A DNA stretch of 64,000 bases from Gammaproteobacteria bacterium (GTDB lineage: Bacteria > Pseudomonadota > Gammaproteobacteria > Ga0077554 > Ga007554), in the NCBI GenBank assembly GCA_040183005.1, contig JAMPIW010000002.1:124001-188000 (forward strand). The letters run 5' to 3'. Each line of letters opens with the position of its first letter. Positions within the stretch are counted from its first letter, which is position 1. The translations under genes and the position numbers were made by a program. The notes beneath the pieces are model-generated. The model was not told the origin of the DNA. It ran no database searches and worked only from the letters and a program-made list of their open reading frames with translations. Positions 1-64,000 of this stretch are shown piece after piece.

Positions 1-110
1 CAAAAAGTAATACAGCCTTCCGCCCTGTGGGTTCCAGCAAAGCCCCCGCAGGGCAACTCTCCGCAGCACAAATTGTTGCGTCGCGGATAGAAATCAGACA
101 ACCGCACGAT
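1..110. other. Left edge, no gene assigned
   Basis: This stretch lies downstream of the minus-strand cytochrome operon. I see no complete reading frame with a recognisable product. A short minus-strand frame rich in Cys and Gly runs off the left edge but cannot be assigned. Confidence 0.4.
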
Positions 111-482
111 CTACTTCACTTTTAGCGGAAAACGCAGCTCCCTCGTTTTACCTTTCTGCTCAATCCGCACAAATACCGCCTGGGTTGCGGGATCGTCAAC
201 CATGAGCGCCCTACGGTAGACCCCCACATGGCCATCCTGAATGGCCTGCCGCCAGACATCGCTTTCGCTCATTCGTACGGACACGATCAGATCAAACGCT
301 GGCCTGCTGGGCTTACGGGTTGCCGTCACCAGAAATTCGTTCATGCCTACGATGGGAATTTCCGGCCTGGGTTCGACGCTGATCTGCACATCATCCGACA
401 TTTGTGGCGGAATGACCGGAGCATCCTGATTCGCGCACGCAGCCAGCGCCAAACTTAGCAGGCCCAGCAGTATCATTTTCAT
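111..482 (-). CDS. YtkA/FixH-like lipoprotein
   Basis: A 123-residue predicted lipoprotein: the signal peptide ends in a lipobox (LALAAC) with the lipidated Cys near residue 16. The rest resembles the small beta-sandwich YtkA/FixH-like fold, with a G-x-N-E-F-L-V-T start, a central GVYRR segment and a basic C-terminal strand. Its start overlaps the stop of the upstream haem c gene in an ATGA arrangement, so the two are translationally coupled. FixH proteins help assemble cbb3 oxidases or deliver metal, and the linkage to ccoG fits that. It lacks the membrane helix of classical FixH/CcoH, so the family call is by shape and context only. Confidence 0.55.
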   Translation of the reverse strand: MKMILLGLLSLALAACANQDAPVIPPQMSDDVQISVEPRPEIPIVGMNEFLVTATRKPSRPAFDLIVSVRMSESDVWRQAIQDGHVGVYRRALMVDDPATQAVFVRIEQKGKTRELRFPLKVK

Positions 483-793
483 GACTGGCCCGCCGCGTAT
501 TTTTGCAGATATCCCAAAATTTCCCGTTGCTCCTCATCAGTAAGCGGTGCAGAGCCGCGCATTACCAGATTATGCTGCATCCTGCCCACGATATTTGGCC
601 ATTCATTCACTTTGCGGCTGGAGGGCTGCGGCGGCACGTGACATTCCGCGCAGCGCGCTTTAAACATTTTCGCGCCGGTAGACTGAGGATCAGGATACGC
701 ACTTAAAGAAGCGGTGCCCGATTGTTTCGACGAACATCCCACTGCCAAAACCAACATCACCCCAAGGAATCCAACTTTTATTGTTCTACTCAT
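479..793 (-). CDS. Monohaem c-type cytochrome lipoprotein
   Basis: A 104-residue protein with a lipoprotein signal (VLAVGC, Cys near residue 20) and one CXXCH haem c motif, CAECH, near residue 50. Downstream Met residues (RMQ, LVMRG) could give the axial ligand, and the C-terminal helix (LTDEEQREILGYLQKY) is typical of small class I cytochromes c. It is predicted to be a membrane-anchored periplasmic electron carrier. It lies between the two-helix membrane protein and the YtkA-like lipoprotein in the ccoG operon, so it may donate electrons to a terminal oxidase or serve a related redox step. The partner is not in the window. Confidence 0.8.
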   Translation of the reverse strand: MSRTIKVGFLGVMLVLAVGCSSKQSGTASLSAYPDPQSTGAKMFKARCAECHVPPQPSSRKVNEWPNIVGRMQHNLVMRGSAPLTDEEQREILGYLQKYAAGQS

Positions 794-802
794 TTCCAGC
801 CA

Positions 803-1216
803 TCAATCCTGCTTTGGTGTTTTTGAATTTTTCTCTCGCTCCGCCTTTTTGGCGCTACGGATGTGGCGATAATCAACCAGCCAGTAAATAACAGCGATCG
901 CTATTGAGGTATAAACTACCGCCAACGGCAAGCCCCAGTTAAACCAGTCACGCTCATAGCCGGGGCGATCTCCCCAGAAGGGAAAATTCAACCCAATTGC
1001 AACCAGCAACAGGGCGAGAAAAATAGCTATAAACCAGTAAGGAATATTGTGCTGGGACTCGGAGATGTTCTCCACCATCTCCCAGTCTTCCAGTCCGCGT
1101 TTATTCAGGCGCTCGGCCTCGCTGGCATAGCCGTACTGATTTTCTGGCTGCTCCCCCCATTCCGCCTCTTTCACCGCCGACGGCGGGGCCTTCTTTTCTT
1201 TGCTTGCATCGCTCAT
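803..1216 (-). CDS. Two-helix membrane protein of the ccoG operon
   Basis: A 137-residue protein with a charged N-terminal half followed by two hydrophobic helices (about residues 58-78 and 95-117, IPYWFIAIFLALLLVAIGL and LPLAVVYTSIAIAVIYWLV) and a basic tail. I chose the ATG at 1216, two bases after the ccoG stop. It has a GGAGGAG ribosome site at good spacing, and the longer frame would begin inside ccoG. The outline recalls small accessory subunits of haem-copper oxidase operons, but I do not recognise a family. Position between ccoG and a haem c lipoprotein points to respiratory chain assembly or electron transfer. Confidence 0.7.
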   Translation of the reverse strand: MSDASKEKKAPPSAVKEAEWGEQPENQYGYASEAERLNKRGLEDWEMVENISESQHNIPYWFIAIFLALLLVAIGLNFPFWGDRPGYERDWFNWGLPLAVVYTSIAIAVIYWLVDYRHIRSAKKAEREKNSKTPKQD

Positions 1217-1217
1217 C

Positions 1218-2555
1218 TCAACTCCTCCCGGCAAAATGGTGTACACGGAAACTTTCCTGCCAACCATCTGCGGACCGGGCATGCACCACAAATGGATGTA
1301 TCCCTGATGGCATGGCCTTGCTGATATTCAAAATAATATCCTTACGCTCGGCAGTCGTGAATTCGGCATGTGTGGCTGCCAGGCTGTACATCTCTTTAGG
1401 CAGGCCCTCGACGCTTACGTTCACTGCGCCACGCTCATAAATCTTATGCGCAATATTAATCCGGTATTCCTGAACCTGGGCGCTCTGAAGCACATCGGAG
1501 CGGTATACGGAGAAGCTATACGGCTGGTAGTTCCACAGCCCCCAGGCCACCATCAAAACACCCAGCGTGAATGCTGGCGCCGCCCAGCCCGCGCGTTGCG
1601 CCAGCGAAGCCAGGTTTGAATTGGAAACGGCGCCGCCCGCTACAGCTTTGCGCTCGCCAAATTCGAAATTCAATAGCCCCGAAGCCCCGTGCTTGTTATG
1701 GAGCGAATCACAGGCGCTGATGCACTCGCCACAGTTGGTACAGCTATCAAAGACCAGCGTATTGCGGGGATCAATATCGACCGGACAGGTGGTAACACAA
1801 AAATTGCATTTGGCGCACTCGTCAGAACGAGATTGATCGTATACCACGTGCAGCGTCTGCCGGGTTTTAAACAAAAACTGCCAGATTCGGTAAACACAGG
1901 TGTAACGGCAGATGTAATAGCGCATCACCGCCAGATTGCCCAATGCCAGCAAGACAAAAACCGAATATATCAGGTACAGAGAGCCGATCACGCGCGGATC
2001 ATTGCGCAGCGTAACGAAGGACCAAACCACATCCGGCGGATAAAAATAAAGCATGGGAACCAGCGCCGCCACCATGGATGCCATCAGCAGCTTCGCACCG
2101 AGCATCAGCCAGTTCTTCAGCTTGTTTTTGCCCGACGAAACCCGCGCATTTTCGCGGCCATCCCAATCCACCGTGGCCCGCTTACCCAGGTATTTGAAAG
2201 TCAGTTTATTGGCCCACGCAGAAAGGGTATTTTGCGGGCATACCCAGCCACAAAACGCCGTGCCCATGGTCGAGTAAAACATCACCAGAGCGCAGGCCAG
2301 CGCCAGCCAGAAACCAAACACAATAAAGAAATCGGAGAACCAGATCTGACGGCCTAGCACCACAAATCCGGAACTGGTATCAATCCGGAATATCCCCAGA
2401 ATGGGGGCTAAAATCAAAAAGATAATCGTGCCCACCTGCATCGCACGGCGCTTCCACTCCAAACCCTTAACAATCATAGGCTTGGAAAAAGAGGGTTGAA
2501 CCACAACAGGAATCTTACGCAGGGCTTCGTTGGCGCTCATCAATCGATACCACAT
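1218..2555 (-). CDS. ccoG: Cytochrome oxidase accessory protein CcoG (FixG/RdxA family)
   Basis: A 445-residue membrane ferredoxin-like protein. Several N-terminal membrane helices carry the conserved FCGWVCPQN segment. A polyferredoxin domain follows, with two 4Fe-4S motifs (CAKCNFCVTTCP and CTNCGECISACDS), then one more helix and a C-terminal Ig-like periplasmic domain. CcoG is reported to act in copper reduction during cbb3 oxidase assembly. It is first in a minus-strand operon with the three genes to its left. The start is uncertain: GTG/ATG choices at 2555 and the internal ATG at 2540 (MSANEALRK) both lack a clear ribosome site. No ccoNOP genes are visible. Confidence 0.93.
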   Translation of the reverse strand: MWYRLMSANEALRKIPVVVQPSFSKPMIVKGLEWKRRAMQVGTIIFLILAPILGIFRIDTSSGFVVLGRQIWFSDFFIVFGFWLALACALVMFYSTMGTAFCGWVCPQNTLSAWANKLTFKYLGKRATVDWDGRENARVSSGKNKLKNWLMLGAKLLMASMVAALVPMLYFYPPDVVWSFVTLRNDPRVIGSLYLIYSVFVLLALGNLAVMRYYICRYTCVYRIWQFLFKTRQTLHVVYDQSRSDECAKCNFCVTTCPVDIDPRNTLVFDSCTNCGECISACDSLHNKHGASGLLNFEFGERKAVAGGAVSNSNLASLAQRAGWAAPAFTLGVLMVAWGLWNYQPYSFSVYRSDVLQSAQVQEYRINIAHKIYERGAVNVSVEGLPKEMYSLAATHAEFTTAERKDIILNISKAMPSGIHPFVVHARSADGWQESFRVHHFAGRS

Positions 2556-2756
2556 TATCCAATAATCGGCTCACCAATGCTGACACATCAACTCATTCGA
2601 CTCAAGAGATAGACTTATACACTAAGGTTTCGGAGTTAAAAAAACGCATCAAATAACGTTTAAATATTTGATTTAAATAAAAAAGAGGCGTCACAAAGAG
2701 TACAATAATGGTTATCTTGTAAACACCCAAAACAACTCAGGAGACCACGATAAATC

Positions 2757-4178
2757 ATGGCACAAAAACGATAGGACTTCCAGAATTCGCTGGTGGACAG
2801 TTCAAAATGAACTGTTGCCGGACCTTAATGATGCGATTGGCTCGCTGACACCGAAGCTTGTGAACCGGTGGTGCAAGTAATCGGCCGCAACCAGACGCCA
2901 GGCTGCACAGGAAGTTGTAATCGTAATGCGCTGTGGCACGGTGGTGATACTTTTAGCGGCGATGGCATCACAGTTGCCATAAAGAAAATAGACGATGACA
3001 ACTACACCGTCACGGCGCGCTGCAATGATCAAGCGCTACAGCCCGACATCATGCTCAATCCCTGGACCTCTCCACCGGGCAATACCTGGGAAACAACGGA
3101 TATCTGGGTCGACAGCCCCGTCAACGGCTACGGTACCTATCGTTATGGCATGTGGTCGGATCTTGCTGGCGGCACTGTCCCGGTGGGGAATGGTGACGAC
3201 CCTGCGGTCGGACAGGTCAACCGGCTTTATGCCCGTGTTCGGAACGTCGGCACTCAGGCGGCGACCAACGTGGTGGTCAACTGGGAGATTACTGACCCAC
3301 CCGGACTCGGCATCGCCGGAGCGAGTGGTTGGGCGCCCATTGGCAGCGTCAGCTCGGCACAGTTTCCTGCGCTCGCCTCCATTCCAGCCGGGGGCACCGT
3401 CGACGTCTATGTGGAATGGACGCCAAACTTCGCGTTGACCCCTGCGCAAATCGCAGCGGGCACTTTTGCCTTCCATACCTGTGTGCGGGTGAAGATGCCC
3501 GCCGTGGCAGGAGAGCTGGTGCTAGGCAACCAGGATGGTGATCGCGAACAAGAGAACATATCTTACTTCCAGGCACCGTCAACTGGCCCGGGTGTGCCGA
3601 AGTTCAAGGATGTCATTCGTTTGCACAACGATGATTTTGTGCAGAAAAAAACCTTCTATCTTACCTATAAGACAGACGTCCCGGATGACTGGAAGGTGGA
3701 CTTGAATGGCGGCAAGAAAACCATCGAGCTGGCACCTGCCCAGGTTGTCGACCTGCCTATCATTATTCGGTCCGGCGCTACGCCTCAGCCAGTCGGCAAG
3801 CGCTTCTTCACCGACGTGTCCGCATCGTACTTAAATATGCTGGTGAATAACATGAATCCGAAGGATGTTCATCCCGAGTACAAACCCCTCGGTGGTGTGC
3901 AGGTGGATTCGCGTGTGCTTAATCGCACGCGGTTACGGTGCACCGGTGACAAGAATAGCAACGGGTTGATTACCTTCGCAGGCACGCTGGAGGGTATTGG
4001 TGATTATTATCCCACTGGCCAGGGACTGTTTGTTCAGGTGATTGGAATCGATGGCAAGCGGCAGATTCTTCCGGTTAGCATCACGGTATTTGTAGGACGT
4101 GATGGCAGATTCAGCGGCGAACTCCGCGACCCGAAGTTGCAGGCCCAGCAATTCAGCTGTCTGTTTGCAGGGACGGAC
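2757..4178 (+). pseudogene. Secreted dockerin-type protein, 5' part, broken by IS66
   Basis: An AGGAG ribosome site precedes ATG at 2757, but that frame stops after five codons. The long frame is open only from about 2832, entered by a change of frame near 2780-2870. From there about 445 codons encode a secreted-type protein: Ig/CARDB-like beta segments (VNRLYARVRNVGTQAATNVVVNWEI), a second sandwich-like region, then a Gly-rich stretch. The frame runs into the IS at 4179. Excising the IS and one 8-bp repeat joins ...FAGTD directly to KLMTASSGF at 6529 in frame. I infer a formerly single gene of about 560 codons, inactivated by insertion and 5' frameshifts. Function is unknown; adhesion or extracellular matrix is plausible. 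Confidence 0.75.
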
Positions 4179-4208
4179 GTATGCGTCCAGCCGCTCCACC
4201 TGTACAGC

Positions 4209-5723
4209 TCAGTCTGATGCCTGTACAGACCGCAACGGCAACAACTCATCAATGCGGCTGTTAGGCCAGGTCGGCAGTTTCTCCAGCGTATCCTTCAGCC
4301 AGGCAGCCGGCTCGATGCCGTTGAGTTTCGCCGTGGCGAACAGGCTCTGGATGGCGGCGGCGCGGCGGCCCGCGCGTTCACTGCCGGTGAACAGCCAATT
4401 CTTTTTACCAAGCGCAATAGGACGGATAGCATTTTCCACCGGGTTGTTATCGATGGGGTAACAGCCATCCCCGAGGTAGCGCTTGATTGCATCCCAGCGT
4501 TTGAGGCTGTAGTCGATGGCCTTGGCGGTGCCGCTACCCGTGGCGGTGGTGAGCCGTGTGCGCTGGAGCCAGGCATGGAATTCGTCCAGCTTCGGCTTGG
4601 CGTGTTGCTGGCGTAATGCATGACGATCTTCGATGCCCAGGGTCTTGCCCTGATCTTCGATGGCGTAGAGTCCGGCAATGCGCTTCAATGCCTCGGCCGC
4701 AATCGGGCTCTGATGGGCGGCATGCAGATCGTAGAATTTCCGCCGCGCATGGGCCAGGCACGCCAGTTCCACCACGGCGTGGGCGAACAGGCCTTTGTAG
4801 CCGGCATAATCATCGACCATAAGGGCACCCTTCCAGTCTTGCAGGAAGTTCCTGGCATGTTTGCCGCGCCGGTCGGTCTGGTAGTCGAAGAGGACGAGGG
4901 GGTCTCCCTGTTCGAGATCGCAACTTCGGTAGGCCCAGAGGAAGGCGCGTAGCGTTTTTCCCCGTCCGGGGTCGAGTTGCTGCACCGGGGTCTCGTCGGC
5001 GTGCAAGACGGTGCGCTGGCGGAGTCTCTCGGCCAGCCGGTCGGCCAGCGGCTGGAGTGCCACGCCAATGCGACCTACCCATTCGGCCAAGGTGGAGCGT
5101 GACAGGGTAACCCCACTGCGGGCCGCGATCTGCTCCAGCCGGTAGAGAGGCAGGTGATCCATGAATTTGCTGACCATCACCCAGGTGAGCAAGCCCGGCG
5201 CCGCCATGCCGCCGTCGATGACCGCCGGCGGAATCGGCGCCGCACTGACGGTCTCACAAGCACGGCAAGCATACTGCGGACGAATGTGGCGATGCACGAA
5301 GAAGCGGGCGGGCTCGACATCCAGTTGCTCGCTGATGTCTTCGCCGATCTTGACCAGATCCTTGCCGCACTGGCCGCAGGTGCACGATTCCGGCTCATGC
5401 CGGTGCTCGATGCGCGGGAGATGATCCGGCAACGGCTGGCGACCGGCGCGTTCGCGCTTGGGTTGCCGGGTAGATGCCAGCTGTTCCACTTCGGCTTCCA
5501 GCGCGCTGGTGTCGGTATTCCAGCTTTCCTCGAACAGCTCGCGCTGCTCCAAGGAGAACTGTTCGCTCTTGCTGGCAAAGCGAATGCGCTTGTAGTAGGC
5601 GAGATCGAAGGTCAGGGCTTGGATTTTGAGCGCATCTTTTTGGGTTCTTTCGAGCAGCTTGCCTATCCATTCCGCCAAGGCGGGATCGGGCTTGAATTGG
5701 GCGAGTTCGGCGGCTAAATCCAT
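4209..5723 (-). CDS. tnpC: IS66 transposase TnpC
   Basis: A 504-residue DDE transposase. The order is an N-terminal coiled-coil leader (QKDALKIQALTFDLAYYKRIRFASKSEQF), a zinc-binding CXXC...CXXC segment (CTCGQCG, YACRACE), then the IS66 catalytic core. The core has the metal-binding Asp in LHADETPVQQL, the second Asp in VDDYAGYKG and the distal Glu in NPVENAIRPIALGKKNWLF. Length is typical. Its residues from about 35 on are almost identical to TnpC of the second copy, but the first 30 residues are unrelated, so the junction of a recombination lies near nt 5620. Confidence 0.95.
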   Translation of the reverse strand: MDLAAELAQFKPDPALAEWIGKLLERTQKDALKIQALTFDLAYYKRIRFASKSEQFSLEQRELFEESWNTDTSALEAEVEQLASTRQPKRERAGRQPLPDHLPRIEHRHEPESCTCGQCGKDLVKIGEDISEQLDVEPARFFVHRHIRPQYACRACETVSAAPIPPAVIDGGMAAPGLLTWVMVSKFMDHLPLYRLEQIAARSGVTLSRSTLAEWVGRIGVALQPLADRLAERLRQRTVLHADETPVQQLDPGRGKTLRAFLWAYRSCDLEQGDPLVLFDYQTDRRGKHARNFLQDWKGALMVDDYAGYKGLFAHAVVELACLAHARRKFYDLHAAHQSPIAAEALKRIAGLYAIEDQGKTLGIEDRHALRQQHAKPKLDEFHAWLQRTRLTTATGSGTAKAIDYSLKRWDAIKRYLGDGCYPIDNNPVENAIRPIALGKKNWLFTGSERAGRRAAAIQSLFATAKLNGIEPAAWLKDTLEKLPTWPNSRIDELLPLRSVQASD

Positions 5724-5803
5724 GCCTGTATTTTACCACTGGCATGCTCCGCAAGCCAGTAACGGCAAGGGTTTTAGGCTGTTTATTCACTAAAATAACG
5801 CGC

Positions 5804-6145
5804 TCACACTTGCCACTGTGACGGCGGTGGCGCCGAGAGTCTTTGCCAGTCGACACCGGCGGTCAGCCAGTCCCATTGTGCTGGCGTGAGGGCGAAGGTG
5901 GTGGCGTCCGATGTCGGCCAGATAAAGTGACCACGATGCAGGCGACGCTGGCAGAGCCAGACGCCGGTGCCATCCCAGATCAGGAGCTTGAGGCGGTTCT
6001 GGCGTCGGTTGCGGAAGGCGTAGGCCGTGCCGTCGCAAGGGGACCGGCCGAGCGTGTTTTGTACCCGCTGGGAGAGGCCATCGATGCCGGCACGCATATC
6101 GATCGGTTCGACCACCAGCCAGACTTGTGCGGGCGTGGGGATCAT
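5804..6145 (-). CDS. tnpB: IS66 accessory protein TnpB
   Basis: A 113-residue TnpB (IS66 Orf2) with the family hallmarks: a DMRAGIDGL segment, the FRNRRQNRLKLLIWDGTGVWLCQRRLHRG block and a C-terminal WQRL segment. The start at 6145 (MIPTPAQVW) overlaps the tnpA stop in ATGA, which couples the two. TnpA and TnpB are needed together with TnpC for transposition in this family. It is clearly diverged from TnpB of the second copy although TnpC is shared. Confidence 0.92.
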   Translation of the reverse strand: MIPTPAQVWLVVEPIDMRAGIDGLSQRVQNTLGRSPCDGTAYAFRNRRQNRLKLLIWDGTGVWLCQRRLHRGHFIWPTSDATTFALTPAQWDWLTAGVDWQRLSAPPPSQWQV

Positions 6146-6444
6146 GGCAGTTGCCGCAACAGGTCGGCCAGCCATGGAGCCCCGTCCGCCGGCAACTCGA
6201 TTCTCCAGCCGCCCGGACTGTGGAGCCGTACGACGTTCCCCGTTACCGGTGCACCCACGCTGACCGGCACCAAGGTGAGGGATGACTTTGCCGATGCAAC
6301 GGCTTCCCTCTCCTTGCGCCGCCAGCGATAAAACGCCTTCTCACCCAACCCTTGGTTCGCACAGTATTCACTCTGCGTCAGATCACTTCGACGCCAGGCT
6401 TCAAGATGCTCTCGCCAGAATTCCTGCCCATGCCTCTTCGCCAT
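6142..6444 (-). CDS. tnpA: IS66 accessory protein TnpA
   Basis: A 100-residue IS66 Orf1-type protein. An N-terminal helix-turn-helix (FWREHLEAWRRSDLTQSEYC...KAFYRWRRKER) is followed by a short beta-rich tail (LVPVSVG...GWRIELPADG). It is first in the tnpABC operon and ends in the ATGA overlap with tnpB. Little sequence is shared with TnpA of the second copy beyond the family pattern. Confidence 0.9.
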   Translation of the reverse strand: MAKRHGQEFWREHLEAWRRSDLTQSEYCANQGLGEKAFYRWRRKEREAVASAKSSLTLVPVSVGAPVTGNVVRLHSPGGWRIELPADGAPWLADLLRQLP

Positions 6445-6520
6445 CTGGAGTCCCTCCGAAAAAGCAGCAAGAGTGCACGGGCTTCGCGGAAAACTACAGG
6501 TGGGACGGCTGGCCGCTTAC

Positions 6521-6879
6521 GGACGGACAAACTGATGACTGCATCGAGTGGGTTCACGCCGTTCGGTGCGCAGGCGGACAGCGACTCCGACGGGGTGCCT
6601 GACTATGCCGATAATTGCTTAAAGATTCCTAACCCGGACCAGCTCGACAGCGACGGTGACGGATATGGCAACATCTGCGATGGCGACCTGAACAATGACA
6701 ACATGACCAACTCGCTCGATCTGGGGCTGTTTAAGCGGGCCTTCGGGCCGACCTCAACTGCCAATGATGACCTTAAGGATGCCGCTGATTTCAATGGCGA
6801 CCGCAGGGTAAATTCCCTCGACCTGGGTACGTTCAAGAAGTTGTTCGGTCTACCGCCGGGTCCGTCGGGGTTGAATTGA
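6521..6879 (+). pseudogene. Secreted dockerin-type protein, 3' part after the IS
   Basis: This is the C-terminal part of the gene broken at 4179. After the second GGACGGAC repeat the frame continues KLMTASSGFTPFGAQADSDSDGVPDYADNC. It carries a thrombospondin type 3/calcium-loop unit (DSDSDGVPDYADNC, DSDGDGYGNIC) and two dockerin-like EF-hand units (DLNNDNMTNSLDLGLFKRAF and DFNGDRRVNSLDLGTFKKLF). It ends at 6879 with GLPPGPSGLN. Such duplicated 22-residue Ca-binding repeats are typical of C-terminal anchoring or docking modules. The upstream codons visible in this frame before 6521 belong to the IS and are not part of the original gene. Confidence 0.8.
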
Positions 6880-6921
6880 CCCGCAATGTTCTCTCACTGA
6901 GAACCACACCTTAACCGGAGA

Positions 6922-6949
6922 AACCGGCCGATCATATGATCGGCCGGTT
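6922..6949 (+). terminator. Perfect 28-bp palindrome, probable terminator
   Basis: The arm AACCGGCCGATCAT is followed directly by its exact reverse complement. It sits 43 bases after the dockerin-gene stop. The absence of a U tract makes a factor-independent terminator only probable. Confidence 0.5.
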
Positions 6950-7371
6950 AATGCATGAAAATCCATAAGCCCAAGGGTCAGGCCATTTCTTTAATGCTTG
7001 ACGAGCAATTTTGATAAGGAGCGCGGATCTTTGTTTTACGGCGGCGAGATGAATTGTTAGGGAATGGAAAAGATGGGTATCTTATTTTGATATGACCCTC
7101 TGATATCGATGGGTTGATACTTTTGGGATACCGTAGGCGCTTTCAAGTCCAGTTACTCGACAAGCTCAAAACAAATCGCGCCAAGTGATGTTCTGGCAGC
7201 CAGTCGTTCATCGAGGGCGGGGACAGATAGTTCATGTCACGTTTGATTGGCTTGAAGCGGCTCATGAAATTATATTCAACTTATTGATTATAAAGTGTAA
7301 TAACACAACATTTTCCATTGTAATTTGTTGGTTTTTTTGAGATTTTATTAATCGAAGAAGCCAGGCAGGCT

Positions 7372-7397
7372 GTTAGGCCTGCGGCCGCAGGCCTAAC
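7372..7397 (-). terminator. Perfect 26-bp palindrome after the DUF1302 gene
   Basis: The arm GTTAGGCCTGCGG is followed by its exact complement, in the terminator position of the minus-strand DUF1302 gene. No T tract follows on the minus strand, so a protein-binding site remains possible. Confidence 0.45.
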
Positions 7398-7433
7398 TAA
7401 ACGACAATTGAGGTAGGTTTTACCCGCGATCCC

Positions 7434-9017
7434 TCAAAAACTGTAGCGCACTTCGGTATAAACCCGGTCTCTTGTGTTGAACTGTCCGAACAGGCTGGTT
7501 GGAGGCCCTTCAAAAAAATCGGCACCCGTTGCAAGCCGCCAGTTGCCATCCAGTTTCCAGGTGAGTTTGAGCTGGGCTGACCAGTCGCCGCGGTTCAGGC
7601 TCCTGACCAGCAGCATTTTGGGTTCGAGCTTGGGGTGTAGAGCCTGGCTACTGAGAAGCAGCGATATTCCGCTCTCGGTTTTGCCGGGCACAATGCCTGC
7701 GTCGTGGTTGGGAAACCAGCGCTGAAAGAGCTGCATGTTGAAGCGGGTTTCCTGCGGGAAGCTCCACTCCAACCCGACGATGTAATCCAGCATATCCTGC
7801 TTGACCAGACCATCCGCATCAGCCGCGTTGGTCGTATTGAACAGCTTGTCCTTGGTATAAATCGCTTCGGCCTTAAGCACCATCGGCCCCAGATCCTTGC
7901 CAAGTGTAGCGCCTATCTGGTGGATGCGCTTGTGGATGGGCTGGTAGGTGATGGTGGGGGTGGTCAGCAGCGCAATCTGGCGCGAAAATGCCGCCGATGG
8001 GTCGTTGGCGGTATAATAAAAACTCGAGACATCCCAGCCGCCCTTAATGTAGGACAAGCGTGTACCGTAAGCCATATCATCCAGGCTAGTGGGCTTTTTT
8101 TCTGGGGCAATGACCGTTTGAAAACCGGGGATGGCGGGCGGATTGAACGGGTAGAACTCGGCTCCGGGCTTGCCGATGTTGTCGTAAGTCATGTAGGGAA
8201 TCCATACCCCTTCGGCGTGAAAATCACCCTGAAAATACTCAGTCCGTGCTGCCCATTGCGGGATGCGGATAATGTCGAAGTCCGGCAGCACAAGCTGGCG
8301 CATATCCTTGGCCGACACCACGTCGGCAAAAAACAACCCGACCATTTCGCCCCAAATGATATGCTGTCGGCCCAAACGGAAATCCCAGCCGCCAGCAGAA
8401 AAATCTGCATAGGCCTCACGGATCATGGCCTCGAAACGCTGGTCTTTGCGCACCGCTTGGGGGTAGTAGTCAGTGAGGTCGTAGATCGGGTCATAATTGA
8501 CGCGCCCTCCCAACTTCCACGCCACCCCGCCTGCCGTGTTGCCCTGAGTAGCAAGGTCGAGCATGTTGTTGAATCTGGACCAGTGATTGTTGTCGACATA
8601 GGCATAAGCCAGATCATTTTGATAAAAACCGGTCAGGCGCGACTCAGAAGGTGACGGTGACGGTGACGGTGACGGCTTCGGTTTCACCGTCGATGAAAGA
8701 AACCGTTCTCTCCCTCTAATACTGGGCAATGTCAGCGGCGCACGTTCTCCGGCCTCGGGAAGAGACAACGGCTTGCGGTCTTCCCGAGGAAGGGACAGCG
8801 ACCTGCGGCCCTCTTCGGGAAGGGGCAGCGGCTTGCGGTCTTCCCCGGGAAGAGACAGTGACCTGCGACCTGCTTCGGGAAGAGGCAGCGGCTTGCGGTC
8901 TTCCCCAGCAATGGCAGACAGTGGTAACCCCCCGTTGCCGCACAAAAATAGTGCGGCGGCGCTCATTAAGAAGAGGCGGGCTTTACCCCAGCGAAAACTC
9001 GTGTGTAGGTAGTTCAT
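7434..9017 (-). CDS. DUF1302-type outer membrane beta-barrel protein
   Basis: A predicted outer membrane protein of 527 residues. A long signal peptide (MNYLHTSFRWGKARLFLMSAAALFL...SAIA) precedes the DUF1302-like porin body. The body has many alternating beta strands, the FRLGRQHIIWGEMVGLFFADVVS segment typical of the family, and a terminal aromatic residue (EVRYSF). Three near-perfect 20-residue repeats and a PSPSPSPS tract sit between signal and barrel. I chose ATG 9017: the longer frame to 9278 (GTG) fuses a LolA-like remnant to it. No good ribosome site is seen, so expression is uncertain. DUF1302 genes usually sit with LolA-like and FtsX/ABC genes, as here. Confidence 0.8.
   Translation of the reverse strand: MNYLHTSFRWGKARLFLMSAAALFLCGNGGLPLSAIAGEDRKPLPLPEAGRRSLSLPGEDRKPLPLPEEGRRSLSLPREDRKPLSLPEAGERAPLTLPSIRGRERFLSSTVKPKPSPSPSPSPSESRLTGFYQNDLAYAYVDNNHWSRFNNMLDLATQGNTAGGVAWKLGGRVNYDPIYDLTDYYPQAVRKDQRFEAMIREAYADFSAGGWDFRLGRQHIIWGEMVGLFFADVVSAKDMRQLVLPDFDIIRIPQWAARTEYFQGDFHAEGVWIPYMTYDNIGKPGAEFYPFNPPAIPGFQTVIAPEKKPTSLDDMAYGTRLSYIKGGWDVSSFYYTANDPSAAFSRQIALLTTPTITYQPIHKRIHQIGATLGKDLGPMVLKAEAIYTKDKLFNTTNAADADGLVKQDMLDYIVGLEWSFPQETRFNMQLFQRWFPNHDAGIVPGKTESGISLLLSSQALHPKLEPKMLLVRSLNRGDWSAQLKLTWKLDGNWRLATGADFFEGPPTSLFGQFNTRDRVYTEVRYSF
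8727..8906 (-). repeat. Three 60-bp tandem repeats inside the DUF1302 gene
   Basis: Three in-frame copies of a 20-residue unit (EDRKPLPLPEAGRRSLSLP type, with E/A, R/G and S/P changes) follow the signal peptide directly. At 8650-8685 a hexanucleotide run encodes PSPSPSPS. Copy number is likely to vary by slippage. Confidence 0.85.
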
Positions 9018-9035
9018 TGTCAACGCGCGCGCTTG

Positions 9036-9290
9036 AGACTGTCTCTTGTTAAGGTATTTTTTATAGCCTTTGATAGTCGGCGCTTTCAGCAAACTGTCCT
9101 TGCGGCCATAATAATCGATTTTCCATGGGTGACACGTGGCCTTGTCCATCCATACCACTTGGCGCTTGTAACCGGAATATTTGTTGGCCAGATAGCGCTC
9201 CCGCTCAAAGCAGGGCTGGCCTTCACAGGTTTCATCGCGCAAATATTTGTAATTATATTTCCACAAAGTTCCGAGCACCCGTGACAGCCG
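9036..9290 (-). pseudogene. Remnant of a LolA-like lipoprotein-sorting protein
   Basis: About 80 codons from the C-terminal half of a LolA-like protein of the DUF1302-associated type, read as WKYNYKYLRDETCEG...VVWMDKATCHPWKIDYYGRKDSLLK...GYKKYLNK. The usual N-terminal half and the very C-terminus are missing. It is in frame with the DUF1302 gene, giving an artificial fusion frame that starts at GTG 9278. A complete LolA-like gene of a different subtype lies 1.3 kb away on the other strand, so this is a decayed copy, not its source. Confidence 0.6.
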
Positions 9291-9337
9291 ACCTAGCCGT
9301 CTGTTGGACGGGGGAATGCTCTTCCACGGAGTTCTCC

Positions 9338-10030
9338 CTATACGATTATCTGGCCATCAGCCAGTTTAATCACCCGGTCGGCCATATCCATGACTCGCGC
9401 ATCGTGTGTGGAGAAAATAAAGGTCGTGCCTTCTTTCTGGTTGAGATCTTTCATCAGCCTAAGAATGCCTTCGCCGGTATTGTGATCAAGGTTAGCGGTC
9501 GGTTCGTCTGCCAGGACAATGCTTGGACGAGTGGCGAGGGCGCGCGCGATAGCCACTCGCTGGCGCTGACCGCCGCTCAGCTCATTGGGGCGGTGATGCG
9601 CATAGCGCTCCAGGCCAACAACATTCAGATAATGCTGCACGCGTTCCTGCCGCGTTTTCTTGTCTACATCACGCTGTTGCAACAAGGGATATTCGACATT
9701 TTCCCAAGCCGATAATACCGGCAGCAGATTGAAGGTCTGGAAAACAAAGCCCAGAGTGTTTAGTCGCAGGTCGGCCAGCTCATCGGGAGTCTTGCCGCTG
9801 ATGTCCTGCCCTTCGATCAGGATGCGCCCCGAGGTCGGAGTGTCAATACAGCCGATCAGATTGAGCAGAGTCGATTTGCCGCTCCCCGACGGCCCTGCCA
9901 GCGCCATGAATTCACCTTTATTGATCATGAGTGAAACGTTGAACAATGCCGTAACGGTTTGTTTTCCGAGGGCATATTCTTTGCCGACTGCTCGAGCCTC
10001 GACTATCGCCTCCGCAGATTCATTCTTCAT
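9338..10030 (-). CDS. ABC exporter ATPase (LolD/MacB type)
   Basis: A 230-residue ATP-binding subunit. It has Walker A GPSGSGKST, a Q-loop in FVFQTFNLLP, the ABC signature LSGGQRQRVAIARAL, Walker B IVLADEPTANLD and an H-loop in FIFSTHD. The FNLLP and TANLD details place it in the LolD/MacB/FtsE group that works with FtsX-type permeases. ATG 10030 was chosen: a GGAG lies upstream and the upstream extension overlaps the FHA gene. The two FtsX permeases at 11237-13688 are its likely partners, though a plus-strand gene separates them. Likely role: moving a lipid or lipoprotein from the inner membrane. Confidence 0.92.
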   Translation of the reverse strand: MKNESAEAIVEARAVGKEYALGKQTVTALFNVSLMINKGEFMALAGPSGSGKSTLLNLIGCIDTPTSGRILIEGQDISGKTPDELADLRLNTLGFVFQTFNLLPVLSAWENVEYPLLQQRDVDKKTRQERVQHYLNVVGLERYAHHRPNELSGGQRQRVAIARALATRPSIVLADEPTANLDHNTGEGILRLMKDLNQKEGTTFIFSTHDARVMDMADRVIKLADGQIIV

Positions 10031-10271
10031 CGGCAACAAACTCCAGCTGAAAACATTGCATGGTGAGCTTGTCACCACTTTTCATTTGGGCACTTTGGGT
10101 TTTCTCTCCGTTCAGCAAGACATCATTCCTGCGCATCAAATCTTCCAGAAAATAGAGGCCGTCGACCAAAGTAATGCGGGCATGCTCGCGCCAACCCCCT
10201 GATCTGGCAGTTGTACTCGCGCTCCGGGTCACGGTCAATATTAAGGCCAACCGTGTATGCACATAACCCAT
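10020..10271 (-). pseudogene. FHA-domain gene, frameshifted
   Basis: The C-terminal half of an FHA fold is clear: REHARITLVDGLYFLEDLMRRNDVLLNGE...LKxGDKLTMQCFQLEFV. The expected first half (GLNIDRDPEREYNCQIRGLA) is present just upstream in a different frame, meeting the second half near 10185-10195. A small indel therefore separates the halves. FHA domains bind phosphothreonine, so the intact ancestor may have tied this exporter to a Ser/Thr kinase. The 3' end overlaps the ATPase start. Confidence 0.6.
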
Positions 10272-10354
10272 TTAAGTTCATTATATTGTATCCGATAACC
10301 TTGTAATATCCGATAATCTTGATTTATTCGTTTTGGGCCGACAGGACACCACTT

Positions 10355-11227
10355 ATGGCTATGACTCCATCTTATCCACGATCTGCAAGCAGCGTTTTTC
10401 GGGTTAATTGTCATGACGATAGCGCTGCCCCAGATCATACACGTCGCAATCACATTAAGCGCTATCGGCTGATGCCTTTCTGGACAATCTTCGCTGTCGT
10501 GTTGTTGTCGGCATTTAGGCCGGCACTGGCTACCGACAACACAGGTAGCGATCTTTCTGCGCGTGAAATGCTGATGCGTGCAGACCGTATCCGCTTCCCT
10601 GACGAGGGCTTCCAGGTTGACATAACCATCACGACAACCGAACCCGGCTCCTCTGAAGACGTGCGTGCTTACCGAATACTCTCCAAAGGCAACACCCAAA
10701 CCCTGGTGCAGACGACGGCGCCAGCAGTTGACCGCGGTCAGATTCTGCTGATGCGGGATCGCGACCTGTGGGCTTTCATGCCCAACCTGTCACAGCCAAT
10801 TCGTTTGCCGCTCTCGCAGAAACTGACCGGCCAAGTTGCTAATGGCGATTTGGCTCGCGCCAATTTCGTGGGTGATTACGAACCTAAACTCCTGCGGACA
10901 GAGAAAATAGACGGTGTGTCCTATCACGTTTTACAACTGGATGCCGTCGATAGCGGCGTCACTTATCGTCAGGTGATCTACTGGGTGAATGCAAAAAACA
11001 GCCAGCCCTATAAAGCCGAATTCTACGCGCTGTCAGGCCGCTTGCTGAAAACCGGCCACTACCAGGAGTTTCGTACAATGGGCGGGGAAACCCGCCCGAC
11101 CCGGCTGGTAATAGAAGATACCCTGCGTCCCGGCCGCCGTTCGGTACTTGAATACCGCGACATGGTCATGCGCGATCTGCCGGACAAGATGTTCGCCAAG
11201 GATTACCTGAAGAAGCTCAGTGACTGA
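10355..11227 (+). CDS. LolA-like outer membrane lipoprotein-sorting protein
   Basis: A 290-residue protein with a hydrophobic export signal (MPFWTIFAVVLLSAFRPALA) and a LolA-like beta-sheet body (MLMRADRIRFPDEGFQVDITITTT, LMRDRDLWAFMPNLSQPIRLPLSQKLTGQ, VIYWVNAKNSQPYKAEFYALSGRLLKTGHY). ATG 10355 has an AGGA site; the shorter start at ATG 10472, at the signal core, is an alternative without a ribosome site. Proteins of this family accompany FtsX/ABC systems and may carry a lipid or lipoprotein across the periplasm. It is convergent with the FtsX genes, which is an unusual arrangement. Confidence 0.85.
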   Translation: MAMTPSYPRSASSVFRVNCHDDSAAPDHTRRNHIKRYRLMPFWTIFAVVLLSAFRPALATDNTGSDLSAREMLMRADRIRFPDEGFQVDITITTTEPGSSEDVRAYRILSKGNTQTLVQTTAPAVDRGQILLMRDRDLWAFMPNLSQPIRLPLSQKLTGQVANGDLARANFVGDYEPKLLRTEKIDGVSYHVLQLDAVDSGVTYRQVIYWVNAKNSQPYKAEFYALSGRLLKTGHYQEFRTMGGETRPTRLVIEDTLRPGRRSVLEYRDMVMRDLPDKMFAKDYLKKLSD

Positions 11228-11236
11228 AGCGGCATT

Positions 11237-12448
11237 TCAAATATTGTGGCGCAGCGCGTCCACCACTGGCAGGCGTGAGGCGCGGCGAGCCGGCAGCACG
11301 GCAGCCATAACCGCCGCCAGCGCCCCAGTCAGGGTCGCCACCACAAGCACCCACGGCACCAATAGAATTGAAGCGGTGTAGCCGGCGTTCGAGCCGGGCG
11401 GCGGCGGCATGGGAATGCCAATGCCCGATATTATGCCCGCAAGCGCGACTCCTATGACCACGCCGAGCAGGCTGCCGAGCAAGCCCAGCAGGGCGTTTTC
11501 GAGCAGTACGAGCTTGAAGATTTGGCGCCGGCGCAGCCCCAGTGCGAGCAAGGTCCCGAACTCGCCGGTGCGTTCATAGATCACCATATTGATGGTGCTG
11601 GCCACGCTCAAAACCAGCATGACAAGAATGATGGCCTGCAGCGCCCCGAACTGGCGCCGGTACAGTGCCTCGGTCTTTTGATAAAAATCGGCCAGCTCAT
11701 GCCAGGGCTTCACGGCATAGCCGAGCGGCTCCAGCTTGGATTTGATGATTGCTGTCACAGCGTCGGTGGCGGCGGTGTCGTCCAACAACACGACAGCGCT
11801 ATGTACCGACCGGGTAAACAGCAATTCCTGGGCGGATGACAACGAAATACGTACGGCTCGATCATCGTACTCCTTGGAGAAAGTGCGGAATACACCGACG
11901 ACTTCATACTCAAGTGTGTTCAGCGCACCTTCCTGCGTATTCACCATCAAGGTCACGAAGCTGCCGGGGCGCAGGTGCAGGGCGGCGGCAACACCTTCCC
12001 CGATCACCGCACCGAATGCATCCCCGTCCCGCAACGGGCGGCCGGCCACTATAATTGTGGCGGTTCCCAGTCGCGCTTCCTTGCCCGGCTCAATGCCTTC
12101 GCCGATGATGGGTAAATCGGCACGGCCATTGTTGGCCAGCCCGGAAAAATTAACGCGGGTCATTACGGCCTGCACATGCGGAATAGACTGCACTATGTCC
12201 AGCACGTCCTTCGGCTGCTCGATCATGTAACGCGACGGCTCGCGCCGACCGTATTCGATGTAACCGCTCCGTAAAATCTGCACATGCCCGACACGCGAGT
12301 GGATTGTCGCCTCGCGCAACTGCACAAACACATCTTCGACAAAACCGCCGCTGATGATGATAGCGATCACCCCGGTGATGATTGCCGCCAGCGTCAGCGC
12401 GGTGCGCAGACGCTGGCGGAAAATGTTGCGGAAGGCGAGTTTGAACAT
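11237..12448 (-). CDS. FtsX-like ABC permease (second of a tandem pair)
   Basis: A 403-residue MacB/LolC-type permease. An N-terminal helix (LRTALTLAAIITGVIAIIISGGF) is followed by a large periplasmic MacB_PCD domain (residues about 45-260), then three C-terminal FtsX helices (IILVMLVLSVASTINMVIYERTGEFGTLLALG, LLGLLGSLLGVVIGVALAGII, VLVVATLTGALAAVMAAVLPARRAS). It starts 17 bases after the upstream permease and shares its pattern throughout, including the GIPMPPPPG loop. The two probably form a heterodimer with the ATPase at 9338-10030. Confidence 0.92.
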   Translation of the reverse strand: MFKLAFRNIFRQRLRTALTLAAIITGVIAIIISGGFVEDVFVQLREATIHSRVGHVQILRSGYIEYGRREPSRYMIEQPKDVLDIVQSIPHVQAVMTRVNFSGLANNGRADLPIIGEGIEPGKEARLGTATIIVAGRPLRDGDAFGAVIGEGVAAALHLRPGSFVTLMVNTQEGALNTLEYEVVGVFRTFSKEYDDRAVRISLSSAQELLFTRSVHSAVVLLDDTAATDAVTAIIKSKLEPLGYAVKPWHELADFYQKTEALYRRQFGALQAIILVMLVLSVASTINMVIYERTGEFGTLLALGLRRRQIFKLVLLENALLGLLGSLLGVVIGVALAGIISGIGIPMPPPPGSNAGYTASILLVPWVLVVATLTGALAAVMAAVLPARRASRLPVVDALRHNI

Positions 12449-12464
12449 ATGGCTTTCGCAGTTT

Positions 12465-13688
12465 TCAGATGTTGTGACGCAACGCGTTGATGATTTGCAG
12501 GCGCGAGGCTTTCCATGCCGGATACAAACCCGCCAGCGCGGTGGTGATGAACGCGATCAGAAACGCATTCATCACCACGCTCAATGTGACCCGAATTTTG
12601 CCTGTATAACCCTCTGTCATTCCGGGGGGCGGCGGCATGGGGATACCGATCGCGGAGATCAATTCTGCCAGCCCATACCCGACGGCTAGCCCCAGCGATG
12701 CACCGACCAGCCCGAGCAAAAGCCCCTCAATGGCAAACAGGCGAAGAATTTTTTTGCGTTTGAAACCGATGGCCAGCAGCGTGCCGATCTCGCCGGTACG
12801 CTCGAGCACATTCATCACCAGCATATTGGAAATGCTGAGCACGATAATGCAGCCAATAATCAGTCGCAGCACGTTCATCTGCTGCGAAAACAGCGCAACC
12901 GTCTTGTTGTAGAAATCTGCCTGCTGGTACCAGGGCACGAACTCCAGCTTATTCGCCGATGTGGGGAAGCGGGCGCGGAACTGTTCCAGAAAATGATCCG
13001 TTTGCTCGGTTTCCTCCAGCAGCACCAGCCAGGCGTGGGCACCGTCAACGCGCAGCAGTGACTGCGCCAAGCCGAGGGGCAGACGCAGGGCGGCATCGTC
13101 GTAGGCTTGATTGGCGGTGGTAAATATCCCGGCGACTTTCGCCTCGACGGCGTTGATGCCCCCCCCCGAAGTGGTTGCCAGAAGTGCTATGGTGGCACCC
13201 TGGCTCACACCGAGATTGCGCGCCAAGCCATGCCCCAGTATTACCTCCCCGGCAGCCAGACTGGAAAGATCGTGACCATCCATGATGCGAAACGCCTTAC
13301 TCAGCTGCGCCTCCTTACGCGGATCGACGCCATCCGCCACAAACGATACTGTCGTCTCACCGTGGCTAATGAGTCCGGTTACCGCCAGTCGCGGCGCCAC
13401 CACCTTGATGCCGGGCGTAGACTCGATCGCGCTGCGCTGCGGCAAGCGCTCCGGTAATATGTAAGCGTAAGGATTGGCAGCGCCCGCGTTGAGGTATCCC
13501 GGGCGCATGACCTGAATGTGGCCCAATTGGGACTGGATGGTGCCTTCGCGCATGGCCCAGAAAATCCACTGGCTGAAACCGTCGGCGAGCACCAGCGCGA
13601 TAACACCGGCGGCCACCGTAAACAAGGCCACCATCGCCCGCCGCCGATTGCGTGCAAGGTTGCGCGCGGCGATCAGTAGGTTAGTCAT
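12465..13688 (-). CDS. FtsX-like ABC permease (first of a tandem pair)
   Basis: A 407-residue permease with the same plan as its neighbour: an N-terminal helix (RRAMVALFTVAAGVIALVLADGF), a periplasmic domain of about 220 residues and three C-terminal helices (LIIGCIIVLSISNMLVMNVLERTGEIGTLLAIG and following). It shares GIPMPPPPG and ends in NALRHNI, matching DALRHNI of the neighbour. The pair clearly arose by duplication. It is first in a two-gene operon; the ATPase lies on the same strand 2.4 kb further on, beyond an inverted LolA-like gene. Confidence 0.92.
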   Translation of the reverse strand: MTNLLIAARNLARNRRRAMVALFTVAAGVIALVLADGFSQWIFWAMREGTIQSQLGHIQVMRPGYLNAGAANPYAYILPERLPQRSAIESTPGIKVVAPRLAVTGLISHGETTVSFVADGVDPRKEAQLSKAFRIMDGHDLSSLAAGEVILGHGLARNLGVSQGATIALLATTSGGGINAVEAKVAGIFTTANQAYDDAALRLPLGLAQSLLRVDGAHAWLVLLEETEQTDHFLEQFRARFPTSANKLEFVPWYQQADFYNKTVALFSQQMNVLRLIIGCIIVLSISNMLVMNVLERTGEIGTLLAIGFKRKKILRLFAIEGLLLGLVGASLGLAVGYGLAELISAIGIPMPPPPGMTEGYTGKIRVTLSVVMNAFLIAFITTALAGLYPAWKASRLQIINALRHNI

Positions 13689-14146
13689 GGCATTTCAAAT
13701 GCGGCGGGATTTTCAACTGGGCACAATCCATCAATTGCCGGAATAGCGTCATTATGAGAGCCGTAGCGAGCCGGTAGGACTCATTAGCCGAAGGCGTAAA
13801 CCGGATGCATCCATCTCCCATTCGGCCAATGCGCTTCGCTTGTTGACGCCCTACACTAAACGCTGCTTCGCTCCTCACATTGACAGTCGGGTTATATTTG
13901 CGATGCCCCACATCGGTAAGATCCCCCGCGTGTTCATTGCATGAGCCATGATACGATATAACTCTGTTATGGCGCTACTTTCCTGGGCGTGAGTGTAATG
14001 AGTACCTCTATAAAATCGTGATCCCGTCATTCCCGCGAAGGCGGGAATCCAGATGTTGCTGATTTACTGAATTTTTTAACCGCTGGATTCCCGCCTTCGC
14101 GGGAATGACGAATTATTAGAGGTGCCCAATTATTAAAGATTCCCTA
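13689..14146. other. Noncoding gap with a dispersed inverted repeat
   Basis: No gene is seen in these 458 bases between divergent genes. The only clear structure is the 28-bp inverted repeat at 14025-14110. The part nearest the permease gene holds a GC-rich stretch with no recognisable signal. Confidence 0.5.
14025..14110. repeat. Perfect 28-bp inverted repeat, REP-like
   Basis: Arms at 14025-14052 and 14083-14110 are exact complements, with the core ATTCCCGCGAAGGCGGGAAT itself palindromic. They enclose a 30-base A/T-rich spacer. This sequence type is a common dispersed repeat in proteobacterial intergenic DNA. Confidence 0.85.
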
Positions 14147-15358
14147 ATGCAAACCCGAAACAAGCCGGTCATCCTTCTGGTTGCCGAAGCAGTCACGCTG
14201 GCCCATTTCGCGCGGATTGCAACACTGGCGAAGGCGCTCGACCCGTCTGCGTATGAAATCGTTGTTGCCTCCGATCCCCGCTACGCCGACCTGGAAAAGC
14301 CTTTTGGCGGTGCGTTTCATCCCATTCGATCCATCCCCTCCGCCGAATTCGCGCATGCCCTCGCCCAGGGCAAGCCGCTGTACGATGTTGAGACGCTCAC
14401 CCGCTATGTCGAAGACGATCTCGCACTGATTAACCACGTCAAGCCTGACCTCATTGTCGGCGACTTCCGCTTGTCGCTGGCGGTCAGCGCGCCCCTTGCG
14501 GGGATTCCCTATGCCGCCGTGGTCAATGCCTACTGGAGTCCCTATGCCGACATCGCCTATCCTGTGCCCGATTTGCCTATGACCCGTATTCTGGGCGTCC
14601 GTCTGGCGCAAAAGCTGTTCAATGCGGTAAGACCCATCGCCTTCGCCCTGCACGCCCGCCCGCTCAATCAGCTGCGCCGGCGCTACGAGCTACCTACTCT
14701 GGGGCATGATTTGAGAACCGCCTATACCTGGGGCGATTACACCCTCTATGCCGATGTGCCCGAATTGGTGCCCACGCGGCCGTTGCCCGCCAACCACCGC
14801 CACCTTGGCCCGCCGCTCTGGTCCGCCTGCGCGCCCCTGCCGGACTGGTGGGGCCGCCTGCCGACAGACAAACCCGTGGTATTGCTGACCTTGGGCAGCT
14901 CGGGCCGGGCCGACTTGTTGCCGATGGCCTTATCCGCCTTGTCTGAACTGCAGATCACCGTGATAGCCGCCACCGCAGGCAAAATTGACCTGCCAGACGT
15001 ACCCGCCAATGCCTTCGTGGCCGACTACCTGCCGCTGGATATCGCGGCTCGGCGCGCAAGCCTGGTCATCTGCAATGGCGGTAGCCTGACCACCTACCAG
15101 GCCCTGGCCTCTGGGGCGCCCATCCTCGGAATTTGCTCTAATATGGATCAACTGTTGAACATGAGCGCCATCGAACGCCTGGGTGCAGGCCTATCCCTGC
15201 GGGCAGCACGTGTCCGCCCCGCCCAACTGAAAGAAGCCGTCCGTGTCCTGCTTGAAACCCCCGCCTACGCCCAGGCGGCCGGGCAGGCGGGCGAGCGGTT
15301 CAGGCAAGTGGATGCCGGGCAACGCTTTCGGGCATTCGTTTCGGAAATTTTGGGTTAG
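14147..15358 (+). CDS. Glycosyltransferase, GT1/MGT-like (pair A)
   Basis: A 403-residue GT-B glycosyltransferase. The N-terminal acceptor domain (VILLVAEAVTLAHFARIATLAKAL) is joined to a C-terminal nucleotide-sugar domain with VVLLTLGSSGRADLL and the donor motif VICNGGSLTTYQALASGAPILGICSNMDQ. The latter resembles UDP-glucuronosyl/MurG-like transferases. It is followed by a hexapeptide acyltransferase on the same strand. An equivalent pair lies at 22410-20511 in opposite orientation. Likely role: building or decorating a glycolipid or surface glycan linked to the PEP-CTERM region. Substrate unknown. Confidence 0.85.
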   Translation: MQTRNKPVILLVAEAVTLAHFARIATLAKALDPSAYEIVVASDPRYADLEKPFGGAFHPIRSIPSAEFAHALAQGKPLYDVETLTRYVEDDLALINHVKPDLIVGDFRLSLAVSAPLAGIPYAAVVNAYWSPYADIAYPVPDLPMTRILGVRLAQKLFNAVRPIAFALHARPLNQLRRRYELPTLGHDLRTAYTWGDYTLYADVPELVPTRPLPANHRHLGPPLWSACAPLPDWWGRLPTDKPVVLLTLGSSGRADLLPMALSALSELQITVIAATAGKIDLPDVPANAFVADYLPLDIAARRASLVICNGGSLTTYQALASGAPILGICSNMDQLLNMSAIERLGAGLSLRAARVRPAQLKEAVRVLLETPAYAQAAGQAGERFRQVDAGQRFRAFVSEILG

Positions 15359-15483
15359 CCCCAATACTGTTCACTTAAAGAAAAAACCGTTCGCCCTGAG
15401 CTTGTCGAAGGGCGAAAAACTAGCCATTCATGGTTCGACAGGCTCACCACGAACGGCTTAAGTGAACAGCATTGGGGTTAACC
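15353..15483. repeat. Long imperfect inverted repeat (hairpin) between pair-A genes
   Basis: Outer arms GTTAGCCCCAATACTGTTC and its near complement flank inner parts containing the dispersed motif CCCTGAGCTTGTCGAAGGG and a diverged GGTTCGACAGGCTCACC copy. Such elements are common intergenic repeats. It may act as a terminator for the glycosyltransferase gene. Confidence 0.75.
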
Positions 15484-15505
15484 AGGCTCAAACAGGAGGA
15501 AAGTC

Positions 15506-16162
15506 ATGCGTAAAATTACCCCACCACAAATCACGCTGTTTTTTTTGCTATTCGGCAGCATTCTAGTGTTTGGCATCGCCACCGCCTACGGACTGCTGGG
15601 CGCATTGCCGCTGGGCGATTTTCGCGGCGTCAGCGTGGTGGGGGGCGCAGTCGTGTTCATTTACCTCTACGCCTTTGCCGTGTACCGGCTGTTTCTGCGC
15701 CTCATGCCGCTCAAAGAGGGTGAACTGGCCGAGGGTACGCGGGAGGAATTCGCAGCCCAGGTCAACAGCCTATTCTACCTGATGATTTTCAACAGCCTGA
15801 TTCGCACCCACTTCCTGCCGGCGCCGCTGATGCGGCTGGTGTATCAGGCGCTGGGGTCGCGCATGGGCGAAAACACTTACAGTGTTGGCGCTATCCTCGA
15901 CCCGCCGCTCACCGAGTTCGGAGCCAACTGCATCATCGGCCATGATGCCGTGCTGTTTTGTCACGCCATCGAGGGCCGGCACTTCGCGCTTTCCCGCATC
16001 CGGGTCGGTGACAATGTCACCATCGGCGCCACCGCCGTCATCATGCCCGGCGTCAGCATCGGCGATGGCGCCATTGTCTCGGCGGGCGCCGTGGTACTCA
16101 AAGACACCCAGATCGGCCCGAATGAAGTCTGGGGCGGCGTGCCGGCAAAGCGCCTCAGATAG
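15506..16162 (+). CDS. Left-handed beta-helix acyltransferase (pair A)
   Basis: A 218-residue protein with two N-terminal membrane helices (LFFLLFGSILVFGIATAYGLLG, VSVVGGAVVFIYLYAFAVYRLFL) and a C-terminal hexapeptide-repeat beta helix (VGDNVTIGATAVIMPGVSIGDGAIVSAGAVVLKD...GGVPAKRLR). The beta helix includes the catalytic-type His in IIGHDAVLFCHAIEG. It has a strong AGGAGG site before ATG. It pairs with the glycosyltransferase upstream and is paralogous to the protein at 20511-21155. Likely an O-acyltransferase acting at the membrane on a glycan or glycolipid. Confidence 0.82.
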   Translation: MRKITPPQITLFFLLFGSILVFGIATAYGLLGALPLGDFRGVSVVGGAVVFIYLYAFAVYRLFLRLMPLKEGELAEGTREEFAAQVNSLFYLMIFNSLIRTHFLPAPLMRLVYQALGSRMGENTYSVGAILDPPLTEFGANCIIGHDAVLFCHAIEGRHFALSRIRVGDNVTIGATAVIMPGVSIGDGAIVSAGAVVLKDTQIGPNEVWGGVPAKRLR

Positions 16163-16176
16163 CATGCAACGCGCCG

Positions 16177-16193
16177 CGTCGGAAAACTTTACA
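16177..16193 (+). promoter_or_regulatory. Candidate PrsR enhancer motif, copy 1
   Basis: CGTCGGAAAACTTTACA, matching the two downstream copies at 13-14 of 17 positions. It lies 437 bases upstream of the sigma-54 promoter, just past the acyltransferase stop. Assignment to PrsR is inferred. Confidence 0.4.
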
Positions 16194-16375
16194 CTCGATT
16201 ATCGATACCCCAAACCCTCGCGGGCAAACGCCTGAACCCGGCTTTACAGGACACCCCCGGCTCTAAGAGTCGCGTATTTACTCGCTTTCCCCGCCATTGC
16301 GAGCGTAGCGCGGCAATCCAAACTTTATAAGCGCCGAACCAACAAACCACGTTTTCCATTGCCCCTCCAAATAAC

Positions 16376-16392
16376 TGTCGGAAAATTTTACA
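16376..16392 (+). promoter_or_regulatory. Candidate PrsR enhancer motif, copy 2
   Basis: TGTCGGAAAATTTTACA, an imperfect dyad (TGT...ACA). It is the first unit of the 80-bp tandem duplication and is followed after 11 bases by TTGGCTCATGG, also repeated in the second unit. Confidence 0.45.
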
Positions 16393-16523
16393 GCCTTAAG
16401 TTTGGCTCATGGTAAAAACAAAATAACTATTTAACATATTGTTTATGCTGATAATTATATGAAAATATCACCAATCAGCAAGCCACATTTCCCTTCTTCA
16501 CCCACCAAAACCATCCCAATAAT

Positions 16524-16540
16524 TGTCGAAGAATTTTACA
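16524..16540 (+). promoter_or_regulatory. Candidate PrsR enhancer motif, copy 3
   Basis: TGTCGAAGAATTTTACA, second unit of the tandem duplication, about 75 bases upstream of the -24/-12 element. That is a usual distance for an enhancer-binding protein site. Confidence 0.45.
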
Positions 16541-16613
16541 ATTTTGAGCTTGGCACATGGCCAAAAACCATTCATGATTCTTAACTTATTGTTTGTATTA
16601 TAAAATATATAAA

Positions 16614-16628
16614 TGGCACATGTATTGC
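16614..16628 (+). promoter_or_regulatory. Sigma-54 (-24/-12) promoter
   Basis: TGGCACATGTATTGC matches the RpoN consensus TGGCAC-N5-TTGC, with exactly 12 bases from the GG to the GC dinucleotide. It lies about 95 bases upstream of the PepA-like start. PrsR in the same region is a sigma-54 activator. Confidence 0.85.
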
Positions 16629-16724
16629 TTATCATTAGGTACGAAGATCGATAGGTAACTTTAAGATCGGGTAACCAGTCTTTAGCGCTGGAAAGTAATT
16701 TAATTAATCCGCAAGGGGATGAGC

Positions 16725-17747
16725 ATGAATATCAAACAATCGGTTCTAGCGGCAGCCGTAACGGCCGCACTAGCGATGGGAGTAGCTGGTCAAGCTACGG
16801 CGAGCGTGTATGCTGGCTCCAGTCTGAACTTGCAGGGCCTTTCAGTCGTAATCACTGATGGTGGCTTACCTGCCCCACAACCCGTTACCAGCTTCCAGTT
16901 CACGGCCACCAATACCGCGACTCTCAATGGCGTGAGCGCCATCGTCGGAACCGGCGGCAATGGTTTGCTTAGCGGCAACTGCGGAGGAACCATCTCCAGC
17001 AATAACTGCGGCACCGCACCAGTTCTTGACCCCGGCGCGGCGAATGTTGGCGCACCTATCCGTGGCAACAATGATTTTTCCCTGTGGGGTGTGAGTGCTA
17101 ACCAGTATTCCAATTCGGATTCCGTGATTTATCAGGCGGAACTTACCAATTTTCTCCCTACTCATATCCAGCAAATTGCTGAATCCGAACTCCAGGGCAA
17201 TGGTTCCGCAAACTCAAACGCTGAAATTACGTCAAATACTGGCTTCACCATGACGTTTACTCTTGCTGGGTCGGGTGGCTTGAAACTTGATTTTGAGGCC
17301 GATCCCTACCTGAGAACGGTAATCAATGATCTACTCTTCAATAATGGCAATGCGCAGGCCAATATCAATGCTAGCTTCAGTCTGACCAGCCTCAGTGGCG
17401 ATTCGGTCACATGGTCACCGCAGGGGACAGCAGCAAACGACTGCTCGGTTGACGCAGGGCTGGCGGGTGTCACGTGTACAGAGGATGCAGTAGGTGGTGA
17501 CACTCAGGACTTGAATCGTAATTTGAGTGTTTCCGCCAATCCTAATGACGTAGCTCATAGTCTGGGCGCTGGCTTTACTGATTTTGGCATAAACATTCTT
17601 GGCTTGAGCAGTGGCACATATACGCTGGCCTTTAACGCTTTGACGTCAAATTCTATCCGCCGTGTTCCTGAGCCTGGCATGTTGGCGCTCTTGGGCATCG
17701 GCCTGCTTGGCATGGTAGCCGCAGGTCGCCGGAAGCTGCGTGGGTAA
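16725..17747 (+). CDS. pepA: PepA-like PEP-CTERM exported protein
   Basis: A 340-residue exported protein. The signal peptide (MNIKQSVLAAAVTAALAMGVAGQATA) is followed by a Ser/Asn/Gly-rich, acidic secreted body with two Cys pairs. A C-terminal PEP-CTERM signal follows: VPEPGMLALLGIGLLGMVAAGRRKLRG, that is the PEP box, one helix and a basic tail. The start and overall pattern resemble the flocculation-associated PEP-CTERM protein PepA. ATG 16725 was chosen over 16719 because the AAGGGG site abuts the latter. The C-terminus is expected to be processed by an exosortase, not seen in this window. Expression probably depends on RpoN and PrsR. Confidence 0.85.
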   Translation: MNIKQSVLAAAVTAALAMGVAGQATASVYAGSSLNLQGLSVVITDGGLPAPQPVTSFQFTATNTATLNGVSAIVGTGGNGLLSGNCGGTISSNNCGTAPVLDPGAANVGAPIRGNNDFSLWGVSANQYSNSDSVIYQAELTNFLPTHIQQIAESELQGNGSANSNAEITSNTGFTMTFTLAGSGGLKLDFEADPYLRTVINDLLFNNGNAQANINASFSLTSLSGDSVTWSPQGTAANDCSVDAGLAGVTCTEDAVGGDTQDLNRNLSVSANPNDVAHSLGAGFTDFGINILGLSSGTYTLAFNALTSNSIRRVPEPGMLALLGIGLLGMVAAGRRKLRG

Positions 17748-17781
17748 GATCCTATCGTCTGATTGTTAGACTGGGAAATGC

Positions 17782-17817
17782 AAAGGGCGTGGCGCGAGTC
17801 GCGCCCTTTTCTTTTTG
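17782..17817 (+). terminator. Terminator after the PepA-like gene
   Basis: AAAGGGCG and CGCCCTTT arms enclose an inner GC stem, followed by TTTCTTTTT. A convincing intrinsic terminator 35 bases past the stop. Confidence 0.85.
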
Positions 17818-17888
17818 GGAGTAGGGTGGATTAGATGTGAGACCGCAGCCCATTAAGGGTAAGCGTCCAGCCGCTCCACCTGTACAGC

Positions 17889-19466
17889 TCAGTCTGATGC
17901 CTGTACAGACCGCAATGGCAGCAGCTCATCAATGCGGCTGTTAGGCCAGGTCGGCAGTTTCTCCAGCGTATCCTTCAGCCAGGCCGCCGGCTCGATGCCG
18001 TTGAGTTTCGCCGTTGCGAACAGGCTCTGGATGGCGGCGGCGCGGCGGCCCGCGCGTTCACTGCCGGTGAACAGCCAATTCTTTTTACCAAGCGCAATAG
18101 GACGGATAGCATTTTCCACCGGGTTGTTATCGATGGGGTAACGGCCATCCCCGAGGTAGCGCTTGATTGCATCCCAGCGTTTGAGGCTGTAGTCGATGGC
18201 CTTGGCGGTGCCGCTACCCGTGGCGGTGGTGAGCCGTGTGCGCTGGAGCCAGGCATGGAATTCGTCCAGCTTCGGCTTGGCGTGTTGCTGGCGTAATGCA
18301 TGACGATCTTCGATGCCCAGGGTCTTGCCCTGATCTTCGATGGCGTAGAGTCCGGCAATGCGCTTCAATGCCTCGGCCGCAATCGGGCTCTGATGGGCGG
18401 CATGCAGATCGTAGAATTTCCGCCGCGCATGGGCCAGGCACGCCAGTTCCACCACGGCGTGGGCGAACAGGCCTTTGTAGCCGGCATAATCATCGACCAT
18501 AAGGGCACCCTTCCAGCCTTGCAGGAAGTTCCTGGCATGTTTGCCGCGCCGGTCGGCCTGGTAGTCGAAGAGGACGAGGGGGTCTCCCTGTTCGAGATCG
18601 CAACTTCGGTAGGCCCAGAGGAAGGCGCGTAGCGTTTTTCCCCGTCCGGGGTCGAGTTGCTGCACCGGGGTCTCGTCGGCGTGCAAGACGGTGCGCTGGC
18701 GGAGTATCTCAGCCAGCCGGTCGGCCAGCGGCTGGAGTGCCACGCCAATGCGACCTACCCATTCGGCCAAGGTGGAGCGTGACAGGGTAACCCCACTGCG
18801 GGCCGCGATCTGCTCCAGCCGGTAGAGAGGCAGGTGATCCATGAATTTGCTGACCATCACCCAGGTGAGCAAGCCCGGCGCCGCCATGCCGCCGTCGATG
18901 ACCGCCGGCGGAATCGGCGCCGCACTGACGGTCTCACAAGCACGGCAAGCATACTGCGGACGAATGTGGCGATGCACGAAGAAGCGGGCGGGCTCGACAT
19001 CCAGTTGCTCGCTGATGTCTTCGCCGATCTTGGCCAGATCCTTGCCGCACTGGCCGCAGGTGCAACCCTCAGGTTCATGCCGGTGCTCGATACGCGGGAG
19101 ATGATTCGGCAACGGCTGGCGACCGGCGCGTTCGCGCTTGGGTTGCTGGGTAGATGCCAGCTGTTCCACTTCGGCTTCCAGCGCACTGGTGTCGGTATTC
19201 CAGCTTTCCTCGAACAACTCGCGCTGCTCCAAGGAGAATTGTTCGCTCTTGTTGGCAAAGCGAATGCGCTTGTAGTAGGCGAGTTCGAAGGTCAGGGCCT
19301 GGATTTTGAGGTCGGCGTGTTTGAGCTGCTGGTCGCGCAGTGACAGTTGATCGCTTAACTGTTGTACTTTGTTACTCTTTTCGTCGAGCTGCTGCATCGC
19401 CAGCACAGCCCAGTTTTTGAGAGCGACAGGAGCGTCTTGCAGGGCTGCTTCGGCAACGTTTTTCAT
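17889..19466 (-). CDS. tnpC: IS66 transposase TnpC
   Basis: A 525-residue IS66 transposase. The first 55 residues form a coiled-coil leader (LDEKSNKVQQLSDQLSLRDQQLKHADLKIQ) unlike copy 1. From ALTFELAYYKRIRFANKSEQF on it is nearly the same protein, differing by a handful of residues, with zinc motifs CTCGQCG and YACRACE and catalytic segments HADETPVQQL, VDDYAGYKG and NPVENAIRPI. The leader is the longer form common in the family, so this copy may be closer to the parent of the shared block. Confidence 0.95.
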   Translation of the reverse strand: MKNVAEAALQDAPVALKNWAVLAMQQLDEKSNKVQQLSDQLSLRDQQLKHADLKIQALTFELAYYKRIRFANKSEQFSLEQRELFEESWNTDTSALEAEVEQLASTQQPKRERAGRQPLPNHLPRIEHRHEPEGCTCGQCGKDLAKIGEDISEQLDVEPARFFVHRHIRPQYACRACETVSAAPIPPAVIDGGMAAPGLLTWVMVSKFMDHLPLYRLEQIAARSGVTLSRSTLAEWVGRIGVALQPLADRLAEILRQRTVLHADETPVQQLDPGRGKTLRAFLWAYRSCDLEQGDPLVLFDYQADRRGKHARNFLQGWKGALMVDDYAGYKGLFAHAVVELACLAHARRKFYDLHAAHQSPIAAEALKRIAGLYAIEDQGKTLGIEDRHALRQQHAKPKLDEFHAWLQRTRLTTATGSGTAKAIDYSLKRWDAIKRYLGDGRYPIDNNPVENAIRPIALGKKNWLFTGSERAGRRAAAIQSLFATAKLNGIEPAAWLKDTLEKLPTWPNSRIDELLPLRSVQASD

Positions 19467-19548
19467 GACAAAATTATACCATGAAACACCGCAGAAAGCC
19501 GCATAAATACAGGTTTTTATTCACCATTTTTCATGGCGGCTTCAATCG

Positions 19549-19890
19549 TCACAAACGCCAGTCGGCCGCCGGTTGGGCCGACATCCGCTGCCAGTCGACA
19601 CCAGCAATCAGCCACTGCCATTGGGCAAGTTCCAATGACCAGACCGGACTGTCCGCCTGCGGCCAGACGAAGCGCCCCCGATGCAACCGGCGCTGGCACA
19701 ACCACACGCCATTGCCATCCCACAGCAACACCTTGAGCCGATCACCGCGACGGTTACGAAACACATAGGCCGAGCCATCGCAGGGGGCCTTGCCCAGCGC
19801 CTGCTGCACCCGCAGCGACAGACCATCGATGCCCACCCGCATGTCCATCGGCGCGACCGCCACCCAGATCGTATGCGGCTGCGCAATCAT
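19549..19890 (-). CDS. tnpB: IS66 accessory protein TnpB
   Basis: A 113-residue TnpB with DMRVGIDGLSLRV, FRNRRGDRLKVLLWDGNGVWLCQRRLHRGRF and a C-terminal WQRM. ATG 19890 (MIAQPHTIW) overlaps the tnpA stop in ATGA. It differs at many positions from TnpB of copy 1, unlike the shared TnpC. Confidence 0.92.
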   Translation of the reverse strand: MIAQPHTIWVAVAPMDMRVGIDGLSLRVQQALGKAPCDGSAYVFRNRRGDRLKVLLWDGNGVWLCQRRLHRGRFVWPQADSPVWSLELAQWQWLIAGVDWQRMSAQPAADWRL

Positions 19891-20204
19891 GACAAGCCCC
19901 GCAGCAAGGTTGCCAGCCAGCTTGCCGAAACACCGGACGGCAGCGTGAGCTGCCACCCCCCCGCGTTCTGCAACACCAACCCAGCACCGTTGACCTCCTC
20001 GATCTGCACGGGCACCAGCGTGACCGCATCCGTGCCGCTCACGCAAACGTCGTTTCGACGGTCTTTGGCGATCCGGTAGCGAAGCTGCTTCGGCACCAGT
20101 CCATGCTGCCTGCAATAATCAATCTGCTTCAGGCCACTACACCGCCAGGCCGCGACGTGCTGCTGCCAGTAGTGGCGACTTGCCTCCAACGATTTCATAT
20201 TCAT
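19887..20204 (-). CDS. tnpA: IS66 accessory protein TnpA
   Basis: A 105-residue Orf1-type protein with an N-terminal helix-turn-helix region (SRHYWQQHVAAWRCSGLKQIDYCRQHGLVPKQLRYR) and a C-terminal beta-rich end (LVLQNAGGWQLTLPSGVSASWLATLLRGL). ATG 20204 has an AGGAG site upstream. It is first in the tnpABC operon of this copy. Confidence 0.9.
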   Translation of the reverse strand: MNMKSLEASRHYWQQHVAAWRCSGLKQIDYCRQHGLVPKQLRYRIAKDRRNDVCVSGTDAVTLVPVQIEEVNGAGLVLQNAGGWQLTLPSGVSASWLATLLRGLS

Positions 20205-20510
20205 GTGCCGCTCTCCTGTGAAAACCACAGGGTGGCGCAAGGGTAACTATAAAAACAGGTGGGACGGCTGGACGCTTACCATTAAGGGGGCGAGCCACGA
20301 AGTGTGCGGCAATCCGGACAAGATTATCCTCCGCGTGCTTGGCCCGCTGTCAGCCGTAGATTTGGGCCGAGGCGCTGTGTCGGCAACCACTCGTCGCTGC
20401 ACTTAACGCGAACCCACAGCAGTTGTCTCCGGCCCAAAGCCAGGGGCTGTGAGTCCCTAATCGCTCGACCTCTTCCCACTGTGAAGACACATCTCTTGGC
20501 CAGCACAAGA

Positions 20511-21155
20511 TTAGATCGATTTATTTTTTTCAAACTTCTTAGCCGGGATGCCGACCCAAATCTCGCTGGGTGGGACTTCTTGATTGGAAGTGAGCAAGGA
20601 CATGGCACCAATCGTTGCCCCTTCGCCAATTTTTGCCCCAGGAAAAACCAAACTCCTGGCGCCGATCATGGCATTTTCGCCGACGACAACCCTGCCAATC
20701 CTGCATCGGTCTCCAGCCGTCCAGTGGCCCAACACCAAGGCATCGTGCCCAACCCCTGACCCTGATTTCAACTCAGTCAGGGAGCAGTCCACGAGCTTGC
20801 CGCCAATATTCACGCCCTTGCCTATTTTTGCGCCAAAAAGGCGGTACCAAGATGGCTTAAGAAAGAACGGAACGAAGGGCTCAAGGTAGATGCAGCCAAG
20901 CAGGGCGACGACCGCCTGCGCTTGCCAGCGCGCAACCTCTGGGCTTTTTACGGGGAATTCCCCCTCGATGATAGGAAAGAACAGCATCAACAAACGGGTC
21001 GCCAGAACACAAAGCGTGATATGGGCTATTAGTAGCAGAATGAATACCAGAAACGGCTCGGATATTCCCAAGCTGAGGCAACCCCAAAGGAATAATGCGT
21101 CTCCGAAAAGAATCAGTGTCATGCTCGTGGCTGAAAGTAGCATTTGATATTTCAC
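20511..21155 (-). CDS. Left-handed beta-helix acyltransferase (pair B)
   Basis: A 214-residue membrane acyltransferase. N-terminal helices (MTLILFGDALFLWGCLSLG, LVFILLLIAHITLCVLATRLLMLFF) are followed by a hexapeptide-repeat beta helix (IGKGVNIGGKLVDCSLTELKSGSGVGHDALVLGHWTAGDRCRIGRVVVGENAMIGARSLVFPG). It ends EIWVGIPAKKFE, matching the EVWGGVPAKRL of its paralogue at 15506. It follows the glycosyltransferase at 21190-22410, 34 bases apart, as in pair A. The start used is GTG 21155; ATG 21143 is possible. Confidence 0.82.
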   Translation of the reverse strand: MKYQMLLSATSMTLILFGDALFLWGCLSLGISEPFLVFILLLIAHITLCVLATRLLMLFFPIIEGEFPVKSPEVARWQAQAVVALLGCIYLEPFVPFFLKPSWYRLFGAKIGKGVNIGGKLVDCSLTELKSGSGVGHDALVLGHWTAGDRCRIGRVVVGENAMIGARSLVFPGAKIGEGATIGAMSLLTSNQEVPPSEIWVGIPAKKFEKNKSI

Positions 21156-21189
21156 TCCAATTGTGTCTGGCGCCCGCGCAAGGCGATGC

Positions 21190-22410
21190 TCATTGACCGG
21201 CCTGCATCAATCTTTCAATTTCGTCGGCTGCCAACTCGGCGCCGTTCCACCCCTTGAAGTGGGCCGAGAAGGCTTGTGCATTGGCTCGATAAACGGGCGA
21301 TCTCAGCGTCTGACGAACCATCGCAACTAAGCTGCCCATCCCTTCACGCTTCAGGGCCTTAAGCGTCATGGTGCGGCCCAGTCCGAGCCGCTGGATACGT
21401 TTGCCACCGTAATACTGTTCTTCGTGGGTCGCCACTACAATGGCTGGCAAACCGTAGGAAAGCGCCTGGTACAGGGTACCGTTGCCGCCATGGCAGCAGA
21501 CGAGGTTGCAGTGGGGGAGCAACTTGTCTGTATTGACGTAGGTTTCCAAAAAAACCCCGTCTGGCACGGCTAGATCCCCAGAGATCTGGGCACCTCCCGT
21601 GGCGACCACAATCTGGATGCCCTCACTGGCTAGGCAGCCCAGGTGCTCCACCAGTTCTTCCAGACTATCGCTGCCTAGGGCCAGGTAGACAGTGGGTTTA
21701 TCTGCCTGCAGTCGCGTCAGACAGGCGGGTTCCGGAAGGCTGTTATGCCAAGTGAGGGGGCCAATAAAACGAGCATGTGAAGGCAAACGGGATACTGGGT
21801 TGAACTGAGGGATGTCGGCCAGCAGGCTGATGTCGCCCTCCTCATGCTCGTATGCGTAAAGTCGTTTGAGTCCGAGCTTGCGCCGGATATTGTTCAGACC
21901 ACCCATGACTAGGCGGTCATAGACCCAGAATTCGATTGCGTTCTCGAACCTCTCCAGCGCTGCCAGCCCAGGCATATTGGCCATTCCGGGCAGATTGGCT
22001 GGGCTAAAGAAGGGTATCCGCCGATAATTGCTCATATGGACGTTGAGAACCGCTACCGTCTTCAGCCCGGCCTTTTCGGCTGAAGTGCGGCCCGTCACCC
22101 GGTTATCCAGCAGTATCAGATCGGGGTTGACCTCATCGTACAATGCAAGTTCGGCTTCGATGAAAGCGGCGAGCTCCAACTCCGGATAGAGTTCCCACAA
22201 CCTCTGCGAGCGGATGGTACGAATAACCCGTTCGATCGATACGTATGGCAGCTCCCGAATTGAAAAGCCATCCATTTTTGCGACTTGGAGATACTTGCCA
22301 TGGCCGCCTAATATCACATCATGCCCGCGTCGCCGCAAGGCCTTGGAGACTTCCAATTGACGTGAGACGTGAGCAAGTGCGTGAGAGTTAGAAAGCGCTA
22401 GGATTTTCAT
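21190..22410 (-). CDS. Glycosyltransferase, GT1/MGT-like (pair B)
   Basis: A 406-residue GT-B glycosyltransferase. The N-terminal domain (MKILALSNSHALAHVSRQLEVSKALRRRGHDVILGGHG) is followed by a C-terminal donor domain with TVYLALGSDSLEELVEHLG and CCHGGNGTLYQALSYGLPAIVVATHEEQYYGG. The latter is the UDP-sugar binding motif of UGT-like enzymes. It starts nine bases after the prsT gene and is followed by the acyltransferase, so the three form an operon. Acceptor unknown; a lipid or exopolysaccharide is likely. Confidence 0.85.
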   Translation of the reverse strand: MKILALSNSHALAHVSRQLEVSKALRRRGHDVILGGHGKYLQVAKMDGFSIRELPYVSIERVIRTIRSQRLWELYPELELAAFIEAELALYDEVNPDLILLDNRVTGRTSAEKAGLKTVAVLNVHMSNYRRIPFFSPANLPGMANMPGLAALERFENAIEFWVYDRLVMGGLNNIRRKLGLKRLYAYEHEEGDISLLADIPQFNPVSRLPSHARFIGPLTWHNSLPEPACLTRLQADKPTVYLALGSDSLEELVEHLGCLASEGIQIVVATGGAQISGDLAVPDGVFLETYVNTDKLLPHCNLVCCHGGNGTLYQALSYGLPAIVVATHEEQYYGGKRIQRLGLGRTMTLKALKREGMGSLVAMVRQTLRSPVYRANAQAFSAHFKGWNGAELAADEIERLMQAGQ

Positions 22411-22419
22411 GGGTATTTA

Positions 22420-25233
22420 TTACTTAACACTAGCAAAGGTTCCCAAAAGGGTTGTGGCCTCTTTCGCGGTCGGCGACCCGGGCGCCTTCTTGACTATTGC
22501 ATCGAGCACCTTTCTTGCCTCGGCCAATTGTTTCTGTTGAAGCAGGACGCTTCCAAGATGAAGCTGGACTTGTGCATCCTCCGGAACAAGCTTGGCAGCG
22601 TCACGCAATAGGCTGGCAGCCCGGCTTAGATCACCATTTTTAAGCGTCAGCATCCCCAGGGTGTCAAGCACATAGGGATCCTTGGGGGCCAGTTGGTAAG
22701 CCTGCTGGGCGTATTCCATGGCCTTTTGGGGCGCTTTGTCACGATTCAGCCAGGCCAGGTTATTGAGCGCCGGCACATGCTTGGGCGCGAGTTTGACGAC
22801 TTGGCCATAGGTAGCCAGAGAGTCGGTTTCACGCCCCATGTCGAGGTAAGCGCCAGCCAGTTGCATATGGACCGGCACATCATTGGGGTGATCCTTTAGC
22901 CAGTCGCGCATGGTTTTGAGGGCAGGCTCCTGCTTTTTCTGCCCCCACTGCGCTCGGCTGGTGAGAATAACCAGTTCCGAGCCCGGGGCTTTCTTGAGGG
23001 CTGCGGCAAGTTTTTGTTCGGCGGCGGGGAGATCACCGGTGCCCAGCGCAAACCAGCCCTCGATGCCCAGCACTTCGGCCCGGTCGCCAAAATCCTGCCT
23101 GAGCTTGGCGAGCGCTTTTTTAGCCTGGTCCAGTTCGTTGAACTGTACGCGCATCTTGATTTCACCCACGCGGGCGGGCAGGTAACGCGGACCGAGCTTG
23201 ATCGCCTGCTCCAGCTCCTTGCGGGCGCGGGCGGTATCACCGCGGCCGGCCAAGGCATTGGCGTAATAAAAATGGGCGAGGGCGGAGTTGGGGGCAATTT
23301 TCGTCCACTTCTCGAATGTGCTGGCAGAGGATGCGCCATCTCCACTCAACAGCAGGGCTTTGCCGCGCAGTTCCAGCAGCGCCGGTTGCTGGCGAAACTG
23401 GGCATCCGCCAGGCCGCGAGTGATTTCTAGCACTTTATCCGCACGTCCCGTTTGCAGATATTCCGCAGCGAGTTTGCTGCGAATCGCTAGGTCGCCGGGT
23501 TTGCTTTTCGCCGCCTGTTCCAGCATTTCGAGGGCGGCAGCAGAATTGCCCAGCCGGGACTCGGCGTCAGCCAGGAGCTGTGTGGCCTCGGTGTCGCCGG
23601 GCTGGTTTTTCAGCAGTGGCTGTAGCAGGGTTTTCGCCCGCTGATAGTTGCCTTGCAGGGCCTCTACCTTGGCGAGATTGCGGGTAGCGGAGGGTTCATT
23701 GGGCTGGAGCTTGAGGACTTTTTCCAGCTCAGCCTTGCCTTGCTCCCACTGAGCTGCGGCGAGATAAACTGCGGCCATCAGTTTGGGCGGGTCAACTTTA
23801 TCCGGGTAACGGGCATGCATAGCTTTGGCGCGTTCGAGGGCTTCCTTGAGTTTGCTGTCGCGGAAGCTGGCGAGCGCCAGCATGAGTTCCTGGGTATAAG
23901 CGTCGCTGGCAGTGGCGGCCTGCTTGCCAGCCTGGCTGATGGTCTGGTCGAGCGCCTCACCGGCCATCAGTTTCGCCATCATGAGCATGTCCTGGGCCTG
24001 TTTTGAGTCGGGTTCCAGCGCGGCGAGTTTTTTGGCGTATTCCAGCCCTTTTGCTGTATCGCCTTCAAGCATGGCGACGGTGGACATCATGCCCAGCGCC
24101 TGGGGGTCATTGGGGGAATTGGCCAGGGTTTTTTGCAGGATGTCTTTCGCGTCGTCGTATTCGGCACGGCTGATCAGAATGCTGCCAAGCAGGTTTTTAG
24201 CCGCCCTGGAGCGGGGCGCGACCGCAGAAATCTTTTGCGCATGAGTAAGCGCCTGCTCGGTGTTGCCGAGCATGAGATGGGTGGTGGCCAGGTATATTTT
24301 GTTGGACAGGAAGGAGGGGTCAACCGCGTTGCTGGCTTCGAATGCCGTTACCGCATCCTGATATTTTTTTTGGGCAAAATAATTTAGCCCGGCAATGTAA
24401 TTCACATAGGGATGGTCTTTTAACCCCGCTTCTTGCAAGGCCTTGATGTCGGCTGTGGCCTCCGGGAATTTTTTGAGCTGGATGCGTACCTGTGCCCGTT
24501 TGGCCTGCTCGAGATACGGGGTAGCCCTGTGTTTGATGGCGCTGCCGTAGGCTTTTTCCGCCTCGGTTAACCGCCCTTGGGCCATTTCCAGGTCTCCCAG
24601 TGCGCTCCAGGCGTCGGCAGAGGTCGAATCTGCATTCAAGGCTTTTTCTGCCCATGGCCGGGCGACATCATAGTGACGCTGGTAGCCATGCAGGGCGATC
24701 ATGCCAATCAATGCCGGAAGTGAATCGGACTTGATTTGCAGGGCCTGTTCCAGCGCCTGTTGCGCCAGATCGAGCTGTCCTTTGGCGATAAAAGCCTGCC
24801 CTCGCAGGCCGAGGATGGTAGCCTGCCCCGCTTTGGACATATCAGGCGTCAGTTTGCCGCTTTCTGCCAGCACCCTATCCAGGTCTCCCTGGAGCAGGAT
24901 AGCCTTGATCAGCGTGGGCAGTACGGCCGAGCGCGCCACACCGAGTTTCTGCGCCTGCAGCAACTCTTTTTCCGCCTCCTTCCCCTGATGCGCCTTGACA
25001 TAATTTTCCCCTAGAAGCAGGCGTGCTTCGGCATTGTCCGGGCTTTGCTGCAACGCGCTCTTGAGCTCGATAATGCTTGATCCCAGATCCCCTTTGTCCT
25101 GGAAGTCCTTAGCCCGTTGTACATGCTGCTGTGGGGTCAAATTCCCAACACTATCACAACTCGTAAGGGTGGGTGCCACGAGTACTGCGGCTAGCGCGCA
25201 GGCGCGCAGATTGCCAAAAAATTCCAACTTCAT
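22420..25233 (-). CDS. prsT: PEP-CTERM system TPR-repeat lipoprotein PrsT
   Basis: A 937-residue lipoprotein (lipobox near TLTSC, Cys about residue 26) made almost wholly of TPR-type helix pairs. It begins QHVQRAKDFQDKGDLGSSIIELKSALQQSPDNAEARLLLGENYVKAHQGKEAEKELLQAQKLG. Length and starting motif match the TPR lipoprotein family found beside prsK/prsR in exosortase genomes. It probably acts on the periplasmic face in exopolysaccharide or PEP-CTERM protein export, as TPR scaffolds do in other polysaccharide systems. A ribosome site (GGGGAG) precedes ATG. A larger TPR paralogue lies 0.7 kb upstream. Confidence 0.92.
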   Translation of the reverse strand: MKLEFFGNLRACALAAVLVAPTLTSCDSVGNLTPQQHVQRAKDFQDKGDLGSSIIELKSALQQSPDNAEARLLLGENYVKAHQGKEAEKELLQAQKLGVARSAVLPTLIKAILLQGDLDRVLAESGKLTPDMSKAGQATILGLRGQAFIAKGQLDLAQQALEQALQIKSDSLPALIGMIALHGYQRHYDVARPWAEKALNADSTSADAWSALGDLEMAQGRLTEAEKAYGSAIKHRATPYLEQAKRAQVRIQLKKFPEATADIKALQEAGLKDHPYVNYIAGLNYFAQKKYQDAVTAFEASNAVDPSFLSNKIYLATTHLMLGNTEQALTHAQKISAVAPRSRAAKNLLGSILISRAEYDDAKDILQKTLANSPNDPQALGMMSTVAMLEGDTAKGLEYAKKLAALEPDSKQAQDMLMMAKLMAGEALDQTISQAGKQAATASDAYTQELMLALASFRDSKLKEALERAKAMHARYPDKVDPPKLMAAVYLAAAQWEQGKAELEKVLKLQPNEPSATRNLAKVEALQGNYQRAKTLLQPLLKNQPGDTEATQLLADAESRLGNSAAALEMLEQAAKSKPGDLAIRSKLAAEYLQTGRADKVLEITRGLADAQFRQQPALLELRGKALLLSGDGASSASTFEKWTKIAPNSALAHFYYANALAGRGDTARARKELEQAIKLGPRYLPARVGEIKMRVQFNELDQAKKALAKLRQDFGDRAEVLGIEGWFALGTGDLPAAEQKLAAALKKAPGSELVILTSRAQWGQKKQEPALKTMRDWLKDHPNDVPVHMQLAGAYLDMGRETDSLATYGQVVKLAPKHVPALNNLAWLNRDKAPQKAMEYAQQAYQLAPKDPYVLDTLGMLTLKNGDLSRAASLLRDAAKLVPEDAQVQLHLGSVLLQQKQLAEARKVLDAIVKKAPGSPTAKEATTLLGTFASVK

Positions 25234-25265
25234 CTTGCTCCCCTCTACGGTTATTGTGGCAACTT

Positions 25266-25343
25266 ACTTCTTGCCAGTTTTGAGGCGATCATCTATTTCC
25301 AGGAAAATGGCACGGATACCACGCATGAGATAGGGGTTCCAAT
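25266..25343 (-). other. Short open fragment (possible gene remnant)
   Basis: Between the Uma2 and prsT genes a minus-strand frame reads AVDWNPYLMRGIRAIFLEIDDRLKTGKK and stops at 25266. It looks protein-like but has no start of its own; upstream it runs into the Uma2 gene in another frame. It may be the 3' scrap of a lost gene. I do not recognise it. Confidence 0.25.
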
Positions 25344-25901
25344 CTACAGCACGTCCTCGTACACGGAAGCTATTGACAGCGTGAGGCCCACTGACTCCAG
25401 ATGAACCCCTTCGCCACCGGTATAGGTATCCACCCACCATCCGTCCGCACCGTCTCGACGGTAGACCTCGACTTGCATGCGATCCTGGGTCACCAGCACA
25501 TATTCTTTGAGACTATCCAGCACCTGATAAGCAAGCAGTTTCTCGCGCCGGTCAATAGTCTCTGTGGCGGGTGAGAGGACTTCAATAATGAGGCAGGGCC
25601 GGGATTTATGGTATTGCTCGATATCATCAGGATCGCATGTTACCAGCACATCGGGATAATAAAATGCTTGCATCTTTTCCACACGCACCTTCATGTCGGA
25701 CATAAAGGTGCGGTAGCCCCCACCCCGCAGGTGGGCGCGTAATACCGTATAAAGGTTTCCGGCGATCAGATTATGCGTCTCGCTGGCACCCGCCATGGCA
25801 AATACGCGCCCCGCCACGTATTCGTGGCGCACCTGGCTGCGCAGTTCGCCTTCCAGATAATCAGCGATGCTCAGGGGTGATAAATGGGCGTGCAGAGTCA
25901 T
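25344..25901 (-). CDS. Uma2-family (DUF820) putative endonuclease
   Basis: A 185-residue protein of the Uma2/DUF820 family with a PD-(D/E)XK-type nuclease fold. It has VRHEYVAGRVFAMAGAS at the start, the metal-binding Asp in FYYPDVLVTCDP, the Glu of LIIEVLSPATE and the basic DRREKLLAYQVL. These genes are scattered and often horizontally acquired, abundant in cyanobacteria, and their role is unsettled. It sits between two TPR genes of the PEP-CTERM operon, where it has no obvious functional link, so it may be an insertion. Confidence 0.88.
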   Translation of the reverse strand: MTLHAHLSPLSIADYLEGELRSQVRHEYVAGRVFAMAGASETHNLIAGNLYTVLRAHLRGGGYRTFMSDMKVRVEKMQAFYYPDVLVTCDPDDIEQYHKSRPCLIIEVLSPATETIDRREKLLAYQVLDSLKEYVLVTQDRMQVEVYRRDGADGWWVDTYTGGEGVHLESVGLTLSIASVYEDVL

Positions 25902-25973
25902 GCTCGACTACCTCATGAGGTCAATTTAGTGGGAATATCATAGCCACAAGGCGATGGGAGGGCAAATTACAGC

Positions 25974-28769
25974 TTAACCTCCTGATTTGAGGCGATTCAG
26001 CAGTGACTTTGCCGCTGCCGCTTCGCTAAAGTCGCTGTTGCGCTCAAGCAGCCGTTCCAGTTCCTTGCGCGCATCCTGGCGGCGGCCTGATTTATCCAGT
26101 GCCACGGCCAGATGATAACGGATATCCGGTGATTCAGGAGATTTGGCTGTGGCGGACTGAAGCAGCTCCAGACCGCGCTTTACCTGCCCCTGCTGTACCA
26201 GGATCCAGCCGAAGGTGTCCATAATGGCAGGCTGGTCTTTTGCCAGATTGTAAGCCTTTTCGGCGTATTCCAGGGCGCGCGGATCGCCCTGCTCATAATA
26301 GACCCAGCCGAGGTTGTTGAGCACGGCGGCATTTTTAGGCTGCGTCGTAAGCACCTTCTGATAATGCTCTATGGCCTCTTTGCGTTTGCCGTCCGACTGG
26401 TAGGTGCTGGCCAGCACGGTGCGCGCACCGGCGTCATCGGGGTGCTCGGCGAGCCATTGGATCAGCGCCTGATAGGCTCCGGCGCTATCGCCGGCTTGCT
26501 TGCGGGCACCGGACATCTTCACCGCCATCCCTCCACTCTTGCCGCGCTGGTAGGCGGTGGCATAGGCCTTGGCGGCATCGGCATAGGCACGGGTGCGCAT
26601 GTGGATATTGCCTTCCAACTCGTACCCTGCCGGGGATTTGTCTTGTTGTTTCTGGATCTGCCGTGCGATGCCCAGGGCTTCTTGAGGGCGGTTATCCTGG
26701 AGTTCCAGCTCAGCCAAGGCCACGGAGGCGGGCAGGAAATTGGGATCCACTTTGAGTGCCTTGTTCAGGCTGGCGGCGGCGGCCTTGGAGTCTTTCGACT
26801 TCATTTGGGCCTGTGCGAGCAGGTACTGAGCCTGGGGTGATTTGGGCAGCTTCTCGGTGAGCTTGCGGTAGCTGGACAGGGCGCTGCTGGTTTCGCCCGC
26901 TGCCAGTTGCGCCTGAGCCAGGGCTTGCAGGGCAATCGGATTGTCGGCATGCTCATCCTGGACATCGCGCGCGATGCTCAAGGCCTTGAGGGGTTGGTTC
27001 TGTTGCAGATAAGCATTAATCAGCAGCAGGGCAGGCTCCAATGCCTTGGGGTTCTTTTCCCTGGCCTTTTCCAGCCAGCCAAAGGCCTCTTTCTCTTTGC
27101 CCGCGCGTGCCGACAGGCCGGCCAGCGCCACCATGGCGCCGACATTTTTGTCGTCATATTTGAGGATATCCTTGTAACGCTGTTCGGCCTGCTGGGGTTT
27201 GCCCTGTTGCAGGTCGATCTGCGCCAGATTCATTTGGGCCGGACTGAATTTGGGCTGAATCTTTATGGCTTGCTCGAATTGTTTGTGCGCTGAGGCCAAG
27301 TCTTTTTTGCCCAGGTAGGCGGCGCCCATCAGGTTATAGGGCACGGGGTTATTGGTGTCTTTCCTGGCCATATTCTGGGCGACGGCAAGGGCCTTGTCGA
27401 AGTTCTTTTTCTGTAGGTGGGCAAGCACCAGCAGGACATCCGCCTGCATGGGTTCCTTGCCCAGGTCGACGACGGATTCCAGTTCCTTGACGGCCAGTTC
27501 GGTCTCACCCGCCGCGAGATGCCCTACGGCCAATTGGGTGCGTATCGCTGCGGCATTGGGCGCGAGCTTGGCGGCCTGTTCGAGGTAATCGGTGCCTTTG
27601 TTCAGATCGCCGCCCTGTGAATAGGCACTGCCCAGCAGGGCCAGTAATTGCGGGTCTTTGGCGTTGTCCTTGAGAGCAGGTTCGAGTGCCTTGACTGCAT
27701 CCTGCGGGCGCTTGAGCTTCATCAGGGTAGCGGCGAGCAGTTTGCGGGCGGCAACATTGCCGGGCAGCGCTTTCACATAGCGCGACAACTCATCCTCTGC
27801 CTGCTCGAATTGGTTCTGGGCGTAATGGATGTTACCCATGAGCAGCAGGCTGGGCAGATGCCCCGGCGCTATCTTCAGCACCTGCTGGAGATAATCCTGG
27901 GCAGCGGTGAGGTTCTTTTCCTGGAATGCCATGGCCGCGGCCAGATAATTGGCGAGCGGGTGATTGGGCGCGCGTTTGCGTACCGTGTCGATGTCCTTCT
28001 TCGCTTCGGTGGGCTTGCCTAATGCGATTTGTTCAATGGCACGACCCAAGTAGGCGGAAAGATTGTTCGAATCAAGCTGTAGCACCTTCTGAAAGCTTTG
28101 CAAGGACTCGGCATGGTGGCCGGCGGTCCTTTGCAGATCGCCCTTCATCAGCCACGCGTCGATGTTTTGCGGATCGGCCTTGAGTGCCCGGTCTACAAGG
28201 CCGCTCGCACCTGCCGTATCTTTATCCACAGCAGCAGCAATGCGGGCCAGCCCTAGCAGAGCATCTGGAAAATCGGCGTGGTTTTGCAGTGCTTCATTGT
28301 ACTTTTCCTTGCCTTGTGCCGCCTTGCCCAAGGCGAGCTGGGCATGCCCCTGGAGGGCTGCGATGCCGGCCTTGATATCCGCCGAGGCCCCGGCAGGCGG
28401 TTTGATTTCATCCAGAACGGCTTCGTAGCGCCCCTGCAGCAGGTAGGACTTGCCCAGTGGGATGAGAACCTTGTCGTCCGCCATGCCGAGGTCTTTGGCG
28501 CGTTTTAGCTCCTTCGCGGCGGAAGCGCCATCACCCTGTTTCAGGTAAACCTCTCCCAGCATGAAGCGCGCTTCTTTATTGTCAGGATTTTGCTGGAGGG
28601 CATTTTTGAGCTGGATAACTGCGGCCTTGGTGTCGCCTTTTTGCAGATAGCTTTGGGCTTCTCCAATCAGTTTTTGGCTATCGTCGGCATATGCTGGGTG
28701 ATTCCCCATCGCGATCAATGCCAGCCCCAAAACAATCGCGCTTTTCCGTTTTTTGTTGTGCTTTTTCAT
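25974..28769 (-). CDS. Second PrsT-like TPR protein (periplasmic)
   Basis: A 931-residue protein with a Sec signal (KSAIVLGLALIAMGNHPAYA, no lipobox Cys) and about 20 TPR-type helix pairs. It opens with LIGEAQSYLQKGDTKAAVIQLKNALQQNPDNKEARFMLGEVYLKQGDGASAAKELKRAKDLG. That opening closely parallels the PrsT lipoprotein downstream, so the two are paralogues. It lies between prsR and Uma2 on the same strand. Without a lipid anchor it is expected to be soluble in the periplasm, perhaps partnering the lipoprotein. Confidence 0.88.
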   Translation of the reverse strand: MKKHNKKRKSAIVLGLALIAMGNHPAYADDSQKLIGEAQSYLQKGDTKAAVIQLKNALQQNPDNKEARFMLGEVYLKQGDGASAAKELKRAKDLGMADDKVLIPLGKSYLLQGRYEAVLDEIKPPAGASADIKAGIAALQGHAQLALGKAAQGKEKYNEALQNHADFPDALLGLARIAAAVDKDTAGASGLVDRALKADPQNIDAWLMKGDLQRTAGHHAESLQSFQKVLQLDSNNLSAYLGRAIEQIALGKPTEAKKDIDTVRKRAPNHPLANYLAAAMAFQEKNLTAAQDYLQQVLKIAPGHLPSLLLMGNIHYAQNQFEQAEDELSRYVKALPGNVAARKLLAATLMKLKRPQDAVKALEPALKDNAKDPQLLALLGSAYSQGGDLNKGTDYLEQAAKLAPNAAAIRTQLAVGHLAAGETELAVKELESVVDLGKEPMQADVLLVLAHLQKKNFDKALAVAQNMARKDTNNPVPYNLMGAAYLGKKDLASAHKQFEQAIKIQPKFSPAQMNLAQIDLQQGKPQQAEQRYKDILKYDDKNVGAMVALAGLSARAGKEKEAFGWLEKAREKNPKALEPALLLINAYLQQNQPLKALSIARDVQDEHADNPIALQALAQAQLAAGETSSALSSYRKLTEKLPKSPQAQYLLAQAQMKSKDSKAAAASLNKALKVDPNFLPASVALAELELQDNRPQEALGIARQIQKQQDKSPAGYELEGNIHMRTRAYADAAKAYATAYQRGKSGGMAVKMSGARKQAGDSAGAYQALIQWLAEHPDDAGARTVLASTYQSDGKRKEAIEHYQKVLTTQPKNAAVLNNLGWVYYEQGDPRALEYAEKAYNLAKDQPAIMDTFGWILVQQGQVKRGLELLQSATAKSPESPDIRYHLAVALDKSGRRQDARKELERLLERNSDFSEAAAAKSLLNRLKSGG

Positions 28770-28854
28770 GATATTATCTCTGTCTATCTATGTAGCGCGC
28801 CATAATTATGTGCAGGTTGCCCAAATATATGGGGCGGTTAACAGCGGTTTTCCG

Positions 28855-30231
28855 CTACTTTAGTTTTATCTGGTATTTATTCATCAAATCATACAATGTC
28901 GGGCGGCTAACGCCGAGTATTTCCGCTGCATGCGAGACATTTCCATCAAACCAGCGCAGCGCCCGCTGCAATGCCTGGCGTTCGGCGTTGTCGCGCGCCT
29001 CGCGTAAGTTGAGTATGATCGGTTCCTCATTATTCGAGGTGGCGGGGGGTGTCAGCTCAAGATCTTCCACGCCGATCTGAACGCCTTCACTCATGATCAC
29101 CGCGCGCTTGATGCGGTTTTCCAATTCCCGGATATTGCCGGGCCAATGGTAAGCCTCGATTGCTGCCAGTGCTTCTTTGCTCAAGGTGCGCTGCGGTTTT
29201 CCTTGCTGGCGGCTGAATTTATCTACAAAGGCATGCGCCAACAGCACGGCATCCCCGTCCCGTTCCCTCAGGGGGGGGATGGTGATGGTCAGCTCACTGA
29301 TCCGATAATACAAGTCCTCGCGGAATTTCCCCGCGCGCACCAGCACCGGAACGTCCTGGTGCGTTGCGCATACCACGCGCACATCTACCGCGATTTCTCC
29401 GCGCCCGCCGATCCGCTCAATCACCCGTTCCTGCAAAAATCGCAGCAATTTAGCCTGTAACGACATGGGTAGATCGCCCACCTCATCGAGGAACAGCGTC
29501 CCTCCTTCGGCATACTCGACCTTTCCTTTTACTTGTTTTGTGGCGCCGGTGAAGGCGCCTTTTTCGTAACCAAACAGCTCACTTTCAAGCAGGGCTTCGG
29601 GTATCGCGGCACAGTTGATGGCGACAAAGCGCTGCATAACACGAGGGCTGAGTTCATGCAGGGCACGGGCAAGCAGTTCCTTGCCGGTGCCGCTTTCCCC
29701 CAGTATCAGCACAGTGACATTGGTGGGCGCGACCTTTTCCACTGTGGAACACGCCTTGAGCATCTGGGGGCTAGAGGCGAGTATGCCTTGCAATGGCGAA
29801 TTTTTCTGTTGCTGCGCGGCCACCAACTGGCGGTTTTCCTCTTCCAGGCTGTGCAAAGAAAAGGCGCGGTTTACAATCAGCGAGAGGATCTCTGGGTCGA
29901 TGGGTTTTTGATAAAAGTCATACGCTCCCAACCCTATCGCCCGCACGGCGTTTTCTCGATCATCATTGCCGGTGACCATAATGACCTTGGTACCCGGCGC
30001 GATGACGAGGATGTCCCTGAGCGTCGCCAGTCCTTCACTGGCGCCGCCGGGGTCGGGAGGCAAGCCCAAATCCAGAGTCACCACTGCCGGTTCATGATGG
30101 CGCACCTGCGCCAGGGCGTTTTCGCGGTCGCCTGCGGTCACCACTTCGAAGCTATCAAAACACCAGCGCAACTGGCTTTGCAAGCCTGGATCATCCTCGA
30201 CTATCAACAATGTCTTGCTTGACGGACTCAT
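28855..30231 (-). CDS. prsR: PEP-CTERM response regulator PrsR (sigma-54 activator)
   Basis: A 458-residue NtrC-type regulator. The receiver domain (about 1-125) has phospho-acceptor Asp54 in VTLDLGLPPD. A sigma-54 AAA+ domain follows, with Walker A GESGTGKE at 178-185 and the RpoN-contact loop GAFTGA at 225-230. The C-terminal Fis-type helix-turn-helix (VSHAAEILGVSRPTLYDLMNKYQI) closes it. It lies one base after prsK and both are on the minus strand. The RpoN dependence fits the -24/-12 promoter upstream of the PepA-like gene. Confidence 0.95.
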   Translation of the reverse strand: MSPSSKTLLIVEDDPGLQSQLRWCFDSFEVVTAGDRENALAQVRHHEPAVVTLDLGLPPDPGGASEGLATLRDILVIAPGTKVIMVTGNDDRENAVRAIGLGAYDFYQKPIDPEILSLIVNRAFSLHSLEEENRQLVAAQQQKNSPLQGILASSPQMLKACSTVEKVAPTNVTVLILGESGTGKELLARALHELSPRVMQRFVAINCAAIPEALLESELFGYEKGAFTGATKQVKGKVEYAEGGTLFLDEVGDLPMSLQAKLLRFLQERVIERIGGRGEIAVDVRVVCATHQDVPVLVRAGKFREDLYYRISELTITIPPLRERDGDAVLLAHAFVDKFSRQQGKPQRTLSKEALAAIEAYHWPGNIRELENRIKRAVIMSEGVQIGVEDLELTPPATSNNEEPIILNLREARDNAERQALQRALRWFDGNVSHAAEILGVSRPTLYDLMNKYQIKLK

Positions 30232-30232
30232 G

Positions 30233-32368
30233 TTATACCCTCCCTTGTACGGCTTTTTTTTCTAATTGTTCGAGTTGCGCATCTTCCTGCCGGAAAAACG
30301 GCAAAGGGAGCATGATACGGAACAGACTGCCCTCGCCCGGCTGGCTGACAACTTCGATATCACCACCTAATTCACGCACCAGTTCGAGGCTCTGATAGAC
30401 ACCGATACCCATGCCCATATTGCCTTTGGTGGTTTCAAACGGCTGGAAGAGGCGCTTGCGGATGAACTCGGCATCCATGCCATGGCCGCTGTCCTCCACT
30501 TCCAGGATGGCCTGGGCACCCTCACGTTTCAGCCGTACCCGCACATAGCCATCTGCGGGGGTTGCCTCCTGCGCATTCTGTACGATATGGCCGAAAACGG
30601 CGGCAAGACGGTCGCGATCTGCCAGTACGCGCAAACCCGTTTCGGCTATTTCCAGCGATGGCGCAGGCTTGGAGTGTGTCCGCGCCTCAATGACTTCGCG
30701 CAATAGTGTGTCAAGGTCAAACTTGATTGCAGTATGCGCCTGGAGATTTCCTGCGCGCAACTGGGCAAGCATCCGGTTCATCTTTGCCGCCGCATGCTCC
30801 ACCGTATTTATCGCATCTTCCATGAATGCCGGGTTATGTTTGTGTTTTTGCGCATTCGATACCACCAGTGAAAGCTGCGCCACCAGATTCTTGAGGTCAT
30901 GTACAACAAACGCGGAAAGCCGGTTGAAGGCCTCGAACTGGCGCGATTCCGAAAGGCGCTGAGCAGATTCCAGTTGACAAAGAAAGCTGGCTGCCTGATA
31001 GCCTGCGGTCTTGAGCAGGTCGCGGTCTTCCCAGTTGATCTGCCGCGCGGCGCGCGGCTGCGCCAGCATCATGAAGCCACATAGCTGCTGATCCAGAATC
31101 AGCGGCACCACCAGCCAGCTTTGAGGCAGGTCACGCAACCATTGCGGTATCACCAGTCCCTCGTGGGATTCGGGGCGATGTGCGTATTCGCCCAGATCAA
31201 TGATCCACTGGCGCGCTTCCAAGAAGCGTGCCAGTGAACCCTCCACAGGCTCACTGGCGCCTGCGCTTGAAGGCATGTTCCAGCGTGCCAAGGGTGCAAA
31301 GTGAGCAAAGGTGTCACCGGCAGTCTTGCTTCGCCACCACAGTATGCCTGCTGGGCTGTCGACTATTTGTGCCAGCGCCCGGATGGCCTGTTCCTGGGTT
31401 GCCGCTGACTGCTGTTGGCCTGGTTCACCATTGGATAAGGTGCGGATAAACCGCAGCCATTCCTCACGGTAATCGTATTTGTGACTGAAAAAATGCTTGT
31501 TGAGTAGCACCTTCCAGCGGGCGCGCACCTGACCAGAAGAAACTATCGCCAGCAACACCACTGCCGAGCCAAACAGAAAAATCGCCTGGCCCACCACGCC
31601 CCAATTTCCACCATAGATGCGGATGTAATAGCCGGCAGCCGCCATGACCAGCAGATAGATCCCTGCCCCCATTAGCGCGGCCGTGTGGAAGACGAACCCG
31701 CGCGAGACCGCCACATCCAGCGACCACTGCGGATTGCGCGCCGCCGAGACGGCGATCAGCGGCACGGCCAGTGCCGTAATCATGCCCCTCGCATCCCACA
31801 GGTGCGCGTCGATCTGCTTGAAAAGCAGCGCGTCCGAGTACAGGAAAAAATCATAGGCAAACATGCCGCCGACACCCATGCTGAGAAACTTGATGGCCCA
31901 GCGCTGCTCGGCAGGTGTGTTGCGGAGCACCTGTTCAACCAAGCCTAGCCCGGCCACGGCCAGCAGGACGTGGCCGAACATGCGCAGATCCACATCACTG
32001 GAAAAGCCGGTCAATGACGGGTAGATGACCATTGACAGGAGAGCCAAACTCAGCCCCGCCAGCCCTGCTGCGAGCCAGCGCAGCCGCAAGGGCATCGGGC
32101 CGGCCTGCTGTGCGGGATATAACAATCTGACCAGGAATGCAAACCAAACGGCGTTGCGCGCTATCTCCACTGCCGGAAGCGTCAGGGAGGGCGGGTAATC
32201 CAGCTCGGCGTGCCAGGCCGCCATGGCCGCCCATGCCACTGTAAACAGGGACGCGAAGACCAGCAATGCGCCCTGCAGCCGACCGCGCCAACTGGTCAGC
32301 AGCAATAGCGACAGCACCAGAAACATCAGTGCGGCGGCGGTGTAGCTGAGCACACCGATATTGAGCAT
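30233..32368 (-). CDS. prsK: PEP-CTERM system sensor histidine kinase PrsK
   Basis: A 711-residue membrane kinase. The N-terminal part has about ten hydrophobic helices, then a GAF-like region (around 310-470), a His-kinase dimerisation helix with the phospho-His in FVVHDLKNLVAQLSLV, and an ATPase domain with N-box IVQNAQEA, G1 VEDSGHGM and G2 GMGIGVY. This is the architecture of the XrtA/PEP-CTERM kinase. A GCGGAG ribosome site sits between the start and the MITE-like element, which ends 16 bases upstream. Signal sensed is unknown. Confidence 0.95.
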   Translation of the reverse strand: MLNIGVLSYTAAALMFLVLSLLLLTSWRGRLQGALLVFASLFTVAWAAMAAWHAELDYPPSLTLPAVEIARNAVWFAFLVRLLYPAQQAGPMPLRLRWLAAGLAGLSLALLSMVIYPSLTGFSSDVDLRMFGHVLLAVAGLGLVEQVLRNTPAEQRWAIKFLSMGVGGMFAYDFFLYSDALLFKQIDAHLWDARGMITALAVPLIAVSAARNPQWSLDVAVSRGFVFHTAALMGAGIYLLVMAAAGYYIRIYGGNWGVVGQAIFLFGSAVVLLAIVSSGQVRARWKVLLNKHFFSHKYDYREEWLRFIRTLSNGEPGQQQSAATQEQAIRALAQIVDSPAGILWWRSKTAGDTFAHFAPLARWNMPSSAGASEPVEGSLARFLEARQWIIDLGEYAHRPESHEGLVIPQWLRDLPQSWLVVPLILDQQLCGFMMLAQPRAARQINWEDRDLLKTAGYQAASFLCQLESAQRLSESRQFEAFNRLSAFVVHDLKNLVAQLSLVVSNAQKHKHNPAFMEDAINTVEHAAAKMNRMLAQLRAGNLQAHTAIKFDLDTLLREVIEARTHSKPAPSLEIAETGLRVLADRDRLAAVFGHIVQNAQEATPADGYVRVRLKREGAQAILEVEDSGHGMDAEFIRKRLFQPFETTKGNMGMGIGVYQSLELVRELGGDIEVVSQPGEGSLFRIMLPLPFFRQEDAQLEQLEKKAVQGRV

Positions 32369-32384
32369 TGTGGATACTCCGCTA

Positions 32385-32541
32385 ATTGTACTGTGTCACA
32401 AAGCACTGAAGGGCGCATTGCGGCGTTAAAATCGGACTCAACATGCGGGGCCGGGAAGCGGCAGACTACATGTAAACTCCGCTTTTTCGCCCGATTTTGC
32501 CTTGCACTGCATCCCTTGATCGCTTTGTGACACAGTACAAT
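32385..32541. mobile_element. MITE-like element with 20-bp inverted ends and TA duplication
   Basis: A 157-bp noncoding element. Its ends, ATTGTACTGTGTCACAAAGC and the exact complement at the other side, are perfect for 20 bp. They continue as diverged similarity (AAGGG, AAAATCGG) for about 55 bp each. TA dinucleotides flank both sides (32383-32384 and 32542-32543), as in Tc1/mariner-IS630 type insertions. It sits between the sugar transferase gene and prsK, and the right TA completes the TAA stop of the former. Confidence 0.75.
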
Positions 32542-33935
32542 TAACGGGCGCCTCTGCCCCAGAGAATCACCTCGACAGTCTGGAACAGGATCATCAGATC
32601 CAGAAACAGACTGTGATTTTTTACGTAATACAAATCATATTGCAGCTTTTCAACAGCGTCTTCTTCCGATGAGCCGTAAGCATAACGGATCTGCGCCCAG
32701 CCAGTGATGCCCGGTTTGACACGGTGACGCTCGGCGTAATAGGGGATCGACTGGGACAGTTGCTCGACGAATACCGGGCGCTCCGGACGGGGGCCAACAA
32801 AGCTCATGTCACCCTTCAGCACACCCAGCAATTGCGGCAGTTCATCAATGCGTGTCTTGCGGATAAAAGCGCCAACTCGCGTGATCCGGCTGTCATTCTT
32901 GCCTGCCCATTGCGGGCCGTCCTTCTCCGCATCCACACACATGCTGCGGAACTTCAGGACCTCGATCAACTCCCAGTTCTGACCCACTCGCACCTGACGA
33001 TAAAGAACCGGTCCACAGCCACGGCTTTCCATCAGGATTGCAATGATGGTCAGAATCATGATGGGCCATGTCAACGCCAGGATCAGCACGCTGGCCATTA
33101 CGTCAAAAACCCGCTTGTTAAACTCACGAACAGAGTTGGTAAGGAAACCATCGGAGAAAATCAACCAGCTCGGGTGCAGAAGATCCAGTCGGATCTTGCC
33201 CGTCTGGCGCTCGAAGAAAGTCAGCATATCCGCAACCTCGATGCCGCTCATCTTGCAATCCAACAGCTCATGCACCGGGAATCCCTTGCGCCGATCCTCG
33301 ACGGCGACAACGATTTCATCGATCTGATGCTGGTCGCAATATTCCAGCAGTGGTACATCGAGGTGAAGCATATGTTGCGCATCGATCACGCTGTGTTCAC
33401 CCGGGATATGCACATAACCCAGGATCGCGAACCCTCGCCGATCAACCTTTCTGCGCAATTGCCGGGAGATTTGTCCTGCGCGCTTGCCCGAGCCCAACAC
33501 CAGGATGCGCCGTTGCAGCGCATCCTGGTCAACAATTTTAAAAAACGTTATGCGGGCGAGGATGATGCCCATTAACGCAACGGCAAACGACAGGCCGAAT
33601 GCGCCGCGCCCCAGAAACAGGGAGGGAAAGATGTAGAAAACCAGACTCATCACCCCCACGCCAAGCAGGATGCTGATGCCGATCCGCAGCAGCATCCCCA
33701 CCATGCCATCGCGGAGATTGGCCTTATACAGGCCCACTGCTGTCATCACACACACCATGACGAAGGCAAACAGCAGCGCCTTGGGCATGAGCGGTTGCAT
33801 ATCGCCAAGTGTCCCGCCCTCGACGCCAACACGCAGTGATGCGCCGACATAGATAGAGAATATCAGGATCGCAGCCTCGAATACCCCAAGCAGCAAGAAT
33901 GTATGGGGCACGTAATGTCTAAATAGTCGGACCAT
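32541..33935 (-). CDS. PEP-CTERM/XrtA-linked undecaprenyl-phosphate sugar transferase
   Basis: A 464-residue polyisoprenyl-phosphate hexose-1-phosphate transferase. It has four to five N-terminal helices, a CoA-binding-like NAD fold (RILVLGSGKRAGQISRQLRRK), then one helix and the catalytic bacterial sugar transferase domain. The catalytic domain has KRVFDVMASVLILALTWPIM, GPVLYRQVRVGQNWELIEVLKFRSM, the KTRIDELPQLLGVLKGDMSFVGPRPERPVF block and a terminal ITGWAQIRYAYG. It starts exopolysaccharide repeat-unit assembly on the inner membrane. It is immediately upstream of prsK on the same strand, matching known exosortase loci. Its stop codon overlaps the MITE end. Confidence 0.93.
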   Translation of the reverse strand: MVRLFRHYVPHTFLLLGVFEAAILIFSIYVGASLRVGVEGGTLGDMQPLMPKALLFAFVMVCVMTAVGLYKANLRDGMVGMLLRIGISILLGVGVMSLVFYIFPSLFLGRGAFGLSFAVALMGIILARITFFKIVDQDALQRRILVLGSGKRAGQISRQLRRKVDRRGFAILGYVHIPGEHSVIDAQHMLHLDVPLLEYCDQHQIDEIVVAVEDRRKGFPVHELLDCKMSGIEVADMLTFFERQTGKIRLDLLHPSWLIFSDGFLTNSVREFNKRVFDVMASVLILALTWPIMILTIIAILMESRGCGPVLYRQVRVGQNWELIEVLKFRSMCVDAEKDGPQWAGKNDSRITRVGAFIRKTRIDELPQLLGVLKGDMSFVGPRPERPVFVEQLSQSIPYYAERHRVKPGITGWAQIRYAYGSSEEDAVEKLQYDLYYVKNHSLFLDLMILFQTVEVILWGRGAR

Positions 33936-34355
33936 AGGCGCCGTGCATCAATCCAGATTCAAAAAATGGGCTTGGTGTTTCAAAGAGGACTCATGATGGA
34001 GTCCATCCATGGCTTTTTCTGTGCATTGGCTCTTTAAGTATGTGCCACGCTACATTTTCTTAACTTCAATTTTTCGACTGAAGCGTTATGGCGCAAACCT
34101 CCTCGCGTCGCGCCACTTGTCCCGCCCGTAAATCCCCGTAAAGGGGACAATGGGGCGCAATGCCTTCACGGTGGCTGCGCGCCGCCCTTACAGGGTATAT
34201 AATCCCGCGTAGATTATAATGTGTATATGATATCGGACTGTAAGCTGAAATTTACAGTCCCTGTAAGATTAAGTCTGATGCAGTTTTGCAAATGACGGCG
34301 GCCTTTTACTTTGGTATCGTAGCGCCCCAGCAACCCAAACTATTGGCATAATACC
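33936..34355. promoter_or_regulatory. Divergent promoter region
   Basis: These 420 bases between the sugar transferase and the UDP-glucose dehydrogenase gene hold no gene. A -10-like TATAAT lies at 34197-34202. A dyad ACTGTAA-N8-TTACAGT is centred near 34247, 100 bases before the dehydrogenase start. It resembles the TGT...TTTACA motif upstream of the PepA-like gene. Confidence 0.5.
34237..34258. promoter_or_regulatory. Inverted repeat, possible regulator site
   Basis: ACTGTAA and TTACAGT flank an 8-base spacer. Similar in length and ends to the 17-bp PepA-region motif (TGT...TTTACA). Could bind PrsR or another dimeric regulator. Confidence 0.35.
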
Positions 34356-35693
34356 ATGAAAATCACTATCTTCGGATCTGGCTACGTTGGTCTTGTCACC
34401 GGCGCCTGCCTGGCGGACGTCGGTAATGACGTATTGTGCGTCGATATCGATGCGCGCAAGATCGATATGCTCAAACAAGGCAAGCTGCCCATTTACGAGC
34501 CTGGCCTGGAAGCCATGGTCAACAGCAACGCCCAGGCGGGCCGCCTGGCCTTCACTACCGATATTGCTGCGGGTGTGGCGCACGGCCTGTTCCAGTTCAT
34601 TGCCGTCGGCACGCCGCCCGACGAAGACGGCTCCGCAGATATGCAATACGTGCTGGCGGTCGCCAAAAGCATCGGCGAACACATGGATAGCTACCGGGTT
34701 GTGGTGAACAAATCCACTGTTCCCGTTGGGACGGCGGACAGGGTACGCGGCACCCTGCAAAGTGCTCTGGCGGCGCGCGGCCAGAATGTCGAATTCGATG
34801 TCGTCTCCAACCCCGAATTCCTGAAAGAAGGCGCGGCGGTGGACGATTTCATGAAACCGGACCGCATCGTCATCGGCACGGACAATCCTCGCACCACGGA
34901 GCTGCTACGCGCCTTGTATGCACCGTTCAATCGCAGTCACGAGCGCCTGGTGGTGATGGACATCCGCTCGGCGGAGCTGACCAAGTATGCAGCCAACGCC
35001 ATGCTGGCGACAAAAATCAGTTTCATGAACGAACTGGCAAATATCGCCGAACGCCTGGGCGCGGATATCGAACAGGTGCGTATCGGTATCGGTTCCGATC
35101 CGCGCATCGGCTATCATTTCATTTATCCCGGCTGCGGTTATGGCGGCTCGTGCTTCCCCAAGGACGTGCAGGCGCTGGAGCGCACCGCCACGCAAGTCGG
35201 TTATCAGGCCGAGCTGCTGCGTGCCGTGGAGGCGGTGAACCACCGCCAGAAGGAAGTGCTGTTCCAGAAAATCGAGAAGCACTTTAACGGCGATCTAAAG
35301 GGCCGTACCTTTGCGCTGTGGGGTCTAGCCTTCAAGCCCAACACCGACGACATGCGCGCCGCCTCCAGCCGCACGCTCATGGAAGCCTTGTGGGCGCATG
35401 GCGCGCGCGTTCAGGCCCATGACCCGGAAGCTATGGACGAAGCGCGCCGCATCTATGGCGATCGCCCTGATCTTGTGCTCTGCACATCACCTGCCACCGC
35501 GCTGGAAGGTGCCGATGCGCTGGTATTGGTTACCGAGTGGAAGTCATTCCGCAGCCCGGATTTCAGCAAGATTAAGATTACGCTCAAGCAGCCGCTAATC
35601 TTCGATGGGCGTAATCTTTACGATCCGCAGATGCTGGCCAAAGAGGGATTTACCTATTACGCAATTGGGCGCGGCGCAAGCATTCAGTCGTAA
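34356..35693 (+). CDS. ugd: UDP-glucose 6-dehydrogenase
   Basis: A 445-residue enzyme oxidising UDP-glucose to UDP-glucuronate with two NAD. The N-terminal Rossmann motif is [26 protein letters not shown]. The central domain has the catalytic Cys in [16 protein letters not shown] and the [22 protein letters not shown] block ([23 protein letters not shown]). The C-terminal UDP-binding domain has [16 protein letters not shown]. Length is normal. It is the first of three co-directional UDP-sugar genes. Confidence 0.95.
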
Positions 35694-35764
35694 TCAAACC
35701 AGAACGTAGGGTGCCTCCCACGCACCACATGAAATTCATTCAAAAAAGATCCGAGGAAAATCAC

Positions 35765-37042
35765 ATGCCTGACCTGAACCAGACAAAAATTGGCATGATC
35801 GGCCTGGGCTATGTCGGACTGCCGCTCGCAGTGGAGTTCGGTAAACAATTCCCAACGGTAGGGCTGGACATCAATCCGGCGCGCATTGCCGAGCTCAGGG
35901 CGGGCAAGGATAGCTCACTGGAAGTAGACTCCCATGAGCTGGCGCAGGCCAGCCAGCTCAGCTACACCACCAACCCGTCCGACCTGGCGGCTTGCAATGT
36001 CTATATCGTCACCGTGCCCACGCCCGTCGACGAACACAAGCGTCCTGACCTCACCCCGCTCGTCAAGGCCAGCCAGACCCTAGGAAAACTGCTCAAAAAG
36101 GGTGACATCACGATCTTTGAATCGACAGTCTACCCGGGCGCCACCGAAGAAGTATGCGTGCCGATCATGGAAGCCCTTTCCGGCCTGAAATACAACCAGG
36201 ACTTCTTTGCTGGTTATAGCCCGGAACGCATCAACCCTGGCGACAAGCAGCATCGTGTCGTCAACATCCTCAAGGTCACCTCCGGCTCCACGCCCGATGT
36301 GGCTGATTTTGTGGATAGCCTCTACAAACGCATCATCACGGCGGGCACCCATAAAGCGAGCAGCATCCGTGTCGCCGAGGCCGCCAAGGTTATCGAAAAT
36401 ACCCAGCGCGATGTGAATATCGCCCTGATCAATGAGCTGGCCCTGATCTTCAACCGGCTCGGTATCGACACGCTGGAGGTGCTGGAGGCGGCGGGCACCA
36501 AATGGAATTTCCTGCCGTTCCGCCCCGGATTGGTAGGCGGCCACTGCATCGGCGTAGATCCCTACTATTTGACCCATAAGGCTCAGGAAATCGGCTACCT
36601 GCCCGAAGTCATCCTCGCCGGACGCCGCATCAACGATGGCATGGGTCCCTATGTGGCGCAGCGCGTGATCAAGATGATGATCCAGCGCCGCGTCCATGTC
36701 GCCAATTCCAATGTGCTGGTGCTGGGGCTGACCTTCAAGGAGAACTGCCCGGACCTGCGCAATACCAAAGTGACCGACATCATCAACGAGCTGCAAAGCT
36801 ACTCGGCCAATGTCGATGTCTACGACCCGTGGATCAATCCCGCCGAGGCCGTGCACGAATATGGCATCACGCCAGTCACGACACTCGAACCCGGCAAGTA
36901 TGATGCGATTATCCTCGCGGTGGCCCATCACCAGTTCCGCGAAATGGGCGTAGAGAAAATTCGCGCGCTGGGCAAACCGGATGCGATACTGTTCGATGTG
37001 AAGTATATTCTGCCTGCCGACCAGGTGGATGGCAGATTGTAG
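35765..37042 (+). CDS. tviB: UDP-N-acetylhexosamine 6-dehydrogenase (TviB/VipA type)
   Basis: A 425-residue nucleotide-sugar dehydrogenase of the WbpA/TviB/VipA group. It has the Rossmann start [20 protein letters not shown], the [12 protein letters not shown] loop, and the catalytic Cys in [20 protein letters not shown]. The central helix is [18 protein letters not shown]-like ([18 protein letters not shown]). ATG 35765 was chosen for its GAGGA site; the longer frame starts in the spacer. It likely makes UDP-GalNAcA or UDP-GlcNAcA for the exopolysaccharide. It starts 71 bases after ugd. Confidence 0.9.
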
Positions 37043-37089
37043 GTAGTACGCCCCGCTAATCCACTCTACACACAGGAACAAGAAAACAA

Positions 37090-38097
37090 GTGAAAGTCTT
37101 AATCACCGGAACCGCCGGTTTTATCGGCTCCGCGCTGGCATTGCGGCTATTGGCACGCGGCGATGAAGTCATCGGCGTCGACAACCTCAACGACTATTAT
37201 GACGTCAATCTGAAGCAGGCGCGTTTGGCGCGGACCTTGCCGCACCCTAAATTCACTGATGTGCGCGCCAGCCTCGAAGACCGTGCTGCTATTGAAGAGG
37301 CGTTCGCCAAATACAAACCTGAGCGCGTGGTAAATCTCGCTGCCCAGGCGGGAGTACGGTATTCGATCACCAATCCGCACGCCTATGTAGACAGCAATCT
37401 GGTAGGCTTTCTCAACATCCTGGAGGGCTGCCGCCACCACAACGTCGAGCACCTGGTGTATGCCTCCAGCAGCTCGGTATATGGCGCCAACACCAAGATG
37501 CCGTTTTCCGTGCATGACAACGTAGACCATCCGGTGAGCCTGTACGCGGCCAGCAAAAAGGCCAACGAGCTGATGGCTCACACCTATAGCCATCTGTATA
37601 AGGTCCCAACCACCGGTCTGCGCTTCTTTACTGTCTACGGCCCATGGGGGCGCCCGGACATGGCGCTGTTCATGTTTACCAAAAGCATCCTGGCCGGAAA
37701 GCCGATTGATGTTTTCAACTACGGCAATCACCGCCGCGACTTCACCTTCATCGACGATATCGTCGAAGGCGTGATACGCGTGCTCGACAAGGTGTCTGAA
37801 CCCAACCCGCAATGGACGGGCGACACCCCGGATTCCGCCACCAGTTACGCCCCCTACAAGCTCTACAACATAGGCAACAATCAACCGATAGAGTTACTGC
37901 GCTTTATTGAAATACTGGAAGATTGTCTGGGCAAAAAAGCGCAGAAAAACCTGCTGCCGCTGCAAAACGGCGACGTGCCCGCCACCTATGCGGATGTCGA
38001 TGATTTGATGCGTGACGTGGGCTTCAAGCCCGCCACCCCAATTGAAAAGGGCATTGCACAGTTTGTGGCATGGTATAAAGAGTATTACAAGGTATAA
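37090..38097 (+). CDS. UDP-glucuronate 4-epimerase
   Basis: A 335-residue short-chain dehydrogenase/epimerase. It has [40 protein letters not shown] at the start, the SSSSVYG Ser, the Tyr/Lys pair [11 protein letters not shown] and the [35 protein letters not shown] block. This pattern is that of the bacterial UDP-glucuronate epimerases that make UDP-galacturonate. GTG at 37090 starts it. It uses the product of ugd upstream, so the three genes form a short path. A strong hairpin follows. Confidence 0.92.
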
Positions 38098-38129
38098 TCC
38101 CGGAAGCGGCAGTTGACCGCTTCCGGGAT
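38097..38129 (+). terminator. Strong hairpin after the epimerase gene
   Basis: A perfect 13-bp inverted repeat (ATCCCGGAAGCGG / CCGCTTCCGGGAT, 7-base loop) begins at the last base of the stop codon. No T run follows, so termination may be partial and smpB may be read through. Confidence 0.6.
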
Positions 38130-38145
38130 CAACCATAAAAAGCGC

Positions 38146-38631
38146 ATGTCCAAACACACATCAAAATCCGACGATGGCAGCAGCACCATCTCTCTCAACA
38201 AAACCGCCCGTCACGACTACTTCATCGAAGAGCGTTTCGAGGCGGGGTTGGTTCTGGAAGGCTGGGAAGTAAAAAGCCTGCGCGCCGGGCGGGTGCAGAT
38301 CAAGGAAAGTTATGTCCTCATCAAGGATGGCGAGGCCTGGCTGTTCGGCGCCCACATCTCGCCACTGCTCACCGCATCCACCCATATCCATCCCGACCCG
38401 CTGCGCACCCGCAAGCTGCTGCTGCACCACGCAGAGCTAAGCAAGCTGATCGGCGCGGTGGAACGCAAGGGATATACCCTCGTGCCATTGGCAATGTACT
38501 GGAAGCGCGGGCGCGCCAAGGTCGAGATCGGCCTGGCCAAAGGTAAGAAAGAGCACGACAAACGCGCCACCGAGAAAGACCGTGACTGGCAGCGCGAGAA
38601 GCAGCAGTTGTTCAAGAGCGAAAAACGCTAA
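38146..38631 (+). CDS. smpB: SsrA-binding protein SmpB
   Basis: A 161-residue tmRNA-binding protein. The core reads [55 protein letters not shown], with the RNA-contact region [13 protein letters not shown] and the C-terminal basic tail ([33 protein letters not shown]). ATG 38146 (MSKHTSK) was chosen because the extension overlaps the hairpin. It acts with ssrA RNA, encoded just downstream, in ribosome rescue. Confidence 0.95.
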
Positions 38632-38687
38632 GCAAGTTCTGACAAGTTTCCGGCATAAATAAAGAAGCACGGAACTTTTCAGAGCGT

Positions 38688-38693
38688 TATACT
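38688..38693 (+). promoter_or_regulatory. Putative -10 box of ssrA
   Basis: TATACT, 24 bases upstream of the mature tmRNA 5' end. A loosely matching TGACAA lies upstream, with longer spacing than ideal. Confidence 0.4.
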
Positions 38694-38716
38694 GTCTTAC
38701 TTAACAGTTTCCAAAC

Positions 38717-39085
38717 GGGGGCGACCTGGTTTCGACGTGGGTTGCAAAACCTTAGGGGCATGCCGAGGGGCAGAGTACCTCGTAAATCCAACTGCACGCA
38801 ATATAGTTGCCAACGACGACAACTACGCCCTAGCCGCTTAATCACGGCTAGCCTCTGACTGGAGCCGTGCTTGTGCGTCCAGAGCCCGCAAGGGCACTCA
38901 GGGGTCGACCCTCACAAGATCGTGGAACGGCTCGTCCAGGGCCAATCCACTAAAACCTAACTGGACCCGCCGTATATCTCCCCTGCCTGTCGGGTGGAAT
39001 ACGGTTAAATAAATGACAGGCTACGCATGTAGAACCAACGGCAGAGTGCTTACGGACGCGGGTTCGATTCCCGCCGCCTCCACCA
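38717..39085 (+). ncRNA. ssrA: Transfer-messenger RNA (tmRNA)
   Basis: A one-piece tmRNA of about 369 nt. The 5' end GGGGGCGACCTGGTTTCGACG pairs with the 3' CGCCTCCACCA end to form the tRNA-like acceptor stem. The T arm is GGTTCGATTCC and CCA is encoded. The resume tag at 38809-38841 reads ANDDNYALAA and ends in TAA. It works with SmpB upstream. The 3' end of tmRNA genes is a common integration target. Confidence 0.97.
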
Positions 39086-39092
39086 ATACCCT

Positions 39093-39125
39093 AAATCCCA
39101 ACCCTCATCGGTTGGGATTTTTTTT
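39093..39125 (+). terminator. Terminator of ssrA
   Basis: AATCCCAACC and GGTTGGGATT arms with a CTCATC loop are followed by eight T residues. A classical intrinsic terminator. Confidence 0.9.
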
Positions 39126-39823
39126 GCCCGTTCCCCCAGTGTTGGCGCGGTTTCCGGGCATGGCCTCGCGAGCGCCACCCCTGCAAAGGCGACGTTTTCG
39201 CCCCCGCTGACGCCTCTCTGTTCTCCGTTTTCTCTGGTGGCCACGCGAGCGTTCTCGAGGCCATTTCCTTTGCTGGCGCGGGTTTAGAGGCGGTCGGTTG
39301 TGGTTGGCAACTCCTGTAGCGGTGGCGACCGAGTGCCAAGCGGCGGGACTACTTACAGAACCAAACCGGTTCCACCTTGGTTAGAGAAGCCAACCGCTAT
39401 CCGCAGGCTTCTTCAGAGGGAGAACATCGTCCAACGATGAGCTTCGGGTTGGGAAAATGCGGGCGATCGACATTTCGCCGCTTTATTGGCCTCTCTAACG
39501 AGCATTTTGCGGCTCGGAGCGTCGAGATTCTTCGTTTTGATAGCCAATGGCCAACGCAGGGCGACCGAGCTGTCGGCATTCCTACGAATCAGATTCTTCC
39601 TCCCGCCGCAGATCCTCGACCTCCAGAGCGACGTCGACACGGGGAATGCGGACGCAGATGATGTCCGGCAGGAGCCCACGGCTTGTTCTTCTTGGTCATG
39701 AGCGGTCTAGCGGGAACGGTTGCGTTTGCGCGTCCTAGGCTTGTTCTGGGACTCTCCCAGATGAAGAGTCTTTACTTTCGATTATTATGATATGATTTGA
39801 GATGAAACGAAAAGAATGAAACT
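39126..39823. other. Gap after ssrA with no recognisable gene
   Basis: About 700 bases between the ssrA terminator and the HTH gene. Reading frames are short and unrelated. A minus-strand frame ending DVALEVEDLRREEESDS at 39592 could be a gene scrap, with a possible ATG near 39703 in another frame. The region may be worn border DNA of integrated material. Confidence 0.45.
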
Positions 39824-40342
39824 ATGAGGCAGATCCCAGCACTTCCGGCGCTCATGCTTGGACTTGAGAGAGCTCTTGCGAACCACCTAGAGGTGGAAGC
39901 AAAGGGGCGAGGTGGCGCACTTCTTCGCATGGCCGGCCGTGAGTTCCGCGTCGTGGGCGTTGATGAGACACCAGAGATCTTGGTCAGCCATTTGTGCCAG
40001 AGCCTGTCTGAGATAGCGGCCTACGGAGTGGCAACAGTGCTGACAGACGATTCGCCCGCGGGCACTCGCACTCGCATGGACTTCATCACTGCACTTGCCA
40101 ACATCGAGGCAACAAAGGTGCCTGGCAAGGAGAAGCACGCCTCAGACGGCGAGCCGCTTCTCACAACGGCTGAAGCCGCTCAGCAGCTCGGCATGAGCCG
40201 GCCCTATGTGTCAATGCTCTGCAACCAAGGAAAGCTGGGAGAGGTGCATCGCTCCGAAGGTGGGCACCGCCGAATACGGCAGTCAGCGGTCGATGAATAC
40301 AAGAAGGCGCACGGCAACGGCCTCACCAATACAAACATCTGA
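39824..40342 (+). CDS. Excisionase-like HTH protein (antitoxin-type)
   Basis: A 172-residue protein. An N-terminal region of about 100 residues ends in a short linker, followed by an excisionase-type winged helix-turn-helix: LLTTAEAAQQLGMSRPYVSMLCNQGKLGEVHRSEGGHRRIRQSAVDEYKKA. This layout is common in HTH antitoxins paired with PIN toxins, but here the next gene is a cation antiporter. It could be an orphan antitoxin or a local regulator of the antiporter. The gap to the next gene is only 14 bases, so the two are probably co-transcribed. Confidence 0.75.
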   Translation: MRQIPALPALMLGLERALANHLEVEAKGRGGALLRMAGREFRVVGVDETPEILVSHLCQSLSEIAAYGVATVLTDDSPAGTRTRMDFITALANIEATKVPGKEKHASDGEPLLTTAEAAQQLGMSRPYVSMLCNQGKLGEVHRSEGGHRRIRQSAVDEYKKAHGNGLTNTNI

Positions 40343-40356
40343 CAAAGAACCAGAAG

Positions 40357-42090
40357 ATGCACCACGACATCTCGCTCATCACAACCCTCGCGGCGGGCTT
40401 CGGCCTAGCGCTAATTTTGGGTTTCATCGCGGTCCGCCTGAAGCTGCCCGCTCTAGTTGGCTACCTGCTTGCTGGCATCGCAATTGGGCCCGCGACCCCA
40501 GGGTTCGTAGCGGACGCGCAAATTGCATCGCAGCTCGCGGAAGTAGGGGTGATGCTCCTCATGTTCGGAGTCGGCTTGCACTTTTCCGTTGACGACCTGA
40601 TGGCCGTCCGGAAGATCGCCCTCCCGGGTGCTGTAGTGCAGATGGCCGTGGCCACCGCCCTTGGCGCAGGTGTCGCGACTTTCTGGGGCTGGAGCCTGGG
40701 TGCAGCGATCGTCTTCGGCATCTCACTTTCGGTGGCGAGTACCGTGGTCTTGCTCAAAGCGCTCGAAAGTCGCGGCTTGGTCGACTCGGGAGATGGGCGG
40801 ATAGCCGTTGGTTGGCTGGTGGTGGAAGACCTGGCCATGGTTCTGGTCTTAGTGCTGTTGCCAGCGCTAGCCCCTTCACTGGGTGGCAAGGCCACCGAAG
40901 GCGCCCGCAGCATGGGGATGACCATCTTCATCACGCTAGCCCAGGTCGGAGGCTTCATCGCCTTCATGCTTATCGTAGGCCGGCGCCTATTCCCGTGGCT
41001 GCTTTGGCAGGTGACCAAGACCGGCTCCCGCGAACTGTTCACGTTGTGCGTCATCGCAGCCGCCGTCAGTATTGCCTACGGCTCCTCGGCTATTTTTGGG
41101 GTGTCGTTCGCCTTGGGGGCCTTCTTCGCGGGTATGGTTCTTCGCGAGTCGCAGTTCAGTGCACGGGCTGCCGAAGACACGCTCCCGCTGCAGGACGCCT
41201 TCGCGGTCCTATTCTTCGTCTCGGTAGGCATGCTGTTCGACCCGGCCGTGATACTGGAGGAACCGTTGCATGTTCTCGCCACGGTAGCAATCGTTCTTGT
41301 CGGCAAGACGCTGGCAGCGTTTGCGGTCGTGCTGCTCCTTCGCTACCCAGTGCGGACTGCGGCCATCGTTGCTGCCAGTCTGGCGCAGGTGGGGGAGTTT
41401 TCTTTTATCCTGGCCGGCTTGGGTATGGCGCTTGGGCTTCTGCCGAAAGAAGGCAACGACCTCATTCTCGCGGCAGCCCTGATTTCGATTGCCCTCAATC
41501 CCGTCATGTTCAGCCTGGTAGGCCCGACGGAGCGCTGGCTACATCGCCACACCAAGTTCGCCTCGAAACTGGATGCATCCGCGAATCCGTTAGCGGAGTT
41601 GCCGATGACGACGGAGGCCAAGTACCTTGCCGGGCACATCGTGCTGGTCGGTTGGGGACGCGTCGGCAAGCAAATCGGCCGTGACCTGGCTGCCGAGGGT
41701 GTGCCCTACGTGGTTGTCGAGTCCAACCGGGAGTTCGTCGAATCTCACCGGCAGGGTGGCGGGGCAGCAGTGTGGGGAGACGCCACAGACCCACTAGTGC
41801 TCGTCCAGGCGCATATCCGTGAGGCACGGGCCCTAGTCATTGCCACCCCGGAGACCGTTCAAGTCCGCACGATGGTCGAGACTGCGCGGACACTGAACCC
41901 TTCCGTGGAAGTCATCGTGCGCAGCCACAACGCAGAAGAAGCTGACCTGCTCGAGCGTGACGGGGCTGGCAAGGTGTTCGTGGGCGAGCACGAGCTGGCG
42001 CGAGCGATGGTCAGTTTCGCTCTGGATACAGTCGGCCGCCAACGAAATTCCGAGAACATAGCGGAAGCAGGAGCGGCTCGTCCTTCTTGA
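40357..42090 (+). CDS. ybaL: Kef-type (CPA2) cation/proton antiporter, YbaL-like
   Basis: A 577-residue CPA2 transporter. About 12 hydrophobic helices contain the LGFIAVRLKLPALVGYLLAGIAIGP opening, the GVMLLMFGVGLHFSVDDL motif and LAQVGEFSFILAGLG. A cytoplasmic TrkA-N (RCK) domain from about residue 430 has HIVLVGWGRVGKQIGRDLAAEGVPYVVVE. The best match in pattern is YbaL. It exchanges K+ or Na+ for protons under control of a nucleotide. It lies between the tmRNA and the phage region with an HTH gene; the pair may be a small acquired cassette. Confidence 0.9.
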   Translation: MHHDISLITTLAAGFGLALILGFIAVRLKLPALVGYLLAGIAIGPATPGFVADAQIASQLAEVGVMLLMFGVGLHFSVDDLMAVRKIALPGAVVQMAVATALGAGVATFWGWSLGAAIVFGISLSVASTVVLLKALESRGLVDSGDGRIAVGWLVVEDLAMVLVLVLLPALAPSLGGKATEGARSMGMTIFITLAQVGGFIAFMLIVGRRLFPWLLWQVTKTGSRELFTLCVIAAAVSIAYGSSAIFGVSFALGAFFAGMVLRESQFSARAAEDTLPLQDAFAVLFFVSVGMLFDPAVILEEPLHVLATVAIVLVGKTLAAFAVVLLLRYPVRTAAIVAASLAQVGEFSFILAGLGMALGLLPKEGNDLILAAALISIALNPVMFSLVGPTERWLHRHTKFASKLDASANPLAELPMTTEAKYLAGHIVLVGWGRVGKQIGRDLAAEGVPYVVVESNREFVESHRQGGGAAVWGDATDPLVLVQAHIREARALVIATPETVQVRTMVETARTLNPSVEVIVRSHNAEEADLLERDGAGKVFVGEHELARAMVSFALDTVGRQRNSENIAEAGAARPS

Positions 42091-42212
42091 TCATGAGCAG
42101 GTCGGTCGAAGCTCGAACGAGTTCCAGGTTCACTTTGACGGGCCAGATCGGCTGCAGCTCAGCCGTTCGATCGCGTTGTTTGGTTCTCTAAGTAATCGCG
42201 CCGAGCGGCCAC

Positions 42213-42234
42213 AAAAAACCGCCCGCAGGCGGTT
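42213..42234 (-). terminator. Terminator of the recombinase operon
   Basis: Read on the minus strand, AACCGCC-TGC-GGGCGGTT is followed by TTTTGT. It lies 23 bases past the stop of the last small gene of the leftward operon. Confidence 0.85.
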
Positions 42235-42256
42235 GCTGGCGCTGTGTGCGACGCGC

Positions 42257-42730
42257 TCACCCGGGTGACGCGAGCACGCGCATCTGGTCGCCCCAGGCGT
42301 TGGGCCAGGGGCGGCGCATCACCTTCTCCAGCACGGCATCGGGCGAGCCCACCAGCCGTTCCACGACCTCCGGGGCCAGGAGCGTCAGCCGCATGACCCG
42401 GCGCACCTGTGTCACGTCCATGCCTTCGGCCTCGGCGATCTCCGCCACCGACGCAGCCCGCTGCTCATCCAGCAGGCGTTGCCAGTGGTGTGCCAGTCCG
42501 AGCGCCCGCATCAACGCGGTGTCCTGCGCGGCCGACCGGGCTTCCCGCTCCCGGGTGGCCTCGGACAGAAATTCCTGCGGCGCGTCCAGCGGCGTGATGA
42601 CCTGCTTCTTCAAACCCCGGCGCACCAGCGTCCAAGGCAGGAAAGTTTCCATCTGCACGCCGCCAGCAGGCAGCGGCGTCTGATACGTCACTGGGTCGCC
42701 CTTGGCGTGGCCGCGATGCTTCTTGCTCAT
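42257..42730 (-). CDS. Small protein with ParB-like helical region (recombinase operon, last gene)
   Basis: A 157-residue protein, start ATG 42730 with a GAGGAGG site. A basic N-terminus leads to METFLPWTLVRRGLKKQVITPLD, then a helical part: AHHWQRLLDEQRAASVAEIAEAEGMDVTQVRRVMRLTLLAPEVVERLV, which has a helix-turn-helix look (the part ending RLTLLAP resembles the KorB/ParB HTH). It overlaps the upstream paralogue by 4 bases (ATGA). Possible role: DNA-binding partner of the recombinase, such as a directionality factor. No family name recognised. Confidence 0.65.
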   Translation of the reverse strand: MSKKHRGHAKGDPVTYQTPLPAGGVQMETFLPWTLVRRGLKKQVITPLDAPQEFLSEATREREARSAAQDTALMRALGLAHHWQRLLDEQRAASVAEIAEAEGMDVTQVRRVMRLTLLAPEVVERLVGSPDAVLEKVMRRPWPNAWGDQMRVLASPG

Positions 42731-43098
42731 ACGTCCTCCTCGAAGGTGGCCATGAGCTGGCGCTGGGCGTGCCAGTCGACCGTCAGGCGGTTTCGCTGAA
42801 ACCACATCAGCGTCAGCCGCCGTGGCTGCTTGCCCGCGATGAACTGCTCAATGATGTCGGGGGCCAGCAGGGTCAGGCGCAGCAGTTCGTTGACCACCGA
42901 GTGGTGCAGCTTCTCGGCGCGGGCGATGGCCGAACCGCTCTGCATCGCGCCGGTGTCCAGCAGGTGCTGCCAGTAAAAGGCCCGTGCCACACCGTCGAGC
43001 AGGGTCACGTCGTGGACGCTGCGCTCGTCGGCAGCCACGCGTTGGACGCCCCGGCGGCGAAACGTCAGGGGCACAAAGGTTTCCATCGACTCGTCCAT
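42727..43098 (-). CDS. Small paralogue of the neighbouring helical protein
   Basis: A 123-residue protein with the same plan as the gene downstream: METFVPLTFRRRGVQRVAADE, then FYWQHLLDTGAMQSGSAIARAEKLHHSVVNELLRLTLLAPDIIEQFIAGKQP. The shared pieces (METF.P, WQ.LLD, RLTLLAP) show the two arose by duplication, but the N-terminal basic extension and C-terminal tails differ. It overlaps the recombinase stop (ATGA at 43098) and is translationally coupled. Function unknown; DNA binding is likely. Confidence 0.68.
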   Translation of the reverse strand: MDESMETFVPLTFRRRGVQRVAADERSVHDVTLLDGVARAFYWQHLLDTGAMQSGSAIARAEKLHHSVVNELLRLTLLAPDIIEQFIAGKQPRRLTLMWFQRNRLTVDWHAQRQLMATFEEDV

Positions 43099-44486
43099 CA
43101 GGCTTCGACCTCCAGCAGTTCGGCACCGATGCTGTCCGGGGCGAACTCCGCGATCAGCGCGTTCCAACCCACCTCACGCCACTTCACCTTGATCCCCTGC
43201 ACCTCGCCCGCGTGGACGAGGTCGATGCGCTCGATCATCAGATTGGCGATGCGGTGGCGCTCGACCGGGAACAGTTGATCCCAGACGTTGTTGAGCCGTC
43301 CCATCGCCATCACGGTGGTGGCCTCGTCGATCTGGGCCCCGTTGCGTTGGATGTGCCGCACCACCGACGCTACGGTCTCCGGGCTGGTCAGCACCGTGCG
43401 GATCTGGGCCACCACCGCCCCCTCGATCTCCAGCGCAGGCAGGCGCTCGTAGCTCTTGCCCGGCGCGCCGAACCTCGCTTCCGACTTGGACACGTAGTAG
43501 TGGTATTTGCGCCCGTTCTTGCGCGAGTAGGTCGGGTACATCCGCTCGCCTGAGGGTGCGTACAGCAGGCCGCGCAGCAAGGCGTCGGTGCGCGACCTGA
43601 TCTTGGTTTCCACCGACCGGGTGTGACCGTCCTTGGCCAGCACCTCGTGAACCCGGCCCCACAGACCGGGATCGATGATGGCTTGATGCACGCCCGGGTA
43701 CCAACTGCCCTTGTGCGACAACTCCCCGAGGTAGATGCGGTTGCGCAGCAGCTTGTGCAGATACTTCTTGTCGATGCGCGTGCCCGCCCGCGTCTGGCCG
43801 TCCTGTGTCGTCCACGCCTTGGTCGTGATGCCATCCAGCGTCAGGTTGGCGGCAATCTGGGTGGGCGAGCCGATGGTCAGCATCTCCTCAAAGATTCGCC
43901 GCACCACCGCCGCCTCCGCGTCGTTGATGACCAGCAGACGGTTCTCGACGTCGAAGCCGAGCGGCGGCACGCCACCCATCCACATCCCTTTGCGCTTGCT
44001 GGCGGCGATCTTGTCGCGGATGCGCTCGCCGGTGACCTCGCGCTCGAACTGGGCGAAGGACAGCAGCACGTTGAGCATCAACCGCCCCATCGAGGTGGTG
44101 GTGTTGAACTGCTGCGTGACCGACACGAACGACACGCCTTGGCGCTCAAACACTTCGACCATCTTGGAGAAGTCGGCGAGGCTGCGCGTCAGGCGGTCGA
44201 TCTTGTAGACCACCACGATGTCGATCTGGCCGCGCTCAATGTCGGCCATCAGGCGTTTTAGCCCGGGACGATCCGTGTTGCCGCCGGAGAAGCCGGGGTC
44301 GTCGTAGTCGTCGGCCACCGGAATCCATCCTTCTGCGCGTTGGCTGGCGACGTAGGCGTGGCCAGCCTCCTTCTGCGCGTCGATGGAGTTGAACTCCTGG
44401 TCAAGGCGCTCGTCCGACGACACCCGGCAGTAGACGGCGCAGCGTTTGCGCGCCTTGGGAGAGGCGATTTGGGTGGCGTCGCTCAT
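43098..44486 (-). CDS. Large serine recombinase
   Basis: A 462-residue integrase of the large serine family. The resolvase domain has the nucleophile Ser23 in VYCRVSSDERLDQEFNSIDAQ, the DPGFSGGNTDRPGLKRLM and VVVYKIDRLTRSLADF motifs and SFAQFEREVTGERIRDK. The recombinase domain (GGVPPLGFDVENRLLVINDAEAAVVRRIFEEML) follows, then a region like the zinc ribbon (GLLYAPSGERMYPTYSRKNGRKYHYYV) lacking its Cys pairs. ATG 44486 overlaps the DUF2924 stop. It is likely to integrate the phage-like element to its right. Confidence 0.92.
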   Translation of the reverse strand: MSDATQIASPKARKRCAVYCRVSSDERLDQEFNSIDAQKEAGHAYVASQRAEGWIPVADDYDDPGFSGGNTDRPGLKRLMADIERGQIDIVVVYKIDRLTRSLADFSKMVEVFERQGVSFVSVTQQFNTTTSMGRLMLNVLLSFAQFEREVTGERIRDKIAASKRKGMWMGGVPPLGFDVENRLLVINDAEAAVVRRIFEEMLTIGSPTQIAANLTLDGITTKAWTTQDGQTRAGTRIDKKYLHKLLRNRIYLGELSHKGSWYPGVHQAIIDPGLWGRVHEVLAKDGHTRSVETKIRSRTDALLRGLLYAPSGERMYPTYSRKNGRKYHYYVSKSEARFGAPGKSYERLPALEIEGAVVAQIRTVLTSPETVASVVRHIQRNGAQIDEATTVMAMGRLNNVWDQLFPVERHRIANLMIERIDLVHAGEVQGIKVKWREVGWNALIAEFAPDSIGAELLEVEA

Positions 44487-44935
44487 TGCGCACCTGCCTT
44501 GCCGGTCAGGCCGAAGAACAGTGGCCCCGACCAGTGCGTGCCGGTGATCTGCCGGGCCACGGCTGTCAGGCTCTTGAAGGTGCTGCCCTCGTACTCGAAC
44601 AGACCTTCGGCGGTGACCGCCACCTTGTGCTCGCGGTCGCCCCATTCGCGCAGCAGCACGGTGCCGGGCGCGAAGTTGGTGTCGCGCGGGCGAGCCCGTA
44701 GCTTGATCTTGGAATGCTTGGCACCGATGGCCTCCAAGCGCTGGCGCGTGTTGTGCGCCAGACCGCCGAAGGCTTCCTCCTGCATCTTGTAGGCGATGCG
44801 CGACTCAATGAATACGCGGTTCGGGTTGATGGGGCGGCTGCTGAAGTACCGATCCCACACTGGCCACAACTCGGCGATGGGCAGGCTCGACAGCTCCGCG
44901 ATCCGCGCGGCGACGGATGCTTGTTTCTCGTTCAT
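44483..44935 (-). CDS. DUF2924-type protein
   Basis: A 150-residue protein with the DUF2924 pattern: VAARIAELSSLPIAELWPVWDRYFSSRPINPNRVFIESRIAYKMQEEAFGGLAHNTRQRLEAIG, then a small beta-rich part (GTVLLREWGDREHKVAVTAEGLFEYEGSTFKSLTAVARQITGTHWSGPLFFGL). DUF2924 genes commonly precede serine recombinase genes in phages and other elements, as here, and may take part in recombination. It is coupled to the recombinase by ATGA at 44483-44486. ATG 44935 follows an AGGAG site in the upstream gene. Confidence 0.88.
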   Translation of the reverse strand: MNEKQASVAARIAELSSLPIAELWPVWDRYFSSRPINPNRVFIESRIAYKMQEEAFGGLAHNTRQRLEAIGAKHSKIKLRARPRDTNFAPGTVLLREWGDREHKVAVTAEGLFEYEGSTFKSLTAVARQITGTHWSGPLFFGLTGKAGAQ

Positions 44936-45126
44936 CACAACTTCTCCTGTTGATAGGGGGTTGTATGAACGCGCTGGTCGGGCAGGAAGCCAAGGCCAAC
45001 TTCTCTCTGTTTTGGCGCTTCTGCGACGACGGTGCGGACGATGGCGGCCGCAAGGATGGCGGTGATTTCGCCAGCGCGGGCGCTGGCGGACATCTCCGAG
45101 GGAGATGCGAGTTCGAGGTTCTTCAT
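44935..45126 (-). CDS. Small protein at the head of the recombinase operon
   Basis: A 63-residue protein starting at ATG 45126 (GGAG site): MKNLELASPSEMSASARAGEITAILAAAIVRTVV, then VGLGFLPDQRVHTTPYQQEKL. It ends in an ATGA overlap with the DUF2924 start. The C-terminal LGFLPDQRVHT portion is encoded by the 27-bp leader repeat also found upstream of three other phage genes. I do not recognise the family. Confidence 0.65.
   Translation of the reverse strand: MKNLELASPSEMSASARAGEITAILAAAIVRTVVAEAPKQREVGLGFLPDQRVHTTPYQQEKL
44968..44994 (-). repeat. 27-bp leader repeat, copy D
   Basis: Plus-strand consensus AACGCGCTG(T/G)TC-N6-GAAGCCAAG. It lies 32 bases upstream of the DUF2924 start and inside the 3' part of the small gene. 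Related copies: 60496-60522, 61510-61536 and 61802-61828. Confidence 0.7.
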
Positions 45127-45289
45127 GACGGCTCCGAGGAATTGCAACCGTCTCAGATGATGTGCGCGATGTTCCGAAGCGGATGGCAATTCCGGGTAAT
45201 CGCGCTCATCCGGTGGCGCGGCCACGAAGCCCCGGCAGGCCAGCGGCGCTTGTCTGGCAGGTAAACCTGATTGCGCGTTAACGAAACGG

Positions 45290-45318
45290 TTGACAGGTCC
45301 CGATCTGCTCGATACGAT
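45290..45318 (+). promoter_or_regulatory. Sigma-70 promoter of the XRE gene
   Basis: TTGACA at 45290-45295 and TACGAT at 45313-45318 with a 17-base spacer. The start codon of the XRE gene is 37 bases further on, with the operator-like repeat between. Confidence 0.8.
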
Positions 45319-45325
45319 GGCGTCA

Positions 45326-45345
45326 ATTAACTAATCACGCAATTG
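45326..45345 (+). promoter_or_regulatory. Candidate operator, copy 1
   Basis: ATTAACTAATCACGCAATTG. The same motif recurs at 46524 before the next transcription unit (15 of 20 identical). Lies over the expected transcription start of the XRE gene, as for self-repression. Confidence 0.6.
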
Positions 45346-45354
45346 GGTCACGAC

Positions 45355-45633
45355 ATGGCATTTGGTGCCTACATCAGACAGAAGAGGGAGGCGAAGGGCA
45401 TTCAGATGAATGACTTCGCCCGGCAGCTGGACATCTCGCCTGCCTACTGGTCGCGCATAGAGCGCGACATCGAGAAGCCACCTAAGGACGAGCTGATCCG
45501 CAAGGCGGCAGAAATCCTTGGCGAGAATGTCGACGACGCCTTTGTTGAGGCCAGCCGCCTTCCGCCAGACATGCGCGACGACGTGGGGGGCCTGGTACGG
45601 ATGTATCGCAAGCAAGCGACGGGGGACAAGTGA
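45355..45633 (+). CDS. XRE-family repressor (ImmR-like)
   Basis: A 92-residue protein with an N-terminal HTH_3 domain: FGAYIRQKREAKGIQMNDFARQLDISPAYWSRIERDIEKPPKDELIRKAAEILG, then a short Asp-rich tail. ATG 45355 was chosen; the frame also has a TTG at 45343. Its stop is adjacent to the metallopeptidase start. This pairing, together with the divergent recombinase operon, is the arrangement of ImmR/ImmA switches, where the peptidase cuts the repressor after a signal such as DNA damage. It probably binds the two GTTAAC/CGCAAT repeats. Confidence 0.85.
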   Translation: MAFGAYIRQKREAKGIQMNDFARQLDISPAYWSRIERDIEKPPKDELIRKAAEILGENVDDAFVEASRLPPDMRDDVGGLVRMYRKQATGDK

Positions 45634-46470
45634 ATGCCGGTGTTGACTCTTGGCTACCGGCATTGCGACCGAAAACGCCCCAGCTACATCAAGAATTCCG
45701 AGATTGAGGGCATCGCCGTTTTGGCCCGCCAGCAACTGGTGGATGCGGCTGCCGATGCCATCCCGCTCGCCACCCTGAGCGCCATCTCCGGCCTGAAGAT
45801 CAACGGCGTGGTCTTCGACCTGTTCGTCGGCACCGGGAATGTTGTGCATGACGAATGCGGCAACCCTGTTCTGGGCATCTGTGAGTACGACCCCGGCGTG
45901 CCGGACACGGCGATGGTGTCGGTGTCGCCGGTTGGCGTGAACGCCAGCGAGGAACTGGTACTGAGCACCCTCGGCCACGAACTCAGCCACGCCATTTTCG
46001 ATGCGCCAGGATGGATCGTCGATGCCAGCAAGGGGCCGGGTCTGTTCGATGAACCCAGCGACGCGGCGCGGCGCGCCTACCGCACGACCACACGCGACGT
46101 CGAGCACTTGGCGAAAGTCACGCCCGTCGCCGAGGCGGCTGCGACGCCCTCCCTGGCGATTCCGGGCCACACCACCAAGGAAGAATACTTCGCCGAGCTG
46201 CGTGCCAACGAGTTCATGGGGTCGTTGCTGGTGCCGCGCCAACGCCTGAATCTGGCGGTCGAAGAGTTGGCTCCGAAACACGGTGTGACGATCCACCGCA
46301 GCCCGTCGCTTGATCCCGATTTGCCCGGCACCTGCCTTCACCTGACGGCTGATGGCGATATCGAATGTTTGCAGAAGGCCGTGGCCAAGCGCTTCGGCGT
46401 CAACCGGCGGTTCATCCAGGTGCGGATGGAGCGCTATGGCCTTCTCAAGCCGGGGGCCAAGATCTTCTGA
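45634..46470 (+). CDS. ImmA/IrrE-type metallopeptidase
   Basis: A 278-residue protein with the zinc-binding HEXXH motif HELSHAIFD near residue 114, a downstream acidic EEYFAELRANEFMGSLLVP segment (a likely third zinc ligand and the family-typical E-x-x-A-N-x-F-A/M) and a C-terminal winged-helix-like part (KAVAKRFGVNRRFIQVRMERYGLL). It follows the XRE gene without a gap. ImmA cleaves ImmR to derepress the element. A role as antitoxin-type partner is possible, but the repressor-protease reading fits the context best. Confidence 0.85.
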   Translation: MPVLTLGYRHCDRKRPSYIKNSEIEGIAVLARQQLVDAAADAIPLATLSAISGLKINGVVFDLFVGTGNVVHDECGNPVLGICEYDPGVPDTAMVSVSPVGVNASEELVLSTLGHELSHAIFDAPGWIVDASKGPGLFDEPSDAARRAYRTTTRDVEHLAKVTPVAEAAATPSLAIPGHTTKEEYFAELRANEFMGSLLVPRQRLNLAVEELAPKHGVTIHRSPSLDPDLPGTCLHLTADGDIECLQKAVAKRFGVNRRFIQVRMERYGLLKPGAKIF

Positions 46471-46523
46471 TCAAAGCCTTCGTCCCGCCGCCGACTGCGT
46501 GTCGGCTTTTTTTGACCCGCCCA

Positions 46524-46543
46524 GTTAACCACTCGCGCAATCG
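46524..46543 (+). promoter_or_regulatory. Candidate operator, copy 2
   Basis: GTTAACCACTCGCGCAATCG, the same motif as at 45326. It lies 30 bases upstream of the start codon of the next gene, so the XRE protein may repress it too. Confidence 0.6.
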
Positions 46544-46572
46544 CGCACTTCGTTTAGAAAAGGAAATTGCCT

Positions 46573-48009
46573 ATGCCAGCGGACGAACAAATCATCGCTC
46601 AAGAACACAACCAGCCGACCGCCGCGCCGCAGCAGTCCGCGAAGCAGGCGCGATCCCGCCAATCGGACGATGGCCCGGAAATTCTGCCGTGTATGGAGCA
46701 CTTCGTGACCCTGGTTCGCAAGGCCAAGCGACCCGGCCTCGCCTTGCTCCTGGTCGAGCGCGCCAGCGCCACGTCGCTGCCGGAAGTGGCGGCGCTGACA
46801 GACGTGGCCAAAGGCATCCTCGCGGTGCAGTCGCGCAAGGCGATGTTCCACGCCGTCGCCAAGCTCGGCTCGGACGTGCAGCAGCACATCGAGCGGGCGG
46901 CCGAGCGCGTGGTGCTGCTCGATGACGAGTACGGTGCGCAGGCCGTCCAGTCTCTCCTTGACGACGAGGACATCAATGACGCAGCGATCATGGCCGCGCC
47001 GAGTGATCGCTACAGCCGGGCCCTGTTTCTCTGCCTGCTGCAGGACTTTCCGGAGACCGGTGCCACTCGCGATCAGCGCTTCGACAATGCCGAGCGCGTG
47101 CAAGTGATGCATCGGCAATGGAAGAGCGAGAACTACTCCAGCCACTACCTCGGCCCGAAGGGCGTGGTGCCGAGCATTGATGCCGACGTTGAGGGTGTAT
47201 TGCGCGGGCGCATTTCGGCGCTGTTCCCGCAAGTGGCTCCCGACCAAATCATCATCGAGCAGTTCACGCGCCGTGATCTCGCGCATGCCGACCGCTGCGG
47301 CGGCAAGGACTCTGACGAGGTCACGCCCGTGCTCCTGCACACCCTGACTGCAACCTTCAACGGGTCGACGGCGCACTTCCGGCAGGTTGCCAACGGCGAG
47401 GTGGTCGAGCACGAAGAACCTGCAGCGATGTCGGCCAGCTTTTCGTGGGAGCCCGGCACCGGTGCGCTCGGCGTGTTCTGCGAAGACCGTGAGGTGCGCC
47501 GTGAACTGGCGACCATCTTCCGCGATATCGTCTTGGCGTGCGACGGGGAGATCAACGACATGCCGATGCGCGAATTCGACCTGTTCGGATTCTCGACACC
47601 GGCGATGCTCAAGCGCATCGAGCAGGAGCGAGTGGCGGGCATCGAAAAGATTTCGATCTTGCAGATCAAGGTGGCGCGGCCGTTCGAGCAGCAAACCACC
47701 GACGCGGCCAACGGACGTGAGCTGATCCAGCATCTGTCGAGCACGATGCTGATCGGCAAGGATCGGCGCGACACCCGGCAGATTTATCAGGTCGCCTATG
47801 ACGACTATGGCATCGACGACTTGACGGAATACACGCTGGCGCAGGTGAAGTTGGTATTCAGGATGGCCAAACAGCCGCACCGCAAGGCCCACAACGTCGC
47901 CGTCCAAATCACGTCGCCGAACGGTCTGAACGACAAGAGCAAGACCGAAGATGACCGCAAGCGCGTTCTGGAACAGCTCACGCGAATTGGGGTGCTCCGT
48001 GAGTTCTGA
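46573..48009 (+). CDS. Unrecognised protein under the XRE/ImmA operator
   Basis: A 478-residue protein of unknown function. It has no signal peptide or membrane helix. It is rich in charged residues and helices (EHFVTLVRKAKRPGLALLLVERASATSLPEVAALTDVAKGILA). A middle region has a beta character (LHTLTATFNGSTAHFRQVANGEVVEHEEPAAMSASFSWEPGTGALGVFCEDREVRRELATIFRDIVL). No catalytic motif that I can name. ATG 46573 has an AAAAGGAA site. The operator copy 2 precedes it, and its 3' end overlaps the next gene by 11 bases. Candidate element-defence, regulatory or replication gene. Confidence 0.75.
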   Translation: MPADEQIIAQEHNQPTAAPQQSAKQARSRQSDDGPEILPCMEHFVTLVRKAKRPGLALLLVERASATSLPEVAALTDVAKGILAVQSRKAMFHAVAKLGSDVQQHIERAAERVVLLDDEYGAQAVQSLLDDEDINDAAIMAAPSDRYSRALFLCLLQDFPETGATRDQRFDNAERVQVMHRQWKSENYSSHYLGPKGVVPSIDADVEGVLRGRISALFPQVAPDQIIIEQFTRRDLAHADRCGGKDSDEVTPVLLHTLTATFNGSTAHFRQVANGEVVEHEEPAAMSASFSWEPGTGALGVFCEDREVRRELATIFRDIVLACDGEINDMPMREFDLFGFSTPAMLKRIEQERVAGIEKISILQIKVARPFEQQTTDAANGRELIQHLSSTMLIGKDRRDTRQIYQVAYDDYGIDDLTEYTLAQVKLVFRMAKQPHRKAHNVAVQITSPNGLNDKSKTEDDRKRVLEQLTRIGVLREF

Positions 48010-48955
48010 AGGCGCTACCGCAATGTCGGCGCATCTGAGCTTTCTGGCAGTGCTGGAGCGGCTGCCCCGGGTTGAGTACCGCGTCATGGCGGCGGCGCTC
48101 GGACGATGCAGACCAACGTTCCTGCAACGACGATGGGTCACGGAAGAGGACTACCTCAGCCATGTGATGGTCCCCGTCCGGGATTCGGAGCAGGAAGTCG
48201 AGGTTGAGATCGATCAGGATGCGGCGGTTTACCGGTACCGCAGCCCGCAGCAGCGATCACGAACAGTTGAGCGACCCCTTCCCGACATCGCGTTGTACGC
48301 CCTCCAGGTGGATGCGTGGCTCGCCGACTTGGCGTCCTTGATCGGCATCGAAGATCGACAGCGTTCCGACCGCCGACATCGCGTGCCGGGCCACCTGTGG
48401 CACCTCGGGGAAGTGCGAATCGCGGGCACCCACGACTTCGCCCCGGTGTTCGTTGCCCGAGCGTGGGAGCGTGCTCCTGTTGCCGCGATGACCTCGGTTT
48501 TGAGTGATCCGATCTGGCCGCGTGGCGGCATCGTGTTGCGGCATCAGCGAGATCCAGTTGAGCTGCCCCGCGACCATGTCATGCGCGGTCTGGACGAGTT
48601 CGTTCGCGTGGACGACGGTCAGGACGTTTTCGACGCGAGCGCATTCGACAGGGTGCTGCGTGGCTTCATCACCCCCACCGGTGCGCCGGAGCCAGAGCAG
48701 TTCTTCCAAGGCAATCGTTTGAAGTTGCCGCACTTCTCCGAATCACGCGAGCTGTCTGCGGAGCGGGCCAAGATCGTCAAGCAGATGTGGAGTGCCGACG
48801 GAAAGAACGCGCCCGAAGTTTCCTGGGCCGAGGTCAACAGGATCGCCAATACCGGCTACCAGTCGTTCGATGACGCCTTCGGCGGAAAGGCTGAGCGCGA
48901 GGACGTGATCGCATTGGTCAAGCGCGGCAAATACCGCCTGCGACGCAACCCATAA
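47999..48955 (+). CDS. Unrecognised partner protein of the preceding gene
   Basis: A 318-residue cytoplasmic-type protein, GTG start at 47999, overlapping the previous stop by 11 bases (ATG 48023 is possible). It contains a VMVPVRDSEQEVEVEIDQDAAVYRYRSPQQRSR segment, GHLWHLGEVRIAGTHDFAPVFVARAW and a C-terminal helical domain (SAERAKIVKQMWSADGKNAPEVSWAEVNRIANTGYQSFDDAFGG...ALVKRGKYRLRR). No membrane helix or signal. I do not know the family. Tight coupling with the 478-residue gene implies a joint role. Confidence 0.7.
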   Translation: MSSEGATAMSAHLSFLAVLERLPRVEYRVMAAALGRCRPTFLQRRWVTEEDYLSHVMVPVRDSEQEVEVEIDQDAAVYRYRSPQQRSRTVERPLPDIALYALQVDAWLADLASLIGIEDRQRSDRRHRVPGHLWHLGEVRIAGTHDFAPVFVARAWERAPVAAMTSVLSDPIWPRGGIVLRHQRDPVELPRDHVMRGLDEFVRVDDGQDVFDASAFDRVLRGFITPTGAPEPEQFFQGNRLKLPHFSESRELSAERAKIVKQMWSADGKNAPEVSWAEVNRIANTGYQSFDDAFGGKAEREDVIALVKRGKYRLRRNP

Positions 48956-49004
48956 ACGCGCCCATAAATCAAACCAGACACGGGCCATAAACCCGTGCGG
49001 AGAC

Positions 49005-49040
49005 TTCGATGTGCCCATTTCATCTAGGAGGCACATCGAA
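49005..49040 (+). promoter_or_regulatory. Hairpin covering the ribosome site of the AlpA-like gene
   Basis: TTCGATGTGCC (49005-49015) and GGCACATCGAA (49030-49040) are perfect arms with a 14-base loop. The AGGAGG site lies across the loop and the right arm, immediately before ATG 49041. Folding would partly hide the site, so translation of the next gene may be controlled. Confidence 0.6.
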
Positions 49041-49304
49041 ATGCAAACCCAAGTTCCATCAATCGAATCCGGTCGGAATCCCCGCCGGATGAATCCCGGC
49101 GGTGCAACCTGCATCGCACTCGACGAAAACGAGCTCGCCATCCGCTGGGGGCTCTCCGTCAAGACGCTGCGCCGCTGGCGTCAAGAGCAGCTCGGCCCCA
49201 TCTACTGCAAGCTCGGTCGCCGGGTCACCTACCTCCTGCACGAAATCGAAGCCTTCGAGCGCCGCGTCTCGCGCTACTCGAGCTTCACTCGTGCGTACCA
49301 GTGA
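49041..49304 (+). CDS. AlpA/MerR-type HTH protein
   Basis: An 87-residue protein with an excisionase-type helix-turn-helix: LDENELAIRWGLSVKTLRRWRQEQLGPIYCKLGRRVTYLLHEIEAFERR. ATG 49041 follows an AGGAGG site inside a hairpin. Such proteins act as phage regulators or excisionases. It opens the rightward replication/recombination cluster. Confidence 0.85.
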   Translation: MQTQVPSIESGRNPRRMNPGGATCIALDENELAIRWGLSVKTLRRWRQEQLGPIYCKLGRRVTYLLHEIEAFERRVSRYSSFTRAYQ

Positions 49305-49315
49305 GGAGGACGGCC

Positions 49316-49798
49316 ATGAGCGATCTGACCATCTTCCCCGTCGACATCGCTGAGATGTCTGTGAGCCAACTGGCCGCGCTGCCGCCCGAGCAGAAGTGCG
49401 AGGTCGACAAGAACCTTGATGCTGCCATCGACTGGCTAAAGAAGGCTCGCACCAAGTTCGATGCGGCGCTGGAACAGTGCTACGGCGAGCAGGCCCGTGT
49501 CGCACTGCGTGAATCAGGCCGTGACTTTGGTACCGCCCACATCAGCGACGGCCCGCTGCACATCAAGTTCGAGCTGCCCAAAAAGGTCAGCTGGAACCAG
49601 AAACAGTTGGGCGAAATCGCCGAGCGCATCGTGGCCTCAGGCGAGAAGGTCGAGGGCTACCTCGACGTCAAGCTCTCAGTGTCCGAGTCCCGGTACATCA
49701 ACTGGCCGCCTGCATTGCAGCAGCAATTCGCGGCCGCCCGCACGGTCGATTCCGGCAAGCCGTCCTTCACCCTGAGCACCGATGGGGGTGAGGCATGA
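49316..49798 (+). CDS. Phage protein of unknown function
   Basis: A 160-residue protein: short N-terminal part (LAALPPEQKCEVDKNLDAAIDWLKKARTKFDAALEQCY), then FGTAHISDGPLHIKFELPKKVSWNQKQLGEIAERIVASGEKVEGYLDVKLSVSESRYINWPPALQQQF. ATG 49316 has a GAGGAGGACGG leader, and the stop overlaps the ATPase start. The pattern recalls small phage proteins near Sak4-like ATPases, but I cannot name a family. Confidence 0.72.
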   Translation: MSDLTIFPVDIAEMSVSQLAALPPEQKCEVDKNLDAAIDWLKKARTKFDAALEQCYGEQARVALRESGRDFGTAHISDGPLHIKFELPKKVSWNQKQLGEIAERIVASGEKVEGYLDVKLSVSESRYINWPPALQQQFAAARTVDSGKPSFTLSTDGGEA

Positions 49799-50643
49799 AG
49801 CGGCTACCCATCGTGTCCGCCGTCGAGCGGATGGCCGAGCGCAAGGGCGTGAAGCTGCTGATGCTGGGCAAGTCCGGCATCGGCAAGACGTCTCGGCTCA
49901 AAGACCTCGACCCCGCCACCACACTGTTCCTTGACATCGAGGCAGGCGACTTGGCGGTCGCCGACTGGCCGGGCGACACCATCCGCCCGGCGTCCTGGCC
50001 CGAGAGCCGCGACTTCTTCGTGTTCCTTGCGGGCCCGGACAAGTCGCTGCCGCCGGAGAGCGCGTTCTCGCAGGCGCACTACGACCACGTCATCGAGAAG
50101 TTTGGCGATGCGACGCAGCTCGGTCGCTACCAGACCTTCTTCCTTGACTCGATCACGCAACTGTCTCGCCAGTGCTTTGCGTGGTGCAAGACGCAGCCCG
50201 GGGCGGTCAGTGATCGTTCCGGCAAGCCCGATCTGCGCGCGGCCTACGGGCTGCTCGGCCAGGAAATGATCGGCGCGTTGACCCACCTGCAGCACGCCCG
50301 TGGCAAGAACGTTGTGTTCGTGGCGATCCTCGATGAGCGACTGGATGACTTCAATCGCAAGGTGTTCGTCCCGCAGATCGAAGGCAGCAAGACCAGCCTG
50401 GAGCTGCCCGGCATCGTCGATGAGGTCGTGACGCTGGCCGAGATCAAGGCCGAGGACGGCAGTTCCTACCGCGCCTTCATCACGCACACCGTCAATCCCT
50501 ACGGCTTCCCGGCCAAAGACCGCAGCGGTCGTCTCGACCTGCTGGAGCCGCCGCATCTCGGCGCGCTGATCGCCAAGTGCGCGGGCGCTGTCCCCGCGCT
50601 AGCCAGCGCCGCCAACCCCGCACACATCGAATCTCAGGAGTAA
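49795..50643 (+). CDS. RecA-fold phage ATPase (Sak4/AAA_24-like)
   Basis: A 282-residue P-loop protein. Walker A GKSGIGKTSRL near residue 23, a Walker B-like FFLDSITQL and a core common to phage nucleotide-binding proteins of the AAA_24/Sak4 group. It is followed by a putative ssDNA-binding protein, the neighbourhood typical of single-strand annealing systems. The role is probably homologous recombination or repair of phage DNA. It starts in an ATGA overlap with the preceding gene. Confidence 0.85.
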   Translation: MKRLPIVSAVERMAERKGVKLLMLGKSGIGKTSRLKDLDPATTLFLDIEAGDLAVADWPGDTIRPASWPESRDFFVFLAGPDKSLPPESAFSQAHYDHVIEKFGDATQLGRYQTFFLDSITQLSRQCFAWCKTQPGAVSDRSGKPDLRAAYGLLGQEMIGALTHLQHARGKNVVFVAILDERLDDFNRKVFVPQIEGSKTSLELPGIVDEVVTLAEIKAEDGSSYRAFITHTVNPYGFPAKDRSGRLDLLEPPHLGALIAKCAGAVPALASAANPAHIESQE

Positions 50644-50648
50644 TCGCA

Positions 50649-51275
50649 ATGACCGCATGGAATGACTTCAACGACGCCGACTCTCAGCAATCCGGCTTCG
50701 ATCTGATCCCCAAGGGCACCGTCGTGCCGGTGCGAATGACCATCAAGCCGGGTGGCTATGACGACCCCGAGCAAGGCTGGGGTGGCGGCTACGCCACCGA
50801 ATCGTTCGAGACCGGTTCCATCTATCTGGCCGCCGAGTTTGTGGTCACCGCTGGCGATCATGCCAAGCGCAAGATGTGGAGCAACGTCGGCCTGCTCTCC
50901 AAGAAAGGCCCGACCTGGGGCCAGATGGGGCGCAGCTTCATCCGGGCCGCGCTCAACAGCGCCCGCAACGTCCACCCGCAAGACAACAGCCCACAGGCCG
51001 CCGCCGCGCGCCGCATCAATGGCTTCGCCGAACTGGACGGTCTGGAGTTCTTGGCGCGCGTCGACATCGAGAAGGACGCCAAGGGTCAAGACCGCAACGT
51101 GGTGAAGCTGGCAGTCGAGCCCGACCACCCCGACTACGCCAAGTTGAAAGGTGTGCCGACGAAGGGCAGTCCGGGCGGTGGCAACTCCGGCGCTCCCGCG
51201 CAGGCGGCCCCGGCCTATTCCGCGCCCACCCCGCAACGCGCACCAGTGACGGGCAAACCGTCCTGGGCTCAGTGA
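50649..51275 (+). CDS. Putative phage ssDNA-binding protein
   Basis: A 208-residue protein with a compact N-terminal beta region (NDADSQQSGFDLIPKGTVVPVRMTIKPGGYDDPEQGWGGGYAT, AAEFVVTAGDHAKRKMWSNVGLLSKKGPTWGQMG) and a low-complexity tail (GSPGGGNSGAPAQAAPAYSAPTPQR) like the acidic or flexible tails of SSB proteins. AGGAG site before ATG 50649. It sits directly after the Sak4-like ATPase. The assignment rests on shape and place, not on a clear motif. Confidence 0.65.
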   Translation: MTAWNDFNDADSQQSGFDLIPKGTVVPVRMTIKPGGYDDPEQGWGGGYATESFETGSIYLAAEFVVTAGDHAKRKMWSNVGLLSKKGPTWGQMGRSFIRAALNSARNVHPQDNSPQAAAARRINGFAELDGLEFLARVDIEKDAKGQDRNVVKLAVEPDHPDYAKLKGVPTKGSPGGGNSGAPAQAAPAYSAPTPQRAPVTGKPSWAQ

Positions 51276-51285
51276 GGAGACGGCT

Positions 51286-52140
51286 ATGAATGCATCCGTC
51301 CTCACTGCCAGTCACTACGGCGTCGTGCGCTTCGGCGATCTGCAATGCGAGGCCGTCGTCCTCAAGGGCGGCGAGCGTGGCTACGTTCGTCGCCAACTGG
51401 CCAAGCTGCTGGGTTTCCACGAGACGCACAAGGGTGGCCGATTTGCCCGGTTTCTTGCCGACTTCGCTCCTAAGTCCTTGTCGGCATTGGAGAAAACTCG
51501 TGAGCCGATTCTGTTGCCGTCAGGTCGGCAGGCGCAGTTCTTCCCGGCCGGGATCATTGCCGACGTCGCGTCGGCGGTGGTCAGCGCGGCCATCAACGGC
51601 ACGCTGCACAAGGCCCGCCAGGGCATCGTGCCCAATTGCATGAAGATCATGCGCGCGCTGGCCACCACCGGCGAGGTCGCGCTGATCGACGAGGCGACGG
51701 GCTACCAGTACCACCGCGCGCCTGACGCGCTGCAGGAACTGATCTCCAAGCTGCTGCGCCAGTCGTGCTCTTCGTGGGAGCGCCGCTTCCACCCGGACTA
51801 CTACCGCGCCCTCTACCGGCTGTTCGGCTGGAAGTACCAGGGCCACGACCAAAACCCGCCCCACGTTGTCGGTCAGATCACGCAGCGCTGGGTCTACGGC
51901 CCGGTGCTGCCCGCCACGCTGATCGACGAGATTCGCGCCCGCAAGGGCATCTCGCAGAAGCACCACCAGTGGCTGTCCGATCAGGGCCTCGCCCGTCTGG
52001 AAACGCAGATTCACGCGGTCACCGCCATTGCGCGCAGCTCGACCTGCTACCGCGACTTCGACCGCCGCTGTGAAGCGGCCTTCGCTGGCGGCGCGCTGCA
52101 GCTGGCGCTGCTGGCCGAAGACTTTGAGGAGGGGGCGTGA
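51286..52140 (+). CDS. P63C-domain protein
   Basis: A 284-residue protein with the P63C phage domain: LIDEATGYQYHRAPDALQELISKLLRQSCSSWERRFHPDYYRALYRLFGWKYQGH, preceded by a part like the ANT/Rha-type region (VRRQLAKLLGFHETHKGGRFARFLADFAPKSLSALEKT). The domain is found in prophages, with unknown role. The stop overlaps the next start (ATGA-type). Confidence 0.85.
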   Translation: MNASVLTASHYGVVRFGDLQCEAVVLKGGERGYVRRQLAKLLGFHETHKGGRFARFLADFAPKSLSALEKTREPILLPSGRQAQFFPAGIIADVASAVVSAAINGTLHKARQGIVPNCMKIMRALATTGEVALIDEATGYQYHRAPDALQELISKLLRQSCSSWERRFHPDYYRALYRLFGWKYQGHDQNPPHVVGQITQRWVYGPVLPATLIDEIRARKGISQKHHQWLSDQGLARLETQIHAVTAIARSSTCYRDFDRRCEAAFAGGALQLALLAEDFEEGA

Positions 52141-52637
52141 AATGCTGGGTCTGCAAACGACAGGCCCGGGGATTCGGTCACACCGACAACCGACACGGTA
52201 TCGGCGATCCCCGGCGCTACCCCATCGACTGGGTGTTCTGCTCGCAGCGCTGCCAATCCGCGTTCCACGCGATGTACGGCAACTGGCTGCGCGCCAAGGA
52301 TGGTCGGACCGACATCAAGGGGGTCGCCATGATCGATCCCTCTGATATCGAGCTGGCCGCGATACGCAAGTGCCTCAAGTCCTTCGGCGAGGCGGCAGGC
52401 GAGATCGGCTTCACCAAACCGCTGGGCAACTACTCCGAAGCCGAGGCGCTGCAGGTGATCGACGCCATCGTCACTTGCTATACCGAGGCGATGGTTGAGC
52501 ACCACGAGGCGAGCAAGTACCCGCCCGTGCGCGGCATGACGCCAACGCCCGACCCCATGACACCGAGTGCGGCCAATCCGTTCGCGGATCTGGACGACGA
52601 CCTGCCTTGGGAAGAACCGAAGGGGAAGAAGCCATGA
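52137..52637 (+). CDS. DUF6511-like zinc-motif protein
   Basis: A 166-residue protein with an N-terminal Cys cluster, MKCWVCKRQARGFGH...WVFCSQRCQSAFHAMYG, which looks like a zinc-binding knuckle. It then has a helical part (LAAIRKCLKSFGEAAGEIGFTKPLGNYSEAEALQVIDAIVTCYTEAMVEHHE) and a Pro/Asp-rich tail (FADLDDDLPWEEPKGK, typical of ssDNA-binding-protein tails). I believe this is the DUF6511 type but the name is from memory. Confidence 0.68.
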   Translation: MKCWVCKRQARGFGHTDNRHGIGDPRRYPIDWVFCSQRCQSAFHAMYGNWLRAKDGRTDIKGVAMIDPSDIELAAIRKCLKSFGEAAGEIGFTKPLGNYSEAEALQVIDAIVTCYTEAMVEHHEASKYPPVRGMTPTPDPMTPSAANPFADLDDDLPWEEPKGKKP

Positions 52638-53371
52638 TGGACTTCAACTCCACTTCGAGCATCTCGGGCCAGATCACTGCGCTGGTCGACGCCGGGATGC
52701 AGCGGGCGCGAGCCCAGCAGTCCGAGCGCCAGTACCTTGGTGCCTCGCGGTTGGGCGCTGCCTGCGAGCGTGCGCTGCAGTTTGAGTACGCCAAGGCTCC
52801 CGTCGATCACGGCCGGGACACCCCGGGCCGGATGCTGCGCATCTTCGAGCGCGGCCACGTCATGGAGGACTGCATGGTCGCGTGGCTGCGCGACGCCGGT
52901 TTCGAATTGCGTACCCGCAGGGCCGATGGCGAGCAGTTTGGCTTCTCCGTGGCTGATGGCCGTCTGCAGGGCCACATCGACGGCGTCATCGTCGATGGCC
53001 CGGAGGGCTTTGCCTACCCGGCGCTCTGGGAAAACAAGTGCCTCGGCATGAAGTCCTGGCGCGAGCTGGAGAAGAACCGGCTCGCCGTGGCCAAGCCCGT
53101 ATACGCCGCGCAAGTGGCGATCTACCAAGCCTATCTCGAACTGCACGAGCACCCGGCGATCTTCACGGCGCTCAACGCCGACACGATGGAGATCTACACC
53201 GAGGCCGTGCCCTTTGACGCAGCCCTGGCCCAGCGAATGTCTGATCGGGCGGTGAAGGTCATCACGGCGACCGAAGCGGGAGATCTCCTGCCGCGCGCCT
53301 TCAATGACCCGACCCACTTCGAGTGCCGGATGTGCGCGTGGCAAGACCGCTGCTGGAGAACACAAGCATGA
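52634..53371 (+). CDS. PD-(D/E)XK nuclease-like protein (RecB/Cas4 type)
   Basis: A 245-residue protein. An early segment YLGASRLGAACERALQFEYAKAP is followed by the metal-site elements LQGHIDGVIVDGPEG (Asp) and ALWENKCLGMKSWRELEK (E-x-K), then YAAQVAIYQAYLELH (QxxxY), all in the order of the PD-(D/E)XK fold. The C-terminal ECRMCAWQDRCWRTQA holds Cys residues like those of RecB/Cas4-type iron-sulfur or zinc ends. The probable role is an exonuclease in phage recombination. Overlaps both neighbours by ATGA. Confidence 0.82.
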   Translation: MMDFNSTSSISGQITALVDAGMQRARAQQSERQYLGASRLGAACERALQFEYAKAPVDHGRDTPGRMLRIFERGHVMEDCMVAWLRDAGFELRTRRADGEQFGFSVADGRLQGHIDGVIVDGPEGFAYPALWENKCLGMKSWRELEKNRLAVAKPVYAAQVAIYQAYLELHEHPAIFTALNADTMEIYTEAVPFDAALAQRMSDRAVKVITATEAGDLLPRAFNDPTHFECRMCAWQDRCWRTQA

Positions 53372-53622
53372 CCGACAACAACACCCCGGCCACCGGCATC
53401 GAGCCGATGATCGATGCCAAGCAGGCGGCCGCCGCGTTGCGCCTGCCGTACTACTGGTTCGCCGACCACGCGATGCGCACCAAGTACCGGATTCCGCACT
53501 ACCTGATGGGTGGTCTGGTCCGCTACCGGCTGTCCGAACTCTCTGCGTGGGCCACGCGTACCACCGCCGTTCAGGGCCGTGATTCCCATGATGCGGACGC
53601 ACCTGTCGAGGGAGCCGAATGA
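53368..53622 (+). CDS. Small HTH-like phage protein
   Basis: An 84-residue protein beginning in an ATGA overlap: IEPMIDAKQAAAALRLPYYWFADHAMRTKYRIPHYLMGGLVRYRLSELSAWATR. The pattern is an AlpA/helix-turn-helix-like fold. It precedes the primase gene and overlaps it. It may be a regulator or a helper of replication start. Confidence 0.7.
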   Translation: MTDNNTPATGIEPMIDAKQAAAALRLPYYWFADHAMRTKYRIPHYLMGGLVRYRLSELSAWATRTTAVQGRDSHDADAPVEGAE

Positions 53623-55910
53623 TCGACTTCAACGACACCACCCAACCTGCGGAGCACAACAGGGAATCTGAACGAGACGAGATTCGCGCCGACTTGCTTG
53701 CGCGTCTGGAGTCGGTGCTGACCACGATGTTTCCGGCTGGCAAGAAGCGCCGTGGCAAGTTCCTGATCGGCGACATCCTCGGCAGTCCAGGTGACAGCCT
53801 CGAGGTGGTGCTGGAAGGTGAGAAGGCCGGTCTGTGGACGGATCGTGCCACCGGCGATGGCGGCGACATCTTCGCCCTGATCGCGGCCTATCTCGGTGCG
53901 AACGTCCACACCGATTTCCCTCGCGTGCTGGATGAAGCTGCCGATCTGCTCGGGCGGTCGCGGTCGGTGCCAGTGCGCAAGGCGAAGAAGGAAGCGCCTG
54001 TAGACGACCTCGGCCCGGCCACGGCGAAGTGGGACTACTTCGATGCCGGTGGCAAGCTGATCGCCGTCGTCTACCGCTATGACCCACCGGGAGGCAAGAA
54101 GGAATTCCGACCGTGGGACGCGAAGCGCCGCAAGATGGCCCCGCCTGAGCCGCGCCCGCTGTTCAACCAGCCGGGCATCGGTGCGGCCAGTCACGTCGTC
54201 CTGGTCGAGGGCGAGAAGTGCGCGCAGGCCTTGATCGCCAGCGGCGTGGTGGCCACCACCGCCATGCACGGTGCCAATGCCCCGGTCGACAAGACCGACT
54301 GGTCGCCACTGGCTGGCAAGACGGTGCTGATCTGGCCCGACCGCGATGCGCCAGGGTGGGACTACGCCGACCGCGCGTCGCAGGCGATCTTGCAGGCAGG
54401 CGCGACCTCGGTCGCCATCCTCATGCCACCCGACGACAAGCCGGAGGGGTGGGACGCTGCAGATGCCATTCCCGAAGGTTTCGATGTCGGTGGCTTTCTG
54501 GCCGTCGGCGAGCGGATGCCGGTGATGCGCTCGGTGGAGGAAGCGCCTTCGCCAGACTTGCTGACGGGCATTGATTGGACGACCGAGGATGGCCTGTCCA
54601 GCGCTTTCACCCGCCGCTATGGCGAAGACTGGCGCTACTGTGCCCTGTGGGGCAAGTGGCTGGTCTGGACGGGTGTGCGCTGGAATCCCGATCAGGTGCT
54701 CTACGTGTCGCATCTTTCCAGGGGCATTTGCCGCAACGCCTCGCTGAAAGCGGACACGCCGAGGCTCAAGGGCAAGCTGGCCAGTTCCGCCACGATTTCG
54801 TCGGTTGAAAAGATCGCGCGCTCTGACCCGAAGCACGCTTCCACCGCAGAGGAATGGGACGCCGATGTGTGGGCGCTGAATACCCCCGGTGGCGTGGTCG
54901 ATCTACGCACCGGCCGGATGCGCCCGCACCGGCGGGACGACCGAATGACCAAGGTGACCACGGCTACTCCGCAGGGCAATCCGGACAGTGCCTGCCCAAC
55001 GTGGCGAGGGTTCCTGACAGACGTCACCGGCGGCGATGTCGATCTGATGGCCTACCTGCAACTGATGGTTGGCTACTGCCTGACGGGCGTCACCAGCGAG
55101 CACGCGCTGTTCTTCCTGTACGGCACGGGCGCGAACGGCAAGTCGGTGTTCGTCAACGTGCTAACCACCATCCTGGGCGACTACGCGGCCAACGCCCCGA
55201 TGGACACTTTCATGGAGGCGCGCAATGACCGACACCCCACCGATCTCGCCGGGCTGCGCGGTGCACGATTCGTGTCATCCATCGAAACGGAGCAAGGGCG
55301 GCGCTGGAACGAGTCCAAGGTCAAGGCCATCACCGGTGGCGACAAGGTGTCCGCGCGCTTCATGCGCCAGGACTTCTTCGAGTACCTGCCGCAGTTCAAG
55401 TTGGTGATCGCGGGCAATCACAAGCCGTCGATCCGCAACGTCGACGAGGCGATGAAGCGTCGACTGCACCTGATCCCATTCACGGTGACGATCCCGCCCG
55501 AGCGCCGCGACGGCAGGCTGACCGAGAAGCTGCTCAAGGAACGCGATGCGATTTTGGCGTGGGCCGTCGAGGGCTGCAGCCGCTGGCAAAGCCAGGGCTT
55601 GAAGCCGCCCGCCAGCGTGGTGTCGGCGACCGAGGAGTATTTCGAGGCAGAAGATGCGCTCGGGCAGTGGATCGAAGAACGCTGTCTGCTGGCCAAGTCG
55701 CACCGCGAAGGTGTCTCCGAACTGTTCGCCGATTGGCGTGAATGGGCCGAGCGCGCTGGCGAGTACGTGGGCTCGGTCAAACGCTTCTCGGAGCTGATGG
55801 CGACTCGCAAGTTCGACAAGTGTCGGCTGACCGGAGGGGCTCGCGCCATCGCGGGCATCGCCCTCAGGCCCAAGCCGTACAGCCACGCCTACCCCTACCG
55901 CGATGACTGA
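53619..55910 (+). CDS. Phage P4-type DNA primase-helicase
   Basis: A 763-residue protein. A TOPRIM-like part (HVVLVEGEKCAQALIASGVVATTAMHGAN, VLIWPDRDAPGWDYADRA) is followed by the P4-family D5 region and a superfamily 3 helicase with Walker A GTGANGKSVF near residue 505, Walker B-like FVSSIETEQGRRWNESKVK and the SF3 sensor stretch FKLVIAGNHKPSIRN. Primase and helicase are combined in one chain, as in phage P4 and many temperate phages. It would drive element replication. Confidence 0.92.
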   Translation: MIDFNDTTQPAEHNRESERDEIRADLLARLESVLTTMFPAGKKRRGKFLIGDILGSPGDSLEVVLEGEKAGLWTDRATGDGGDIFALIAAYLGANVHTDFPRVLDEAADLLGRSRSVPVRKAKKEAPVDDLGPATAKWDYFDAGGKLIAVVYRYDPPGGKKEFRPWDAKRRKMAPPEPRPLFNQPGIGAASHVVLVEGEKCAQALIASGVVATTAMHGANAPVDKTDWSPLAGKTVLIWPDRDAPGWDYADRASQAILQAGATSVAILMPPDDKPEGWDAADAIPEGFDVGGFLAVGERMPVMRSVEEAPSPDLLTGIDWTTEDGLSSAFTRRYGEDWRYCALWGKWLVWTGVRWNPDQVLYVSHLSRGICRNASLKADTPRLKGKLASSATISSVEKIARSDPKHASTAEEWDADVWALNTPGGVVDLRTGRMRPHRRDDRMTKVTTATPQGNPDSACPTWRGFLTDVTGGDVDLMAYLQLMVGYCLTGVTSEHALFFLYGTGANGKSVFVNVLTTILGDYAANAPMDTFMEARNDRHPTDLAGLRGARFVSSIETEQGRRWNESKVKAITGGDKVSARFMRQDFFEYLPQFKLVIAGNHKPSIRNVDEAMKRRLHLIPFTVTIPPERRDGRLTEKLLKERDAILAWAVEGCSRWQSQGLKPPASVVSATEEYFEAEDALGQWIEERCLLAKSHREGVSELFADWREWAERAGEYVGSVKRFSELMATRKFDKCRLTGGARAIAGIALRPKPYSHAYPYRDD

Positions 55911-56038
55911 TCAATCCGGTCGAGTGACAGATTTGACGGGTTTCCTGATTGACGCGCTACACGTGCGCGCACGTAAGGGGCGTTGTCCTGACAAACCGTC
56001 GCATCCGTCACTCGCCCACCCAACACGGAGTACATACG

Positions 56039-56503
56039 ATGAACACGACAATCCTGGCCCTTGATCTGGGCACACACACCGGGTGGGCCCTGCAGCACCT
56101 GGACGGCACCATCACCAGCGGCATGGAGTACTTCAAGCCGCAGCGATTCGAAGGCGGCGGAATGCGCTTCCTTCGATTCAAGCGCTGGCTCAACGAACTG
56201 CTCTCGACCAGCAATCACATCAACGCGGTGTTCTTCGAGGAAGTTCGGCGACACGCGGGAGTGGACGCAGCGCACGCCTACGGCGGCTTCATGGGACACC
56301 TGACCGCGTGGTGTGAGCATCACAACATTCCGTACCAGGGCGTTCCGGTCGGCACGATCAAGAAGCACGCGACCGGCAAAGGCAATGCGGGCAAGGACGA
56401 AATGATCACGTCCGTCCGCGAACGTGGTCACACCCCAGTCGATGACAACGAGGCCGACGCACTGGCCCTGCTGCACTGGGCCATCGATACGCAGGAGGTG
56501 TGA
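56039..56503 (+). CDS. RuvC-like Holliday junction resolvase
   Basis: A 154-residue protein with the RuvC/RNase H-like fold: first acidic residue in ILALDLGTHTGWAL, then VFFEEVRRHAG, PYQGVPVGTIKKHATGKGNAGKDEM and the last acidic pair in DDNEADALALLHWA. ATG 56039 follows a GGAG site. It lies in the recombination/replication module and probably cuts phage DNA junctions before packaging. Confidence 0.85.
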   Translation: MNTTILALDLGTHTGWALQHLDGTITSGMEYFKPQRFEGGGMRFLRFKRWLNELLSTSNHINAVFFEEVRRHAGVDAAHAYGGFMGHLTAWCEHHNIPYQGVPVGTIKKHATGKGNAGKDEMITSVRERGHTPVDDNEADALALLHWAIDTQEV

Positions 56504-56504
56504 A

Positions 56505-56714
56505 GTGAAGGTTCCGACACCCCAATACCGCTGCTCCCTTGGTCGGCTGCAGCCGCAAGCCACGGATCTGGATGCCATCAAGGAACGTGGATGGCGTGAC
56601 CAACACATCCTGGTGGTCAACGCGTCCGACAACCGTCTGGACTTCATCGAGCGCGAGATCGTGCGACGCATCGGTGAACGCCTGTACGGGCCGGGAGGGA
56701 CACGTCATGGCTGA
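56505..56714 (+). CDS. Small phage protein
   Basis: A 69-residue protein starting at GTG 56505 with an AGGAGG site (MKVPTPQYRCSLGRLQPQATDLDAIKERGWRDQHILVVNASDNRLDFIEREIVRRIGERLYG). It sits between the resolvase and the next gene with near-overlapping ends. No motif recognised; the ends and site make it likely to be real. Confidence 0.65.
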   Translation: MKVPTPQYRCSLGRLQPQATDLDAIKERGWRDQHILVVNASDNRLDFIEREIVRRIGERLYGPGGTRHG

Positions 56715-57117
56715 GTGGACAACTGACGACGTGGCAGCACGCTTCGTGGAGGCTGCCGCCACCGGACGACGCTTGCCCCCTGTACGTGTGCAGGGCTACT
56801 TCAACTGCTGGCCTGCCTTCGTCCGCAAGGAGTGGGAAGCCTTTGCTGCTGACGAGAAGGTGTATCGCCCCTTCCCACCAAGCCCCGAGGCCATCGACCG
56901 GATGCTGGAGACGATGCGCTGGGTGCAGTGGCTGGAGGTCGAGCAGCGCCACCTTGTGTGGATGCGGGCCAAGCGCTACGGCTGGAGGGACATCACCATC
57001 CGCTTTGCCTGCGACCGTACCACTGCGTGGCGGCGCTGGCAGCGGGCAATGGAGGTCGTGACCGCGAACCTCAACAACGAAGGCGTGCGGATGCTTCCAA
57101 AAACGTGGGCAATTTAG
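56707..57117 (+). CDS. DUF6362-like phage protein
   Basis: A 136-residue protein: WTTDDVAARFVEAAATGRRLPPVRVQGYFNCWPAFVRKEWEAFAADE, then RMLETMRWVQWLEVEQRHLVWMRAKRYGWRDITIRFACDRTTAWRRWQRAMEVV. The second half is a probable DNA-binding helix-turn-helix of the sigma-factor-like type used by phage regulators. The name DUF6362 is from memory. ATG 56707 overlaps the previous frame. Confidence 0.75.
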   Translation: MAEWTTDDVAARFVEAAATGRRLPPVRVQGYFNCWPAFVRKEWEAFAADEKVYRPFPPSPEAIDRMLETMRWVQWLEVEQRHLVWMRAKRYGWRDITIRFACDRTTAWRRWQRAMEVVTANLNNEGVRMLPKTWAI

Positions 57118-57328
57118 GGTAACGCTTGCCGCGTTTGTCCTTTCTTTGCCTTGCTTGTCCGTTTCGAGGCCCGGCAGCCCTGCAACAAAACAGCCCGGTC
57201 GGGGGTAGTATTTCGGCTATCTTCTGGACAGCGGTGACGGTTGAGGCGATGGGCCCAGGCAAAAGGGGTCCTTCCTTCCCAAATCGCAATGCGGGGGGCG
57301 CGAGCGCGGCATTCGCCTAGCGTCCGAC

Positions 57329-57371
57329 TGCAAACCAAGGTTTGCAGGGTTTGCAGGGTTTGCAGTTTGCA
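57329..57371 (+). repeat. Iteron-like GGTTTGCA repeats
   Basis: A perfect TGCAAACC-AA-GGTTTGCA dyad is continued by two more GGTTTGCA units at 9-bp steps (57339, 57348, 57357) and a partial unit. It could be an origin or operator bound by the primase or a repressor. Confidence 0.65.
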
Positions 57372-57396
57372 CCCGCACCAGTCCGCACCCATCACG

Positions 57397-57435
57397 AGCC
57401 CGCCCACGGTTTTCCGTCGGCGGGCTTTCTTTTTG
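57397..57435 (+). terminator. Terminator before the first methyltransferase
   Basis: AGCCCGCC and GGCGGGCT arms are followed by TTCTTTTT. It separates the replication unit from the methyltransferase, whose ribosome site comes at once after it. Confidence 0.8.
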
Positions 57436-57446
57436 AGGAACCGATT

Positions 57447-58856
57447 CTGAACACGCTCAACGTCGAGTACCGCAACGTCGAGGCGCTGATCCCCTATGCC
57501 CGTAATCCACGCACGCACACGGATGAGCAGGTGGCCAAGATCGCCGCCAGCATCGTCGAGTACGGCTGGACGAATCCGGTTCTGGTGGACGGCGACAACG
57601 GGATCATTGCGGGCCACGGTCGTCTGGCCGCCGCGCGCAAGCTCGGGCTGGATCAGGTGCCGGTCATAGAACTGGCGCACCTCTCGCCCACGCAGAAGCG
57701 TGCCTACGTCATCTCTGACAACCGGCTGGCGCTCGACGCCGGTTGGAACGAGGAGATGCTGGCGCTGGAAATGGCCGAGCTGTCCGAGGCCGGGTACGAC
57801 CTTGCGTTGACCGGTTTCGAGGATGCAGAGATCGAGGCCTTGCTCGCTGACGAGGTGGAAACCGATGACGCCGACCAGCAGGCAGATGCCGACGAGCCAG
57901 ACGCTGGTGACGATGTGCCGGATGCCCCTGTGGTGCCGGTGTCCCGCACCGGCGATGTCTGGGCCATCGGCTCCCACCGTCTGATCTGTGGCGATGCCAC
58001 CGACCCGACAGCAGTCGCCAAGCTGATGCAGGGCGATGCGGCCCGGCTGTGCTTCACCTCACCGCCTTACGGCAACCAGCGCGACTACACCTCCGGCGGC
58101 ATCACCGATTGGGATGGCCTGATGCGCGGTGTGTTCGCCAAGGTGCCAATGGCCGACGACGGGCAGGTGCTGGTCAACCTCGGGCTGATCCATCGAGACA
58201 ACGAAGTCATCCCGTATTGGGATGCGTGGCTGGGCTGGATGCGCACGCAGGGCTGGCGGCGTTTCGCTTGGTACGTCTGGGATCAAGGGCCAGGGATGCC
58301 CGGGGACTGGGCCGGTCGCTTCGCCCCGAGTTTCGAGTTCGTCTTTCACTTCAACCGCGCCAGTCGCAAACCCAACAAGATCGTGCCCTGCAAGCACGCG
58401 GGCCAGGAGTCGCACCTGCGCGCAGACGGGTCGTCCACGGCCATGCGTGGTAAGGACGGCGAGGTCGGCGGCTGGACGCACAAGGGCCAGCCGACACAGG
58501 ACACCCGGATTCCCGACTCGGTGATTCGCGTGATGCGGCACAAGGGCAAGATTGGTCAGGACATCGACCACCCGGCTGTGTTCCCGGTGGCGTTGCCCGA
58601 GTTCGTGATCGAGGCCTATACGGACGCAGGCGACATCGTGTTCGAACCTTTTGGCGGCAGCGGTACCACGATGCTGGCCGCGCAGCGCACGGGTCGTGTG
58701 TGCCGCTGCGTGGAGATCGCGCCGGAGTACGTGGACGTCGCCATCATGCGCTTCCAGCAGAACCACCCCGGCGTGCCCGTCACGCTGCTGGCCACAGGCC
58801 AGTCCTTCGACGAGGTGGTCAATGAACGTCAGGCCACCACGGAGGTAGAGCAATGA
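57447..58856 (+). CDS. ParB-N plus N4-cytosine-type DNA methyltransferase
   Basis: A 469-residue fusion. Residues 1-130 form a ParB/Srx-like N domain (VEALIPYARNPRTHTDEQVAKIAASIVEYGWTNPVLVDGDNGIIAGHGRLAAARKLGL). The rest is a beta-class DNA methyltransferase with catalytic TSPPY near residue 205 and the SAM motif FEPFGGSGTT near 400. TSPPY suggests an N4-cytosine target. No ATG/GTG/TTG fits the domain start; CTG at 57447 with a GAGGAA site gives an N-terminus LNTLNVEY like family members. It may protect phage DNA from host restriction. Start uncertain. Confidence 0.88.
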   Translation: MNTLNVEYRNVEALIPYARNPRTHTDEQVAKIAASIVEYGWTNPVLVDGDNGIIAGHGRLAAARKLGLDQVPVIELAHLSPTQKRAYVISDNRLALDAGWNEEMLALEMAELSEAGYDLALTGFEDAEIEALLADEVETDDADQQADADEPDAGDDVPDAPVVPVSRTGDVWAIGSHRLICGDATDPTAVAKLMQGDAARLCFTSPPYGNQRDYTSGGITDWDGLMRGVFAKVPMADDGQVLVNLGLIHRDNEVIPYWDAWLGWMRTQGWRRFAWYVWDQGPGMPGDWAGRFAPSFEFVFHFNRASRKPNKIVPCKHAGQESHLRADGSSTAMRGKDGEVGGWTHKGQPTQDTRIPDSVIRVMRHKGKIGQDIDHPAVFPVALPEFVIEAYTDAGDIVFEPFGGSGTTMLAAQRTGRVCRCVEIAPEYVDVAIMRFQQNHPGVPVTLLATGQSFDEVVNERQATTEVEQ

Positions 58857-60124
58857 CCGCCTCCTGGTTTGCCGACAAGATCGAACAGTGGCCGACTGCC
58901 AAGCTGCTGCCCTATGCCCGCAACGCGCGTACTCACTCGGACGATCAGGTGGCGCAGATCGCCGCGTCAATTGCCGAGTTCGGATTCACCAATCCGATCC
59001 TGGCGGGCAGCGATGGCGTGATCGTCGCCGGTCACGGACGGCTTGCTGCTGCGCAGAAGCTTGGGCTGGCGGTGGTGCCGGTGGTGGTGCTCGATCATCT
59101 GAGTTCGACCCAGCGCCGAGCACTGGTGATCGCGGACAACCGCATCGCCGAGAACGCGGGCTGGGACGACGCGATGCTGCGCATCGAGATCGCATCACTG
59201 CAGGACGACAACTTCGACGTGTCGCTGACCGGCTTTGATGCAGATGCGCTGGCCGAATTGATGGCGGGCGACGAGCCGGATGGCGAAGGCGAAACCGATG
59301 ACGATGCGGTACCCGAGGTCAGCGAGACTCCGGTTTCGCGTCCAGGCGATGTCTGGCTGCTCGGCGGCCACCGTCTGCTGTGTGGCGACTCCACCGTGGC
59401 TGAGAGCTACGACCGAGTTCTTGATGGCGAGCCGGTGGATATGGTCTTCACCGACCCGCCGTACAACGTGAATTACGCCAACAGCGCCAAGGACAAGATG
59501 CGTGGCAAGGACCGCGCGATCCTGAACGACAACCTCGGCGACGGCTTCTACGACTTCCTTTTGGCGGCGCTGACGCCGACCATCGCGCATTGCCGGGGCG
59601 GGATCTACGTGGCGATGTCGTCCAGCGAACTGGATGTACTGCAGGCCGCATTCCGCGCCGCCGGTGGCAAGTGGTCGACGTTCATCATCTGGGCCAAGAA
59701 CACCTTTACGCTGGGTCGGGCCGACTACCAGCGCCAGTACGAGCCGATCCTGTACGGATGGCCCGAGGGCGCGCAGCGTCACTGGTGCGGCGACCGCGAC
59801 CAGGGCGACGTCTGGAACATCAAGAAGCCGCAGAAGAACGACCTGCATCCGACGATGAAGCCGGTGGAGTTGGTCGAGCGCGCGATCCGCAATTCGAGCC
59901 GACCGGGCAACGCGGTGCTCGACCCGTTCGGGGGCTCCGGCACGACGCTGATCGCCGCCGAAAAGTCAGGGCGGCTGGCACGGCTGATCGAACTCGACCC
60001 TAAGTATGTGGACGTGATCGTGCGCCGCTGGCAGGAATGGACTGGCAAGCAAGCCACCCGCGATTCGGATGGCGCGCTGTTCGATGATCAGGCGGCGAGC
60101 GACTCCTCGGCGATCTCGCAGTGA
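58853..60124 (+). CDS. ParB-N plus N6-adenine-type DNA methyltransferase
   Basis: A 423-residue paralogue of the preceding fusion, overlapping it by ATGA. A ParB-N domain (LLPYARNARTHSDDQVAQIAASIAEFGFTNPILAGSDGVIVAGHGRLAAAQKLGL) is followed by a beta-class methyltransferase with DPPYN near residue 203 and LDPFGGSGTT near 357. DPPY suggests N6-adenine methylation. Two such genes in tandem with different catalytic tetrapeptides suggest the phage marks its DNA at two types of site. Confidence 0.9.
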   Translation: MTASWFADKIEQWPTAKLLPYARNARTHSDDQVAQIAASIAEFGFTNPILAGSDGVIVAGHGRLAAAQKLGLAVVPVVVLDHLSSTQRRALVIADNRIAENAGWDDAMLRIEIASLQDDNFDVSLTGFDADALAELMAGDEPDGEGETDDDAVPEVSETPVSRPGDVWLLGGHRLLCGDSTVAESYDRVLDGEPVDMVFTDPPYNVNYANSAKDKMRGKDRAILNDNLGDGFYDFLLAALTPTIAHCRGGIYVAMSSSELDVLQAAFRAAGGKWSTFIIWAKNTFTLGRADYQRQYEPILYGWPEGAQRHWCGDRDQGDVWNIKKPQKNDLHPTMKPVELVERAIRNSSRPGNAVLDPFGGSGTTLIAAEKSGRLARLIELDPKYVDVIVRRWQEWTGKQATRDSDGALFDDQAASDSSAISQ

Positions 60125-60456
60125 ATCACAAAGCCCGTCAGGTAGGGCAAACCGCGCGGGATGCCATATTCCTTGCTGGTCTGGCGGCCAATCGTCCAGC
60201 CCATCCACTGCCGGGTGGCGGCGTTGATGGCATCTGCAAGGGGCTGACCCCGGTACAGCCCGTTTTGTACCTCGTCGGCAAAGTGGCGTCCGTGGCGGCT
60301 GTCGAGGAAGAACCGGACTGATTCGAGGGGCTGACCGGTAGCGTCGGAGATGGCGGTCATCGCCAGGGGCCACGCGGTGCTGGCGTGTTCGTTCATCGTG
60401 CCCCAAAAGCCCCAGGCATCGTTCTGGGTGGCGGGCATTTGCTGGTTGATGTTCAT
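60088..60456 (-). CDS. Small phage protein on the minus strand
   Basis: A 122-residue protein: WGFWGTMNEHASTAWPLAMTAISDATGQPLESVRFFLDSRHGRHFADEVQNGLYRGQPLADAINAATRQWMGWTIG...GIPRGLPYLTGFVIHCEIAEE. An AAGGAG site precedes ATG 60456. Its 3' end overlaps the end of the methyltransferase by 37 bases on the other strand. Known only as a conserved phage type to me. The 27-bp leader repeat lies 40 bases upstream. Confidence 0.72.
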   Translation of the reverse strand: MNINQQMPATQNDAWGFWGTMNEHASTAWPLAMTAISDATGQPLESVRFFLDSRHGRHFADEVQNGLYRGQPLADAINAATRQWMGWTIGRQTSKEYGIPRGLPYLTGFVIHCEIAEESLAA

Positions 60457-60495
60457 CTCTGGCTCCTTGGGGTTGATCGTTGCGACACCCGTAGT

Positions 60496-60522
60496 AACGC
60501 GCTGTTCGATTGAGAAGCCAAG
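60496..60522 (-). repeat. 27-bp leader repeat, copy A
   Basis: Plus-strand form AACGCGCTGTTC-N6-GAAGCCAAG, 40 bases upstream of the minus-strand start at 60456. The minus-strand frame reads LGFSIEQRV. Confidence 0.7.
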
Positions 60523-60554
60523 CTGTTCTTGGCCTCTTTCTCAATCAATTTCGA

Positions 60555-60914
60555 TTACCCGAGACGGGCCACGTACCGGGCGTAGTCGCCGCCCTCTGGA
60601 TTCACGTAAAGGTAGGGGCGACCCGGTGCGGTGACCTCGACGCAAAGATAGCCGTCGCCGGTGCCGCCACCTTTGCCGCGCAGCCAGTCGCGCGATACCA
60701 ACAGGCTGCGGGCAAAGGCATCGAACTCGTCGACGGTCAGTTCCTTGGTCTCGGTGACATAGACCTTGGTCTGACCCTGGCCGCCAACTTCGTCCAAGTC
60801 GGCAGGCTTGCGGGCAAACGGCAATCGGACGCTCAACTCCTCGACCTGGAAGGTGGTGTCGCCAAACTGCAGGGTGCGCGGGGTGCGTTCGATGGTGATG
60901 GTCATGGTGCTCAT
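60555..60914 (-). CDS. Small phage protein
   Basis: A 119-residue protein starting at ATG 60914 with a GGAGAA site: MTITIERTPRTLQFGDTTFQVEELSVRLPFARKPADLDEVGG, TKVYVTETKELTVDEFDAFARSLLVSRDWLRGKGGGTGDGYLCVEVTAPGRPYLYVNPEGGDYARYVARLG. A Gly-rich loop near the end could bind a phosphate group. I do not know the family; similar proteins sit near DUF3489 genes in phages and plasmids. Confidence 0.7.
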   Translation of the reverse strand: MSTMTITIERTPRTLQFGDTTFQVEELSVRLPFARKPADLDEVGGQGQTKVYVTETKELTVDEFDAFARSLLVSRDWLRGKGGGTGDGYLCVEVTAPGRPYLYVNPEGGDYARYVARLG

Positions 60915-60943
60915 GAATGTTCTCCTGGGTGTTGGCGTTGCGA

Positions 60944-61468
60944 TCAGGCTTCTGCGGCGATCCGGTAGACCCTCTCGCTGCCCTGGGCCTTGTCCGAGAC
61001 GATGGTCAGCCCGAGCTTCTTCTTGAAGGCACCGGCAAAGGTGCCGCGCACCGTGTGCGCCTGCCAGCCGGTGGTCTCGCAGATCTGCTGCACCGTTGCC
61101 CCTTCGGGGCGCTGCAGCATCTGGATCACACTGGCCTGCTTGCTGTTCTCGCGGGTGCGAGGTTTGGCGGCCGCCTTTTCTTGCGCCCACGCGGCCTCGG
61201 CTGCCGTCACGGCTGCGTCGAGTTCAGGGTCTGCGGCCACTGGCGCAGGCGTTGGCCGGGCGCGCCCCATCGCGTCGTAGCCCTCGGCGGCGACGAACCA
61301 GTGGGTGCCGTCGGAGGTGATCAGCGCGCGGTTGAACAGGCCGTCGAGCACCTTCTTGCGTGCGCCGCCTTTGATGTTGTCGGGGAACCAGTCGATCTTG
61401 CCGTCGGTGTGTTCGAGGGCGTAAGCCAGGATCGCGTGCTGGGCCGGGGTCAGTTGGGTGGTGGTCAT
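60944..61468 (-). CDS. DUF3489-type protein
   Basis: A 174-residue protein. The N-terminal part (LTPAQHAILAYALEHTDGKIDWFPDNIKGGARKKVLDGLFNRALITSDGTHWFVAAEGY) looks like a winged helix. A linker leads to the DUF3489 domain, KQASVIQMLQRPEGATVQQICETTGWQAHTVRGTFAGAFKKKLGLTIVSDKAQGSERVYRI. Start ATG 61468 follows an AGGAG site. It probably binds DNA. The 27-bp repeat lies 41 bases upstream. Confidence 0.88.
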   Translation of the reverse strand: MTTTQLTPAQHAILAYALEHTDGKIDWFPDNIKGGARKKVLDGLFNRALITSDGTHWFVAAEGYDAMGRARPTPAPVAADPELDAAVTAAEAAWAQEKAAAKPRTRENSKQASVIQMLQRPEGATVQQICETTGWQAHTVRGTFAGAFKKKLGLTIVSDKAQGSERVYRIAAEA

Positions 61469-61509
61469 TTGCTTCTCCTTGTGCAAGGGGTTGATGGGGT
61501 GACGTGATG

Positions 61510-61536
61510 AACGCGCTGTTCGGGAGTGAAGCCAAG
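61510..61536 (-). repeat. 27-bp leader repeat, copy B
   Basis: Plus-strand form AACGCGCTGTTC-N6-GAAGCCAAG; followed on the plus strand by a second CTTGGCTTC that makes a hairpin with it. Lies 41 bases upstream of the DUF3489 gene start; the minus-strand frame reads LGFTPEQRVH and ends in TGA overlapping that start. Confidence 0.7.
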
Positions 61537-61566
61537 CGTTTTCTGCTTGGCTTCGAAGGTTCTTGA

Positions 61567-61764
61567 TCAGCTGTTGGCCTTGTCCGACTTCGCCGCCTTG
61601 CGGCCTTGTTCGACGCCTGCGTTGAACGCGGCCTCCAGGGCGTCGCGCAGGCACCAGACCGCCACGTCGTGGAAGTCGAGGCTGTCTGACTTGCGGGTTT
61701 CCAGGGTTTCGATCCCCAGCTTGTTTTGTGCGATCTGGGTCAGGAGTTGTTCGAACTTGCTCAT
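61567..61764 (-). CDS. Small phage protein (DUF6900-like)
   Basis: A 65-residue protein: FEQLLTQIAQNKLGIETLETRKSDSLDFHDVAVWCLRDALEAAFNAGVEQGRKAAK. An AAGGAAG site precedes ATG 61764. The pattern is that of a small conserved family in phages and mobile elements, which I recall as DUF6900. The 27-bp repeat lies 37 bases upstream. Confidence 0.72.
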   Translation of the reverse strand: MSKFEQLLTQIAQNKLGIETLETRKSDSLDFHDVAVWCLRDALEAAFNAGVEQGRKAAKSDKANS

Positions 61765-61801
61765 TGCTGCTTCCTTTGATGGTGTTGATGACGTCCGTAT
61801 G

Positions 61802-61828
61802 AACGCGCTGTTCCAGAGAGAAGCCAAG
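61802..61828 (-). repeat. 27-bp leader repeat, copy C
   Basis: Plus-strand form AACGCGCTGTTC-N6-GAAGCCAAG, 37 bases upstream of the small gene at 61764. The minus-strand frame reads LGFSLEQRVHT. Confidence 0.7.
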
Positions 61829-61881
61829 CTGATTTCGAGTGGATGTCGAAAAAATGATTGAAGGGGTAACCGGTTCTCAAA

Positions 61882-62409
61882 ATGGGCATTTCGATTCGCG
61901 CTTACGCCCGTCACCGTGGTGTGACTGACACCGCTGTTCACAAGGCAATTCGCGCAGGTCGGATCACGCCGGAGGCTGACGGCACCATTGATGCCGACCG
62001 TGCTGATCGCGAGTGGGCTCGCAACTCCGATGTGCCGAAGTCCGGTACGCGGGCCAAGGTCGCAAAGGTCGTCGTGCCAGAGGGTGGCGGCGACGGGCCT
62101 GCAGCTCTACCTGCTGGTGGTGCGTCGCTGCTTCAGGCGCGGACGGTCAACGAGGTGGTCAAGGCGCAGACCAACAAGGTGCGTCTGGCCCGACTGAAGG
62201 GCGAGTTGGTGGATCGGCCGCAGGCCATCGCCCATGTTTTCAAGCTGGCGCGCTCCGAGCGCGATGCGTGGCTGAACTGGCCCGCGCGCATCTCGGCGCA
62301 GATGGCGGCCAAGCTCAATATTGATCCGCACACGATGCACGTCGCCCTGGAGGCGGCGGTACGTGAGCACCTGCAGGAACTGGGCGAACTGCGGCCCCGG
62401 GTGGACTGA
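61882..62409 (+). CDS. Terminase small subunit (DNA-packaging)
   Basis: A 175-residue protein with an N-terminal MerR/Nu1-type DNA-binding domain (ISIRAYARHRGVTDTAVHKAIRAGRITPEADGTIDADRADREWARNS) and a C-terminal helical part (QARTVNEVVKAQTNKVRLARLKGELVDRPQAIAHVFKLARSERDAWLNWPARISAQMAAKLNIDP). This is the pattern of the small terminase subunit that recognises phage DNA ends. It overlaps the large subunit start by one base. Confidence 0.82.
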   Translation: MGISIRAYARHRGVTDTAVHKAIRAGRITPEADGTIDADRADREWARNSDVPKSGTRAKVAKVVVPEGGGDGPAALPAGGASLLQARTVNEVVKAQTNKVRLARLKGELVDRPQAIAHVFKLARSERDAWLNWPARISAQMAAKLNIDPHTMHVALEAAVREHLQELGELRPRVD

Positions 62410-64000
62410 TGCTGGATGTTGAATACGAAGGCGCTGCCGAAATCGAGCGCGCGTGGCGTGAAGGGCTCACACCTGATCCTCTGCTCTCGGTGTCCGAATG
62501 GTCGGATCGGCACAGGATGCTGTCCAGCAAGGCCTCGGCCGAGCCCGGTCGCTGGCGCACCAGCCGCACGCCGTACCTGAAGGCCATCATGGACTGCCTG
62601 TCGCCTACCTCGCCGGTCGAGCGCGTGGTGTTCATGAAGGCCGCACAGCTCGGTGCGACTGAAATGGGCTCGAACTGGATTGGCTATGTGATCCACCACG
62701 CGCCGGGGCCGATGATGGCGGTATGGCCGACGGTGGATATGGCCAAGCGCAATTCCAAGCAGCGGATCGATCCGTTGATCGAGGAGTCGGCGGCACTGAG
62801 CGAGTTGATCTCGCCAGCACGGTCACGCGACTCGGGCAACACCATTCTGGCCAAGGAGTTCCGGGGTGGCGTCCTGGTGATGACCGGTGCAAACAGCGCG
62901 GTCGGACTGCGCTCGATGCCGGTTCGGTATTTGTTCCTCGACGAGGTAGACGGCTATCCATTGGACGTCGAGGGTGAAGGTGATGCGATCTCGCTGGCCG
63001 AGGCGCGCACGCGAACTTTCGCCCGGCGCAAGATCTTCATCGTGTCGACGCCGACGATCTCGGGGGCGAGCGCCATCGAACGCGAGTACGAAGCCAGTGA
63101 TCAGCGCCGCTACTTCGTGCCGTGCCCGCATTGCTCGCATCGCCAGTGGCTGCGCTTCGAACAGTTGCGCTGGGAGAAGGGACAACCGGACACGGCGTCC
63201 TACATCTGCGAGTCCTGCGATGAGCCAATTGCCGAGCACCACAAGACCTGGATGCTGGAGCACGGTGAGTGGCGCGCGATGATCAGCGACGGCACGGGCA
63301 AGACAGCGGGGTTTCACCTGTCGTCGCTTTACAGCCCGGTTGGCTGGCGCGGTTGGCGCGACATTGCCGCAGCGTGGGAAAGCTCTGTCAACAAGGAATC
63401 GGGTTCGGCGGCTGCCATCAAGACCTTCAAGAACACCGAACTGGGTGAAACCTGGGTCGAGGAAGGCGAAGCACCCGACTGGCAAAGGCTGGTCGAACGC
63501 CGCGAGGACTACCGGATCGGTACGGTGCCACCGGGCGGATTGCTCCTGGTGGGCGCTGCCGACGTGCAGAAGGATCGCATCGAGGCGTCCATCTGGGCCT
63601 TCGGGCGCGGCAAGGAGTCCTGGCTGGTCGAACACCGCGTGCTGATGGGCGACACCGCCCGAGACGCCGTGTGGAAGCGACTCGCCGAGTTGCTTGCCGA
63701 AAACTGGACACACGCCTCGGGCGCGGTGATGCCGCTGGCCCGTTTCGCCCTGGACACCGGCTTTGCGACGCAGGAGGCCTACGCCTTCGTGCGTGCCTGC
63801 CGCGACCCGCGCGTGATGCCGGTCAAGGGGGTGCCGCGCGGCGCGGCCCTGATCGGCACGCCGACGGCCATCGATGTTTCGCAGGGCGGCAAGAAGCTGC
63901 GCCGGGGCATCAAGGTTTTCACGGTGGCGGTTGGCATCGCCAAGCTGGAGTTCTACAACAACCTGCGCAAGGGCGCGGACGTCAGCGAGGACGGCGTGAC
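62409..64000 (+). CDS. Terminase large subunit, gpA type (runs off the right edge)
   Basis: At least 530 codons, open to the window end. It resembles the lambda gpA-like family. The ATPase has a Walker A-like KAAQLGATE near residue 78, Walker B YLFLDEVDGYP near 177, and a zinc-type CPHCSHRQW...CESCDE pair near 240-275. The nuclease part with LLLVGAADVQKDRIEASIWAFGRG follows. Start ATG 62409 overlaps the small subunit stop. Packaging genes in this order show that the right part of the window is a phage-type element. Confidence 0.9.
   Translation, partial: MLDVEYEGAAEIERAWREGLTPDPLLSVSEWSDRHRMLSSKASAEPGRWRTSRTPYLKAIMDCLSPTSPVERVVFMKAAQLGATEMGSNWIGYVIHHAPGPMMAVWPTVDMAKRNSKQRIDPLIEESAALSELISPARSRDSGNTILAKEFRGGVLVMTGANSAVGLRSMPVRYLFLDEVDGYPLDVEGEGDAISLAEARTRTFARRKIFIVSTPTISGASAIEREYEASDQRRYFVPCPHCSHRQWLRFEQLRWEKGQPDTASYICESCDEPIAEHHKTWMLEHGEWRAMISDGTGKTAGFHLSSLYSPVGWRGWRDIAAAWESSVNKESGSAAAIKTFKNTELGETWVEEGEAPDWQRLVERREDYRIGTVPPGGLLLVGAADVQKDRIEASIWAFGRGKESWLVEHRVLMGDTARDAVWKRLAELLAENWTHASGAVMPLARFALDTGFATQEAYAFVRACRDPRVMPVKGVPRGAALIGTPTAIDVSQGGKKLRRGIKVFTVAVGIAKLEFYNNLRKGADVSEDGV

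Follow-up and report, generated by a model that had tools for sequence, protein, structure and literature searches.

An exchangeable repressor-peptidase cassette of AcaML1-related temperate phages with a candidate role in immunity

INTRODUCTION

What does a pair of genes outside the known families do when it follows a repressor and a metallopeptidase that may control it? The question is raised by a 64,000-nucleotide stretch of gammaproteobacterial DNA (contig JAMPIW010000002.1, positions 124,001 to 188,000), which we call the window and in which a first-pass annotation had recognized an XRE repressor gene, the gene for a peptidase with a HELSH motif, and two genes, here A and B, that it could not place. 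It had likened the switch to ImmR/ImmA of ICEBs1 and offered early element functions or a defense or superinfection system as roles for the pair. The unit can now be recognized as an exchangeable cassette carried by a tailed, temperate relative of AcaML1, which is new, and we regard it as about an even call that this is an immunity cassette in which a repressor/peptidase switch silences a two-gene effector in the lysogen.

RESULTS AND DISCUSSION

The unit lies in a prophage related to AcaML1

The unit sits in a tailed temperate phage, present as a prophage, that is related to Acidithiobacillus phage AcaML1, the closest annotated phage, with an ATPase 72% identical to that of the prophage; for the same protein, Wolbachia phage WO reaches 47 to 50% identity. 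Pfam identifies an integration operon at 42257 to 44938 on the reverse strand (the other genes and DNA elements given below with window coordinates lie on the forward strand), made up of two small genes, a serine recombinase (43098 to 44645) and a DUF2924 gene (44483 to 44938), and it runs divergent from XRE as had been described. On the other side of the unit is a conserved early operon (49041 to 56503) with HTH_17, phrog_2480, an AAA_24/Sak4-like ATPase, a Cas4-like nuclease, a primase, and RuvC. Terminase, portal, protease, and capsid genes, named by eye and from the AcaML1 layout, follow farther downstream and extend past the window end, and no conjugation genes were seen, which sets the host element apart from ICEBs1. 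Profiles built for this analysis found no second XRE/LexA-like repressor in the prophage, leaving XRE as the sole CI-like repressor found, and a search for att repeats gave only chance matches of at most 13 bases.

Whole cassettes are exchanged between near-identical flanks

Comparison of borders by blastn with two relatives, L083 and L097, places the exchangeable cassette at 45203 to about 49035. Homology to L083 stops at 45202 and restarts at 49036, with none inside and with flanking DNA 97.1% and 95.4% identical on the two sides, while homology to L097 stops at 45204 and restarts at 49041; L083 holds another cassette between the matching flanks. The integration operon is 97% identical (blastn) in a phage bearing a different cassette. 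Relatives found through A share the gene order of the window, and in several of them the flanks are 90 to 100% identical and XRE, M78, A, and B only 56 to 80%; in one (L014), DUF2924 is 100%, A 65%, and AAA_24 95% identical.

A survey with the downstream ATPase gene, chosen over A so that A would not bias the sample, returned 544 contig stretches, and the best 80 loci were classified. The slot was incomplete in 30 of these; 20 carry XRE, M78, A, and B, 7 carry a fused XRE-M78 with a PIN-like gene and a protein of ∼750 residues, and 4 carry HTH_17, PIN, and a ∼750-residue protein on the opposite strand. In another 18 the integrase module is turned the opposite way, and all of these are without A-B. 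Among these best 80 loci, A plus B or the fused form AB is present in 31 of the 32 phages that combine the divergent integrase layout with a complete slot. One locus (L089, 4222 to 4744) has lost the stretch between the opening codons of A and the middle of B by deletion, beside an intact leader, XRE, M78, and flanks, and A-B is therefore dispensable. Ten co-directional-integrase records tested, which may be fragments, lack A-B altogether. The idea that A is a core gene of all relatives was rejected on account of the co-directional-integrase phages without it. Of the 399 proteobacterial genomes that were sampled, 30 have a match to A, and among the better genomes such matches occur in 22 of 213 genera. 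In a Dactylopiibacterium locus (L026, 4110 to 6465), M78 and A are split into overlapping frames, apparently a decaying copy.

The sharply bounded slot thus swaps whole regulator-plus-effector cassettes between nearly identical flanks in a phage group that is widespread (544 contig stretches), which makes the genes occupying it a list of candidate exclusion systems, of which A-B is the commonest nameless one in these data.

The right border coincides with a hairpin around the HTH_17 ribosome-binding site, formed by an 11-bp inverted repeat (49005 to 49043) and also seen in L083, L097, L111, L116, L146, and L214. Its arms vary among relatives (CGATGTGCC/GGCACATCG, GGAGCAC/GTGCTCC, GGAACAC/GTGTTCC, GGGACTCC/GGAGTCCC) with complementarity kept, and since they differ yet remain paired, the hairpin suggests translational control of the HTH_17 gene.

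The XRE repressor probably controls A-B through a shared repeat

The XRE gene (45355 to 45633; 92 aa; Pfam HTH_31, 9.6e-11), the peptidase gene, and genes A and B were all confirmed where the first-pass annotation had put them. XRE adjoins the gene for an M78/ImmA-like metallopeptidase (45634 to 46470; 278 aa) that contains HELSH and ELRANEFMGSLLVP. Among 53 distinct relatives the peptidase motifs HE(L/I)(G/S)H and E(L/F)RANEFMG(S/A)LLVP are conserved, covering the catalytic HEXXH and the downstream glutamate. Profile matches to described families are weaker, with a match of 7e-6 between XRE and the PADLOC capH profile, a Pfam M78 score of merely 0.012 for the peptidase, no match of the peptidase to the PADLOC capP profile, and chance matches only in a PDB sequence search with it. 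The first motif is HELSH in the window (45980 to 45994), whereas 51 of 53 distinct M78-like frames in the count have HELGH.

The strong promoter claimed for XRE is the sole consensus-like one within 44900 to 46700 (sigma-70-like, TTGACA-17-TACGAT, 45290 to 45318), but 0.6 would be expected there by chance. For gene A no sigma-70-like promoter was found, and it may be transcribed from a nonconsensus promoter overlapping the repeat or by read-through. An intrinsic terminator that the first-pass annotation had missed lies after M78 and before A (46490 to 46506, or to 46513 at its widest) and is present in 55 of 55 loci.

One copy of an operator-like repeat separates the promoter from the start of XRE (O2, 45327 to 45347), and another lies in the leader of A (O3, TTAACNNNTCGCGCAATCGCGCAC, 46525 to 46551). 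Its core, TTAACNNNTCNCGCAAY, has zero-mismatch copies at 45327 and 46525 only, and two mismatches admit 4 further sites against 2.0 expected. Taken from the window alone, the likeness is not beyond chance, since 20 of 200 shuffles match its quality in an ungapped comparison; we judge the repeat real because it is kept before XRE in 54 and before A in 55 of 55 distinct relatives, in which the bases around O2 and O3 vary while the repeats persist. Two loci with a different XRE (L276 and L282) have a different repeat, again found both upstream of XRE and in the leader of A, in one of 19 bases with one mismatch, inverted, and in the other of 15 bases with one mismatch, neither equaled in quality by any of 200 shuffles. 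The conservation of the repeats and their change with the XRE type at both places support the wiring first suggested, in which the same repressor silences A-B and the peptidase would inactivate it, and repression through both repeats is well supported at the level of sequence. A candidate third operator, O1 (GCGTTAAC, 45270 to 45295), noticed by eye, abuts the −35 box upstream.

A and B correspond to two halves of one protein

Gene A (46573 to 48009; 478 aa) and gene B (47999 to 48955; 318 aa from a GTG start) belong to undescribed families, as the first-pass annotation had indicated: neither matches Pfam, PHROGs, NCBIfam, or PADLOC, and phage-collection searches with each gave no match. A Pfam scan of 51 relatives returned chance matches only, with no kinase or STAS domain, and the AB profile likewise met only chance matches among PDB sequences. 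Profile alignment of A to residues 10 to 413 of the ∼750-residue family (hhalign E value, 3.7e-10) and of B to residues 423 to 718 (1.3e-7), in preserved order, indicates that the two are the N-terminal and C-terminal halves of one ∼750-residue protein. Split A-B also accompanies a fused XRE-M78 and PIN in L227 and L290, and the split and fused forms therefore circulate through the same slot. The GTG start of B gives the 11-base overlap with A described earlier; most relatives instead begin B at an ATG homologous to 48023, which leaves a 13-base gap after A, and the GTG is plausible because this ATG reads AAG in the closest relatives (L003 to L005). To judge by the alignments, what is conserved in A and B does not resemble an enzyme active site, and hydropathy finds no hydrophobic or membrane segment in B (maximum 19-residue mean, 1.46).

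AlphaFold modeling of A by itself, from 18 close relatives, was unusable (pLDDT, 49.6) and was replaced by a fused AB target built with 51 rows, which gave a confident model with a pLDDT of 85.5 and a pTM of 0.72. The N-terminal part of the model is helical, the middle mixed, and the C-terminus composed of helices and small strands, consistent with a possible winged helix at the end of B/AB. Its best PDB match by Foldseek is RdgC (2owy; probability, 0.99; E value, 2e-3), with low TM-scores (0.17/0.33), and nothing convincing was found in a viral library. Profile comparisons of A or B with RdgC and DUF4747 stayed at noise, a test with little power because the control comparison of RdgC with DUF4747 fails too. 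Lambda RexA has an RdgC fold that was not found from its sequence, binds DNA nonspecifically, and adjoins CI (PMC11077077). That escape from sequence detection makes the predicted match worth testing, and we treat an RdgC/RexA-like fold of AB as a lead only.

Several regulator classes accompany A-B and the slot

Regions around A matches in proteobacterial genomes, scanned with Pfam, place A-B beside XRE plus M78 (co-directional or divergent), a fused XRE-M78 with PIN, a LexA-like regulator with an S24 peptidase, and WYL. CBASS, BREX, Pycsar, and DISARM operons are under DNA-damage-responsive control by regulators of the CapW (WYL) and CapH-plus-CapP types (PMC13373217). The pairing of A-B with several damage-responsive regulator classes makes it testable what merits DNA-damage gating in a prophage.

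The closest known counterpart of the window switch is CapH/CapP, with which it shares the succession of a small HTH repressor and an M78-type peptidase and, on the evidence of the repeats, a probable operator before both the repressor and the genes under its control. In L124, a related phage without A-B, the genes next to DUF2924 are a true CapH/CapP pair (CapH, 2.5e-24; CapP, 2.6e-55) and GmrSD (1e-39). The controlled genes in the window, however, form an undescribed family, and since capH matches weakly and capP not at all, we say that the switch would work like CapH/CapP and do not file it as a member. The ICEBs1 analogy drawn earlier is fair in so far as ImmR/ImmA and DdrO/PprI share the logic of an XRE protein with an HEXXH peptidase, although CapH/CapP is closer.

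The sister cassettes bring in other systems. Their regulators match RmrA (8e-26) and spr1629 (6e-13) and have PIN-type genes after them, in the manner of the RosmerTA/spr1629-type XRE-M78 antitoxins and PIN modules; in the window cassette, in contrast, XRE and M78 are separate genes, and neither a PIN nor an RmrT toxin gene is present. In AcaML1 the same slot holds gp6-gp7-gp8, annotated as hypothetical proteins and an excisionase. Here gp6 is an AB protein of ∼750 residues (27% identical to the L083 AB), the unit is inverted, and an excisionase-like HTH (HTH_17) and the PIN-like gp7 replace XRE and M78. Two phages without A-B (L102 and L136) have a QatC-like gene (3.5e-57) and a LexA-type HTH beside DUF2924. 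An integrase-adjacent set of a 704-residue QatC-like protein, a 263-residue partner, and a LexA-type HTH is seen in L102 (1302 to 4197), L136, L148, and L132 and is a candidate for another defense cassette in co-directional-integrase phages.

Outside the phage slot, A-B forms the first two genes before multi-ubiquitin, JAB, and ThiF on the same strand in L226 (4862 to 9543), with DUF499 and DUF1156 genes nearby, possibly a defense island. That A-B is a standard multi-ubiquitin partner was rejected, as none of 9 other multi-ubiquitin loci has it.

Proposed exclusion of rival phages compared with other roles

We propose that XRE would bind the repeat by its own promoter as well as the one in the A leader, regulating itself and holding A-B off. 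DNA damage or an invading phage would produce single-stranded DNA, upon which the M78 peptidase might cleave XRE and allow A-B to be made, a step modeled on CapH/CapP, PprI/DdrO, and ImmA/ImmR. Acting jointly on DNA as a nonenzymatic DNA-binding module, A and B would then block either the incoming phage or the infected cell. We infer this antiphage activity from the company in the slot, the regulator classes, and the predicted fold, and consider A-B a promising new candidate for the exclusion of rival viruses. Of the two roles first suggested, defense or superinfection fits better than early functions because the slot is exchangeable, L089 has lost A-B, and relatives carry other regulated gene sets there, with PIN, GmrSD, and QatC-like genes, some of them clearly antiviral. 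Counting against exclusion, A-B stands first ahead of the replication genes where it lies forward and comes close to a core gene within the divergent-integrase layout (31/32), the window peptidase fails to match the CapP profile, and with XRE still the sole CI-like repressor found, A-B might serve the phage's own switch.

On that account the cassette would be the lysogeny switch itself, with XRE as CI, M78 as the inducer-sensor, and A-B as early lytic functions, whether an activator or a replication or recombination helper made upon induction, which we think possible though on the unlikely side. The lack of any other XRE/LexA-like repressor among those searched for speaks for it, as do the place of A-B in the XRE+M78+A+B layout, first in the early operon and co-directional with it, and the possible winged helix modeled at the end of B; the immunity regions of lambdoid phages are likewise exchangeable. 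It is harder to reconcile with the 18 co-directional-integrase relatives without A-B near the slot and the ten records (possibly fragments) without it altogether, with the inversion of the HTH_17+PIN+AB unit relative to the early operon, with the loss in L089, with the L226 pair outside the slot by ubiquitin-like conjugation genes, and with the terminator that separates A-B from M78. Exclusion and a lysogeny switch can both hold in part, as in lambda cI-rexAB.

The lambda comparison extends to a two-gene unit beside the repressor in the immunity region and to the RdgC-like match of the AB model. That A-B is itself a true RexA/RdgC-fold exclusion system, a distant RexAB relative, is nevertheless very improbable in our estimation. 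The modeled match to 2owy and the RdgC fold, DNA binding, and CI-adjacent position of lambda RexA (PMC11077077) favor it, and RexAB of P. putida also lies downstream of a CI-like repressor (PMC12894663). Sequence similarity to RexAB is undetected, however, the profile comparisons stayed at noise (a low-power test), the TM-scores are low, B is not a membrane protein, unlike RexB, and A-B appears to be repressed whereas lambda rexAB is coexpressed with cI. We are doubtful, if somewhat less so, of the broader proposal that A-B/AB, split or fused, is a new DNA-binding phage-exclusion family that resides in a single hotspot across a large phage group, is coupled to varied DNA-damage-sensing regulators (XRE plus M78, LexA-S24, WYL, and PIN-linked XRE-M78), and has an RdgC/RexA-like core that would convert the sensing of damage into exclusion.

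A-B could also be a sensor/regulator or antitoxin-like module that controls a neighboring operon or toxin, as CapK/CapS and VapKSC do. CapK plus CapS and VapKSC have like neighbors (PMC13373217), PIN genes stand beside A-B/AB in the fused XRE-M78 and HTH_17 cassettes and in L227 and L290, and A-B precedes the multi-ubiquitin/JAB/ThiF operon in L226. We rate this improbable: the XRE+M78+A+B cassette has no PIN, so that the early operon would be the only evident target of control, the nine other multi-ubiquitin loci are without A-B, and Pfam finds no kinase or STAS domain.

Annotated and likely defense genes elsewhere in and beside these phages

AcaML1 carries an annotated Dcm methylase and McrBC near its right end (JX507079.1, 49572 to 54267), as annotated a second place for defense genes in AcaML1-type phages. 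Downstream of the prophage in L330 (∼6000 to 15800), type I restriction-modification-like subunits and a SIR2-like protein were recognized by eye, and these genes past the prophage are likely a host defense island.
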